Assembly: GCA_020284085.1 (NCBI GenBank)
Contig: JACEVL010000062.1
Coordinates: forward strand, 649,795 to 713,794
Source of the DNA: Aporrectodea caliginosa
Lineage: Eukaryota > Annelida > Clitellata > Crassiclitellata > Lumbricidae
DNA: 64,000 nucleotides
Direction: 5' to 3'
Made by a program: the position numbers and the translations under genes. Shown piece by piece: positions 1 to 64,000 of the stretch (positions are counted from its first letter, which is position 1; the number at the start of each line of letters is the position of its first letter). The notes below the pieces were generated by a model. That model had not been told where the DNA came from. It saw nothing but the letters and a program-made list of their open reading frames with translations, and did no database searches.

Positions 1-1650
1 GATGGCATGGTCCATGTACTGTCATACAACGAAGGTCAAAGTACTCTTATTTGATTGATATGGGTGACGATTGTCGAAAGATAATTCACGCAAATAAAAT
101 CAGAAAGTACATTACAAGATCAATGAGTTGTGGACTAATCGTTGAAGAAGACGAAGACTTTGGGTTCAGTAAGCTGAACTAAGGACAAAGAATGAATTTG
201 CAAGATGAAAGAATTCACTGAATCTTTGATCCTGAACAGATTAGTCATATTTAACATTATCTCAAAAAAAACAATTGCTGGAAGTACTGAACAGATATTC
301 TGGATCGATTTTCTGAAAAACCTGGACTATGTACATTGGTTGAGCATGAAATCGAACTGAAACCGGAATTTCGTCAAAAAGAATTTATGGCTTACCGAAT
401 CCATCCACTCATCTATCGAGCAGAAGTTGAACGACAAATTAAAGAAATGCTTCAAGCCAACATTATAAAACCATCTTCGAGCAGAATGGCAAGTCCGGCT
501 GGTAATTGTTAAAAAAGAAAGACGGTTCTCTGAGACTTGCCTGCGCGACTACAGATACATTAACCTCGTTCACTGTGGGTTGTAAATATCCGATGCCGAT
601 TGTATAAGACGTGTTGCACCAAAGTTGGAAAATCAAATGTGATCTCGATTTGATTGTCGAAGTGCTTATTTTGACTTGTCCTGTTAAGCAAACTGATCAA
701 TGGAAAACTGCTTTTTTGTTACTCACAATGGACTGTACGAGTTTACCCGTGTTCCTTTCGGAATGATCAACTCAGGAAGAACATTTGTTAAAGCAATTAA
801 CATGGTTTTACAGCCTATAAATGAAATTGCTGAGCCCTATGTAGATGACATTGCTGTGCATTCAGATGACTGGAAAGATTCATTTACAGTATTTAGATGC
901 ATATTTAATGCAAATGAGACTGCATAACATTACTCTGAACTTAAAGAAATGTATCTTTGGTAAGAGGGAGGTAAAGTTCATCGGTCATGTGGTTGGTTCT
1001 GGAACGATTCAAATGAATCCAGATAGAATTGAAAGTTTAATTAATCTTGAAAACCCCAGAAACGAAGGAAACAAGTTAAGCAATTGCTGGGATTTTTGGT
1101 TACTATAGACAGTTTATCAAAGATTTTGCACAGATTGCGAAGCCTCTATCTGATTTGACAAACAAACATGTTCCAGATAAGATTGATTGGACTGATAGAC
1201 ATCAACAGGCATTTAATTTACTTAAAGATGCTGTACGGCTCTAAAGCTGTTTTATATGTTTTTGATGTTGGAAAACTTTTTAATTTGTACTGTGATAGTA
1301 GTGATTTTGCAGTAGGAGCTGTTTTAACACAGGATGGATGATAAGTGGAATAGAACGCCCTGTATCATTTATAAGTCAGAAATTGACTGGCACTCAGCAG
1401 AAGAGATGGGCAACGGTAGAGAAAGAAGCCTATGCTATTGTTTGGGCTCTAAATAAGTTAAAAGAGATAATCATTGGATCTAAAGTTCACATCTTTACCG
1501 ATCACAATCCTTTAACTTATCTGACTGAATCTATGTTAAAGTCTGCTAAACTGGTGCGTTGGGCTTTAGCACTGCAAACTTTTGATGTAGAAGTTAATTA
1601 TAAGAAAGGACGATTAAAATGTTGTAGCAGATTGTTTATCTAGATTATAA
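1..1650 (+). mobile_element. Ty3/gypsy retrotransposon pol remnant (RT-RNase H), broken
   Basis: Frame-shifted plus-strand pieces read as a Ty3/gypsy pol. An RT entry segment lies around 350-520, and the RT palm at 700-870 carries FVTHNGLYEFTRVPFGM and the catalytic YVDD box. An RT thumb piece (KCIFGKREVKFIGHVV) lies at 935-1060. RNase H spans about 1240-1650 and contains EKEAYAIVWALNKL and IFTDHNPLTYL. Several frameshifts and stops separate the pieces, so no polyprotein can be made. The RNase H reading closes with an ADCLSRL-like end and a stop at 1648-1650. No integrase follows before the polypurine tract, so it was either deleted or lies upstream of RT as in Gmr1-like elements. The gag and 5' LTR are outside the window. 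Confidence 0.9.
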
Positions 1651-1745
1651 GATTGTTTATTTTACTGTATTATATAGTATTAAGTTTATTGTATAATTTA
1701 GTATCTGATGATTTCGCAAATTTTTAAGTTTAATTTGCTCAATCC

Positions 1746-1762
1746 AAAGAAAGGGAAGGAGG
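1746..1762 (+). other. Polypurine tract of the gypsy element
   Basis: An uninterrupted purine run (AAAGAAAGGGAAGGAGG) sits about 100 bp after the pol stop and 3 bp before the predicted LTR start TGTGA. This is the position expected for plus-strand priming in LTR retrotransposons. Confidence 0.75.
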
Positions 1763-1765
1763 TAA

Positions 1766-2173
1766 TGTGAACTAATGTTTTGGTATATATAATGAGCACA
1801 GGTGTTCCTTAGGTTGATATATATATATATATATAATGTGTATCGATTGTTAAGCGTTTTAGTCTTAGGCCTTAGTTGCGCTGTCGGCTCGTGGGCGCTT
1901 GGCCTAAAGTAGCCTAAACTTTGGCTGACGATAGATTCTCTACACGTGCAGTTAGCGCGCCAAACTTAGAAACTGCTGATGACAGTGAATTTTGAACTAT
2001 ACAGTGTAGTACAGTTGTTTTAAAAGGCAAGAGTTGAGTTTGTTGTTATTAAACTGTGTGTTTGAAGTAAGAAAGAAACATTCAAAGAACTGTGTCAGTT
2101 TAATTCTTAAACAGTTAGAAGACGTTGAGCAATTTATATGTAGAGATAAGGAAAGTTCTTGAGGTAGGTCACA
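1766..2173 (+). mobile_element. Predicted 3' LTR of the gypsy element
   Basis: The segment starts TGTGA immediately after the polypurine tract and ends TCACA, a 5-bp inverted terminus typical of LTRs. It holds TATA-rich stretches (TATATAT near 1782 and 1800-1818). Its right edge coincides with the point where the neighbouring RING/B-box copy stops matching its paralogues, which supports the boundary. The matching 5' LTR and the 5' target duplication are off the left edge, so the limits rest on sequence features only. Confidence 0.65.
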
Positions 2174-2174
2174 A

Positions 2175-3330
2175 CTAAGAAGAAAAAGAGTTGGTGACAG
2201 AGCCTTCACTCAGAGTTTGCTTATTTGGTGATACTTTGCGTGTTGGAGATATCTTTCTCATAAATAATGTATCCATAATGTTAGGCTTACTTTCAGCCTC
2301 AGCAATTTGTAACAAATTGCAATTCTGTGTTTGTTGTACAAGGCTCCATTGCTCGTACGAATTGCTCCAAGTATCGTGCAATTTGTGTAGCTCTTTCGCA
2401 ATTTTACAGATGTTGCTATGTATACGCTCTCTGGTTGTAATCTCCTCGTGGAAACGCTCCACATACTCTTTCCATGAATCTAAGCATGAGCCTGCTTTGC
2501 GAAGCGTAACCAGATCCACACTTGTGCTGCTTAATGGTGATGGTGACTGTACCTTTGCATAACTATCTGATTTGACGATTCCTGTGCAGTCTGGTCTAAA
2601 TGGTGTGCTGTCAATTTGAATCACATTCGCAGCTGTGGTTCTTTCCTCACAGATGTTCTTCTGGGCTCTATAGTAGGCCTGACAAGATCTGACCCCGTTC
2701 AAGTAGCTGTCGATAATCTGGCGCACGTCTTTCGTTGCTAAGGCGACGCTAATCACTCGGATGATTGTTATGTTTTTCTTTGACGCACACTTTGCATATG
2801 ACTCGGGTGCATATGCTGCAGTAGTTGTCCAACTTACGCATGTGCTTTTGGCACATCCGCTGCATCTTATCACTGGCATAGCCTTGGTGACTTTCTTCCG
2901 TAATGCTCGTAATGCCGATTTGCGTTGTAGACCTACCGCGACCATAATCATGCCTGCGATACACGGGATCGGAAAGATCAGCAGCAGCGCAAAGATCAGA
3001 ACCTTCAGTTCGTTCAAAACTGGCTAGTTGTAGGGTCGAGCTCAAAGCGTCCGCTGTTGCTATTATTCTGTCGACATATTTGTCTGTTGGCAAAGCAGCG
3101 ATTCCCTGTTTCGGAATTTCAAAATCAATTCTGCAGGTTGGACAGTTAGCAGTCGCACCGCTTTGTAAATTCCGTGTAGTATTTTCATTGAGGCAATGAA
3201 GACAGAATGAATGAAAGCAGGGAAGAATCTTTGGATTGGTAAACGTCCTTTGACAGAGGCTGCAAACCGTTATACAACGAAATTGTTTTTCTAATTCAGT
3301 TAGGCCTTCAGTTTCTTTAGCGACAGCCAT
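2175..3330 (-). pseudogene. Broken copy C of the RING/B-box/coiled-coil (TRIM-USP) gene
   Basis: The minus-strand start at 3330 opens a RING (CSLCQRTF ... CFHSFCLHC ... CPTC) and a B-box (CQKHMRKLDNYCSICTRVICKVC), close to exon 1 of the copies at 22906-29074 and 43203-45936. The frame is lost by about one extra base near 2760, after the B-box. It resumes one frame over (VISVALATKDV ...) and runs to 2175. Compared with the 22906-29074 copy it lacks a short block before the B-box and about 85 residues before SKPN. Homology ends near GSVTN, and a few bases later the gypsy LTR begins, giving a chance stop at 2175-2177. The coiled coil and USP exon must lie left of the retrotransposon, outside the window, or be lost. 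Almost certainly non-functional. Confidence 0.9.
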
Positions 3331-3356
3331 GGCCTAAAAATAGCAACAAAAATAGG

Positions 3357-3369
3357 TCACTTTCACTTC
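3357..3369 (-). promoter_or_regulatory. IRF/ISRE-like motif upstream of copy C (short form)
   Basis: On the minus strand the sequence reads GAAGTGAAAGTGA, 27 bp upstream of the copy C start codon. It is a shorter version of the motif found at the same place in the two intact paralogues. The rest of the 5' flank (3370-3870) is recognisably related to 29121-29600 and 45980-46500. Confidence 0.4.
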
Positions 3370-3915
3370 AAGTCCACAAACGTCCGCGGTGGCTATTGGC
3401 CTAGGCGTAGGCTACTTCTATGCGTGGCTATTGGTCTAAGCCTACTTCTATGAGTACCACCTACTAAATCATTTGCAAATAATCGACTATATATACATAT
3501 ATGACTGTTCAAGAAACGTCAAAAACCGGTAACAAGAAGAAAAATTAAACGTTTTCATGAGTGTAGTATAATTCCTTAACGGAGATAATTCCTTTACGGA
3601 AACCCTAACAGAAACATCGAGCTAGACGTAGGCAAACTGCTATGGCCACAAGTGTAACAATGGACTATTATTATAGAGAACGGTGTAGCAATGGTTAGAC
3701 CTAAACCTAACGACTAATTCTATAGCGCTGTCCATTTCTCTGCTCGGTCCATTTCTCTGCTCGATTTAACTAAGCGCGCAGTTACCAGACGACCAGGGAC
3801 TACGGGCGCATACTTTGCATAAAGAACTAGAACATGAAAGTAAAGCCTGGCATACTCCCAACAAAGTCTAGAAATTAATGTGTTTTTGTTTCTATTCCTA
3901 CTGTGATCTTTGAAC

Positions 3916-4731
3916 CATAGTTGTTACAAACGGTAAAAACAAAATAGAAAACCGAGAAAACGTGGTTTTATTAAAAAAAATTAAAAAAACGGAAAAAATT
4001 GGGAAAAACGGAAATGAAAAATAATTTGACTTTGTTACATGTTTTACTGCATTTTAAAATTAAAAACCTTGTTTATACAATTTAATTTTAATCAGCACAT
4101 AACATAACTTTATTAGTAGACACCAAATAACATTAATCTAAAACAATCATTTTCTTTTTCGTACGTTTGGTTAAATATGAAATTGAGAAGTTAAAAATAC
4201 TGAAATCTTATAAAATTTAAATTGTAAACATAAATCTACATGCATGAAGTCCATGCTGAAAAAAACAATTAAAAACTAAACTTTTTGAGTAAAGAATGTA
4301 CTTAATTAAAAATTGTACTTACAATTTTGACTTAGCCTATATATGAAAGTAGGCCTAATATCAGTCAGTTTATCAGTCAATTGAAGCTTACTGTGTACAA
4401 AGACAACATTTTGCATTTTAGATAACTTAGAAATTCAGCTAACTTCTATAAATTTCATTTCCTGTACTGTGCTATTTATTTCTCAACTAATTACATTAAA
4501 TAGTGACATAAATTAGATGAATCCTTGAAAGGACGGAGACAACGTAAGGGATATCAGACAAAAAATAAAATTAAGCAAATAATAACAGACAGTAAATAAA
4601 TAAATTAAGTAGGCTAACATACAAAACTAAAAAATGAAAAAAAACGTGACGATTAATAAAAAACGAAAAAAACTACGTATTGGGGAAAGAAATTAAAAAC
4701 GAAAAAACGGTTTTTTACAACTAGGCCTATG
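3916..4731. mobile_element. hAT-like non-autonomous element, 816 bp
   Basis: The element is bounded by perfect 8-bp target duplications CTTTGAAC (3908-3915 and 4732-4739). Termini are inverted: left CATAGTTGTTACAAACGG, right (reversed) CATAG then GTTGTAAAAAACCG. The right terminus contains an extra GGCCTA block. The interior is A/T-rich with ACGAAAA-type subterminal motifs and no recognisable transposase. Confidence 0.75.
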
Positions 4732-4919
4732 CTTTGAACATCATTCATTGCCACAAAAGGCAAATCAATATGAACTGGAATGGACGCTAGTAGGAATTTC
4801 TTTTATGCTGCCATGGCTGTTGCTTCAGTTTTGGTTTGCAGAGAAAGTTATTGGACTAACCTGGTTATATATTTAAAAAGTTAATTCTCTTTTATATTGC
4901 TGTGTTGCGCCTCACCTCA

Positions 4920-6570
4920 TATGTAGGCCTGCCCTTGCAAATAAAAAACCTGCAAATAGTTCAGAACGATCTCGCCCGTGCACTGCCGCGCAGTCACCAA
5001 AATTTCTAACTACCACCACATAGACCCTATTCTCCACTCACTAGGGAATGCAAACCCGGGTTGATGGTACCCGGGTTACCCGGCTTTTTCCCAAACCCAA
5101 AACCCGGTTTGAACGCGATTGAAACCTGGGTTCGACGGGTTTCACAAATCGTCGTTCAAGCTGTGAAACTCACAAATGCAGAGTAATGGAAATATAGCGA
5201 TAACATTGGTTGATAACGGGTTACGTAATATTGCTTCTAACTACTTATTTATCGGCTCATTTCATATCTTTATTGGTGAATTCGTATGAGTGTGGCTTCA
5301 CATTCACACACCAGTGACTAGGCCTATGCCCAGTTTATTGACTTATCCGCGTCGTAGCATCGAAATCGTAAATAATAGAGGTAAACTGTTTTTATTTAAA
5401 TTTAGTGACTTAAGACACAAATCCAAAAAATCTAAATCAGCAAATGTTAAGAGCGTTGTTTGGGAACATTTCGTTCGCGATTCTGTGGGCCAGACGTCTC
5501 AGTGAAGTAAATCGCAGCTGAAAATTGCCGGCGGTGCAACAAGAAGTGTGCATAGGCTATTCACCTCCAGTCCAAGCCTAAGATAAACCTCCACAAGCAC
5601 AAGGACGTTGGTGACCATTGTCGTTCTGACGAAGCCAAAGATGGTAGGTCTTCTAGACTTCTACCATATCTGGCTTGTCCAAGCACAATCGCAGGCAGCG
5701 ATGGCTCTCTTGCAGCATCTTCTTCAATATAGGCTACAAGTTCTGGTTCTGCCAAATTGGGTTGCAGAGTAATGATATCTAATTATCTTCTGAAAAAATG
5801 GGCTGGCACTCGCAGGGCTTGAAGGTGCGATGTAGATTTATTTTAAGGTGCCATTTGATAATTCTTCTTATAGGCCTATGCAATGTTTCTTTCACACAGA
5901 ACGCTCTGGAACGGCGTTTCGTGATCCTTTTCAAGCTGTTAAAAAATAATTTTTTTAATTCACTTAAATTTGTAATAAAAAATTATTTAGTTACTTTAAT
6001 TTAATTCCAGCGTTTTCAGTGTTTATTGATATTTAGGATGCTATAAAATATATTCGGAACCAATGCAATTTCTTCCATAATTGTTCTGAATTGCTCAGTT
6101 CCCGAACTTTTTTCTAGAAAAACCACTGCTTATATGAAACCACTTCTATCACGATTTTCGCAAAGTTTTATTTTTATGCAAATTCTTGACTGTTGGGAGA
6201 ACTTTGGACTTGCAGCTGCATAGCCTACGATGACGTTGTTCTTATAGCAAGAAATAGTGCAGTAATAATATTTATCATGTAAAATTTGTAAACCCGTCCA
6301 AACCCGGGTTGCCGGGTAACCAGAGTTTTTACGGCCGTCAAACCCGAAACCCGGGTTTAGAAAAAAGGCCTCGGGTTTGCATTCCCTACCACTCACATCA
6401 TTGGTTAAAAAGTCCTTAAGCGGAATCCGCGCATCCATCACAAAATTGTATCTCTTACCTACAACGTCCTTCAAACTTTTCAATCCTCTTACATTCGCCG
6501 GTCATTCACCATCCAACCGCCTGGGTCTACTCGCTCATCATCATAGCTTTCTCTATCTCGGCATCTAGTC
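4920..6570 (+). mobile_element. Decayed CR1/L2-like non-LTR RT C-terminus, split by a hAT element
   Basis: Conceptual translation of 4950-5041 joined to 6389-6570 resembles the reverse-transcriptase tail of CR1/L2-type elements: LQIVQNDLARALP, then HWLKVLKR-like, then LTYNVLQTF-like segments. It is full of stops and frameshifts. The block 5042-6388 is a later hAT insertion exactly inside it. From 6570 to about 6780 I see only degenerate sequence with no feature. Confidence 0.5.
5042..6388. mobile_element. hAT-like element, 1,347 bp, perfect TSD
   Basis: Flanked by the 8-bp duplication CCACTCAC (5034-5041, 6389-6396). The inverted termini share 17 bp, TAGGGAATGCAAACCCG. Both subterminal regions repeat ACCCGGGTT-type motifs, which could be transposase-binding sites. 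Short ORFs inside show no transposase similarity I can recognise, so it is probably non-autonomous. It interrupts a CR1-like fragment. Confidence 0.9.
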
Positions 6571-6779
6571 TCATCCTTACTGAAATTCTTTGGAACGGAC
6601 TCCCAAAAGACCTCCACCAGTTTACTCAACCTCCTATCTCGCCTATTAATTTCTCCTCTCTTTTTCTTGATCTCTTACTTTCCACTCACGACTGAAAACC
6701 GAACTCTTCAAGCCATCATAATCCTGATTTTGCTCCTGCGTCACTACACGACCACCATCATCACTGATTTTCGACTTTG

Positions 6780-7312
6780 GGAACGCTGCATACATTGGAC
6801 TCTCCACCTCTAATACTCACAAACTCCAGTCTATTCTTAATGCAGCTGCTCGGCTTATAGGCGCCATTCCAAAGTTTGCTCATATCTCAAGCTATATTCG
6901 GGATACCCTTCACTGGCTCCCTATCCAACAGCGGGTAAACTTCAAAATCCTTTCCCTCATGCGTAACTGCCTTGTTGGGGTGGCCCCATCCTACCTGAGG
7001 TCTTTTTGCACCTTTGTCTCCTCCTTACCTGCGAGGGCCTCTTTGCGATCTTCGACCCGTGGCCTTATGGTTTGTCCCTCGCATGCGCTCTGCTGCAGCC
7101 CACTCTAGGTGCTTTGCCCGTGTTGGCCCATCAGCTTGGAACTCTCTTCCCCAGTCTCTTCGTTTTGAGTTACTAGCTCTCTCTCCTTCCCAGTTCCGTA
7201 GACGTCTTAAGACTTTTTTGTTTCCTAATTCAGGCACTGACGCAGGTCAAGAGCGCTGCTGATTTCTGAGCGGCGCTATATAAATGTTCGATTACAATTA
7301 CAATTACAATTA
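6780..7312 (+). mobile_element. CR1/L2-like non-LTR retrotransposon 3' end
   Basis: Plus-strand reading gives typical RT C-terminal pieces: LQSILNAAARLIG, HWLPIQQRVNFKILSLM and, at 7080-7230, CFARVGPSAWNSLPQSLRF. The reading shifts frame more than once. It ends with GGCGCTATATAAATG followed by short ATTACA repeats (7290-7312), the usual 3' tail of this class. A close relative lies at 58050-58490. 5'-truncated and dead. Confidence 0.8.
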
Positions 7313-7399
7313 CTGATTACCACCGTAGTACCACACGACCACCATCATACTAATTACCACCGTAGCACCACATCACGACCACCATCATAACTGTTTCAG

Positions 7400-8960
7400 T
7401 TTGCTTACCGCCCGTAGCTTGACTTCCAGTTTAATGACTTCTTATTTCGCCCCGACGATATTGATTACGATTTCATCCGAAGTGACCTATCCTCATCGTT
7501 ACTAAACTTGGTCGGCGCACTCTTAAGAGTTACGCGGCTTACAGGTCTATTGAGTGTAGACCTATGTATCTGGTTACTTGTAGAGAATCTTGTAAGGACC
7601 TCTCAGTGACGTTACATGTAGCACCCTAAGAGAGCAGAAGATGGTTTAAAATGAGCCCTAAAATGGCTTGAAATTTTTCGGTGTTTATACGCTAGGCCCC
7701 TCACCGGAAGACAACTGTCTTCTGCTTCCAGTGTTTTACAGTGCTTACAATTTAATCAGTAATCATCTTAAAACGCTAATAGATCACATGGTCACGAAAC
7801 AGGGTTTTGAAAAGGTGGTACATACCGTGACAGCGTGGATGTAAGTACGGACCATACTTCGTTGAAGTACGCCCTTTCGTTCAATCCTACTTGATCATCA
7901 TCAGTCTGTTACAGTACCCTGGTCAGTGGTAGATTCAGAAGTGTAACTTAAATTGGACACAGCCTGATTTCGCATAAGCAGATTCACACACTAACCTGCC
8001 TGACCTCTAAACTTAGAGGAGATCATTCAGGGGCGGCGCTGGCCGGGGGTCCAGGGGTCCGGACCCCCCAGCTGTCGTTCAGACCATTTATCCAATTCGT
8101 GTAAATCCGAATAGATTTTTTGGGGGGTGGTCTGGTTTCGCTAACAGCCTAGCAACTAATGTCATGACTTTGTGACTCTTTCCAATATATTAAATTAATA
8201 TTATGATCATCACTATTTATTAGGTCTACTCAAATTCTTTAAATTATATTTAACTTATTTACTAAACTTCTCTGCACTGCGTGCTTATGATTGGTACGTC
8301 ATTGGTCCGTGTGTACAGTGTTGACTCTTAGTGAAAATAACAATAATAACTTTTTTTAATGGCATCATTAAATAGAAATCCGCTTACTGATTGAACTGGT
8401 TGATGAAAAATCAAATTAATTAAGATAAAATAGTAATTACATGTTTGCAAATTTTTGACCAAGTCAACGTAGCAACTAACAAATCAAGTTCATTTTAAAG
8501 CTATAAATGTTTTGTTCAGAGTGGCTGAAATGAGCGCCATATGGCAACATTATACTCCAAAAAGCGTTGGCTTACGATGCTCCCCCAGACCCCTAATCGT
8601 GGACAGCTTCGCGCCTTCGGCGCTCGCAGTGCCTCGCAAGTTACTTTCATTTTCGTGGACCCCCCCACAACTAAAAACCCAGCGCCGCCCCTGAGATCAT
8701 TAGGATGGTGGATTGTGGTTTCGTTTCTACAAATGCAAATTGATAAATGCCGCAATAGAAGTTCGATTAGATTATAAAGGTTTTATTGGCTATTGTTTCC
8801 CAACTTTATCGTTTTCTCTGTTCGCTTTTCTCCCCGAACAACTTTCGTGCTGCTTGGCTGATGCTCATTTTAAACTCCGCTATACTGTAGCCTAATAACT
8901 CTTCGATTATGCGGAATAGAAGACTTTAGTTGGCGTTTACACTTTCCTTTTCATAACTAT
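7400..8960. repeat. Spacer copy D of the local segmental duplication
   Basis: This stretch matches 17430-18520 and 39590-40880 in order and orientation (for example TTGGTCGGCGCACTCTTAAG near 7508 and the CTTGTAAGGACCTCTCAGTG block near 7590). In units A and B the spacer lies just downstream of a TRIM-USP gene. Here the region to the right, where the gene should be, is filled by transposons. A 656-bp hAT-like element (8038-8693) has inserted in it; both paralogues have the empty site. No intact ORF. Confidence 0.75.
8038..8693. mobile_element. hAT-like MITE, 656 bp, perfect TSD
   Basis: The 8-bp duplication AGATCATT flanks the element (8030-8037, 8694-8701). The 15-bp inverted termini CAGGGGCGGCGCTGG are perfect. 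The related spacers read straight through GAGATCATTACG at about 18252-18262 without the insert, so this is a true insertion. ORFs inside are short and unrecognised. Confidence 0.9.
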
Positions 8961-9574
8961 ACCGCTTTCAACTTTTTTATATTCACCAAAGAAGGACAAA
9001 ATGTGTCCTTGTTTCCAAAAATGGTAGTATAAATGTTCTGCCAGAGCTCAGGCAGCGCATTTATACTGAATCGTTGCACAGGCTCCATCTGAAAGACTTG
9101 CTAAAGTCAATAAACAAATCCACAGGCGACAGGAGACCATGTCGGCCGTCATTTCGGCGGTCAGTCAATGTTCGAGAAGAAAGATATTTGAATGTCGGTC
9201 CTTATTCAGCTTGGGCCTATATACAGCCATTACAGCCTGTCTCTTTCTTACCTCTCTAAGAATTCCTACTCGGATCCATCCTGTCCTCCACCTACCAATC
9301 TTTCGCGTCCCAGACGGAATCCGCCTTAGCATTTCACTCGTTTTGAACTGTCTTGAACTGTCTCGGACCTTGTGTCTCGTCTCGGTCTCGGTCTCGGTCC
9401 CCACTGTCTCGGTCTCGATCTTGGACCCTGTAGTGAGATCGGCCAAGACTATATTAATATTAGTATATAATTGTATGTTAGTTTAGATTTTATATAAAGT
9501 TGCCATTATGAACTCATGAACGTTTAAGATTGTAGCAAGCATAAGAAATGATTGACAGCTGACGACATATGTAT
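8961..9574. other. Intergenic stretch with simple TCGGTC repeats
   Basis: No gene is supported. Positions 9378-9420 hold imperfect TCGGTC repeats; a similar run occurs at 13163-13190, on the other side of the transposons at 9575-12611. This hints that both runs belonged to one sequence interrupted by the insertion, but I could not define the boundaries. Confidence 0.35.
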
Positions 9575-12500
9575 TAGGGTGGCAGTCAAAAAGGTATTTT
9601 TTTATAATGCCAGGGACATCCCCCAGTTCTGTTCGTATTGGTAGTAGAAACCCATGTGCAAAATCTTTTTAAAATATTCCATTATTTAGGGGTCCCACAT
9701 CACAACTTAAATTTTGCATATATACGATTATTGCGTTATCGCAGCCATAAAAATCAACTTTTAATTTTTTCAGGAGCTGGATGAAAGTTATACTTTTCTA
9801 GAGCTTATTATTTTTTATTGTGATATGTGATGAGTGTAGGGCTGCCAACCGTCCCGGATTCGCCGGGACAGTCCCGGAATCGGCCTTCAGCGTCCCGTGT
9901 CCCGGATTGATCCCAAATTGTCCCGGAATTTGGTGTAGACATCCACTTCACCAAAATTTAATGTTGTTATTGTTTTCGCACACTAAACTCAACAAGTTGT
10001 ATGCATGAATGAATTTTGCTTTCTGCGTTCTATCAGACCTGACATGTTGGCTCAACATCGGATGCTTGATAGCGCTAGGGTGAAGTCTTGAAAACTTTAC
10101 AAACCACTGACACACAGTTACTTAGCATCCCTATGTCCTCCGATCTGTCGGTTCCTGTTTCCAACGCTTTTTGCAAGAGAGTGTTCAGCACTATGAACGA
10201 CCTGTTGTCTGACATTCGCAATTATTGTCTGAGCACCGACCTTTTAAAGCGGAACTATTCACAAAAATAAATTTTAACGTGACATGTGCTGAGTTCTACG
10301 ACTTCACCTCAGCAGAAGTATAAGTTTAAGTGATGCCCTGCTTTCCCCGCAGACCCAATAAATGACATCTGAAAACTGTATGCATGTATTATTGTATATT
10401 ATGAACTTCGCTCGTGCTGGGCCCATAAACCTGGTTAGTGGTTACCCTGACAGGTTACTGGAAGTCTGGAACTAAATGTTTTCTTCATGAAGTTGATTCT
10501 AATTTTTTATATGGAACACTTGTCTTTTGATAACTTGACTGCAATTATTAACGACTATTTTCAGTAGACTGTATTTCCTACATTAGGCTGACGCAACATT
10601 CTTTACACAGGCTTACAGCTAGTGACGTGGACTGCGTAAATTGGTAACGAGCGTCCCGGAATGGCAAAATCAAAAGTTGGCAGCCCTAGATGAGTGCTAT
10701 GTACCATGGATTGTTGGGTACCTTAGTCTCTGATGACTAGTTTTATAAATAAATGATTAAATAATAAATATATAAATTGGAACAAACTGGAGCTGAGGAG
10801 TAAATAAATAATTTTTATTTTTCAAACAATTTTTTGGACTTCTGTATATTAAAGGCTTTCCTAAGCTTAATTATTTATTTATATTTACTCACAATATCTC
10901 ATAGTATCCATAACCAATTTGAAATAATCCAGTATTTTGTAATAGAGGAAAAGCACTTCATATCAAAAGTAAATAATGTTTTTCAAAACATTTAATATCT
11001 GGTTAAAGTTTGGTTTCGGGTCAGAACATATGATTAATATAGTAGAAAATCAGATTATAATTAGCAACTCTGTACAAGTTTAAGTTTAAATAATTTTTTA
11101 GCTTATTTCAAAAAAGAAAAATCCTAAGATACCCAACACTTAGTCTAGCCTAATGTATCCAGTGTTTCCATTATCTTTATTGACTTGCTTGTTTTCAGAA
11201 CTTTTTAATTGGAAACTGACTAGGATTCATTCATTCCAAAAATTTATACAGCGCCCTACAAGAAGCCTACTGAGAGGTCCTCAAAGGATGGCATGTCGAA
11301 AACCTTCTACCAGATCTGAAACTGATATTTGCTTTGTTGGATTCACACATGATTCAATCAATATTGCAAGGCTGCTTTAATTAAAACAGACATGGCAGGT
11401 TTTTCGTTTGTTAAAAGTCAATGGCAATGCTGTTCGTGAAAGTACACGCATGACGACAGTTGGAACAGTTTTGCAGCTTTTTGAAATAGAGCTCACTTGC
11501 CTGTGACTACCATGCAACATGCAATCGGGAGGCTTGAGAAGATCAACAATGAGAGGAGGAATTCACGAAAGGCAGCATAGAGAATTAGAGACGTGGAGAA
11601 AAACAGAAAGTCAAAGTGTGCAGATTTGTTGAATCATTAGAGAAAACATTTAATATTTCACATTCTGATGCGGAAGTGTAAAATAAAAATCCTGAGGACA
11701 GAGTATTTCTGCAGGCTCAGCTCAGAGATGGAAGGATGTCATGTTCAATGGCTCAAGTGGATAACAAATTGAAAAACAAGATGAAGAAAAACGGAAGAGA
11801 GACAAGATGAAATTAAGACCAGCGTTTATCAGAGACATTCAATTATTTGGACAATCTGTTACTACTACTCCAGGTCCAGTGGTATTAAGACAGCTACCGA
11901 GTTATTTAAATATGATGCTTCAGATAGTGATAATTGATGTTTATACTGCGTCAAAAACTCTGAGTCTGGCGATGAGGCAGAAACCCCAAAGACTAAAAAG
12001 ACCTCGCCAAAGAATATTATCAATCTGCAAGTAGCAGCAGCTCTTGATCGAATGAAGGACAGCTATAGTAATGCGTGGAAACAGAACAGCATTTAGTTGT
12101 AGTGTCAGCAGACTGAAGATAGGTTGAGTGTGGCAAATGACAAGACAGAAACGGGAGCGGCATTGATAACAGAATGCAATCAAATGCTGACCAGGAATGA
12201 AGGTCAAAAGCAGACCTTGCTCCACGTGGTGTCCGAGCATCGAAAAATTTTCCGGATCCCAAAAAGTCAACGGTCACAAAATGGACCAATAAATATTTTA
12301 ATTTGTTAATGATTTAATGAAACTTATAAGGCTGAATAATGCTCACCAGTACTTTTTAATTATTCTACTTTTAAGCAAAACAATTTAAGGTTTACTTGAT
12401 CTTACACAAAATACGAAAAAGTGTTTAATATTATCACAATTGTTCTTACGATCCTTGTCTAAAATTTGGAAAACTTCTCCTCTTATGTGGCACACCTAAA

Positions 12501-12611
12501 TGATGGAATATCTTTATCATATTTTGCACACTAACTTACTTTATCAAAAGGAACATAACCTGGGGCTGTCCCATCAATTTACTCAAAATAATTTTTTTGA
12601 GCACCACCCTA
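9575..12611 (+). mobile_element. hAT-like element with decayed transposase, 3,037 bp (hosts a nested element)
   Basis: Bounded by the 8-bp duplication ATATGTAT (9567-9574, 12612-12619), with termini starting TAGGGTGG and ending CCACCCTA. Related termini occur at 18944-20978 and 49010-50847. On the plus strand 11150-12290 encodes broken fragments (for example MACRKPSTRSETDICFVGF and NIINLQVAAALDRMKDSYSN) that resemble the N-terminal half of transposase-like proteins carried by such elements. Multiple frameshifts and stops make it inactive. A second hAT element is nested at 9837-10688. Confidence 0.8.
9837..10688 (+). mobile_element. Nested hAT element with transposase C-terminal remnant, 852 bp
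   Basis: Flanked by GATGAGTG on both sides (9829-9836, 10689-10696). The inverted termini TAGGGCTGCCAAC are perfect over 13 bp, and GTCCCGG motifs repeat near the ends. The frame at 10088-10270 includes SNAFCKRVFSTMNDLLSDI, which fits the C-terminal dimerisation region of hAT transposases. The rest of the transposase is missing, so this is an internally deleted copy. It sits inside the element 9575-12611 and is therefore younger. Confidence 0.88.
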
Positions 12612-12619
12612 ATATGTAT

Positions 12620-12954
12620 GTAGGCTATAGGCTATAGGGGAGCGAAGGCGAAGGCCACGCCTGTCAAAGGGTGGAAAGGAGAGAAGGCAGATAGCAAGGC
12701 AAGAGGGAACGAACTGCAGGGCGCGGTTGGGGGGCGAAAGCGTTGATTGACAGGCGGTGGCGATAGGGAAGACAGGGAAAGCGGCAGAGGGATCCTTCTG
12801 CGGGCGGATTCGGAAGAGAAGGATTCTCGAGGGAGCGAAGAGAGCGAGAGAAGAGGGTCAAGGAGAGGGCCAAGGGAGCAGGATCGGAGGGATGCGAGTG
12901 CGGACCTCTAAAACGACAACCTGACTCTGATAATTACTGTTCTGTAAATACGCC

Positions 12955-12990
<36 letters not shown>

Positions 12991-13190
12991 CTCGTCTGTC
13001 TATAAGAACTTCGTAAAGTGAAGCGTCTCGTGTGTCTCTGCGTGATTCAACCCACGCCTACATATACTCAGCCGAAGTTAAGCATGCGCTCGTCCATATA
13101 GTACCGCTACCACCAAGACTGAAAGGATAGTACAAGAAACATCTTTTTCAGTACAGACCCCACTGACTCGGTCTCGGTCTCGGTCTCGAA
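12620..13190. other. GA-rich block and AT repeat, no gene seen
   Basis: Positions 12630-12900 are strongly purine-rich (GAGCGAAGG, GAGAGCGAG and similar). A TA dinucleotide run occupies about 12955-12988. TCGGTC repeats lie at 13163-13190. A solo LTR spanning both sides of the hAT element (about 9428 to 13062, TGTAGTG to CCTACA) is conceivable, but no target duplication supports it. Confidence 0.4.
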
Positions 13191-13199
13191 GTTTGATGT

Positions 13200-14575
13200 C
13201 TCGTATACAAGCCTGCCTCCATCTCTCTCTGGTCTCCTCTTGGCAAACGGACCTCCGCTTAGAATCTCTGAACAATCCCTCTAACACGATACAATGCTCG
13301 TGAATAAACTGGTGCCACTGCATCTAGTTAGCTTAAATAGGGCTATAGAAATTTCAAGATTAAGATTTTGATAAATAATCAGCTCGTATTTTGACGTATT
13401 GATGGACGCTGTCGCTGTATTGTAGATTGACTGATCTGCTGCAGTTCCACTGCTCTTGTTTTCAAATCATCAACACCCCGACAGAGATAACTAATTGTCC
13501 CTTTCATTATAAACTGCTTATTATACAGTTCACAGCTTTCTTAGAGAGCTAACTGACTTCCGATGTAGTCCTTTTCGATTTCTATTTCTTTTATCTTTTC
13601 TCTTTCTAAGTTATACACTCATTGCAGTATCCAATTCATTGCTTTCTTGGCGAGCTTACTGACTTCCTACATGTATGTAGTCTTTCTAAATTTCTACTGC
13701 TTTCAACTTTACTGTTTTCAATTAAGCGAGCGCAAGAACAGGAAGACTGGCTTCTTTGTCAACCAATTCCTTGAGCTCTCTCCTTCTTTCTTTAACAGAA
13801 AATTGTGGACTTTGTGCTTTTCGAGTCGTCGATTCTTTCACCTTGACAAATTCAATAATCTTTCCTCGAAGACCCGAAATTCTAGACGCAAAATTCCGAA
13901 TGTTGGTTTGAAATTGGTTGCAAAATTCTTCCGCTGTTTTGTTGGCATCCGACCACTAGTGACCCCGATAACCTTCGATGTAGCAAAGAAGACAGACCAC
14001 CTTCTTACAGTCGAAACAATTAGTTTTCAAACGTTCTCTTTCGTATTTTTGCAGACTTCAAGAAACAAATTTTTCCTGTGTCTGTCCTGAAATTTCGAGA
14101 TTTTCTTCGGATATATATGGTCAGCGTGCTTTTCCGATGATGACTGAGGCAAATCTCTCAGAGTCTGAGACAACAATCTGTGCAAAACATTTCAGCTGAA
14201 GCCTCAATTGTTGAAGCTTGGTCTTCATCTTCCAAACATATAGCACACAAGTTCAGAGATGAATTATAGGACTCTGTTTTCTTTGCCACTTCTATTAATC
14301 TCAATAAGAATTTATTCTTCCTTCTTCCTTATTGCAGTAAATCCTTCTGAAGGAATTGTAAATTCCTGTCTACATCATGGACATGGCATTGAAGCTACGA
14401 ACCTCTTGTTAGATTGTGAACCAATGTCTTCGAGGCATTTCTGGCAGAACGTATGAATGCACAGAAGTGTTCTTGGGTCTAGGTAGTTTTCTCTACATAT
14501 GCAACATTTGGTTGAGCTTCTCTTAAGGTTTTCTTGCATCTCACAGACGGCCTTCTCAGTTGACGACATTTTCAC
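13200..14575 (-). pseudogene. Small TRIM gene, decayed copy 1 (RING, two B-boxes, coiled coil)
   Basis: The minus-strand reading starts at 14575 with a RING (CCICRENYLDPRTLLCIHTF then CQKC, 66 codons before a stop at 14375). Continuing past stops, 14200-14290 reads as a B-box 1 (CAICLEDEDQ ... MFCTDCC, then a stop where a Cys is expected). Next, 13960-14020 reads as a B-box 2 (CFDCKKVVCLLCYIEGYRGH). About 13725-13960 is coiled-coil-like (EEFCNQFQTNIRNF, RRRELKELVDKEA). The segment 13200-13320 is shared with copy 2. Several stops show it is a pseudogene. A CGAAAGTGAAA motif precedes the start codon. Confidence 0.7.
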
Positions 14576-14695
14576 TTTCGTAAGTAGAACAATACCGAGT
14601 CTAGACTATGTCTTGCTTGCCACTTATTTATTTGATTTTATGAAACTCATATCCTGACTCGATTTCATTGACACGGCTTCACAGAGACAGACTGT

Positions 14696-14920
<225 letters not shown>

Positions 14921-15239
14921 TCTCAACTACTCTTGAATATCGAATAATGTGGGTTAGTAAATTACACAGAATAGTCGAATTGTTCTAATCGTTCGCAGTC
15001 TTCAGTCTGCATTCTGCCCTTACTCACATCATTTATATTCATTAATTCCTTGTGCAACTGAACATTCTTCAAGTTAAACATTCATTTTATTGAAAGAAAA
15101 AAAGCATAGTTACTATTATAACTGAAAATCAAAGAAAAGCAAAATTAGTGTTAACAAGTTTTACGTAATACTGCTAAACTACGCCTAACTTATTCAGATT
15201 TGACTTGGGTCTTATCTAAACACTAAACTTTGCCCTAGC

Positions 15240-15646
15240 TCTGCCTCCATCTCTCTCTTGTATCCTTCTGGCAAACGGACTTGGACATCCACTTAGAATC
15301 TCTGAACAATCCCTCTGACACGACACAGTGCTCGTGAATAAAACTTCACTGTCTTCGCCACTTTTATTGATCTCACTAAGAATTCATTCTTCCGTATTGC
15401 AGTAAATCCTTCCGAAGGAATTGTAAATTCCTGTCCACACGATGGACATGGCTTGAGGCTTGAAGCTCCGAAACTGTTGTTAGATTTTGAACCAATGTCT
15501 TCGAGGCATTTCGGGCTGAACGTATGAATGCACAGAAGTGTTCTTGGGTCTAAGTAAGTTTCTGTACATAAGCAGCATTTGGTTGAGCTTTTCTTGAGGT
15601 TTTCTTGCATCTCACAGACAGTCTTCTGAGTTGACGTCATTTCCAC
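15240..15646 (-). pseudogene. Small TRIM gene, truncated copy 2 (RING only)
   Basis: The 117-codon minus-strand frame (15646->15293) contains a RING: CCLCTETYLDPRTLLC, H, then CPSC, followed by the usual EFTIPSEGFTAIRKNEFL linker. The Cys of the HxxC step is Ser (HTFSPKC), so one zinc ligand is lost. The frame then jumps directly into sequence that in copy 1 lies about 950 bp further on, so both B-boxes and most of the coiled coil are deleted. Probably a pseudogene. Copies 1 and 2 form a tandem duplication that includes flanks to about 16100. Confidence 0.7.
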
Positions 15647-15845
15647 TTTCGTAAGTAGAACAATTCCGAAACTAGGTTATGTTTTGCTTGCTATTTGATT
15701 TTATGAAAACTCATATCCTTGCTCGATTCCATTGACACAGAGACAGACTGTTGTTTGTGTGTGTGATCTCAACTACTCTTGTCAAGCGAATATGTGTGAA
15801 TTAGTAAATTACAGAGAATAGTCGAATTGTTCTCATCGTTTGCAG

Positions 15846-15952
15846 TACAATACAATATTCGTTTATTGACTAATCGCCTCTGATTGGTCTTCACTGTGAG
15901 AGGCGCTTTATAAATTTATGAATACAATACAATACAATACAATACAATAATC
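15846..15952 (+). mobile_element. Short CR1-like 3' tail insertion
   Basis: GAGAGGCGCTTTATAAAT followed by ATACA repeats (about 15922-15950) is the tail signature also seen at 54240-54298. It interrupts sequence that is continuous in the paralogous stretches near 15000 and 38310. Confidence 0.55.
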
Positions 15953-16099
15953 AGGATTGACACAAACGCAACTTTGTTATGAAACCGAAATTCAAAGAAA
16001 AGCAAAATTAGCTAAAACAAGCATTGCTGTCGAAATACTCCTGAACTACGCCTAACTCATTTAGCTTTGACTTGGGTCTTATCTAAACACTCAACTTTG

Positions 16100-18943
16100 C
16101 ACTATGTTAAGCATAGCCTACTTAAGCAGATAGCGGTAGCCTAGTACCATTGTAGACTTAGCCTACTAGTATCTGCTTAAATATTATAGGCCAAACGTCG
16201 GGCTAAACTCTGTTGGCTGATGAACAGTTTGACTGAAGTGCCATTCTTCAAAATTGCAACCAAGACAACTTGGAGTTCCGTTTCGCTAATATAGGCCAGT
16301 AAATCAACGGGTCATCCTTCTATGAAGCACATAGGCCTACTTGTTTGTACTGTGGCCATCATCATGAAGGTTCTGACCTTGCATTCAATATATGGCTATA
16401 GCGGTACAAAGCTTATCAAACACTTTGTTAAACTAAATAATTAATATAGAGAGTAGTATAATCTATATAATTAATAGCAGCGTTTAGTTAAAAAGGGATC
16501 AGATAAGCTGACTGAAATAATATACAAATTTAGCAACAAACGCCACTCATTGGTAGTTAGGTAGGCCTATTGTTTATATTTTATGATTTCAACTATTTGA
16601 TTTTTAATATAATCAACAAAATACTACATGATACGTTTGGTGTTTATGTGCTATCATGCTATGACTGTCGGCTACTTGACGTAATGTGATCACTGATCAC
16701 TCTCTTCAGCCTTATTCGACGAGGCGAAAAAGCTATCTTAGATGGGTCTACAAGGGCATCTCTTAATTCGCGGGGAAAATGCAGTTGCCTCGGCGTATTG
16801 TGGGTGACCACACGCCAAGTACGTCCAAATGATCGATACAATGTCATGTTCTTCTGTAACTGTAAATGGATAACCATGCAAGCTCGCTTTGTAAGTTCTG
16901 CTTGAACAAAGCGCGGTTCATACGTTTCCTATGGCGGAGAAAATTGTCTTCTGGCGCTCTTACCGTTGCTCAAGCATGCGTCCCTAACTATAAATACTGC
17001 AATTACCTAATGAAAGGCCCAAGGCCGTAGCCAGGATTTTGTTTCGGGGGGTGTTTACTCGTTCTTGAACAAGCCGACAAGCAACCAAGTCAACCGTCTA
17101 TAAGGGGTTTGGAGGAGCGCTGTGAGCTCTCAAAGCACTGTAGAGCTGCATCATCTAAGTTCACATGAGTGCTCGTAGTTCTTACACCGTATAATTATGT
17201 AAGTAAATGCAATATTTATATTATACATAATTTAATTTCGGGGGGTGTTTAAACACCCAAAACACCCCCCTAAATACGGCCTTGGAAAGGCCTGACAAAG
17301 TTTAATCCCTGGCAAGTAATGCAATGCAAGTACTTGAATTTTATCAAGCGTTTGCTACGAACCTTTGTTCAGTGTTATGCCAAGTCTCTAATCTCAATCA
17401 GAATTGTGGTTTCAGTTTGTTTATAACCATCCGTAGTTTGACTTCAAGTTCAAAGTGGACTACGACGACGTTGACTACGACTTCATATACTTCATATGAG
17501 CATCTTATCCTAGGTCGGCGCACTCTTAAGAGCAACGCGGCTTACAGGCCTCTTTTATGTTGACCTATGTACCTGCAGGCTACTTGTAGAGAGCCTTTTA
17601 AGGATCTCTCAATGGCGTTAAATGTAGCACTCTAACAGACCCAAATATATATATTTATATATAAACATTTTAAAGTCTTTTAAGACTCAATACTCTAAGT
17701 CTTCAACGAAGTATGGTCTGTACTCACATCCACGCTGTCATGGTGGTGACTAGCCTACCTTTTTCAAAACATTGTACGCCCTTTCGTTCGATCCAACTTG
17801 ATTACCCTCAGTCTATAGCCTGGTCAGTGATATATCTTAAATTTAGGAAGGGAACATCTTCTGTGATTATATTTCTTTTCATGACTTTTAGTGTAAATTT
17901 TTCGCATGTCCACAGTTGTCCTCGGAACCCTTGGCAACAGCTGCTGTTAACAGTTCCTCTTGAAATTCTAAATTTTGTGTATGTAGCCTTTAATGATATT
18001 TTGTATAGGCCTATACATCGCCTACACTGTAATTTGCACTGACGGCCTATAATAATTATTGACAGCATTAGCTTATTCAGACGATGCACAAGCTACAGCC
18101 TATATATCTACACACGTTTCATCCGCAGTTAAGTTTTTGGGAAATAAAATGGGCCACGATCTCATCGCATGTCTAAGACTCAGATTGGGCATAGCCGGAT
18201 ATCCCACCAACAGCTCCGCACATTAGACAGATTCATGTCCGCCAGACCTCTAAACTTAAAGGAGATCATTACGATTGTGGATTGCCGCTATAGAAGTCCA
18301 TCAGATTATAAAGGCTTTCTTTGACATTATTGTTCACCAGGCAGCTTCCGCTCTTCATTATTTCTCTGTTCGTTTATTTCCACGAACAACTAATGTGCTG
18401 CTTTGCAGATCGTAATTTTAAACTCTCTGCTATAGGCTACTATCATTCCTCGACTATGATGAATAACAGACTCTCGGTTGACATTTGCTTTGTTTTATTT
18501 TAATCTGCTTTCAGTTCTTCTTATATTCGTCAATTTTTTGTTCTCTAGCTAAGTGAAATTCCACAAAATCTAAATCAGTTTGACCTCTAGAAAACTATGT
18601 CGATCAGTATAACACCGGTAGTTCTTAAAAAGCCTGACGTGTTTACAAATAAGTTTGAACTTAAATAATTTTCTTACATACGCCACACAGAGTTGCCTTC
18701 AAAAATAATAAACTAATTTAGTTTAATGATACGTTCAAGTCTGGTTAACTGTTATGCAGGAATGTCGCAGAATAAGATTGAATAAACGAAATAGTTAAAC
18801 AAATTATTAAAACAAAACATTAAAACTAAACCTCTTGTTTATAAAAAATAATTCTTATAACCAATTAGGCCTACTTAAACGTAGGTCTAATTCAATCGAT
18901 TGTTCTATTGGTAATCTGTTCAAAGTGCAATCAGTATAAATAG
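16100..18943. repeat. Spacer of duplication unit A
   Basis: Collinear with 38500-41310 in unit B, with alignable landmarks throughout (for example CTAAATAATTAATATAGAGAG near 16432 and 38879, and ATGCAAGCTCGCTTTGTAA near 16876 and 39293). Differences include a 265-bp MITE and several 6-bp GGCCTA insertions. A minus-strand block at 17700-17990 corresponds to the open frame at 40069-40383 but is interrupted by stops here. No intact gene. Confidence 0.8.
17020..17284. mobile_element. hAT-like MITE, 265 bp, perfect TSD and empty site in unit B
   Basis: Target duplication GAAAGGCC (17012-17019, 17285-17292). The inverted termini CAAGGCCGTA / TACGGCCTTG are perfect over 10 bp. Unit B reads ATGAAAGGAATGACAAAG at about 39439-39456 with no insert, so the MITE arrived after the A/B duplication. 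The interior contains GGGGGGTGTTT and its inverse. Confidence 0.92.
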
Positions 18944-20978
18944 TAGTGTGGTTCACAGATGCATGGTCAAAAATAAAGTGCAAGCTAGAAACCAAGGCAC
19001 CCTCTCAGTTTGTTAGACCTATGAATTGTATTATTTAGACAAAATTACAGCTTTCATTTCCAACGGGAAAACGGTGCTCACGGACTGTGTTACTTTGCTT
19101 GATACCGATAAAAAGACACTAATTGTGGAAATGAATGTGTCGAGCATACATTCCCGTACGAATGTATTTTATTTCACGATATATCAAATTTTACTGTAAT
19201 TTGACAACACATGTGATAGTAGAACAGTTAGTCAGGTTGAACTGTAAAATTTCAGTAGGTTTGAAGAATGGAAATGTCCAAAAATTGAAAAAAACATCGT
19301 TCAGACCATGAATCTCGATTGTTCCGGTTTTATGACTTCAACACCCGCTACTGTAACAGTCTTATAGTCTAGAAACTGCAAGTACTGCGTCAACAGCCTT
19401 CTTTTGCTATTGTGAGGCAAATAGCATTCCTATCTGCCACGACCACTTGGAGAAGATACTGCTTTCTTCTCATTATTGGTGATGAGTCGGTTGAATTCCT
19501 CGAATAACTTCATACACCTCTGAGCCGTGTCAACTGTTTAATTCTCTCTCTCTACCTTGTTTGTAATCCTCATTCTAGATCCATTTCTCTTGTGGAAATG
19601 CAAGAAAGTAATCACTAATGTTCAGGTGTGACAGCAGTGTCAGTTTTCATTGGGTTGCAAAATCACCCACGCAAGCCCCCTCCTTCAGTACCGCAGCATC
19701 ACCTCTCACCTTCCTTTCACCAGGCTTTGCAGTTACTCTGTGAACAATATTCACCTTATCTGTTACTGGACGTTGGTCTGAGAACAGTGCCAGACCTACA
19801 GCCTCATCTGAAAGGTATCACTAGTGGTTTGTAGGGCCTGGCAGCAACGCTGATCTCGGGGTCAACTGACTCATATTTTCCTAGATTAATCCAAATTGAC
19901 AGATCTTGTCCTGGAGCTTCAGCAGCAAGTGAGACCTTTGTCCATGCTTTTCTGTAAAGAAGGGCAACAACGCTTCACAAATCGATGAATCTGAGTTTCG
20001 ATCTGCTTCGTTAGATTGAATACACAACGTTGATCACGAAAAAGGTAGATTTTGATGGCATACAGTAACTTGGCCATCCAACTTGCATGGTCAATTGGCC
20101 CAGGGCTCTCCAGTGAATTATTGAAGGCTAACTTACAAGACAACCATTTTCAGCTCAATGTGTTCTTGGCAGTCATTTCTGATCTCTGAATCTGATTTTC
20201 TTTCAGTAAACTTCTTGAGAAAACTGAGTGCTGTTTGATAATAGGGTTCAGTGCCGGATGTGGCATTCAGTCCTGTATCACACTTTCCCAAGCAGCTGTA
20301 TATGTCTGGAAGATTGGAATATGTGGTGAATTAGATGGACCGTATCACAAGGCGAATACCTTGGCTACAATCATCACATTGACGGCAGGCCAACCACAGG
20401 TGCTCTCGACCTATCTTGTCTTCCAGCAGAACGCAGACTCCGTTGAAGAGCTCATTGTTGACAGACGTCAAAGCTCAAGGTTTGAACCTTGTCAGTGAGT
20501 TTCCACAACTCCAGAAGATTATGAATGGCCATGTATTCATTGTATCCTGTCCCACAGGCTAATTTGGGCACACCGAAGAGTTAAAGTGTTAAATATGAGC
20601 TCTTAAATTTCATTGGCAAATGGTAAATTTTAAAATTCACTTCTGAAAACATGTCTGCCAAAACACAGAAAGTAGACACCATGGCCTTCAACAAGAACTT
20701 TACACTCGGTTCAAAGTACCAGTTAGTAAGTAAGTATAACACAGCAGAAACTATTTGAATATCATCTCCATGACAAATGTTGAGTTGTTGACCAAGTTAT
20801 ACGACATCAAGATTTACCGCTAATGCTACTATATGGTAATATTTCAATGTCATTGAGCACCATCTTCCAGCTGGAATAAGATGCTGAAATTTAATATCAA
20901 TAAAACAATTGACAGGTCTAACAAACTGAGAGGGTGCCCTGGTTTCTAGCTTGAACTTTGTTTTTGTGAACCACCCTA
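18944..20978 (-). mobile_element. hAT-like element with decayed transposase, 2,035 bp, empty site in unit B
   Basis: Target duplication ATAAATAG (18936-18943, 20979-20986). Termini TAGTGTGGTTCACA / TGTGAACCACCCTA match with one mismatch. Unit B has the uninterrupted site CAGTATAAGTAGGTCTGCAA near 41308. The minus strand carries transposase-like debris, clearest at 20143->19919 (GPIDHASWMAKLLYAIKIYL), plus out-of-frame pieces back to about 20500. Same terminal family as 9575-12611 and 49010-50847. Inactive. Confidence 0.88.
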
Positions 20979-21081
20979 ATAAATAGGTCTGCAATTGAAT
21001 TCGGAAAACTACAGTAACTCTATATACTTCCATTTCATTGAGCAATACCTTTAGAAGTGTCTTCTAAACGACGATGTCTTT

Positions 21082-22373
21082 CTATTTAGCGGCTCTTTCG
21101 TAAAACAGTAGATACGCCGCTTGCGACAAAACCTCCGTCTTCTCCACAGCCTTCACATATTCATCGTCTGCTAAGTACCATTGACCTTCAACTTCCTTTG
21201 GTTCCCACTCCTTTCTGCTTCTGACCATTCCTCTGCTTGCGTTAATTCTTCTGATCTCGTCTCCGTTAAGTACCTGCTCTCGATTAAGGAAGGTCTGTTG
21301 CATAAACTGTTTAGTTTGGCGCGTATCACAATCCCTGACCTTGATGTAAGAGACGTAGTGACCAGAGGTCAAGGATCCCTTGTGAACGACAACTCCGTAG
21401 AGAGAATACCAGATGTTGGCGTCGTCTGGTTCTCTCATTCGCAGACAGCTAGAACTGCAATAAGGTCCAATGTCCAGATATTCATCGTATGTGACTCGTT
21501 GATTGCACTTCTTGAACCCAACTGTCGTCTGCTCGAATCTCTTCAGGTGAAGGACCAACACAGCCGGTGGATTGTAGATCAGAGTTCGCTTCAATGCGGA
21601 TGTCATCGATGGCCGTCCTGCTGTTTCGCATGGGTTACATAGATACTCGTTATGAATTTGCTCAGTTCTGCTGTAGTTTACAAGGCATTGCTTCAAAGAA
21701 ATTTCTCCCATGGAAAGAAAGATACGTTGCGGTGTTTTCAATCCAGACCGAGCTCCAAGTGGTCTCATTGTGACTTCAACTGCCTGTCTCACCGGGTCAT
21801 CTCCGATTGAATGTGGATTAGGCCTATGTAAATGATCAATGAACAAATCTTCCTCCTCATCTTCCCCTCCATCCTTTGGTCCAAGTATCGGAACTGATAT
21901 ATCAAGGAATGGTTCGCATACATGGTAAGGTGTTTTGCAAGTGGAGCAAACGTATACAGTAATCGTATGACCGCCGAAAACTTTGTCAACTACAGTCAAC
22001 ACGTTTCGAAACCCAGGTGAGTTGACAGACGCGAGACGTCTTCTTTCTTCATCTCGAAGGCAGTTCAGGAAGTTTACAAACAAATCGTGACTATCGTGCT
22101 GTCCTCTGTCGGCAAACCTTGATGATTTCTTACAGAACGCATTGTACATATGCCGGAACGTTTGATCACAGTTGGCTTCATAATATTTCTGTATAAATTC
22201 TATGTATGCGTTGGTCAGTAGCTTTTCAACGTCTGTTGGCGATTGCTTAGAAAGACTGAGATGCAGTTCTTCAAATAGGAGAAAAGTATAGATCAGGTTC
22301 TGCATGGTAGCGCCAAAGTAACACGTGTTTCCCACATTCGATATTCCTGTTGGTAAGGTTGGTTTTCCGCTCG
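21082..22373 (-). CDS. TRIM-USP gene A, exon 2: USP16/45-type deubiquitinase domain
   Basis: This exon would supply the C-terminal ~430 residues and cleave ubiquitin from substrates. The acceptor TTTCTTGTCAG precedes 22373; one base carried from exon 1 plus CG makes an Ala codon. Motifs in order: Cys box GISNVGNTCYFGATMQNL with the nucleophilic Cys; QQ-like box GQHDSHDLFVNFLNCL; zinc ribbon CSTC and CNPC; LVLHLKRF; His box YSLYGVVVHKGSLTSGHYVS; and GQWYLADDEYV with the third catalytic residue. Wording and spacing fit the USP16/USP45 group, but their N-terminal zinc-finger ubiquitin-binding domain is absent. The stop is at 21082-21084. An in-frame GGCCTA-type insertion (21819-21826) adds Arg-Pro relative to gene B. 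An alternative start inside the intron is open but not conserved in B. Confidence 0.92.
21819..21826. repeat. TAGGCCTA site inside the USP exon of gene A
   Basis: The minus strand reads CAT-AGG-CCT-AAT-CCA where gene B has CAA-AAT-CCA at about 42165. Six extra bases therefore add Arg-Pro without changing the frame. Confidence 0.85.
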
Positions 22374-22905
22374 CTGACAAGAAATTTAAAAAACATTGTT
22401 GCGCAATAGAATACATTAAGTGAATGTGAACTTTTAGATATTTCTGTATCATTTACAGCATTTTCAGACTGGCCCCAGGGTTTGTATTCAAGAGCAGAAT
22501 CCACAGAACTGCATCTCCAGACATTTGAGTGAAACTGTAGAAAATCATGTACATCAGTTTAAAAATCTTCCATTTCCTGATACCACTATTTTATATCCTC
22601 AGCAACTGAAATCTAGGCTACCTCTGTATTGATTTACAATTCATAATGCTACAAACTTAACTTAATTGACACTCCGAATGACATGTTATTTTACAATAAT
22701 AATATTGAAGGTTTGTACTAACTAATTAACTTAGCAATACGGATTGCCGCGTCCGTCAAAGGAATTACACTGTGATCAGCAATTTTGGCAAATCTCATTA
22801 GCTGCTGACAAAGAATGAAGGAAAAAGATGTATGTCATACAGTCCTAGATGTTTAAAATTCAAAGAAATTGGCCTTAAATATCGTAATCATAACCAAGAA
22901 CTCAC
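22374..22905 (-). other. Intron of TRIM-USP gene A
   Basis: 532 bp between donor CAG|GTGAGT (22906/22905) and acceptor CAG|CGAGC (22374/22373). Both junctions are phase 1. The intron of gene B is 496 bp at the same protein position. Confidence 0.85.
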
Positions 22906-25900
22906 CTGCTATATGGACAGCAGTTGAGTCATCAAAAGTGCTCATTGTATTCAATTGTAGCTGCTTTAAATCTGTGATATTGGTAATTAGCGTAGCTTCT
23001 CTTGTTGCTACTTGGCCTAATTCCTTCTTGGAACTTCTGTTTTGTTCCTCTTGTTGCCTGAGTACCTCGCGAAGCTTAAGGATTTCATTTTGCAAATCGT
23101 GGATTTCATCTTTATACCGTTTTATTCGAGCATCGTGTATTCTGTCCTTTTCGCTCTGTTTATGCAGGCTTGCGTCACTGTTGCGTATCGCTGTTTGGCG
23201 CATCTGCTGCTCACTTGTTAAGCTCTGTTGGAGTTCGGCGACTTGGTGTTCTAATATATTGATTCTCTTCAATAACTGTTTCTCTGTAGCTTTCAACTCG
23301 TTCGTTTTATTTTTGACGGAGACCTTAAGTTTCTGTATTGCATCATTCTGTGATTCCTTTTCCATTGTTTTCGTGTATGTTGACTGTTTATCTATTGTAT
23401 CTATCCATTGTATTAGATGCTCTAACTCTAACTGTGTAAGGCTTAGTTTATGTTCTAACCGCTGCTTTAAGCTTGTCTCATCTCCATGCTTTATCAATGC
23501 TGCTTTTAATTGCTCTTCGACTTTGTTAGTGCATTCTTTCTGTTGTGTCAACGCAACTTTCAGATCCTGTATATGACTTTCTAATTCTTGAACTCTCGCA
23601 TTAAGTTGTTTCTCACCATTCTTGAGTAACTGTACATTTTCCATTAATTTGTCCCGATCACTAGCGAACTCTTTGGCTAATTTTCGATGATTGCTCTCTT
23701 CATTTATCAATCTCTGCCTGAGCTCGTTTATCTGCTGACCCGATTCTTCGATTGTCTGCAACGATTGTTTGTCTTTATCTCTCAATTCTTTTGTTGTCTT
23801 GATGATCGAAACTTTGATTTTCTTTATTATGCTATTCTCTGATTTTCCTTCCATCGTCCTCTGATCTTCTGTTGGTTGTATATCTTCTCTATCCAACCAC
23901 TTTATTAGATTTTGCAACTCCCGCAGTAAGGGTGTATCGTCTTCTTGCTTCTTGTCAGCCAAGTATTGACCCTCTTGTTGCCTTAGTACTTCGCGAAGCT
24001 TAAGGATTTCATTTTGCAAATTGTAGGTTTTTTCGTTAATCTGTTTTAATTGAGCTTCATGTATTCTGTCTTTTTCCTTTAACTGTTTATGCAGGTTTGC
24101 GTCATTATTGCTTAACGATATTTGGTGTATCTGCTGCTCACTTGTTAAACTCTGCTGGAGTTCGGTTACTTGGTGCTCTAATTCTTGAACTTTGGCAATA
24201 AGTTGTTTCTTGTCATTCTTGAGTAACTGCATATTCTGCATTAATTTGTCTCGTTCACTTTCTAATTTTCGCTGGTTTTCCTCTTCAGTGGCCAGTCTCT
24301 GCTGAAGCACGGTTATATGCCGGTCCGATTCTTCGGTTGTTTGCAACAATTGTTTTTCTTTATTTTTCAACTCTCTTGTTGTCTCGATGATCGAATCTTT
24401 GATTTTCTTTATTATGCTATTCTCTGATTTTCCTTCCATCGTCATCTGATCTTCTGTTGGTTGTACATCTCCTCTATCCAACCACTTTATTAGATTTTGC
24501 AACTCCCGCAGTAAGTGTGTATCGTCTTCTTGCTTCTTGTCAGCCAAGTATTGACCTTCTTGTTGCCTTAGTACTTCGGGCAGCTGAAGAATTTCATTCT
24601 GCAAATCGTTGATTTCTTTGTTAAGCTCTTTTTCTCGAGCTTCCAATATTCTGTCCTTTTCCCTTAACTGTCTATGCAGATTTGCGTCACTGTTGCGTAA
24701 CGATATTTGGTGCATCTGTTGCTCACTTGTTAAGCTCTGCTGGAGTTCGGATACTTGGTGCTCTAAGTCACTGATTCTATTAGATAGCAGTTTCTCTGTA
24801 GCTTTCAACTCGTTCGTTTTCTTTTTGATTGAGACCTTAAGTTTCTGTGCTGTATGATTCTGTAATTCCTCTTCGATTGTTTTCTTGTCTGTTGACTGTT
24901 TATCTATTGAATCTATCCATTGTATTAGATGCTCTAACTCTAACTGTATAAGACTTAGTTCATTCTTGTACGTCACGGAATGTTCTAGCCGCTGCTTTAA
25001 GCTAGTATAATCCTCATTCTTTATAAATGCTGTTTTTAATTGCTCTTTGACGTTGTTATTGCATTCTTTCTGCTGTGTCAACGCGTCTTGCTCATCGTAT
25101 ATTTGACTTTCTAATTCTTGAACTTTGGCATTCAGTTGTTTTTTGTCATTCTTGAGTAACTGTACATTTTCCGTTAATTTGTCTCGTTCACTTGCAACCT
25201 CTTTGTCTAATTTTCGCTGATTTGCCTCTTCATTTGCCAATCTCTGCCGAAGTTCGGCTATTTGCTGTCCCGATTCTCCATTTGCCTGCAACAATTGCTT
25301 CTCTTTATCTCTCAACTCTTTTCTTGTCTTAATGATCGAAGCTTTTATTTTCTTTATTATACTATTCTCTGATTCTCCTTCTGTCGTCACCTGATCTTCT
25401 GTTGGTTGTCTATTTCCTCTTTCTATCCACTTTATCAGATTTTTCAATTTCTGCAGTACGCCTGTATCGTATTCTTGCTTCCTGTCAGCCAAGCATTGTC
25501 CTAAACGTTGCTTTGAATCTGTCAATTCAGCAGTTAGATGAGATTCCCTTCTCAGTGTCGCTTCTATTTGCCCTTGGGTAGTCCTATTCGACTCACGCTG
25601 CTGCTTCAGATCTTCATTTAGTTGGTCAATTTGACTTTCCAATTTCTGAAGTTTATCAGCATCTTGTTTTTCTCTAACCAAGGATGCACGTTCTTTCTCT
25701 GCAACGTCACTGCTTTTCACCTGATGACTTAGTTCATGTTCTAACCGCTGCTTCAAGCTTGTCTCATCCCCAAGCTTCACCAATGCTACTTTTAACTGCT
25801 CTTTGACGTTGTTATTGGATTCTTTCTGTTGTGTCAACGCATCTTGCAGATCGTGTATATGACTTTCTAATTCTTGAACTCTCGCATTAAGTCGTTTCTC

Positions 25901-28900
25901 ACCATTTTTGAGTAACTGTATATTCTGCGTCAATCTGTCTCGTTCACTTACAACCTGTTTGTCTAATTTTTGCTCATTTGCCTCTTCATTTGCCAATCTC
26001 TCCCGAAGTTCGGTTATTTGATGGCCCGATTCGTCGATTGTCTGCAACAATTGTTTCTCTTTATCTCTCAACTCTTCTGTTGCCTTGATGATTGATGCTT
26101 TGATTTTCCATATAATGCTATTCTCTGATTCTCCTTCCATCATCATCTGATCTTCTGTTGGTTGTATATCTCCTCTATCCAACCACTTTATTAGATTTTG
26201 CAACTCCCGCAGTAAGGGTGTATCGTCTTCTTGCTTCTTGTCAGCCAAGTATTGACCCTCTTGTTGCCTTAGTACCTCGCGAAGCTTAAGGATTTCATTT
26301 TGCAAACCGTGGATTTCATCGTTAAGCTGTTTTACTTGAGCTTCATGTATTCTGTCCTTATCCCTTAGCTGTTTATGGATGTTTGCGTCATTAATGCATA
26401 ACGATTCTTTGTGCATCTGCTGTTCACTTGTTAAACTCTGCTGGAGTTCGGTTATTTGGTGTTCTAACTCTTGAACTCTGACATTAAGTTGTTTTTCGCC
26501 ATCACTGAGTAACTGTATATTCTGCATTAAATTGTCTCGTTCACTATCAAACTCTTTCTGTAATTTTCGCTTGTTTGCCTCTTCAGTTTCCAGTGTCTGC
26601 AGAAACAAGGTAATTTGGTGGCCCGATTCGTCGATTGTCTGCAATAATTCTTTCTCTTTATTTTTCAACTCTTTTGTTGTCTTGATGATCGACGCCTTGA
26701 CTTTCTTTGTTATACTATTCTGCGACTCTCCTTCGTTCGTTATCTGATCACCTGTTGGCTGTCTATCTCCTCTGTCTATCCACTTTATGAGATTTTCTAA
26801 ATCGCGCAATACGCCTCTATCGTCTTCTTGCTTCTTGTCAGCCAGCCCTAAACGCTGCTTCGAATCTGTCAATTCAGCAGTTACATGAGATTCTCTTCTC
26901 AGTGCCGCTTCTAATTGCCCTTGGGTAGCCTTATTCGACTCCTGCTGTTGCATCAGATTTTCTTTTAGATAATCAATTTGACTTTCCAAATCTTGAATTT
27001 TATCAGCACCTTGTTTTTCTCTAGTCAAGTATGCGTGTTCGTTCTTTGCAACGCTACAGCTTTTCAACTGAAACGCCATCAGTTCACTTGAATCTCGTGA
27101 TTTCAGTTCTGCCATCTGGTGGTTCAATTCCTCATTCCTATTGATCAACAGTCTTTCGTTTTCTGACAATTCTTTTGTTTTTTTGATTATCGAAACTTTT
27201 AATTTCTCTATAATGCCATTCGCTGAGTGAGATCTTGTCACCGTCTGAAATTCTGGTCGTTGTGTATCGATTCGTTCGATCCAAGATATTAACTGTTCTA
27301 GCTGATGATTCTGTCGTTTTTCGTTTTGCAGCTGCTGTGTTAGCCTCTTTTGAATGTCGGCGTTTGATTCCTGCTGCTCTTTTAACGCTGCCTCCCACTG
27401 CTCCTTCTCTATTTTGAACTGCTTCAGCAAATCACAGCATAGCTCTTTCTCTTGCCCCCATTCAAACTTTTCCTTCAAAAGTTTTAATAACTGACTTTTG
27501 CTCTTTTCGTGTTGCTTGTGTGTAGCATTTGTCTGGCTTTCTAGCCGTTTAATTTGTCTTATTAACTGCTCTTCTTTTTCATCCCGTATTATTTCTTTCT
27601 TGGTGTAATATTCTTCTATTTCTTTCATTTGGTCTAACAACTTCTGTTGCTTATTCACAAAATGCACCTGATGAATAATCGAGCCTCCATTCATTGTTTG
27701 CTTAGTTGCTGATATTCTGCGTGTTGGAGATATTATATTTGTCTTGAGTAATTTAGGCTTACTTTTAGCCTTAGCTATTTGTAATTCATCAGCAAACCTA
27801 TCTCTTTCCTTTTTCAAGTTTACGCATTCCCGTTTTTGTTCCTTTAAATTGGTTTCCATCCGAATATTTTCTTCACTAATCCTATTTATAATATCCTTAA
27901 GCCCTTTTTCATTCGCCATCCATTCCCTTTGTTCCCGTAATAACTTCTGTATGCATTGTTCTTTCTCTTCCAATTCACGACGATTGTCTAAGTCTGCCAT
28001 AGATGTATTATTCCTTGCAAATAAAGCATTGCTATTCTGTGTGTGATATACAAGGCTCTCTTGTTCGTACGAATGGCGCCAAGTTTCGTGCAACTTGTGT
28101 AGCTCCGTCGCAATATTACAGATGTTGCTACGTATACACCCTCTGGTTGTAATCTCCTCGTAGAAACGCTCCACATACTCTTTCCATGAACCGAAGCATG
28201 TGCTTGTTTCACGACGCTTAACAATATCCCTACTTTTGCTGCTTGATGGTGATGGTGACCGTATCTTTGCATATCTACCTGCCTTCACGCTTCCTCTGCT
28301 GTCTGATCTAGCTCGTGAACGGTACATTTGATTCACATTGGCAGCTGCGGTTCTTCCTTCACGCTCTGTCTCGCAGAGGTTGTTCTGAGCTCTGTTATAG
28401 GCGAGACAAGATATGACTCCGTTCAAGTAGCTGTCAATCATGTGGCGCAGGTCATTCATAGCTAAGGCGACGTTAACCACTCGATGAGTGCGATGCTCTG
28501 TTTTGGTGCACAATTCGCATATGACTCGTGTGCATTTGTTGCAGTAGTTGTTGAACTTAAGCATGTGCTTTTGGCACATACGCTGCATCTTATCACTGGC
28601 ATAGCCTTGGCGACTTTCTTCCAGACAAACTCTGCCAGTTTGAGCACGGCTCTTAATGCTCTGGCCGATTTGCGTTGTAGACCTACCGCCACCATAATCG
28701 TGCCTGCGGTAAGCCTGATGGGATCGATCAGCTGCAGTGCAAGGATCATAACCTTCAGTTCGTTCAAAACTAGCTATTTGTAGGATCGAGCTCAAAGCGT
28801 CCGCAGTTGCAATTATTCTGTCGAGATATTCATTTGTTGGTACAGCAGCGACTCCCTGATTCGGGATTTCAAAATCAATTCTGCACATTCGACAGTGAGG

Positions 28901-29074
28901 AGTCACACCGCTCTGTAAATTCTGTGTAGTACTTTCATTGAGGCAATTGAGACAGAATGAATGAAAGCAAGGAAGAATCCTTGGATTGGTAAACGTCCTT
29001 TGGCAGAGGCTGCAAATCGCTATACAACGAAATTGCTTTTCTAATGCTGTTACAGTTTCTTTAGCGACATCCAT
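22906..29074 (-). CDS. TRIM-USP gene A, exon 1: RING, B-box, very long coiled coil
   Basis: Encodes about 2,056 residues from the ATG at 29072-29074. The RING uses C21, C24, C36, H38, C41, C44, C61 and C64; the B-box uses C167, H170, C178, C181, C186, C189, H194 and H197. This is the TRIM-type E3 ligase arrangement. From about residue 360 the chain is almost entirely coiled coil, rich in Glu, Lys, Gln and Leu. It contains eight copies of a unit with an L-I-x-W-I/L-D/E-R core followed by an NSIIKKIKxSIIK-like core; anchors lie near 27275, 26776, 26179, 25423, 24913, 24477, 23896 and 23400. The frame stays open to a GTGAGT donor and stops 17 codons later, so it must splice to exon 2. The ATG context and N-terminus are shared with copies B and C. 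Likely cytoplasmic, self-associating; substrates unknown. Confidence 0.92.
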
Positions 29075-29101
29075 GGCTTCAAAATAGCAACAACAATTAG
29101 G

Positions 29102-29120
29102 TCACTTTCACTTTCACTTC
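29102..29120 (-). promoter_or_regulatory. IRF/ISRE-like motif upstream of TRIM-USP gene A
   Basis: The minus strand reads GAAGTGAAAGTGAAAGTGA, 27 bp before the start codon. Tandem GAAAGTG is the binding pattern of interferon-regulatory-factor proteins. The motif is identical in gene B (45961-45979) while surrounding bases differ. So near the ATG, it may lie in the 5' UTR or next to the transcription start; function is inferred only. Confidence 0.5.
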
Positions 29121-30939
29121 AAGCTCGTAGCCGTCCGACAGTTAGCTGTCTCTCGTTCAAATATTAAGCCTAAGTTTTCGTGATAGTACATTAGACTTTC
29201 TCTAAGCACCAATTACCAAATCACTTGCAGATAATCGACTACTTAGGCTGTTTGCTCGACAAACATAAACACTGGTAACAAGAGATATTGAACGCTTTCA
29301 CAACTGTATAATTCCTTTTCGGAAAGCCTAACCGAAACGTCGCGCTACACGTAGGATACTGCTACGGCCACAAGTGTAACAATGGACCATAGAGATCGGT
29401 GTTGCAATGGGTAGACCTAAACTTAGCGACTAATTCTATAGCGCAGCGCATTCTCTGCCCGACTCAACTAAGCGCTCAGTTACCAGACGACTATATGGAA
29501 GCAAAATGTGCTAACTGAACTTCAAGAAAAGTTAAAGCCCGGAATACTCCTAGCCAAGCCTATAAACTAATGTAGTAATTACTACATGTAAGACATATGG
29601 GTAAAGTGAGTGGTGAACTACGGCGTTACTACGCGATTCAAGTATGTTTGTGGAGAACTTGTTTACATGGACAATATGGTGAACATTAGGCCCATAAAAG
29701 AAGGCAATCGTCGAATAATTATGCGACGTAAAAAATTGCCTGTGGAATTTTAAAATACAGGATTGGATTTAATATCAGAAACAACATATGAAGTGGGGCG
29801 ACATTTGTCAATAAGTGCCAAACAAATATACAATTATTTTCACGACTTACATGTTATTTAGACTCCTTGGGATAGACCATCTATAATATCTAAGCTTACA
29901 TTGATATTGATGGCCCATGATGAGACAGACCCTAAATTCAGTGGCGTGAGGGGACAGTGAGGGACTGTCCCCTCAAGTTTTGGCTGAGGCCTAGCTGCCC
30001 CCAGGCAAATACCTGGCCCCGAAAAAATCTGCCCCGAAAGTTATGTACCGATTTTCGATTCTGCCTATACCTAAATCTATATAGATAAACCTAAATCTAT
30101 ATAAATAACCCCTAAATCTAAAGCCAATAGATATCGATGGGAGATACCCTAAATCTAACGACAAGTTTCAAAGCGTTTTCAATTCTATGCTCGACTTAAC
30201 TGCGAGCAGTTACCAGACGACTACGGGCACACAGATTTCAGATCTTTCTTTTTTTCAAAAATGTTTTATTGTGACCGCACATACAGATCAAGGCAAATAC
30301 AAATGAATTTTCAAAAACAAAACTGGCAACAAAGAAAGACCCAGAAGGGATATGATCCCGCTAATTGGGACACCTATTTACTAAGTGATAAATCTCTTGA
30401 ATGAAGCAGCACAGTTGACGCCTTGAGTGCACAATAGTTTGACTATACAGATGGACTGATATGCAAAAGTTAGAAGAAGAAAAACTAAGAAGAAAAGAGA
30501 CAAAAAAAGCAAAACTTAATAATGTATTGGCAAATGCATGCAAGGCTAATAACTCTACTTTCCAAGTGCTAATTAGAATCACCGCTAACTAAATGCGCGC
30601 GTAGCATTCTCTTAAAACCTTGAAGATTAAGTGCTTGCTGGATGGAGGCAGGAATTCTGTTCCAAACACCAGGACCAGTAAATTTAATAGAATATCTATA
30701 TTGCGGTAACATTTAGAATTCCTAGTAAAACAGGGGTGGATATCCGAACCAAGCGGGAAGAATCCTCCTATGTTCAAGGGTTAAAGGTCATGAACAAATC
30801 GATACATGAAGTCAATTATCTGAAATGTTTTCATCTGATGAAATTTAAGTAATTTAAATTCTTTGAATATTGGATCATCTGCCCACAAGTCACGAGCCGT
30901 TGGTCGAGGTGGTGGTGTTGGAATACTAATTAGGGAGGG
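29121..30939. other. 5' flank of gene A and degenerate repeat material
   Basis: 29121-29700 is related to the 5' flanks at 3370-3870 and 45980-46600. Around 29440-29500 and again 30170-30235 the same AGTTACCAGACGACTA-containing block occurs, a local duplication with 0.7 kb between. 29939-30060 begins CAGTGGCGTGAGGGGAC and looks like a hAT end without a partner. 30065-30125 holds CCTAAATCTATATA repeats. No gene supported. Confidence 0.45.
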
Positions 30940-32187
30940 CAGGGGCGTCCATCCCATGGGGGGAATGAAGCAGAAATCTTCATAGCCTTTTCAGGGGGAA
31001 TTATTTTTTTAGTACATTAAACATCTCTTTTCACGGACTACTCAAGTGATTGGACTTTCTAGGTGATTGTATACTTGCATATCTTACACTTACAGCAAGT
31101 GTTTCAGATTACTGGTCCCTGTTCAAGAATCTTGCAATCAACCTCTGCAGACATGGCAGTTGTGTCTCAGCTGATACGTCAGTGCAGTCAGAAACTGATC
31201 AGAGACGATGAACATTCATGACAGCACAACTATTTGCAAGGACCTACGAATTTCATGCAAACTTTCCGGTTCATCGAGCAAGACTACCACCCATGCAACA
31301 TGACGAGGAAACTCAGAAAAGTAGCCTACAGTAGAGTATAAATGTGGTGCTCAGTAGCACAGACCACTATCGTATTGGTGTTTACTGTACAATACTAAAT
31401 AATGTTGCCTGTCAAATAAAGGACTTTTCCATGATTACATGCTAGGTATTTTTTAAGAAATGGATCATTTTACGCCTAGGTAGTTGATAACAGAGGATCA
31501 CTTGTGTAACTTGTGCAAACCGAGCTCCGAGTTTCGACGAGCATATCCCGCCGTGCATGTGCCTCTTAATGAATTGATTGCCGATGATGGGCAACTGGAA
31601 CTGATTCACATAGATGATGCAGGGACAGGCAGTTACGATGATGTCGACAGGACAGTGGATTGAAAGCAGTTATGTTAACCCATTGCGTGTGATGTGGCAA
31701 CTTTCAGACCACTGTCACCAGCTTGTACAAAATCATAGTCTCCCTTGCGGTGACCAGCTGCTAAGCCGAGTCGGTGCTGAGTCGCATCCGCTTGTGAAAA
31801 ATCGACTGAGATCAACTATGGTTGATGACTGGTTTGCACCTCTGACAGTATCAGCCTGTAAATGAAACGCTACTCAATCACTGAAACTGGACGAAATTGT
31901 TGATCGCTTGGCTACGCATTCTGCTGCTCTAAAGAAGCACCTATTGTAATTTTAGTATGCCTCTGTCTGTACACAGGCCTTCATATCTTATAATGCATAA
32001 TGTTGCTTTATTAGTGAACTAAAAGTTAAAGAATTTAACATCAAAATTATGCTTCAAATTTCGATAATCGAGATTTTCTCTTTTGTCGACAGTCGACCAA
32101 TCGTCTGGTGCCATCGTCGTGGTGGGGGGCGAATCTGATGACAAGAGGGGAATGCTTCATAGGTGTACGGGGGGATGGACGCCTTTG
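30940..32187 (+). mobile_element. hAT-like element with transposase fragment, 1,248 bp
   Basis: Target duplication AGGGAGGG (30932-30939, 32188-32195). Termini CAGGGGCGTCCATCC and, reversed, CAAAGGCGTCCATCC. The frame at 31614-31865 (YVNPLRVMWQLSDHC ... VDDWFAPLTVS) and surrounding debris to about 31950 may be a transposase remnant, but I cannot assign it firmly. The shorter element at 47869-48327 has the same two ends in inverse orientation and is a deletion derivative of this family. Confidence 0.82.
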
Positions 32188-32929
32188 AGGGAGGGTACCC
32201 CTTTTCAAACACTTAACTTAGCGTCAAGCCAAGTCACCGTAAGAGCTAGTATGAAGACATGGAGTTGAATTAATATAACCCCTACATCATCTAGTTTATA
32301 CAGTATACTTCTGTACTCTGCAGTTCAAGTGCACAGTGGTAAATTGAGAAACAGCATTTAGTTTTGAGGCCATAGAATCAGGTGTAGAATAGTAACTGTC
32401 ACAAGTTAAACCATCAAAGAGGTTAATATCACAGTCTGTATCGCTATTATTTAGAAAGGGGTGGCCATCGCAGTCATCAGGGAAAATATCCAGCTTCCTG
32501 CCACCATCAAGCTCAGAATTAGAATTATTATCGCATACAGTGTTTAAGAAATCCTTACTGTTTAAGATGCAGTTGAATGGAAATAAATCGATTAAACAAT
32601 GTTTACACACCCAAGATTCAACAGGTGCACATGAACAACGTTCCTCTATATAGGCAAATACTTGAGATGACACTCATTCTAACACTCCATGCAAGTAATA
32701 GCCATGGACAGTTCATTTATATTAGGCGAACATAAGCAACAGTCCCACCAAACAAAATGCAATTTTCGACAACAATTAGAGATTTTTCGAAATCAAACGG
32801 CTAGACAGCCCCACAAATGCTATACACAAGCAATACAAAAAAGAAAAGTCAGTTATCAGAAAATTTGAAGGAAAGTTTGAATAAGTGCATTAGAAAGAAT
32901 AAGCTTATGTCTTGCCATGAAGAAATTCT

Positions 32930-33185
32930 TCTGCATTCCAGTAAGGCATTCTAATGGGATAGAGAAATAATTTTCTTTTACATAATGGACAAGGCATTTT
33001 TTCCAGATTTCTTGTTAGATTTTGACCCAATATCTTCAAGGAATTTGACGCAGAACGTATGTATGCAACACAATAATCAAGGATCTGTAAATGTCTGAGT
33101 ACATAATAATGCTACATTTGGCAATATCCTTCAATTGTTGTTGAAGTTTGATGTTATTAGTCTCATTCAAAACCATTTTCACTTT
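32930..33185 (-). pseudogene. Small TRIM gene, decayed copy 3 (RING remnant)
   Basis: Minus-strand sequence below a CGAAAGTGAAAATGG start aligns with copies 1 and 2. The order Q-L-K-D-I-A-K-C-S, then a degenerate YLDPRTLLCIHTF region, then GSKSNKKS and a PCP-like end is still traceable. Most zinc ligands are gone and the frame is broken. It sits left of unit B, as copies 1 and 2 sit left of unit A. 32200-32930 shows no other feature; a 125-codon minus frame at 32296-32673 is unrecognised. Confidence 0.6.
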
Positions 33186-33747
33186 CGTACAGTGATATTT
33201 TCGTTAACGTTAAGTAAAATTAGCACTGAAAATATTGATTTTATTTATGTATAACTGTAACGTTAACTGAAATTATGTTAAGGACGAAAATTGAAATAGA
33301 ACGAAAATTAAACATATTGAACGAGAATTAGAATAAAAACGAAAATTAGTTTTCGAACGGAAATTAATAACAAACATTGCAAAATGCAGGTGCTGGTTTT
33401 TCTGATGGAGTTGGGTTAACTTCTAAAAGGTACGCATGTACCCTATGACTCTTGAAATTTTAGTATCTGTGGGTTAGCACGTGCTTCTATGTGTAGTTTA
33501 TATTTAAGCCCCGTAACACTGAAGCATATTTTATTCAATAAGTTTCTTTTTTACTTCCAGGCCAATATTTGTAACTCTAGCAAAAACGCTTTAATTAGGC
33601 CTAGTTACAACCTTCTCTCAAAAAGCGAAAACAACAGTGTTGTGTTCTCCGCATTTGGTCACTGGTCCAAAGCAGTGGCGTAACAACCTAGCCGGGGGCC
33701 CTTGGACATTCTAAGCTTGTGGGCCCTTACCCATTATGTATCTACAT

Positions 33748-34075
33748 CAGAGATGGCCAACCCGCGACCCGCGGGCCATATGTGGCCCGCTGGCTGTTGA
33801 TTGACGGCCCGCACGACCCCGTTGTAAATAAATTTTTTGGTCTTATTCTATGCCTGCTTAGTCGTACAATGGGCCTACTACTACAACATTGCATAGGCTA
33901 GTAGTGATGTGTAAAACACCAAAAATTTTGTGTTGTAGTTCTAATGACATAGTGTAGTCGTAGGCTACCTGATTTTGAAAAAAAATTAATATGAAATAAA
34001 CATTTGTTTTTCTTTCCAGCCTGTGAGGACAAACACTATAGTGGCCCGTAGGCCAAAAAAGGTTGGCCACTTCTG
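33748..34075. mobile_element. Nested hAT-like MITE, 328 bp
   Basis: Target duplication ATCTACAT (33740-33747, 34076-34083). Termini CAGAGATGGCCAACC and, reversed, CAGAAGTGGCCAACC differ at two bases. Subterminal CCCGCGGGCC-like motifs recur. It is inside 33673-35167 and so is younger. Confidence 0.9.
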
Positions 34076-34147
34076 ATCTACATGTATGTACGTAAATATT
34101 TGAACATTTATAATTATAGCGCCATTTCATGATATATATACTCAGAG

Positions 34148-34529
34148 CAGGGCTGCAGAGGTGCAAAAAACCAAGTTTTTCAAAATGAAAAGTTGTTTTG
34201 GGGTTTTTTGATTTTTTATTTTTGGGTTTTCTCTTGTTTTGTTTTTTAAGATTCCCTATTTGGGATCATAAAACTCATAAAAATGGCGTAGGCCTAATGC
34301 CGTTCAAATCATCAGGTGCATATAAATGAAATTACCTAAAACAGTAGAACCGTACAATATCATAAAACGAGATTAACAACGACCATACAACAATTGCCAA
34401 GAGAGTTGAAGAGACGCAAATTTTCTCATTTCTAATTTCAAATTTGTTAAAAACCAAAAATCCGAAATTTGCGTTTTATTGGTTTTTTGGGTTAAAAAAC
34501 AAAAGAAAACAAAGCCTTTAACAGCCCTG
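34148..34529. mobile_element. Possible hAT-like MITE, 382 bp, TSD not found
   Basis: Begins CAGGGCTG and ends CAGCCCTG, with T-rich GGTTTTTTG runs on one side and AAAAAACAAAAG on the other (long imperfect inverted repeat). Flanking octamers ACTCAGAG and ATGTTAAA do not match, so the call is tentative. Confidence 0.4.
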
Positions 34530-35229
34530 ATGTTAAATGTCATTACGAACGAATATATATTACAACTGTTATCAAAACAGTGCACAGTAAGCTGAAAGAG
34601 CCACCAGTGCCTACACAGTAATGTAGTGAACATGTCTAGACTGCATAGTCTGTAGTTCCTCACGAATTTAGCCATTCTAGCTTTCTGTTCGCAAATGTGT
34701 CTATCAAGTCCCTTTCGGCATTTAAGAAGCTGAAAGGGGCATTAGAACAGAAATTCGTCAAGAGCTGCAGACTTGTGGAATGGTTTGGATGTGGGCACAA
34801 ACACAGCTTTTAACAGGAAGCTAGGAAAATTGGGCTAAAATGGATAAAATTAAGTAGGCTATGTTCAAAGTTAAATTTCAGTGGTTTTAAAACAGACTTA
34901 AAAACACTTTTAAAACACTTAAAACTCTTGTTGTGTTAAGTCGTCAATATTAAAATTATGAAATTCGCTAGATGTGTTTTTTTACATCATGTAACTGAAA
35001 AGCATTATTGACATAATGTGACTTTTCTCTAATAATTATTGTCACAGAAAAACGGACAAAAGTGCATTAAATTTTTCAGTTTTAAAAGCTTGGGGGCCCT
35101 TTGGACCTCGGGGGCCCCTGGACTTTTTCCACCCTCGTTATATGGCTGTTAGCCTGTTACGCCACTGGTCCAAAGCCTTGGATTTCGCTGCCCAATTCAG
35201 TTCATTCTATCAATTCTTTGATTAGTAAT

Positions 35230-37581
35230 CAGGCCCGTAGCCAGAGTCAAATTCAAGACGAGGCAAATCCCCTCCCATTCCCGTTCTTTGACCTTCGCTC
35301 CGATCCTCTCCGCTTTCCTATCCTTACCTTCCTCCTTTTTGTCCGTTCCCATCCCTTCTCCTGCCTTCTCCACCCAGTCCTGTCCCCATACTATTCCCTT
35401 CCCTTTCCTGTAAGTGGGGACTGTGGGGTTTAATGATAACTTTAATAATTTTTGTTATTGCAGGGCATATTTGAACTCTTTCAGTGGTGCGACAAATGAC
35501 TGACCACTGCTCGGATTTGTCCCATGACTGATTTGAGAAAATATATCGCGCGTGAGCGCGAAACAATTTTTTCACCCTTTTTTCAATGACAAATTTTACT
35601 CTCACCAGTTATTTATCCCACCACTTCAAATTCACTAAAGTATGCTATGTAAATATTGTACGTACTACATACTCGTAGATGATTTTTAGAGCATTTTGAA
35701 GTCAATAAAAGCTGCCAATAGAAGCAGCATTCTGTTGTGCCTATATACATTTTGAAATGTTCTGTTAAAGCCTGTCTGCAACTATAACCATACCTAAAGC
35801 CGAAGCAAATTTTGAAATAAACACGACATTTTTGTGGATGTTTTGCATGACTCTAATTGCGTTCAACTTGTTTTGACTTGTAAGATGTATTAACATATTT
35901 TAGTTTACTGTGATAATAACAAACACTTTTCAAGTTGTGTAACACAACATAATGTAGGCCCCTAATGTAACAAAAATAAAAAGTTAGTTCTTAATATTCG
36001 ACAACCAGAAAATAAATTGAAAACAGAAACAAAATTGGAGTTTAGGATACACTGAAAATTTAAATTATGTTTTTACGATGTTACTTTTGACGGTTTGACA
36101 CGTTAGCCTACATTACAAATATCAATGTGTCGAAATTAATATGTTTATAAGCTTATTCATGATGATGTTGCATCATTTTCACACTGAATGCCAAATAGAT
36201 TCTGTGATGGCCAGAGCTGTCCCATCTCCTCAATGTTTATTTTTATATTCTGATGAGCGTAGGGTAATGCCAAGCAACAACAATTATTACAATTTATGAG
36301 ATAGGACGAAAACTCACTTTGTAATAAAAATGTGTTTTTCTTCCGAATATTTAGCAATTCAATAGGACTACGGTACTAAGGTATTTCAATATTTGTCTGT
36401 AACTGATAAATGGCTAAACACACCGTTGGGGAACATAGGACATAACCAAGACACTACATCACTTAAATAATTTTTTACTAGTTTTTACCATATTTTACCA
36501 ATTTTACTAGTAAAAAATCCGGATTTTTACCGCAAAATATTTTACCGGTAAATTTACATCACTATATACTCACAACAGCATGACTCTATTAATTATCGGT
36601 AAGCAACGCAGAAGCTGCAGAATTGTAAAAAATATCTGGGTAGAAGAAGACTTCCTGGCATGCAACAAAGGTGTCCTGTAGAGTAGCTGGCAACGCATTT
36701 TTTCCTTCTCGTACCAGCTTATTAGTAGTCACTCCATTCCATCTAATTTTCTGTAATTATTTCCCTCTATAGCCTAAATATCTTTTAAAAACATTGATAT
36801 TCGTAAAAGTACAAGCAGTTTTCATAAGAACATTTTCAGGGTTATTTTGATAATGATAGTAGCCTACAAATAAATTCCTACAAAAATACCGTTGAAATCG
36901 TTTCTGTGTCAAAATTTCAAGTTTCTATAAGGTGTAGTTCTATGCCCCATCTTCCCCTACGCCTAACAATGCATAAATGACATTTGCTGCATAACTGTCA
37001 TCCGTTTTATGATCTGTCTGTTTCTTCTAATTCGAGAAAATGAACTTTCCCCCTTGTTTCACAGTTAGGAAATGAAGTTTAGACTGACGTAGTCGTTTTG
37101 TAGGTTGTCAACTCATCATGATCTTGTCCTGTACGTAGTGTAACCGATTAAGTCTTCTAATCCTATAGGCTTCTAGCTTATTTGAAGTTATTTCTTAAAC
37201 TGATTTTGTAAATAGTATTAAATATGAATTTAAAAAGAAAACAGATAGCTAATCTTTTAATTACTTTTGATTACCGGAACTTATGAAAGAAAGCAAAATG
37301 ACGATTCGAAATTGTATAGACTGGTTTCATAGGAAGGTATACCTAGATTGCGTTCGTAGGCCTACATATAAAGGTCAGCAGAGGTAGGCTAACCCATTAA
37401 TATTATTTAGGTCAGACGCTTGGAGAAGATGCCAGGCAAAGTAATCAAATACTCTAATTACACTTTACATGATATTTTAATTCTCATGTCGAAGAACGAC
37501 GAGGCATGCCTCGTCTTGCCTCGTCTTGAGAATTACGCCGAGGCACTCGCCTCGTCTTGCCTCTTACTGGCTACGGGCCTG
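35230..37581. mobile_element. hAT-like element, 2,352 bp, perfect TSD
   Basis: Target duplication TTAGTAAT (35222-35229, 37582-37589). The 15-bp inverted termini CAGGCCCGTAGCCAG are perfect. Near the right end GAGGCA/TGCCTCGTCT motifs repeat (37497-37563), and GACGAGGC occurs near the left end, as expected for transposase-binding sites. Despite its length I find no transposase frame; interior 35420-37400 is unexplained. Confidence 0.9.
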
Positions 37582-37784
37582 TTAGTAATGATTACATTTA
37601 GAACCAAACTTAAACTCTCCTCAACTTGCACACCCACCCTATCATCGATTGCAATTTAACTCGAAGCCACCATCGACTGTGTCTTTAGGATTTGGTAAGG
37701 ACAGCTGCGTTTATCTATTTCACTGAAGCATAGGCTACTATAAGACGATAAGCCTGTTCTCTTGTCTTCTCTCGCTTTGATTAT

Positions 37785-37990
37785 GCTAATTCGGTTTCTG
37801 TGGATCTCGCAGGCCTTGAGCTCAATAGGCTACAACGCATCCAAAATGCTTAGCTCGCGTAGTTCTGCGTATCCCACTACGAACAAGATCCTCAGTCCTA
37901 CTCCATCAGTTGCATTGGCCTCCTGTTGAGTTCAGGATAAAATTTAAATTGGCCTGTTTGACCTACCAAGTCCTCAGCACTAGCACACCT
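37785..37990 (+). mobile_element. CR1/L2-like RT fragment
   Basis: Plus-strand frames read LNRLQRIQNA, then a segment matching the CR1/L2 pattern H-x-L-H-W-L (CIGLLL here), then FKLACLTYQVL-like. Stops interrupt it. It directly precedes a SINE. Confidence 0.5.
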
Positions 37991-38009
37991 CAATAGCCAA
38001 GCGCACTAC

Positions 38010-38235
38010 AATAATAAATAATAATAATATCTTTTCTTTAATAAGCGCCTGACAAACGCACTGCGCTATACATTTACATGTTATGCAATTTAAATCTTAA
38101 CTACTAACAGAACAGACAGCCTGCAATACAACGGCGCTAATAGCAGCCTACAAAGCATATCCGCCCAACGGGGCTCGAACTCGGTACCTCTCGGTCTCTG
38201 TGCCAGATGTTATCCAATGCGCCACGGCCCCCCCC
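38010..38235 (-). mobile_element. tRNA-derived SINE
   Basis: Read on the minus strand from about 38235 it begins GGCCGTGGCGCATTGGATAA, a box A-like start. About 40 bases on it has GAGTTCGAGCCCC, a box B-like element. A unique body follows, ending near 38013 in an ATT repeat. The head resembles a tRNA but lacks a paired acceptor stem, so it is a SINE and not a tRNA gene. Pol III boxes imply internal-promoter transcription. Confidence 0.65.
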
Positions 38236-38244
38236 AAATAGCCA

Positions 38245-41200
38245 ACCGAATATCTGTGGGTGAGCAAATTACACAGAATAGTCGAACATTTACTGTTCTA
38301 ACCTATCGCAGTCTTCAGTCTGCATTCTACCCTGACTCACATCATTTATATTCACTAATTCCTTGTGTAACTGAACATTCTTCAAGATAAACATTTATTT
38401 AACAATAGGCAAGAAAGCATAGTCATTATAAAAGAAAATAAAAATTAGTGAAAACAAGTTTTACAGTCGTAATACTCCTAAACTACGCCTCACTCAATTA
38501 GATTTGACTTGGGTCTAATCTAAAAACTGAACTTTGCTCTATGGTAAGAATAGATAACTTAAGTAGGTAGCGGTTGCTTAGAACCATTGTAGACTTAGCC
38601 TACAAGTATAAATTTTGCTTAAATTTTAAAGGCCTAACTTCGGGCTCAACTCTGTCGGCTGATTAACAGTTTGACTGAAGTGCCACTCTTCAAAATAGAA
38701 ACCATGACCACTACCCTTTGAGTTCCGTTTCACTTTCACCAGTAGGCCGATAACTCACCTGGTCATCCTTCTATGAAGTACATGCTTGTGTGTACTCGGG
38801 CCATCATCATGAAAGCTCGGACCTTGGTTTCAATAAATGGGCTGTAGCGGTGCAAAACTTATCAAATACCTTGATAAACTAAATAATTAATATAGAGAGC
38901 AGTAAGCTTATAAGCTAGATAATTAACAGCGGCGTTTAGTTAGAAATGGATCAGAAATAATATACAAATTTAGCAATTAACGCCGGTCATTTAGTAGTTA
39001 GGTATTGTTTATATGTTATGAATTGAACCATTTAATTTTTAATATAATCAACAAAATACTACATGAAATGTCTGGTGCCTATGTGATAGAACTTTACTTG
39101 ACGTAGGCCTAATGTGATCATTCTCTTCAGCCTTATTCGACGAGGCGATAAAGCCATCTTAGATAGGTCTAAATGGGCATTCTGTTAAAATGTAGTTACC
39201 TCGGCGTATTGTGAATGACCATTCGACAAGCACGGCCAAAGGGTGTGGATCGATACATGTTCTTCTGCAACTGTAGGCCTAAATGGATAACCATGCAAGC
39301 TCGCTTTGTAAATTCTGCTTGAACCAAGCGCGGTTCATACGTTTCCTATGGCGGAGAAAATAATTGTCTTCTGGCGCTCTAACCCTTACTCACGCTGCCA
39401 CGCATGCGTCCCTATCTATAAATACTGAAATTACTTAATGAAAGGAATGACAAAGTTTAATCCCTGGCAAGTAATGTAATGCAACTTGAATTTTATAAAG
39501 CGTCTTCTACGAATCTCTTTTCAGTTTTATGCCAAGTCTCTAATCTCATTCAGAATAAAACTTAAAACTCAGCTGTTTCACTGTGCTCATAACCATCCGT
39601 AGCTTGACTTCAAGTTTCATGATTTCGTGTTTCAACTATAGTCTGCCATAATGAAATACGACGACGTTGACTACGACTTCATCTGAAGTGACCTAAACGC
39701 ATCTTATCCAAGGTCAGCGCACTCTTGAGAGTAACGTGGCTTTGGATGTTGACCTACGTTCAATTTTCGTTAATTGCCATTTTCGTTTTCTTTTTCGTTG
39801 ACGAAAACAACGCTAATCTCAAACTTGGTCGGCGCACTCTTGAGAGTAACGCGGCTTACAGGCCTCTTGTATGTTGACCTATGTACCTGGTTACTTGTAG
39901 AGAGCCTTGTAAGGACCTCTCAGTGACGTTAAATGTTGACTAGCACTCTAACAGACCCAAAGAGATGCGCCTTCAAAAGACTTCAAAATGTTTATATTCG
40001 GCGAACATAAACATGTTCAAGCCATTTTAAGACGCTACTTAAAGTCTTCAATGATGTATGGTCTCTACTCACATCCATGCTGTCATGGTGGTGACTACCT
40101 TTTTCAAAACCTTGTACGCCGTTTCGTTCGATCCAACTTGATTACCCTCAGTCTGTAGCCTGGTCAGTGGTATTTTCTGAAGATTAGGAAAGGAACATGT
40201 GGATAAAGACCGTATCTTACTTCTTTGGTTATATATCTTTTCATGACTTTTATAGTTTGCCTTTCTCGCATGTCCACAGTTGTCATCGGAACACTTGGCA
40301 ACAGCTTTTTTACAGCTCTTGAAATTCGACATTTTTGTACCCGGTATGTATGATGATTTTTTGTATACATCTGTAATTTGCACTGACAGCCTATAATAAT
40401 TAATCGACTTACAGCATTAGCTTATTCAAACAATGCACAGGCTTCAGCCAATATCTGCACACGTTTCATTCGCAGTTCAGATTTGGAGAATAAAATGAGC
40501 CAGACTCATAGCATGTCTCAAACTCCAATTGGGCATAGCCGGATATCCCACCAACAGTTCCGCACATTAGACAGATTCATGTCGGCCAGACCCATAAACC
40601 TATAGATCATTACGTTGGTGGTTTACAGTTTAGCTTCTACAAGCGCAAATTCATAGCTGCCGCTATTATAGAAGTTCATCAGATTATAAAGGCCTTTTTT
40701 TGTTATTGCTCCCAAGGCAGCTTCCACTCTTCATCATTTTTTCTGTTCGTTTTTCTCCACGAACAACTATCGTGCTGCTTTGCCTATGTTCATTTTAAAC
40801 TCTCCGCTATACAGTAATTCCTCGACTATGTCGAATAAAAGACTCTCGGTTGACATTAATGTGTTTTATTTTCATACCGCTTTCGGTTTTTGTCATATTT
40901 GTCAATTTTTGTTCTCTAGCTAAGTGAAATTCCAAAAATCTAAATCAGTTTGAGTCTGTTTGATCTAGAAAACAATGTCGATCAGTATAACACCGGTAGT
41001 TCTTAAAAACACTGACGTGTTTACGCCATAAGTTTGAACTTAAATAATTTTCTTACATAGGCCTACGCCACACAGAGTTGCCTTCAAAAATCATAAACCA
41101 ATTTAGTATAAAGATACGTTCACGTCTGGTTAACTGTTACGCAGGAATGTCGCAGAATAAGATTGAATAAACGAAATAGTTAAGGAAATTATTAAAACAA

Positions 41201-41345
41201 AACATTAAAACTAAACCTCTTGTTTATAAAAAAAATAATTCTTATAACTACTTAAACGTAGGTCTAATTCAATCGATTGTTCTATTGGTAATCTGTTCAA
41301 AGTGCAATCAGTATAAGTAGGTCTGCAATTGAATTCACAAAACTA
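38245..41345. repeat. Spacer of duplication unit B
   Basis: Aligns with 14930-15200 and 15780-18943 of unit A and partly with 7400-8960. It lacks the hAT insertions of unit A and carries its own GGCCTA insertions (39104-39111, 39274-39281, 41058-41065). At 39760-39835 a short block of TTTTCGTT motifs is inserted, flanked by a direct repeat of GCGCACTCTTGAGAGTAACG. Confidence 0.8.
40069..40383 (-). CDS. Conserved spacer ORF, unknown (possibly a decayed exon)
   Basis: A 104-codon minus-strand frame without recognised family. Its C-terminal half (LTRLQTEGNQVGSNETAYKV ... TAWM) can be followed in unit A at 17700-17990, where stops interrupt it, and faintly in spacer D. Reading-frame similarity is better than I would expect for random spacer, but I cannot tell whether it is a relic exon of a lost third gene of the unit or non-coding. 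No start context or splice sites stand out. Confidence 0.25.
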   Translation of the reverse strand: MQITDVYKKSSYIPGTKMSNFKSCKKAVAKCSDDNCGHARKANYKSHEKIYNQRSKIRSLSTCSFPNLQKIPLTRLQTEGNQVGSNETAYKVLKKVVTTMTAWM

Positions 41346-41405
41346 CTCTACTTTGATTTCATTGAGCAATACCTTTAGAAGTGTCTTCTAAACGACGATG
41401 TCTTT

Positions 41406-42706
41406 CTATTTAGCGACTCTTTCGTAGAACAGTAGATACGCCTCTTGCGACAAAGCCTCCGTCTTCTCCACAGCCTTCACATATTCATCGTCTGCTAAGT
41501 ACCACTGACCATCGACTTCCTTTGGTTCCCACTCTTTTCTACTTCTGACCATTCCTCTGCTTGCGTTTATTCTTCTGATATCATCTTCGTTAAGCACCTG
41601 ATCTCGATTAAGGAAGGTCTGCTGCATAAACTGTTTAGTTTGTGGCGTATCGCAATACTTGACCTTGATGTAAGCGACGTAGTGACCAGAGGTCAAGGAT
41701 CCCTTGTGAACGACAACTCCGTAGAGAGAATACCAGATGTTGGCGTCGTCTGGTTCTCTCATTCGCAGACAGCTAGAACTGCAATAAGGTCCAATATCCA
41801 GATATTCTTCATATGTGACGCGTTGATTGCACTTCTTGAACCCAACTGTCGTCTGCTCGAATCTCTTCAGGTGAAGGACCAACACAGCCGGTGGATTGTA
41901 GATCAGAGTTCGCTTCAATGCGGATGTCATTGGTGGCCTTCCTTTTGCTTCGCACGGGTTACATAGATACTCGTTATGAATTCGTTCAGTTCTGCTGTAA
42001 TATACCAGGCACTGCTTCAAGGAAATATCTCCCGTGGACTCTGGCATCAGAGATCTCTTCTGAAAGATACGTTGCGGTGTTTTCAATTGAGACCGAACTC
42101 CAAGTGGTCTCATTGTGACTGCAACTGCTTGTGTCACCGAGTCATGATTTCCGATTGACTGTGGATTTTGCAAATGATTAACGAACAAATCTTCCTCCTC
42201 ATCTTCCCCTCCATCCTTTGGTCCTAGTATCGGAACTGATATATCAAGGAATGGTTCGCATACATGGTAAGGTGTTTTGCAAGTGGAACAGACGTAGACG
42301 GTAATCGTATGACCGCCAAAAACTTTGTCAACTGTAGTCAACACGTTTCGAAACCCAGGTGAGTTGACAGACCCAAGACGTCTTCTTTCTTCATCTCGAA
42401 GGCAGTTCAGGAAGTTTACAAACAGATCGTGACTATCGTGCTGTCCTCTGTCGGCAAACCGTGATGATTTCTTACAAAACGTCTTGAACATATGTCGGAA
42501 GGTTTCATCACATTTGGTTTCATATCCGCTGGAACGAAATTCTATGTATGCCTTGGTCAGTGGCAGCTCAGTGTCCAATTGCAGTTTATACAGATTGAGA
42601 GGCAGTTCTTCCGTTAGGAGAACAGTGTAGACCAGGTTCTGTATAGTAGCGCCAAAGAAACACGTGTTTCCCATATTTCTAATTCCTGTGGGCGCTCGTA
42701 AGTTCG
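41406..42706 (-). CDS. TRIM-USP gene B, exon 2: USP16/45-type deubiquitinase domain
   Basis: Encodes about 433 residues. The acceptor ATTTCATAACAG precedes 42706, and CG joins the G left from exon 1 to form Ala, the same phase as gene A. Conserved elements are the Cys box GIRNMGNTCFFGATIQNL, GQHDSHDLFVNFLNCL, CSTC/CNPC zinc ribbon, LVLHLKRF, His box GSLTSGHYVAYIKV and QWYLADDEYV. All catalytic positions are present. The first Met in this frame lies within the Cys box, so the exon cannot give an active protease on its own; it needs exon 1. Stop at 41406-41408. Closely similar to gene A over nearly its whole length except the first 60 residues and a small insertion (KRSLMPEST). Confidence 0.93.
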
Positions 42707-43202
42707 CTGTTATGAAATATAGAACAAATAATTGCTACCAAATAGAATACATTTAAGAGAATGTGAAAATATGGATAATTTCTCATTTACAGTGTTCTCG
42801 GATTGGGCTATAGCTTTTGTATTCAAAAGCAAATTCTACAGAAATGGCATCTCCAAACATTTTAGTAAAACAGTCTAAAAATTCATGCATTTGAACATAA
42901 AAGAATCATCCACTTCCTAATGCCACTATTTAAGCCTCTAAGCAACTGAGATCTGCCGTCCTAATGATTCGCACTACATACAAAGGAACTAATCTTAACT
43001 AAAGGCCTATTTTCAATAATGTAGGCTTGTGCCATGTTATCTCTTGAAAACGGAACTCGCCGCGTCCGTTAAATGATTTCTAGTGTCGAGAGAAATTTTG
43101 GCAAAATCTCCTCAACTTCTGAATAAAACGTAATGAAAAAGTCTGCAGTTCGAAGTTCAAAGAAAAGGTCCTTAAAATTTTAGTTATCATGCAAGAACTT
43201 AC
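42707..43202 (-). other. Intron of TRIM-USP gene B
   Basis: 496 bp from donor GTAG|GTAAGT (43203/43202) to acceptor ACAG|CGAAC (42707/42706), phase 1 at both ends as in gene A. Confidence 0.85.
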
Positions 43203-45936
43203 CTACAATCTGGACAGCAGTAGAGTCATCGAAATTGTTTTTAGTATTCAAACGTTGTTGTTTCAATTTTGTCACTTCGGTAATTGGCTCGGCTCCTGTT
43301 GGTGATACTTGATCTAATTTCGCTCTGAAACTTTTCTTTGGTTCCACTTGTTGCTTTAGCACTTCGCGAAGCTGAAAATTTTCATTCCCCATATCGTTAA
43401 GCTGTTTTTCCTGAACTCTCCGTATTCGTTCCTTCTCCACTAACTCTTTATGCAGCTTTTCGTTACTGTTGCGTAATTCTTGGTGCTTTTGCTGTTCAGA
43501 GTATAAGCTCTGTTTGAGCTTGGTTATTTGGCGATCTGATTCGTCGATTCTATGCAATAACTGTTTCTCTATAGTTTTCAATTCTTTTGTCTTTTTGGTG
43601 ACTGATGACTTAAGTTTCTGCACAACGCCATTCTGCGATTTCTCGTCTAGCGTGATCTGGTCTGTTGACTGTTCATCGATTGTATCTACCCACTGTATGA
43701 GATGCTCCAACTCTCGCTGTATAAGACTCAGTTCTTTCTTGTAAGCCACGGAAAGTTCTAGATGCTGCTTCAAGCTGGTCTCATCTCCATTCTTTATCAA
43801 TCCTGCTTTGTGGTTGAATTCTTTCTGCTGTGTTAGCGCATATTGCAGATCATGTATTTGATTTTCTAATTCTTGAATTTTTGCATTAAGTTGTTCCCTG
43901 TCTTTCTTCAGTAGCTGTATTTCCTCAATTAACCTGTCTCGTTCCCTTGCGAACTCTTTGGCTAATGTTCGATGGTTCTTCTCTTCAGTTGTCAATATCT
44001 GCTTGAGGTCGTTTATCTGCTGGCCCGAATCTTCGTTTATCTGCAACAATTGTTTCTTTTTATCTCTCAATTCTTTTGTTGTCTTGATGATGGAAGCTTT
44101 TATTTTCTTTATTATGATATTATCTGATTCTCCTTCTGTCGTCATATGACCTTCTGTTAGTTGTCTATCTTCTCTTTCTATCCACCTTACTAGATTTTTC
44201 AATTCCCGCAGTAAGCCTGTATGGTTAACTTGCTTATTGTCAACCATACCATGCCCTAAACGTTGTTTAAAATCTGCCAACTCAGCAGTTAAATGACCTT
44301 CTTTTCTCAATGCCGCTTCTAATTCCCATTGGGCAGTTCTATTCGACTCGCGTTCTTTAGTCACATCTTCTTGCAGCTGATCAATTTGACTTTGCTGGAG
44401 CTGAATTTTATCAGCAAATTGTTTTTCTCTAGTTGACCAAACATGTTCTTTCAATGCAACGTTACTGCTTTTCATTTGCTGCGTCATCTGTTCACTTGCA
44501 GCACTTGACTTCGTCTTATATTTTAATACCTCAATCTTATTCAACAGTAGTCTTTCTTTTTCTGACAAGTCTTTTATTTTATTGACAATTACATCTTGTA
44601 ATTTATCTATAATGCCATTATCTGAGCCAAATCCTGTCGTCATCTGAAATTCTGCTCGATGTGTATCGATTCGTTCTATCCAAGATATTAAACGTTCTAG
44701 TACAACACTCCGCCGCTCTTCGTTTTGCTGTTGCTGTGTTAGCTGATTTTGAAGGTCGGCGCTTAATTCCCGCTCTACCCTTAGCGCAGACTCCAACATT
44801 TCCTTCTTGTCTTGCGATACTTTGCGAGTTAGAAATATCGTTTCACTGTGCAACTGATGTATGCCTCGTTCTTTCTCTTTGAATTCACTACGATTGTGTC
44901 CGTCTCTTCTAGATGCAGAATTCCTTGCGCTTGGAGAATTCGTATTCTGCGATTGCTGTACAGGGCTCTCTTGTTCATATAGATTGTAACAAGTTTCGTG
45001 TAACTTGTGTAGTTCCTTTGCAATATTCAAGATGTCGCCATGTAACCCTCTGTTCGTAATTATCTTAAAGAAACGCTTCGTGCATTCTTTCCATGAATCT
45101 AAGAATGTGTTTGTTTCTGGATGCTTAGAAAGATTCCTACTTATGCTGCTTGATGGTATTGGTGTTCTTACATTTCTACCTCTGTCGTCTTGTCTAACTG
45201 GTGTGCTGTCCATTCGATTCATAGTCGCAGCTGAAGTCCTTCCCTCACGCGCTGTCTCGCATATGTCGTTCTGACCTCTGCAGTAGGCGTGACAAGAATC
45301 GACCCCGACCAAGTAGCTGTCGATCTTGTGGAGCAGGTCCTTGTTAGCGGAGTCGACGCTAATCACTAGGTGATTGCTATGTCCTTTTCCATTGCACAAG
45401 TGACACATAACTTGTGTGCAATTGTTACAGTAGCTGTCGAACTTTTTCCTGTGGGTTTTGCAGAAAGGCTTCTGCTGCGTCTTATCAGAGGCACAGCTTT
45501 GACGACCATCTTCATGAGAAACTCTGCCAGGTCTAACAAAGTTCTTAATGCTACGGCCGATGTGCATTGGAGACTTACCGCGGCCTGTAGGCCTACCATC
45601 TGTGCGTTGAAAAATAGCTGCTTGTAAGATCGAGCTCAAAGCGTCCGCTGCTGCTATTATACTTTCGACGAATACATTTGTTGGAAGATCAGCGACTCCC
45701 TTTCTCGGGATTAAAAAATCAGCCCTGCAGGTTGGACAGTTGGCAGTTGCACCGCCTTGTAAATTCCCGGTAGTAGGCCTAGGCCTATTTTCTTTGAGGC
45801 ATTTAAGACAGAATGAATGAAAGCAGGGAAGAATCTTTGGATTGTTAAACGTGCTTTGGCATAGGCTGCAAACCGGAAAACGAGAAAATTGTTTTTCTAA
45901 TTCAGCTAGGTCTACAGTTTCTTTAGCGACAGCCAT
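43203..45936 (-). CDS. TRIM-USP gene B, exon 1: RING, B-box, coiled coil
   Basis: Encodes about 911 residues from the ATG at 45934-45936. The RING reads CSLCQSTF ... CFHSFCLKC ... CPTC with a four-residue RPRP insertion after CLKEN. The B-box reads CKTHRKKFDSYCNNCTQVMC then CNGKGHSNH. The coiled coil carries three of the repeat units found eight times in gene A (anchors near 44678, 44180 and 43690). The open frame crosses the donor GTAAGT and ends eight codons later, so splicing to exon 2 is required; the joined product is 1,344 residues. Same TRIM-type ligase role expected as for gene A. Confidence 0.92.
45774..45787. repeat. Double GGCCTA insertion in the RING exon of gene B
   Basis: TAGGCCTAGGCCTA replaces the TA of the AATACT site seen in copy C (AATACTACA) and, with one change, in gene A. 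Read on the minus strand it is AGG-CCT-AGG-CCT, adding Arg-Pro-Arg-Pro between two zinc ligands of the RING. Confidence 0.85.
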
Positions 45937-45960
45937 GGCTTTAAAATAGCAACAGTTAGA

Positions 45961-45979
45961 TCACTTTCACTTTCACTTC
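45961..45979 (-). promoter_or_regulatory. IRF/ISRE-like motif upstream of TRIM-USP gene B
   Basis: GAAGTGAAAGTGAAAGTGA on the minus strand, 25 bp before the ATG, identical to the motif of gene A. Same reservation: it could sit in the 5' UTR. Confidence 0.5.
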
Positions 45980-46529
45980 AAGCTCATAACCGTCCGACAA
46001 TTGGCTGTCTCTCGTTCAAATATTAAGCCTAAGTTTTCACTATAGTTCATTATACTTTCTCTGAGCACCGCTTACAAAATCACTTGCAGATAATCTACTA
46101 CATAATTGATCGAAAAACGTCAAAACTGGTAACAATAAGAAAAATCAAACGCTTGCGTAACCATAACCTACGAGGAAAGCCTAACCGAAACGTCGCGTAA
46201 CACGTAGGCTAGTGCTATGGCTACAAGTGTATCAAAGGACTGTAGGCAACGACCTTTTAATATATAACGGGTGTAGCTATGTATAGACATAAACCTAACG
46301 TCTAATTCTATAGCGCTTTCCTTAACTCTGTCCGACTTCACATAGCGCGCAATTACCAGACGACTAGCCTACAATGGACGCAAACTTGCATAATGAACTA
46401 GAACAAAAAGGTAAAATCCGGCCTACTCCCAACACTCCCAGCAGAGCCTAGGCCTATAGAGTTAATTAGTATAAACTAATGTAGCAATTACTCCATGTAG
46501 GATAATAAAAGATGCAACAGGTCAGCTGG

Positions 46530-47850
46530 CTAAACTGAGGGGTGAACTGCGAGCTTCAAGTAGGTCTATGTTTGAAAAGAACTTATTTATATGGACGATA
46601 ATTATGTTGACCGTTAGGCCTATGCAAGGAGAGCAATCTCGCAGCTAGCTACTGGATACAGCTATGCCCGGTATGAACTGTGTGAAGTGTTAACGACTTC
46701 ACTTTTCTTGGTTTCGGCATATGAGGAAGAATATCCAGTCCTCTCCCTCGCCGCGATCTTTCCACCGACAGTGTACGGGCAGGTTAGTGGTTACACAGTA
46801 TAACTGAGTTGGCTAGGGGGTGCGTGATTTCGAATCTTGAAACAAATTTCAGTCCAACAAGCTATAACCACGTTGCTGCGTTAGGCCTAGGCTATAACAT
46901 TGCATAAACTAGATCTAACAACATTGGCTCTGCTATCCAGTTAAGCTTAAGCCCTGCAAATGCTGATCAGGGGCAGAAACTTAGGGGGACAGAGGGGACG
47001 GCCCCCCCAAAACTTGAGGTGGGGGGACGGAGCTGCTTATATCCCCCCAATATTTCTGAAATATTTTACGAATATAATAATAATAGCTATGAGTGACAGC
47101 GAGCAATTTTGTTCAGATGACATCTTAAAATGCTATCATTACAGTGTGGAAATTCAAAAAATTTTAAAACCCCTCCCCAAACTCAAACACGACTCATACT
47201 ACATGTTAGCTAAGAGTGATAGCTGGTTCTTATCAGCACTCAAATAATAGAGCAATTTTGTTCAGATGACAGCTTAAAATGCTACCATTACAGTGTGGAA
47301 TTTCAACAAATTTTAGATAGGGGAGGGGGTCACATCCCCTCCCCAAACCCCTCCCCAAACTCAAACACGACTCAAACTACATAATAAGCTACGAGTAATA
47401 AGCTGGTTCCTATCAGCACTCAAATAATAAAATAAAGTGAGGAATGGACTACGAGCTTAAAGTTGCTACCATGTAGGCTATGTTTGAAAAGAACTTATTT
47501 ATGTGGACGATATTATGACCGTTAAGCGTATAGGCCTACAAGAACAAGAGCAATCTCGAAGCTAGCTACCGGAGACAGCTATGCCCGCGGTATGAACCGT
47601 TAACGGTTAACGACTTCACTTTGCTTGGTTTCGGCATAAGAAAACGAATATCCAGTCCTCTGCCTCGCAGCGATCTTCCCACCGACAGTGTACGGGCAGT
47701 GTAGGTTACACATTATAGCTGAGTTGGCCAGAGGGCGCAAGTGATGTCGAATCTTGAAACAAATTTCTCCTCTGGCGGAATTTGACCAGACTGGAAAAGT
47801 CCAGCAAGCTCTAACCACGTTGCTGCGTTATGCCTACAGGTCCTAAGCTC
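46530..47850. repeat. Tandem duplication (about 0.9 kb apart) with an internal 151-bp duplication
   Basis: 46536-46890 and 47437-47840 match closely, including GAAAAGAACTTATTTAT, CCACCGACAGTGTACGGGCA and AACCACGTTGCTGCGTTA. Between them 47099-47250 and 47250-47440 repeat a unit starting GAGCAATTTTGTTCAGATGA. 46970-47060 has G/C runs (GGGGGGACGG, CCCCCCAA) like a hAT end. ORFs here (for example 46960-47247) read across the repeats and are not convincing genes. Confidence 0.75.
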
Positions 47851-47868
47851 TAGGATAAATAGGACATC

Positions 47869-48327
47869 CAGGGGCGTCCATCCCCCTTACGCCTATGAAG
47901 CACCACACCCCTCATGTCATCAGATTCCCCCGCCCACGACGACCGCTCCCAGACGATTGTCGACAAAAGAGAAAATTTTGATTATCAAATTTGAATCACG
48001 ATTTTATTGTTGAATTATTCATTGAATTCTTTATTGAATTCTTTAACTTTTAATTCACTAATCAGCAACATTATGCATTATAAAATATGAAGGCTTGTAA
48101 ACTACACAGACAGAGGCATACTGCCAGAGCGCGAGACAGTAGGCCTGAACTGCTCAGTTTTTTCATTTCAGAAATTAATCGATGTGTTTTTCATTTGAAA
48201 AATGCATTTCTTTGTTTCAAAAATAATAAAATCATTGAGCAGACGTTTAATGTAAAAAAATTTATAACCCCCCTAAAAAGCCAATGAAGATTTCTGCTTC
48301 ATTCCCCCCATAGGATGGACGCCCCTG
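47869..48327. mobile_element. hAT-like MITE, 459 bp
   Basis: Inverted termini CAGGGGCGTCCATCC are perfect over 15 bp. Flanking octamers AGGACATC and CCTCCATC match at only five positions, so the target duplication has decayed or the family differs. Both ends match the ends of 30940-32187. Confidence 0.75.
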
Positions 48328-49009
48328 CCTCCATCAGTAGGCTAAACAATCTACTGTTCTTCCATGCCTTGCAAGTGACGGATACCTCGCGATCGATCGG
48401 TGGCTATAACCTCACATATGTGTAGTAATAAAAAGGCACGTCCCGAGTCGATATCGCGTCAAATGAGCCATTGCGAGTAAAATGGTGCAGACTCCTTTAA
48501 AATAGTGTACGTATTTTCCTATTATCCTATAGGTCCCATACAACAAAACGGTCGTTAACACTGGCAGTTCAGCCGTACAGTCTACGACGGCCGACGATTT
48601 ATCACCAGTTAAAAATCCTGACTAGGTTTGCGACTCAGAGTATTGTGAGGCGGCAATTGCGTGGTTCGTCCAGGGTGCGATCAGTTGTAGTTGTACATTT
48701 ATACAGCACCGCTCAAAGAGCGTTATCCTATACGATGTTCATTAAGAACTAAAATTCCATCACTTAGCAAAAACAATGCACCATAAACTAGAAATCACCA
48801 GGTGAAAAACGGCATCAAGTTCTGTCTCTGGACCAAGTAGTGTCAGTGGCCACACCTGAGAGTCATGCTGGGTGAGAAAAACTATATTTCTGATTCGGGC
48901 ACTCAGATTTAAACCAACTTCTGGGCAAGGAGTTACTCAGCTGTGTGAAGTCCTAAACCAAAAGCACTCACAAGTGCCAAGCCATGGAAAGTAGTAAAAG
49001 CACCCACAG
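48328..49009 (-). other. Intergenic; possible CR1-like tail on the minus strand
   Basis: On the minus strand 48740->48670 reads CGCTCTTTGAGCGGTGCTGTATAAATG followed by ACAACTACAAC, resembling the 3' tails at 7262-7312 and 58440-58490. Nothing else recognised. Confidence 0.4.
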
Positions 49010-50847
49010 TAGGGTGGTCCAAAAACATAAAAGTGAAGCTAGAGGCCAAGATACCCCCTACATTTTTTACACTTGTTATTTGTATTATCCTGGCAAAATT
49101 TCAGCTTCCTACTCCAACTGGAAGACGGTGCTCAATGACATAAACTGACACCATTGTAATCGTCATGTAAAAGCAAAATGTGTTACAAACTGTGATCATC
49201 TTGGTAACTTTCTTATGGAATTATGCAGTTAAGTTCTCTTACTAACTTTTATATTTAGGACTCATTGGACAGTTCTTATTACAGATTTTGCTGTCTAATT
49301 CCTGTTCATTACCAGACATTGTACTGACGTCTATTTTCGTTGATATATGTACAAACGGTACTGTTTATGGAACACATAATTCCAGAATTCATATCTTTGA
49401 TTGCATTTCAGCCGCATTCTGCAGCATTTCATACATTGATATATACATACAAACAATATATGTATATATGTACAGATATTATATATATACAATACAATAC
49501 AATAAATACATACATACAAAGCTAAAAATGAACATGCTGATTCCGTAAAGGCGAATCTATACCACATTGTCCCTTGGTGGTTAACAGGGTTGGTAAACTG
49601 CTTTCCGAGATTTTTGAAAGCACTTAACCGCTTATCAGTGCTGGTTTCTGAAGGTGACAATGATAACCTGCTAGGAATTCTAAAGTTGGCCTCTGGAAGA
49701 GGACTTAATGAAGCCAAGTCTATTTATGATCTGCTGGAAGCATGGAAGTTGACTGAAAAAGTTCAAGTCATGAGCTTTGACACTACTTCTGTGAACACTG
49801 GTCGCTTGAATGGAGCATGTGTTCTTCTGAAAAATATAATTGGTCGAGAGCTCCTGCGATTGGCTTGATGTCACCCTTTCATGGAACTGATCTTAGCTAT
49901 GGTTTTCACTTTTGAGCCTTTAAGCTACCTAAACATACCAGTATTCAAGAGTTTTAAGGCTGCTTGAAAAATGTGACATATGACAAATGGCAAAGTCTGG
50001 AGCCAAATTCAGAAAAAGAAAATTTCCGTGAATCCACCATCACCTGCCTCAACAATGAGGCTGGAAGGAAATGGCAGAAGATGAAGATTGTGCAGATTGT
50101 CAAATAAGTCCAGTGAACGGATTGTGAGAGGTAGGGCAAACAGACTTCATGAGGTAGCAAGCTTAAGAGATTTTGCTACAAAGAGCAATTTTGTTACAAA
50201 AAGCAAAGCTACTCCAGTCCCTGAAGTAGGTGTTTCATTTCTCACCCTTCCACCAGACGTGAGAACGCAGACCAGGCGTTAGAACGCAGAATATCAACAT
50301 TCGACATGTAAAGAAATGGATCGGAGCATTGCGTGTCAGTCGAACACGGTGTCAAGCTCTTTGAAGAATTCAGCAGCCTCCTCCACATGATGAGGAAAGT
50401 TGTTGCCTTTCTCCTGCAAGTTTTTGAGGCAAACAGAACGGCTGTTCCCACTGATACTACGAAGAATTCTTCTATACATGCATTGCTGAAGAAATGAAGT
50501 TCTGCGACACATACTTCTTGGGACATCATTTGAGAGTTGTTGATTGTTTATATGTTTCCTTGCAGCAAATAATATTGCTAACATGATATAACTACTGTCT
50601 GTGTATATTGGTAAATTAATAATCTTATCATAATTTAAGATTTCAAGACGTTATGCGTATTTTCTAACCGATCGCACTATAGGGTAAAGAGGGTACAGAG
50701 GGAGGGTCCGTGAGCACCGTCTTCCAATTGGAGTAGGAAGCTGAAATTTTGCCAGAATGATACTATTAACAGGTGTAAAAAACTGAGGGGGTATCTTGGA
50801 CGCTAGCTTGAACTTCAATTTTTACCATGTGACCATGAACCACCCTA
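49010..50847 (+). mobile_element. hAT-like element with transposase fragment, 1,838 bp
   Basis: Target duplication ACCCACAG (49002-49009, 50848-50855); termini TAGGGTGGTCC / GAACCACCCTA. The plus-strand frame at 49590-49868 includes VQVMSFDTTSVNTGRLNGAC, which fits a DDE-type catalytic core start of transposase-like proteins carried by this family, followed by broken sequence to about 50580. Ends resemble those of 9575-12611 and 18944-20978. Inactive. Confidence 0.85.
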
Positions 50848-51807
50848 ACCCACAGGTGTCTGCTAAATTAAATAGGAAATGCTTACAGGTTGAACTCGCT
50901 GCAAGAGATACAAGAAATCTTCATTGCTGTCCAACTCCTTTGTATGTCAATCTAGAACTTCAATGCTGATGAATTTCACGGTGCCTTACGACAGCCTAAC
51001 CTCAAAGACTATCCATACCACAATGCAGCACTTTAATCACTAACTCACTCATTCACTCACTTTAAGTGCAATCTTTGCTTTTTGATTTAAATTGCTACTG
51101 GCATCTTCTACTTTCAGTGAATTGATACTGACCAAAGAAAACTATATGGTAACAAATTCCACACGAAATTTATATTGACAAATGTACGGTAATTACATGT
51201 ATATCACTACAACATCTCAAAAGTAAAGCATCATTATCTTCACATAGCTTAGAAATTTTGTAAGCTTTAAATATGTAGATATCATCATAAGTTCCAAGCT
51301 TTTCATGAAGTTACCTTTGCTTATTTCTTATATTAATCAAATGCCACTATTCAAGAAACACAATGCAGAAATTCATGATGCAGAATGCACTTGCTCAAAG
51401 CCCTACAAACGACAGTCAGAGAACTTTGTAACAGCAAACTCCAGATGACAACAAAATAACTTGACCAATCGGCCAAATTCTTCTCAGAGCTCTGCAATTT
51501 CATTAATTTCTTTCTCAACACTTTAACAACGAGCTGCATTGGTTTCCCAGTCACTTTTAGTACACTATACTCATTAAAGTGTTAAGCAGATTTAAATAAA
51601 TTGGGCTTCGAGATATGCACAAGCGTTAATTAATCCCAAAAATGTATCTGCTTTTTCTACTGAAAATCTCACCTTGCCTTAAAATGCACCAGGATATGTG
51701 CAGCAGAACTAGATACATGCATTCAATTCAATTCATGTTCTCCTCGTCCGGTAAACACAAAAGACGTTACTAATTTTCCTAAAGATGTCTTGACATTTGA
51801 GAATTTA

Positions 51808-54800
51808 TCATCCAGTTTCTGACACTAGAAGCTCCAGGAGTAGTGGTATTAATGGAAGTCCTGAAAAAACAATGATATGCAACTCTCTCTTAGTTTTTCT
51901 TTATATGTAACAGGTTTTAACATCACTGCCATTTGCAAAACTGCAGGGCCGTAGCGAGGCATGTGCCAACGGTGCCACGGCACAGGGCGCAACTCAAGAG
52001 GGGGCACAAATTTTGAGGCGGAACGATTTAATTATTAATTACTTGATCTTGAAATATGAAATATACATTATAAATGAAATAAATTAATAAAATTAAATAA
52101 TAACAGTTTAACAAATCTGGCATAGACCGAAATGGGCGCAGAAGAGCAAACTGCCGTGATTGTTGGAAATTTACGCGGGGAAAGCTCGAAAAGGGCGCTT
52201 GAAATACTGAGCTGTGATTGGTGGAAAAGCGAGCGACAGAACGTTGTTCTTTAGGTGCGTAGATTAGCCTATAAAACGAGGCGAGTCACAGAGAAGGGGC
52301 TCTTAGATGATTTTGCATGTACCGTCCCTGCTTACTAAAACATGCATTGTTACTGAATGGTCGTTAGCTAATCCGATCCCGATGAAACTGTAATTTTGGA
52401 AAACACAGCTAACTTAATCAAACGGACTGATAAATATAATTGTTCCGTAATTGGATGTGGAAACCGATATCGGGTATCACCCGTGAATTTCTTTTAATTA
52501 AACTATAATCAGAACTAGCGATTAGCAGATGTGAATTGACAGTGTTAGCTAATGCAGAGCTAGATGATTTTATCCAGAAAGTTATACAGCGGCAAGAAGA
52601 ACTCTCAGTGGCGCTATACAAGTCACCGTATGGGCGAGGAACGCAAGCCTACTTCGTAAACCCCAGTTCATTACACGATGGGACACCCATATGGCTTACG
52701 GTGAGGTATCGAACCCGAGGGAAGTTGAATCCTTTCCTCATGAAACTTGCCCGAACCTCCCTGTCCTCAAAGTCCCTTCAACAGCGAAATAAATCTGAAG
52801 TGACTAAAATGAAACGTTAATAGAAGCACATAAACTTCGTTTCTATTTTCTTTAAAAGACATAGTCTTCTATTATATTCGAGATAACAAATTTGGTTGTT
52901 ATTGGTTAAGTTGATCTTTGAGGGGTGGGGCGCTAGAGTTACGCCTGGCACAGGGCGCAATTTTAGCTTGCTACGGTCCTGCAAAACTGCACTCTATTTC
53001 AACGGCATTATTGCTAAAACCATTTAATCAGAGTGACACTGCAACTAATTTGAACAATTCATAACATAACATAACATATTTTATTCAGCAACCAACTTAA
53101 AATACAGGTCATAAGTACATGAAACTGAAATTCATATTAACTGATAAGGTAGGATATATTTAGAGCACACGAACGGCGATATTAACTCTGTACACTTTTG
53201 TGAGATGCATGGTGCATGCTTAGAAGAACATAAATTAAGTGAATAGGTAATTACTTAACTCAGCTGACCACTTACCAGTTTACGTTAAGTGAAACAGAAG
53301 GAATGAAGTACCTGAAACATCGAGCTGTGGATCATTCAGTTTCTTCTGAAGAAATTGGTTGATAAGAAGACGCATTTCTTTAAACAACACTCCTGTCTTA
53401 GCCGGAGCCTGCAGCAAACCCAATCTATTATTATTATTATTATTATTACTATATTATTACTACTACTACTGCTACTACTATTATATTTACAATTATAATT
53501 TATTATTATCATCAACAACATTCATCATTATCATTTGGCAGAGATAAGTACACATAAATAATCTCTATTTTAAAATCTTTCAGTCATTTGTCATATCTAG
53601 TGCATTTTCATGTTTAATTCTAATTCAAGTTTGGGACAATACTTCTTGTTAATTTATTTATTTATACGGTTTATTCTATGTAGCCATAAACCCGTTTGCT
53701 TTCCTTTGAGATGGAAGATCATGATGATATTCATACATGTTGTCTAGTAGAGCTGCCTGCATATATAAAAAGAGTGTCTTATTTTATCATTTCGAATTTT
53801 TGTAGTCTTATCATTCCTGAAAATTTTAATAGCCATTATAAAGTTAGACTTGTCAAGCTGCAATATTTAGTATGGTGTAGATTAGATTTGGTAATGCAGT
53901 CATTGGGAGGGCGGGGGACATGCCTCAAGATACAGCATGTAAACCAGGCCATGCATAAAAAGGGATAATGCTGAAACAGAAAACATTTAGCGCTACACTA
54001 CAGTTCTCGAATGGCACATTAACCACTTCACTCCTGCAATAGACTTGACCTCTTGGTTCCCCGTAGTAGAACTGCTATGGCCCAGGCTCGTTCCTTTGCT
54101 TCAATTGGTCCCTCTCTTTGGAATGCTCTTTCTCCTTCTGTTCGCTCTCAAATTCTCTCTGGCAGTCTCTCTTCTTCCTTCGCTTTTCTCAAAACCTGTT
54201 TATTTTCGCGGGGCTTAGCACACTGGGAGCGCTTCTGAACGGTTCACCCACGAGAGGCGCTTTACAAATACTTAAATACGATACGATACGATACGATAAG
54301 CCAATGTGAAATGTTCAGTTAATACCTTTGTAGGACATAACACCACTTCACAGTAAATGAAATGGCAAGTAAACTGGGAGTGTGTATAATGATTCCACAA
54401 TGCAGTTAATAAGACTTCCATGAAAAACTAGTTCACTTGTAAACCGGCAAGATGTGAAGAGAGTAACCTTGAATTTGATCCAGTCATCGACAATCACCAG
54501 ATGCTGTTTATGTTGCACATCAACGTCTCCTCCAAACAGAAGGATCGGGTAATTGCCTACAAGGGTTGAATCACGTAAAAACGCCTGCGAATACTTCACC
54601 TGAAATAAAAATACAAGAAAACTGTTACCAGTGCAAGAAAAACGTCAAGAAAAAATCCACACAACTATTTGTTTGAAGAGTCATGTTCATTGATAATGGG
54701 ATGGACTTTATAGGGTTGTGCTTTTCTCCATAAAGACTAATGTGTCTGGACCAATATGACCCCATAAATCATATATATATCTTCATTTAATAAAACAGAC

Positions 54801-56045
54801 TGACAATCTGCAGCGAGTTACATAACGGAAAGGCAGACAAATCTAATAATGGGTACAGTTGAATATATGGGTACATATTTGGACTGTCATGCAGCATAAG
54901 GGACCTGAAACTTCAGTGGTCTCAATTAAAAGAGAATCAAAATAAGTTTAGGCTTATATTTATTTTGTAAGCCATTTTTTTTATTGACAGAGCATCAAAT
55001 ACCATAAGATCACAGTACAAATTCAAGAGAAAAAAAACAATTCCAGTAGATGAATGCACATATCAAAAGGTCAATCCAAAAGGGTCATATGGACCCGCTG
55101 CGGCTGGATCGACCTTTTTCTGGATAATATTTGGCAGTAGTAATTTCTGGATAATATTTGGCAGTAGTAATTTTAGATCTACTCAGCTGCCACAAGGTCA
55201 TTGCCAAGTCCCATCTTTTTCATATTATTTATTCTGCATGGCCCATTATCAAATGGATCTGGACTGGTTCTGTCCCACGAATTATGGAATGTGGGTTTGC
55301 CTACTGTACCAGGGATCATCAATGCATTGTGCTATTTCATACTGGAGTCTCAGAAATTTCCAGATTATACTAGATTAGCTTCACTCTTGGCAGCTTCCTA
55401 CACATCATACTTCAAACCTTAAAATCATACACAAAATTTTATATGCTATCTCTCTCTACTCTAAACTTGTTCTCCATTCTGGACTATCAGTAAGCCTCGT
55501 CATTTCTCCACAGATTATTCTCCACAGTCTGATTGTCTGAAATCCAAACAGTCGCTCAGCTTTGAAGCATTATCATGGCATGTAATTATTTTTACACGAA
55601 CTACTAAATCTGAATGTGAGGTGTGGATTGATAGAATATAAATCATTTGTGCAGAATGGAACAGATTGTAAAGGTGAGATTAGGAACAAACCTTTTCCTG
55701 ATAGACAAGCCAACCATTAATAGCGAGAAATCTATTAATGGATCTTGGATGAACTGGAAATGCGCCATGGGCTGTTTTTCCTGTGCAGATTGTTTTTGTA
55801 GGTCTGGCTGCATGATCCACAGGCTGAACATAGGAAAGCTTTGCCACATTCGGGTAGAGACCAGCAGCTATCACAGCTCGGAGAGTGGCCAAGGTACCAC
55901 GTGACAGTGGATTGGCAGTGGCAGTGTTGGACTGGTTTTGAAATGCAGAGACGAGCACAGACGATTTCTTTGATTCAAGTAGCTTCGATATATCACAATC
56001 AAGGCCAGAAGATCGTACCATCTTTATTAGGTCTTGGGAGATATT
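51808..56045 (-). CDS. DHX29: DHX29, C-terminal OB-fold region: exons j-m
   Basis: Four coding exons: 56045-55692, 54599-54468, 53408-53312 and 51860-51808 (stop 51808-51810). Each is bounded by AG acceptors and GT donors in matching phase. They encode the helicase-associated OB-fold region, with AVIAAGLYPNVAKLSYVQPV, FPVHPRSIN, GWLVYQEKV, PILLFGGDVDVQH and an acidic-free leucine-rich end LPLIPLLLELLVSETG. Wording matches DHX29 better than DHX36 or DHX57. The last exon is only 53 bp and is called from acceptor, phase and similarity to the short family C-terminus, so it is the least certain part. No clear polyadenylation signal was pinned down. Confidence 0.85.
51944..52981. mobile_element. 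hAT-like MITE in the last DHX29 intron, 1,038 bp
   Basis: Target duplication CAAAACTG (51936-51943, 52982-52989). Termini CAGGGCCGTAGC and, reversed, CAGGACCGTAGC differ at one base. Subterminal GGCACAGGGCGCAA occurs at both ends in inverted context. The frame 52536-52820 is unrecognised. Confidence 0.9.
53055..53085 (-). repeat. ATAAC repeat, tail of a minus-strand retroelement
   Basis: CATAACATAACATAACATA followed by TTTTATTCAGC; orientation suggests the 3' tail of a short non-LTR or SINE copy in the intron. Confidence 0.4.
53426..53485. repeat. ATT/ACT trinucleotide microsatellite
   Basis: (TTA)n changing into (CTA)n, in an intron of DHX29 just upstream (minus sense) of exon l. Confidence 0.9.
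54000..54298 (+). mobile_element. CR1-like non-LTR 3' end in a DHX29 intron
   Basis: The frame 54053-54238 includes ARSFASIGPSLWNALSPSVR, the conserved C-terminal RT tail, then GAGGCGCTTTACAAATA and ATACG repeats (54276-54298). 5'-truncated. Confidence 0.8.
55117..55172 (+). repeat. Direct duplication of 27-28 bp
   Basis: TTTCTGGATAATATTTGGCA followed by GTAGTAA occurs twice in a row. Just left, 55068-55122 forms a hairpin-like AGGTCAATCC / GGATCGACCT pair. Confidence 0.7.
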
Positions 56046-56099
56046 CTGAAATGTTGTAAGAAACGTATGAATTAGCTTTTCCATCTCACAACAACAACT

Positions 56100-56155
56100 C
56101 TGGTACTAAATACAACTACTGGTACTAAATACAACTACTGGTACTAAACACATAC
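56100..56155 (+). repeat. Minisatellite of three 18-19 bp units
   Basis: CTGGTACTAAATACAACTA recurs three times, the last unit diverging. Intronic, next to DHX29 exon j. Confidence 0.8.
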
Positions 56156-56299
56156 TGTAAATAACAACTGCAAAGACTACTGAATTCTGAATGCGAAGCA
56201 TAGCAATAATCTGTTTCAAAAGTAAAACCAGAATGCAGATCCTTCTTTGAGTGAAGCTATAATAAAATACAGCCCGTAAAAACAAAGTTTTTTACTATA

Positions 56300-56689
56300 T
56301 CCATCTAGTATCCTATAATGCGTCTTCTGAAGCAGTTACCTCTACAAATATATAGTCAGCGTTCATTTTACGACATAGCGTGCGTTTAATGAGGCAGCGC
56401 GCCCGTTTTTGTTGCGACCAATGGCAACGCTGGCCAATGGCAAGCTGCGTGTCGGAAAAGGATTCCCCGATTCGAAAAGTTGAGTCCCGATTCTATAAAA
56501 GCTAGCCTTTTTGGGGAGCTGAAATTTTTATAGAATGAAGTGTCTGCGAGGGCGAGTCTATCTGCCAAGTTTCAGGACGATTTAATGATTGTAAGTGATT
56601 GAATTAGTCGTCGCAAGATTTGACTTTTTAGCCTGTGGCTCAAACAAACAAACAAACAAACAAGATTTCCGTAAGTTAAACTAGATGGA
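56300..56689. mobile_element. TIR element with TA target, 390 bp
   Basis: TCCATCTAGT at the left and ACTAGATGGA at the right are perfect inverted repeats, each flanked by TA (56298-56299, 56690-56691), as in Tc1/mariner-type insertions. Interior includes CAAACAAACAAACAAA near the right end. No transposase. Confidence 0.55.
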
Positions 56690-56995
56690 TAAAAATACTG
56701 ATTTATGCTCAAATCCTTTTTATATCAATAAGTTAATAGTTAATCAAATCAAAAAGTTACTAGATACTTAAACGTTAAGCAATAAATCCATTAGAACCGT
56801 ACTTTATACAACAGGATCAAGTACCACAGATATACAGTACTTAATACAACAGTATAAAAGTATGACATATGTGACAATTACAAATTTACAATTACTGCAA
56901 CTGGCCAATAATGATCCTAGCAAACTTTCTGGTTAATAATTTGAGCAGTATCGATCCAATTCTCTTAATGTCTCAGACATTAAGAGAAAATTTAC

Positions 56996-58957
56996 CTCAA
57001 TATCAATGAGACTGGTTCTACGCAAGAAATTCTGATCACAGAACTTGCGATCAGTGGCAAAGCCTCGCTTCTTTGCTGCTTTCCAACTAAATAAATAAAG
57101 ACAAACGACTAAAAACCTAATAGACGAAACAACATACAAACTTACAGGCAGTCCACTGAAATTCAACTAATGCTTGGAGTGAATAGTACATGAATTTTAT
57201 GCAAATTAGAATCAGCAAAAACACCAAAATGTTTGCCATTCCTGATAATTAAACTTATAGCATATTGTAAAATTCAAAGTTTCCCCACAACATAAATTTA
57301 AAAAAATTATTGCTGAAGCAGTAGCAAAGTCCTGATGCCAACTCTGCATCAGACTTTGGACTCAATGCATTGCATACTGCAGGAGGTGATAATTATTGTG
57401 ATTTGTGAGTGATTTAACCCTTAAGGAACATTTCTCTGTTGTTTCATGGCAATTGCACTAGTATTTCAGTCAAAACAATCCTTTAGCTATAAAACCATAT
57501 AGTTCTACACAAGTAAAAACTAAATAACTACTGTACCTCACTTCACCTTTCAATATTTTAGCTAAATGTACAGGTGTATACTAACCTCAGAAATGCATTG
57601 TAGAGCGTGAGGTGGTCGGAGTTGTCAAGTGCAAAGCGAGCTCTTGCAGTATCTGCCAAGTCCCGCTTCTCAATCGGAGCCACGAATGGTGACTTATCTG
57701 TCATCGATGCTGCAATCACAGCCTATGGCCAACAAAACAGATGATGGTACAGTTGTTCATTTTCTTATCACCAGAAAATACTGAAAAATACAACTGCATA
57801 ATAAGTCTAGGATTAACAAATGTTTCTTACCAAATAAATTTTCAGCAAACAATAAATTATGCAAAATATGGCTACAGCAAATGATTCTTTATATTAATGC
57901 AAAGAAACTGAAGGGAAATTATAACTGCAGTTCCAAGGAATGAAATCTTGAAAATTCAAGACATTTAATTTCATTACTAATTAATTTGCAGTAAACAAAA
58001 CAACACTGTTGTGACATTTCAGCATATTCTACCAATCGCCACATATAAAAAAGATATTAAATGCTCAGTTAATGCCCTCATTTCTCATTGTGCAAACCTT
58101 CCTGTGCCCCAGTGCATGCAGTTCAAAATTCTAACACTAATGCGCAACTCTCAGCTTGGGGTAGTTCCATCATACCCTCAGACCTTATGTATCTCGTTCT
58201 CTACACTCCCTGGTCACACCGCTCTCCACTCGGCCGCCAGAGGCCTTCTGGTTGTCCCCGGCATGCGTGGAGCAACCGCTCAATCCAGAAGCTTTGCTTA
58301 TGTCAGTCCCTCGTGTTGGAACCATCTTCCGTATGTATTGAATCTTGAGCTACTCAGCCTTTTTCATCCTCTGCTTCACAAACGCCTGAAAACTATTTTA
58401 TTTGTTAGTGATAGCACTGACTTGGGTCGGGAGTGCCTCTGAATCTCTGAGTGGTGCTATATAAAAGTTCAATTACAATTACAACTAAATGTTACAGTAA
58501 AAGCTATAAGAATAGTGTACTTCAAAGGTACAAGTCTTTCATTTTTCTCTTTTTGAGTAAAACATTTTCAACAATTCAACAAGTTATATTAGCTTTAATT
58601 TTCTGCCCAAGTCACGATTATAACTGGAAACAAATAAAAAGCACAAATGCTGATCAAAAAGTCTCAAACATTCAAAATAGTCATCAAACTAGCTTCCATA
58701 AAATACAATAAGAGTTGTCAGAAACAACATACAGCTGGTTCAAGGCATCCCAGCAGAGCTCCATAGACCAGCATCTTTCCCAGATGAACATCAATGGGAA
58801 GGAGAGCGAGGAAATGACCCAAAGGAGTCAGGGTCGCCTCGTTGCTGTTGCACGCACCAACTTCACGCAGAATTGACATGGCCTGGGCAACAGCCTGCAC
58901 ATTCGGTGCACTGATGGCTTTTGAGAGAAACTCCTCTGGCTGACCAAGGCGACATTT
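56996..58957 (-). CDS. DHX29: DHX29, winged-helix/ratchet region: exons g-i
   Basis: Three exons: 58957-58733, 57722-57586 and 57086-56996. They follow motif VI and encode the winged helix and ratchet-like helical bundle (LGQPEEFLSKAI, LREVGACNSNEATLTPLGHF, GKMLVYGALLGCLEPA, then AVIAASMTDKSPFVAPIEKR, DNSDHLTLYNAFLSWKAAKK and FCDQNFLRRTSLIDIE). Phases join without a break: exon h ends AG and exon i supplies T for Ser. This part couples ATP hydrolysis to nucleic-acid translocation in DEAH helicases. Confidence 0.92.
58050..58490 (+). mobile_element. CR1/L2-like non-LTR 3' end in a DHX29 intron
   Basis: The frame 58011-58442 includes CMQFKILTLMRNSQLGVVPS and SRSFAYVSPSCWNHLPYVLN, then GTGCTATATAAAAGTTC and ATTACA repeats. 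Closely related to 6780-7312. Truncated at the 5' end. Confidence 0.85.
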
Positions 58958-59375
58958 CTAACCAAATATAACATACCAAAACAAATCAATACCCGAGACA
59001 GCAGTTGAAGACAAGCATACATAGAAATAAAGACTTATTTTAGATCGTCAGAATATGAGACCACACACGATTAAACTTAATCACAGTAATTCTGTCTTGA
59101 AACCTGTCTCTTAATGAATGTAAAGCTATTTGTTTTGAATTCAAGAAATGTCAAATATAAACTTAACAGCCTAACAAACTAAAAATATCATTTAAGCTTT
59201 TTAACACTTTAATGACAAGAGTCTGCATAAATAATTAATAACATCTGCAATAATGAAGCAATTGTTTCTTAGGCTGGTAAGCCTAGGAAAATGATGATGT
59301 GGCCAATCATTCGAAAAGGTTGGAATCCTTTGTTTATATAATTAATAGAATCGAGAAGTAGGTTCATCTACAAAC

Positions 59376-62300
59376 CATAATCTGAAGGCAGAGTTGTTCC
59401 AGTGGCACTCGCAATATCTCTGGGATTGAGTATTGATGAAACTCAGTGAAGTGTTGTTGAGTGTAGAGTCGGAAGCAGATGCCCTCCTGCACTCGACCGG
59501 CTCTTCCACAGCGCTGCTGAGCACTCGCTTTGCTCACAAACACCTCCTGGAGTTGACTCATACGTGCTGTTTCAAGATATCTGCAACAAATACAATCATT
59601 CTGACTATATTGACCATATTGACAATATGACTATTTCATTAGTTAGTTGATGATGATGAACCGACAATTTCTACAGTGCCGTAACACAACACACGTGGTT
59701 ACAAGGGCGTTTTAACAAATCAAAAATGTCACTATTTAAAGGATACACTTTCGAGAAATAGTAAGTCCTGAAACTAGACTTGAAAGCCTCTGCTGAAGTT
59801 GCAGAACAGAATGAGTGTGGGAGGCTGTTCCAGCGCCTTGGTCCCACCACACAGAGAAGGCTCCGTCACCGAAGCAAAAAAAAAATTCTGGCCTTTGTAC
59901 GTGTAGGTCTCGTTTGTTATTTCTGCATATGTGGTTTCACAATAAAGCATAAGTCAATGAAGCTAAGCACCAAGGACTTCCTCAAAGCCCTTACACAGAT
60001 ATAGTTCACACGACTCTCTGGTGGACTGCACATCATCAAAAAATACCTGCACAAGTGTGCTAAGTACATTTAGTAATCAAATATTAACCATTCCATCCAG
60101 TTTTTAATTCTAAAACCATTCTAAACTCATTACCTATTTTCTTTCTCTTTTCCTGAATCAATAACAAAGACCACATCTGGAATTGTTATTCCAGTTTCTG
60201 CAATATTGGTCGCCATGACAATCTTTCGGATTCCTTTTGGCGGAATGTTGAAAGCGTCTGACTGGTTCTGAGATGAGAGGACAGAATGCAGCGCAAGGAC
60301 CTGGTAGCTGGAAAAACAAAAACGGAAGTCATTTGTAAGCTTAATGTTAATGTGAAGTAATTGCTTATTCATTAAAAGTTGCTATCAACATTTGTTGCTT
60401 GGTCCTGGAGTCAAAGGATTTTTCAACTGAAGCACAATCCTGACAATAGCAATCCAACAACTTGGCAATTGGGCCAGAAGGCTTGACAATGAGCTGTCAA
60501 TTTCATAGGTAGTGGAATTCAGGGTTAAAGACTGGTGGAATACTCATAGGTTGCTTTAGCAACCTGACATTAACCTGGAACAGCAGATTAATGCTAGGGT
60601 TATGCAACAACATCCTGTCCCTGCCTGCTATGGGAAGCGACCATTGTTTTGTGTCCAAAACAACAAACAATTAACTATGCATAGTGTGTACACATATTTG
60701 CCTCTACAGCAAATTCAAAAATTGCACCTGTTAATATATATTATATATATATATACATATATATAATTAATATATTATATAAGAACCTTTTTTGACTTAA
60801 AATTAAAGCTATTCATGTATACATAAGCTGACTATTGCTCAGCCATTATGAATTGATTATACTGAAATAAGCAGGATGATGGTTACTATAAAGAGTAGCT
60901 ATTGTCCAGGAATATAATAGTATTATAGTAATGAGTAAGGTGTATAGTAATATTGTTTGGAGCAAGGAAGAGAAAAACAGAGACAATCAAACCAGTAATA
61001 GGTGCCAATGCAAATGGAAGGAAACACAGATGAAATGATGAGACGAATACACTTACCGGGTTGGGTTTCCAAAGTTGGGATCGGCCAGCAGCATATCATT
61101 CAGCTCCTGGATATGAGACAGGCCTGGAAGAAAGATGAGCACAGCACCTTCTATTCTGCTGAATTCTGGTCCATTGTCTATGTAGGTCAATAAGTCAATA
61201 ATCAGATCTAGGTTAACACGGTCCACATGCAATCGGGTTATGGCATTCCTTGTTCGAAGACTGTACTTGTCTGGGTCAAGGCCACTCTGCAAACCAAAAA
61301 CCAAACTATCAATTTTTCTGCTGTCCCTTTTCTCACATTTATGGTTAAAATTGATGATTAAAGATGACAGCGATCCCATACAGCAACCCGAAACTGATGA
61401 TTACGAAGATTTAAAGAGGATATGGTACGTAAGATTATAAGCAGAGTTCAACTATGCAATCAACTATTTATGGCATATGATAAACCAGAATTTGAATCCA
61501 GTTACATAGGAGAAAGATCAACACATTATATACTCAGCAACCTTGCAACAATGATCACAGCTGTCAAGATAATGACGTAGTTTGGACAATTATGCACTTC
61601 TGAACACTGGCAGGAGGGCTACATCAAATATCATTCACCTAGAAAAGTCTCTGTTTAGAGCTTTGCGTTGTCTAAACTAGGGACTCTGCATGCGCCTTCT
61701 ACTAACACGTGAAAACAGTTCTCTTCTTCTGGGGCTCGGCTGGAAGCACCTCGGAGTAGATATCTTGAAAGATGCTATATATATGCTCTGATATAATGAA
61801 ATACAGTTGCATTGTATTGTATTGATGATGAAGCTCACACTGTAGAGTAGAATATACTGAAGATGACAAATTATCTTCTCTTGTGACTTACCCTATCAAT
61901 TTTAGAGATGTCATCTTTTGTCCAGTTTGCATTGACCACTTTTACATCACCCCTTTGACCAGTCACTTCAATTCGACTTGCTTCTTCCTGAATTAAAAAC
62001 ACACATTGACTGTTATTAACTCATAGATCTTTCAAATTATACTTTGCTTGAGTGGAGCCTAAAACCTATAACCCAATATAAGGGTAAACTTATATTACAT
62101 TATTATAAACAAACAGTACAAAACACGTTAAGGAGGTAAAGAAATGGTAAGATGCGCTAATCGTTCTGGCATCACCCTATCACTCTGGGTTTCATATGAA
62201 ATTAGCAATTTTCTTGCTCATTCATGATTCCCTTAAAGAAAGGTTTCCATGCTGAAGTGCCGTCAATTTCCTTGATGTGGAACTTTCATGAAACTCTTAT

Positions 62301-63882
62301 TAGGATCCATAACAACTGAATCAGCACCTAGTCTTACTTAATTTTATCCTCTAGTGCTTCAGAGAATACTATTGTTTAAATTCATAAACTTCTTCCCTTT
62401 GTAGTAGGGCTAATAGTGTTGCTATTTCAATGATGATCAGGTGGTAAGGTGATATGGTGACAGTAGAAATGATAGTGGTGAAATGATTGTGGCAGTTGTG
62501 ACACTTAATTTCAATACCATTTTCATTGTAATTATAACAACTCCAGCTTTTAGCATACCGTAACGACTTTGTCATAGCGAAGAGCATATGGAGAATCTTC
62601 ATCAACCTGATATTCTGTCTTCTCTATAACATCTTCCAAATGAAAAACCTAAATTCAAACATCACAGACAACAAATAAAACAACACTACAATTGAACAAC
62701 TGACAAAAACAGCCAAACTCCAAGCTTATAATCACATCTGCCCAACAATTAAACACTTCAAGCACAGCTTAAAATTTTGATTAGACTTACACTGCTTCCA
62801 AGAGCCACTGCTGACAGGATAAAGGCATACAATACAACTGCATTTGATATTGCCCTCCTTCCAAAGCTGCACACACGACCATATGACAGAACATTGATGG
62901 CACTGAGTGATTGTGAGTTAAGGACTTCCTCAAGATCCTAATATGTGACCCAAGGGATCGAAATGAGTCGTATGTCGGAAATTTTAGAATATGAGTATTT
63001 TACATATTCTTAAAGACCACAACAATTTTTGCTTTAAAATGACACCAAAAGTTTGGTTCTACCTTATTTTTTGACAAAGTTACGAATGATTATGTGTTTT
63101 TTAATGAAACATTTTTACATTTATTTTAATATATAATCAAAAAATAAAAGTATTCTCTGTACAAAATTCAGAAAATACACATTAAAACAATGAATTTCAT
63201 CAAAAGTGAGAAATCCGAAATGCGAAAAAAAAAAATTTTCACCCATTTTCATTAAAATCTGAAAATAAGGAAAAGTGACCTCTGATCATATTTTGCTGTT
63301 TTCCAAGGAATGTAAATTGCCGACATACGACTCATTTCGATCCCTTGGGTCACATATGTGACCGTCTTGGGGAGGCTCAAACCCGTACTCTCTGTGTTGC
63401 AAGCCGAAAACTTAAACCAAACAGCTACCGTGCCCACAGAAGCATGACAGAAGTCACACACAGCAGTAGTCATTCATACATGTTAATGGATAGTTCAAAG
63501 GCAGAGGCATAGACAATAAACATACACTTCTGCAAACGCAGAAGCACCAAATAAGTGCAGAAGTGGTTAAATAAATTAAAAATGTAACGACAAAAGTGGT
63601 AAATGAATAGATTCGGTAGTGGTAGAGCCAATGACAAAATTCTTATGCATTGGATATCAATGAAATTAACTAGAACTGGAGACAAATGTTTGAAGGCAGA
63701 CTGACCGTGACAGGGAATGACCGTCCTTCTATCTTAATGACTGGACAATAGTCAAAGTACGCTGAGAACTTGTCGCTGTCCATCGTTGCGCTCATCAGAA
63801 CGACTTTGAGTTCGGGTCGAACGAGAGCCAGATGGCGAAGGTTGATGAGGAGGAAGTCAGACTCCATGCTACGTTCATGCAC
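59376..63882 (-). CDS. DHX29: DHX29, helicase core from motif II to motif VI: exons a-f (gene partial at window edge)
   Basis: ATP-dependent DEAH-box RNA helicase that in animals binds the 40S/43S complex and aids scanning of structured 5' UTRs. Exons: 63882-63706, 62648-62559, 61987-61892, 61286-61057, 60307-60134 and 59580-59376. The first starts [12 protein letters not shown], right after the DE of motif II, so the 5' half lies beyond 64000. Motif III is [57 protein letters not shown]. The insert [14 protein letters not shown] and [13 protein letters not shown] are DHX29-like. All 13 exons in the window join in phase and give 686 residues to the stop, matching the family's usual length for this half. 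No disabling change seen. Confidence 0.95.
59780..60010 (+). repeat. Possible dispersed repeat in a DHX29 intron
   Basis: The frame reading [20 protein letters not shown] looks protein-derived but is unrecognised. A weakly similar block (minus or non-coding) may exist near 30630-30720. Copy-number data would decide. Confidence 0.25.
60727..60782. repeat. AT-rich TA repeat
   Basis: Imperfect TATA/ATAT run, partly self-complementary, in the intron between exons d and e. Confidence 0.8.
61640..61826 (+). mobile_element. Possible CR1-like 3' tail
   Basis: [16 protein letters not shown] reading followed by GATGCTATATATATGC and ATTGT repeats at 61809-61826 resembles the tails at 7262 and 58440. 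Very short, so tentative. Confidence 0.4.
62944..63354. mobile_element. TIR element with 35-bp perfect inverted repeats, 411 bp
   Basis: Both ends begin TGTGACCCAAGGGATCGAAA and continue identical for 35 bp in inverted orientation (62944-62978, 63320-63354). TA flanks both sides, fitting Tc1/mariner-type insertion. The interior is A/T-rich without a transposase. It lies in the DHX29 intron between exons a and b. The identity of the two arms suggests recent activity or gene conversion. Confidence 0.8.
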
Positions 63883-64000
63883 CTAACAGCACAACACACA
63901 GCTCTTCAATAAAAACCATCTATCACATCAAGTCTGGTAAATGTTAAGGTCTTAACCCTTAGACAAGCATATCAGTGCATGATGTGTGATCCCACACATC

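Follow-up and report, generated by a model that had tools for sequence, protein, structure and literature searches.

Ubiquitin ligases and deubiquitinases often act in pairs, and to our knowledge only a few proteins hold both in one chain, of which A20 is the best known. TRIM ligases auto-ubiquitinate, and their coiled coils form antiparallel dimers or higher arrays. In the present study, a gene of the annelid Aporrectodea caliginosa, here called gene A, was compared with these systems; the window is the whole stretch of DNA that was analysed, 64,000 nucleotides long. The COX1 of this genome can be read with mitochondrial code 5 and looks annelid. Like the TRIM/RBCC ligases, gene A has a RING, a B-box and a long coiled coil in N-terminal order, but it differs from them by a C-terminal USP protease and by a coil of up to about 1,750 amino acids. 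The TRIM C-terminal domains named in the available part of PMC3137616 are others than USP, and the words "peptidase" and "deubiquitin" are absent from that text. The same part describes fish TRIM genes that obtained a new domain (chromodomain, cyclophilin or TM) by exon gain, a route like that of gene A. However, no fish gain named there is a ubiquitin protease, whereas the worm fusion is multigene and found in several subfamilies.

A20/TNFAIP3 combines the activities of a deubiquitinase and an E3 ligase in a single chain, according to the available part of PMC7504854. Its protease is of the OTU type and its zinc fingers are of the A20 type; the folds are unrelated to those of gene A, the domain order is the opposite, and its likeness to gene A concerns possible function only. 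The Pfam domains of gene A were UCH, RING and B-box, with neither the OTU deubiquitinase nor the A20 zinc fingers of an A20-type protein. USP16 and USP45 share the USP domain with gene A, but the USP of gene A is unlike theirs in being a single exon behind a TRIM head. Human USP16 is described, in the available part of PMC10047310, with a zf-UBP finger and a long insert in the catalytic domain, and the gene A USP has neither. No TRIM-USP fusion was found among the matches listed in the open-access literature, in agreement with the initial annotation, which had known of no described family joining the two.

Gene A lies on the minus strand. Exon 1 (22906..29074; 6,169 nt, 2,056 codons plus 1 nt) stays open through the RING, B-box and coiled coil to a GTGAGT donor in phase 1. 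The intron (22374..22905, phase 1, 532 bp) runs from this donor to TTCTTGTCAG and ends in CAG, and exon 2 (21082..22373) encodes a complete USP domain and the stop. The joined exons give 2,486 residues with no internal stop. Coordinates, splice sites, phase, intron length and product size as given in the initial annotation were all reproduced.

The C3HC4 RING (28883..29014, minus strand; residues 21-64, CSLC...CFHSFCLNC...CRMC) has an arginine directly after its last cysteine, and the B-box follows at 28484..28576 on the same strand (residues 167-197, CQKH...CNKC...CELC...HRTH). In Pfam searches, zf-RING_UBOX was matched at 4e-6 (27.2 bits against a cut-off of 25.2) and zf-B_box at 3.2e-8 (34 bits against 24.1). 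A profile of the heads of gene A and two further copies in the window, B and C, found the solved TRIM2 RING at 1.8e-16 and also matched the RINGs of TRIM3 and TRIM56; the B-boxes of TRIM72 and TRIM29 were matched weakly (1.6e-4 and 3.5e-4). The coiled coil (22925..28174, minus strand, about 1,750 amino acids with approximate limits) was recognised by its periodicity and internal DNA repeats, and it holds eight L[IV].W[LIVM][DE] units spaced 145-252 amino acids apart. Thus the gene A head has the three elements of a TRIM (RBCC) protein, and its residues are compatible with ligase activity.

The USP half of gene A gave a UCH match at 4.9e-40 covering positions 1-254 of 254. The catalytic cysteine codon lies at 22321..22323 on the minus strand, in the motif GNTCYF, and the histidine in SGHYV and the WYLADD motif are both present. 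The AF2 model of the exon reached pLDDT 88 and pTM 0.90 and had 378 Foldseek matches to solved USPs at E<=0.001, the best being 3mhs_A at 1.3e-26. The predicted USP fold is complete. The initial annotation had referred to USP16/45 proteins as removers of ubiquitin. By sequence the gene A USP is closest to human USP16 (2.2e-44), and the named matches, among the matches listed, are mostly USP16/45. However, the zf-UBP finger (PF02148) had no Pfam match in either gene A exon, a point absent from the initial annotation, and the domain should therefore be called related to USP16/45 rather than a USP16/45.

Gene A had been presented as a single oddity, a view now replaced by that of a gene family with further copies B, C, D and E. 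Copies B and C stand in the same window as gene A and were absent from the initial annotation. Gene B (45936-41406, minus strand, product of 1,344 amino acids) has a first exon at 43203..45936 (2,734 nt, phase 1) with RING, B-box and a shorter coiled coil, a phase-1 intron of 496 bp at 42707..43202 (GTAAGT...TTCATAACAG) and a complete USP exon at 41406..42706, whose frame is open from 42734. Copy C (2175..3333, minus strand) is a decayed RING and B-box head with its frame broken by one TGA and two TAG, and no USP was found downstream of it. When the minus strand was read in three frames over 13.0-20.9 kb and 30.0-39.9 kb, Pfam gave one RING relic and nothing else. Neither Rfam, at its gathering threshold, nor a tRNA scan had a match in the window. 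Copies D (L023) and E (L024) are two-exon genes on contig C1841, whereas A and B are on C61; D carries one in-frame stop, in the coiled coil. The C1841 copies were considered as the other haplotype of A and B, but the USP dS that separates them from A and B (0.15-0.20) and the differing coil lengths favour, without proving, separate loci.

The zinc ligands of RING and B-box are kept in all four two-exon copies (A, B, D and E), as are the USP cysteine, histidine and aspartate (NTC[YF], SGHY and WYLADD). The B-boxes of D and E also exceed the Pfam cut-off, and that of B is recognised by motif alone. In the same copies, coil hydrophobicity peaks at a period of 3.55-3.6 residues, and for every coil the power at period 3.5 was higher than in any of 200 shuffles; the repeat unit of gene A occurs three times in B, twice in D and four times in E. 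Pooled over these copies, dS was 0.17 in the USP and 0.26-0.46 in the other segments. A pooled dN/dS of 0.37 places the USP under purifying selection as the most constrained part. Values were 0.60 for the RING, 0.56 for the B-box and 0.74-0.86 for the linkers, with single pairs up to 1.84, and the head gave 0.82 between A and B. By these ratios the TRIM head is only weakly constrained.

A TRIM-type exon was present upstream of the USP exon, on the same strand, in eight of the 28 USP loci read (A, B, D, E, L020, L033, L034 and L036). The USP catalytic cysteine is replaced in 8 of the 25 loci of this genome in which the motif was found (L022, L025, L026, L028, L029, L033, L034 and L037). L033 pairs a canonical RING with a dead USP (GNNYYF), and L034 has a degenerate TRIM head in front of a cysteine-replaced USP. 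In L020, L034 and the public protein P0002, the first cysteine pair of the RING is wholly or partly absent. Since such relatives are short of one or both centres, dual activity should not be assumed for the whole family. P0002 carries a RING-like and a B-box-like region, a coiled coil and a related USP in one open reading frame of 924 amino acids. Its degenerate head, in which the first RING cysteine pair is incomplete, had no Pfam match but matched the TRIM exon of L020 at 1.9e-14, and its USP is about 37% identical to that of gene A. Against this genome it gave only USP matches, the best-scoring at 43% with 49 of 414 candidates scored, and it joins the A clade at 88/75 only, in a tree that carries a warning of long-branch attraction. 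Its structure model (pLDDT 47) was unusable, and a likeness seen by eye between its linker and the coil exon of L020 and L028 found no support (hmmsearch E 0.58).

Could the two halves of gene A be neighbouring genes, the TRIM ending at the stop (22853) that closely follows the donor, and the USP starting within the supposed intron? The exon 1 frame does end soon after the donor, in-frame ATGs that could begin a USP-only product stand in the intron tails of A, D and E, and USP frames of 499-521 amino acids with no visible head occur in relatives (P0122 and P0237). Against this, exon 1 length is 1 modulo 3, with a GTRAGT donor and an AG acceptor and hence a conserved phase-1 junction, in four of four copies, which share duplication ancestry and are not independent trials. 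Their introns measure 496-536 bp and the joined frames are open save for the one stop of D. Because the same junction recurs in three further copies, even though they are related by duplication, that of gene A is not a matter of chance. Gene B has no ATG ahead of the Cys box in its USP frame, and the distance from acceptor to Cys box differs by whole codons only (17, 15, 19 and 17 residues in the four copies), which is the pattern to be expected of a frame continued from an upstream exon. A pyrimidine-rich AG stands 14-32 nt ahead of the USP motif, in the same phase, in 20 of 25 USP exons; A, D and E have a second one, 4 nt on, in another phase. The introns of A and B are 62% identical overall, with 47 gap positions, but the contrast with the exons is modest, since identity in parts of them (77-83%) reaches that of the adjoining exon ends (70-72%). 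Neither intron holds AATAAA or ATTAAA, which is weak evidence because B also has none in about 500 nt past its stop. Furthermore, the order of head and USP is repeated in other subfamilies, and P0002 holds both halves in one frame. Two separate genes are thus very unlikely, and the proposal of the initial annotation that one gene joins a TRIM head to a USP is well supported by these observations. Tandem duplication and a repetitive coil do make assembly difficult, but an assembly or collapsed-repeat artefact is scarcely credible: the same structure stands on C61 and C1841, related ones on C807, C29 and C30, and P0002 comes from another public source. On these sequence comparisons, we strongly infer the gene A junction and infer that both halves are translated as one chain, and gene A is very probably a genuine two-exon TRIM-USP fusion gene in a lineage-specific family.

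For the fused protein, the mechanism would be as follows. A single-exon USP related to USP16/45 and lacking zf-UBP would serve as the last exon, reached across a phase-1 intron and, in gene A, spliced onto a one-exon TRIM head. The long coil, like those of other TRIMs, would pair into antiparallel dimers or build higher-order arrays, and the RING would place ubiquitin on material gathered at the coil and on its own protein. The USP, at the usual target-reading site of TRIMs, would bind ubiquitin and trim or replace chains. The product would be a self-contained ubiquitin editor, comparable to A20 in function but made of unrelated parts. The conserved zinc ligands and USP catalytic residues, the complete USP fold and the TRIM2/3/56-like RING argue for this editor, since residues for both activities are present, and for gene A we favour it tentatively, at somewhat less than even odds. 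The initial annotation had likewise suggested that one chain could write and erase ubiquitin on the same target. An unlikely but not negligible alternative is a real fusion whose USP mainly removes auto-ubiquitin and so stabilises a very long TRIM scaffold, with substrate editing secondary. None of A, B, D and E has lost either catalytic centre, and the head is TRIM-type by profile, as suits a protein that ubiquitinates itself, but L033, with its intact RING and dead USP, is left unexplained. Less likely again, the USP might serve mainly as a ubiquitin reader in the place of PRY/SPRY or NHL; it would bring the TRIM to cargo that bears ubiquitin, and catalysis would not be needed. The eight loci with a replaced cysteine, L033 and L034 among them, would suit such a reader; the A subfamily keeps its catalytic residues in all four copies, and its USP is the most constrained part. 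Overall, we consider the fusion gene together with the ubiquitin-editor mechanism the best explanation as a whole, with a probability of roughly 0.6.

An ISRE/IRF-like element, AAGTGAAAGTGAAAGTGACC, lies at 29100..29119 on the minus strand, 26-45 bp upstream of the gene A start codon, and another is found upstream of gene B at 45959..45978 on the same strand. The element is also denoted GAAGTGAAAGTGAAAGT. Together with the tandem duplication and the fast linkers, the promoter element suggests IRF-like control and a defence role. We give about an even chance to a wider view, in which the USP exon bounded by a phase-1 intron would be a plug-in last exon, joined to TRIM heads in several subfamilies and to a membrane-anchored head in another. 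The family would then consist of tandemly expanding, possibly interferon-factor-controlled one-chain writer-erasers, keeping or losing each activity independently. A TRIM-USP fusion would test how writer and eraser are coupled, whether for chain editing, self-protection or cargo reading, and paralogues with one dead half would offer natural controls. The TRIM family would gain a new class of C-terminal domain, and an invertebrate would provide a case of defence-like expansion.

Both open reading frames of gene A in the initial annotation (29101-22853 and 22452-21082, minus strand) were confirmed, and the spliced product has the 2,486 residues claimed there, without a stop. The ATG of A lies at 29074 (minus strand) in a GCCATGG context, and exon 1, 6,169 nt long and in phase 1, runs from it to a GTGAGT donor at 22905 (minus). 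On the same strand the intron closes at 22374 with the acceptor TTCTTGTCAG, and exon 2 occupies 22373-21082. In Pfam, the product matched the B-box (3.2e-8), the RING (4e-6) and the full UCH model (4.9e-40). A profile built from the heads (RING and B-box part) of A, its two-exon paralogue B and the decayed head copy C matched, among solved structures, the RINGs of TRIM2 (1.8e-16), TRIM3 and TRIM56 and, more weakly, TRIM B-boxes. From the head to the donor, the 3.5-residue periodicity exceeds that of all 200 shuffles. The closest match of the USP exon is human USP16 (2.2e-44), and its predicted model (pLDDT 88) matched solved USPs. Both halves of A are complete in structure and conserved, and we infer that they are joined in one transcript and one chain.

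Self-comparison and open reading frames of the window revealed B as a full paralogue (45936-41406) with a shorter coiled coil than that of A; its donor is GTAAGT, the acceptor and phase are the same as in A, and the spliced product has 1,344 residues. The USP frame of B starts at 42734 and has no ATG ahead of the Met in MGNTC, so the B USP requires an upstream exon for its N-terminal edge. C is a broken third head (3333-2175), for which self-comparison found no USP partner downstream within the window. Immediately downstream of A and B there is a segmental duplication (14941-18943 and 38247-41320), whose pieces share 73-81% identity along most of it, with a partial third copy at 7391-8925. The window also holds a (TG)112 dinucleotide array (14696-14919, 99% matches) and relics of a different RING family at 14330-14506, 15356-15577 and 33002-33106 (minus), with in-frame stops or frameshifts nearby; two of these have CGAAAGTGAAAATG at the start codon in common.

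The 1.098-Gb assembly containing the window gave at least 138 matches to PF00443 (149 of 238 candidates scored), many being USPs encoded in a single exon (420-530 aa); among the matches listed, those on the contig of the window (C61) are A, B and locus L029 only. At G000:C576:66471-71300 and C331:1085277-1118236 the USP matches are split inside very long open reading frames, of 710-1,636 aa, which suggests large in-frame inserts inside the domain. When the A head was searched (144 of 1,098 candidates scored), the top five loci, well clear of the others, were A, B, C and two copies on contig C1841, D and E. About 140 further, more distant TRIM-like rows (at least 146 in all), mostly with open frames of about 380-450 aa, were also obtained and amount to a large TRIM expansion. 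An annelid genome paper reports that TRIM genes have expanded and links them to antiviral immunity (PMC8460440). No description of a TRIM-USP fusion was found in the part of the open-access literature that was listed. In the same assembly, COX1 at G000:C70:3435453-3436790 and C4544:4612-5949 has equal scores and equal numbers of TGA codons, and is open throughout under invertebrate mitochondrial code 5; the sequence has an annelid look, similar to that of earthworms. C4544 is presumably the mitochondrial contig, and the C70 copy would be either a recent nuclear copy or a misassembly.

D and E have the two-exon structure of A. In all four copies (A, B, D and E) exon 1 has a length of 1 mod 3, the intron measures 496-536 bp and lies between a GTRAGT donor and an AG acceptor, and the key residues of RING, B-box and USP are kept; the coil of D has one in-frame stop. 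The distance from the acceptor to the Cys box differs among them by whole codons only, and the introns hold many other indels. The A and B introns are 62% identical overall, with stretches reaching 77-83%, no lower than the exon ends, which leaves a modest contrast between exon and intron. Pooled dN/dS over the four copies was 0.37 for the USP, 0.60 for the RING, 0.56 for the B-box, 0.59 for the end of the coil and 0.74-0.86 for the linkers, with some single pairs exceeding 1; the USP is thus under clear constraint, and the head under weak constraint only. The USP dS was 0.17 against 0.26-0.46 in other segments, and gene conversion may lie behind the low value. Within 24-55 bp 5' of the ATG, all four copies carry CTTGAAGTGAAAGTGAAAGT, which is truncated in C. 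The window contains eight occurrences of the pattern AAGTGAAAGTGAAA at up to two mismatches, where 1.7 would be expected, and none of 100 shuffles reached eight; five of the eight are at A, B and C, those of A and B overlapping pairwise, and three are elsewhere. The CTTGAAGTGAAAGTGAAAGT element is similar to an interferon-regulatory-factor site, and a factor of that type may exert control through it.

Upstream same-strand DNA of 28 USP loci (A, B, L009-L029, which include D and E, and L033-L037) was examined over up to about 8 kb each, and over about 4 kb at L009. A TRIM-type exon precedes the USP exon in eight (A, B, D, E, L020, L033, L034, L036). Both RING and B-box scored above the cut-offs of Pfam in five of these (A, D, E, L033, L036), the RING of E with zf-C3HC4 alone; those of B were recognised by motif, those of L020 and L034, under the cut-off, were identified by eye, and L026 has a B-box-like exon alone, also under it. 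No TRIM head was seen in the remaining 19 within the DNA examined, where heads may have been overlooked because of this limited reach and because for seven (L009-L011, L014, L015, L018, L027) the sole check was a motif pattern by which the degenerate L020 head had been overlooked. Among the 25 USP exons with the motif found, which share descent, 20 have a pyrimidine-rich AG in the same phase 14-32 nt ahead of it; this AG is farther upstream in L017, L019 and L022 and absent in L015 and L016. In a tree of 48 USP domains, for which the program warned of long branches meeting, a radiation stands separate from canonical USP16/45, with support of 100/100 for the A clade and 88/75 for a broader grouping with the database protein P0002.

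The second-ranked match in a protein search, P0002 (924 aa, on a 3,336-nt contig), when read by eye combines in one ORF a RING of degenerate form (CTHVLCLEC...CNIC) with a B-box-like region, followed by a coil and a USP domain; Pfam did not recognise its head, and the L020 TRIM exon aligned with this head at 1.9e-14 over 181 columns. No protein with a RING or B-box Pfam accession alongside UCH was present among the best 120 of 2,438 matches, and none with a RING or B-box accession among the 120 of 3,819 rows listed in a second search. Another database protein, P0121, has a membrane-spanning head (by eye) and a USP very near that of L013 (branches 0.03 each). Both USPs belong to the radiation described above, and there may be receptor-like USPs.

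The USP Cys is substituted in eight of the 25 motif-bearing loci (L022, L025, L026, L028, L029, L033, L034, L037), and L033 combines a canonical RING with a replaced USP Cys. L020 and L034 lack the first Cys pair of the RING, which P0002 retains in part. L029 (G000:C61:862600-872400) is a USP exon of the A clade in which catalytic Cys and His are both gone, and no TRIM head was seen over about 8 kb upstream of it. Of ligase and deubiquitinase activity, one can thus be lost without the other. The choice among chain editing, self-protection and ubiquitin reading is less certain; the reading as a protein active as both ligase and deubiquitinase suits the A subfamily best.
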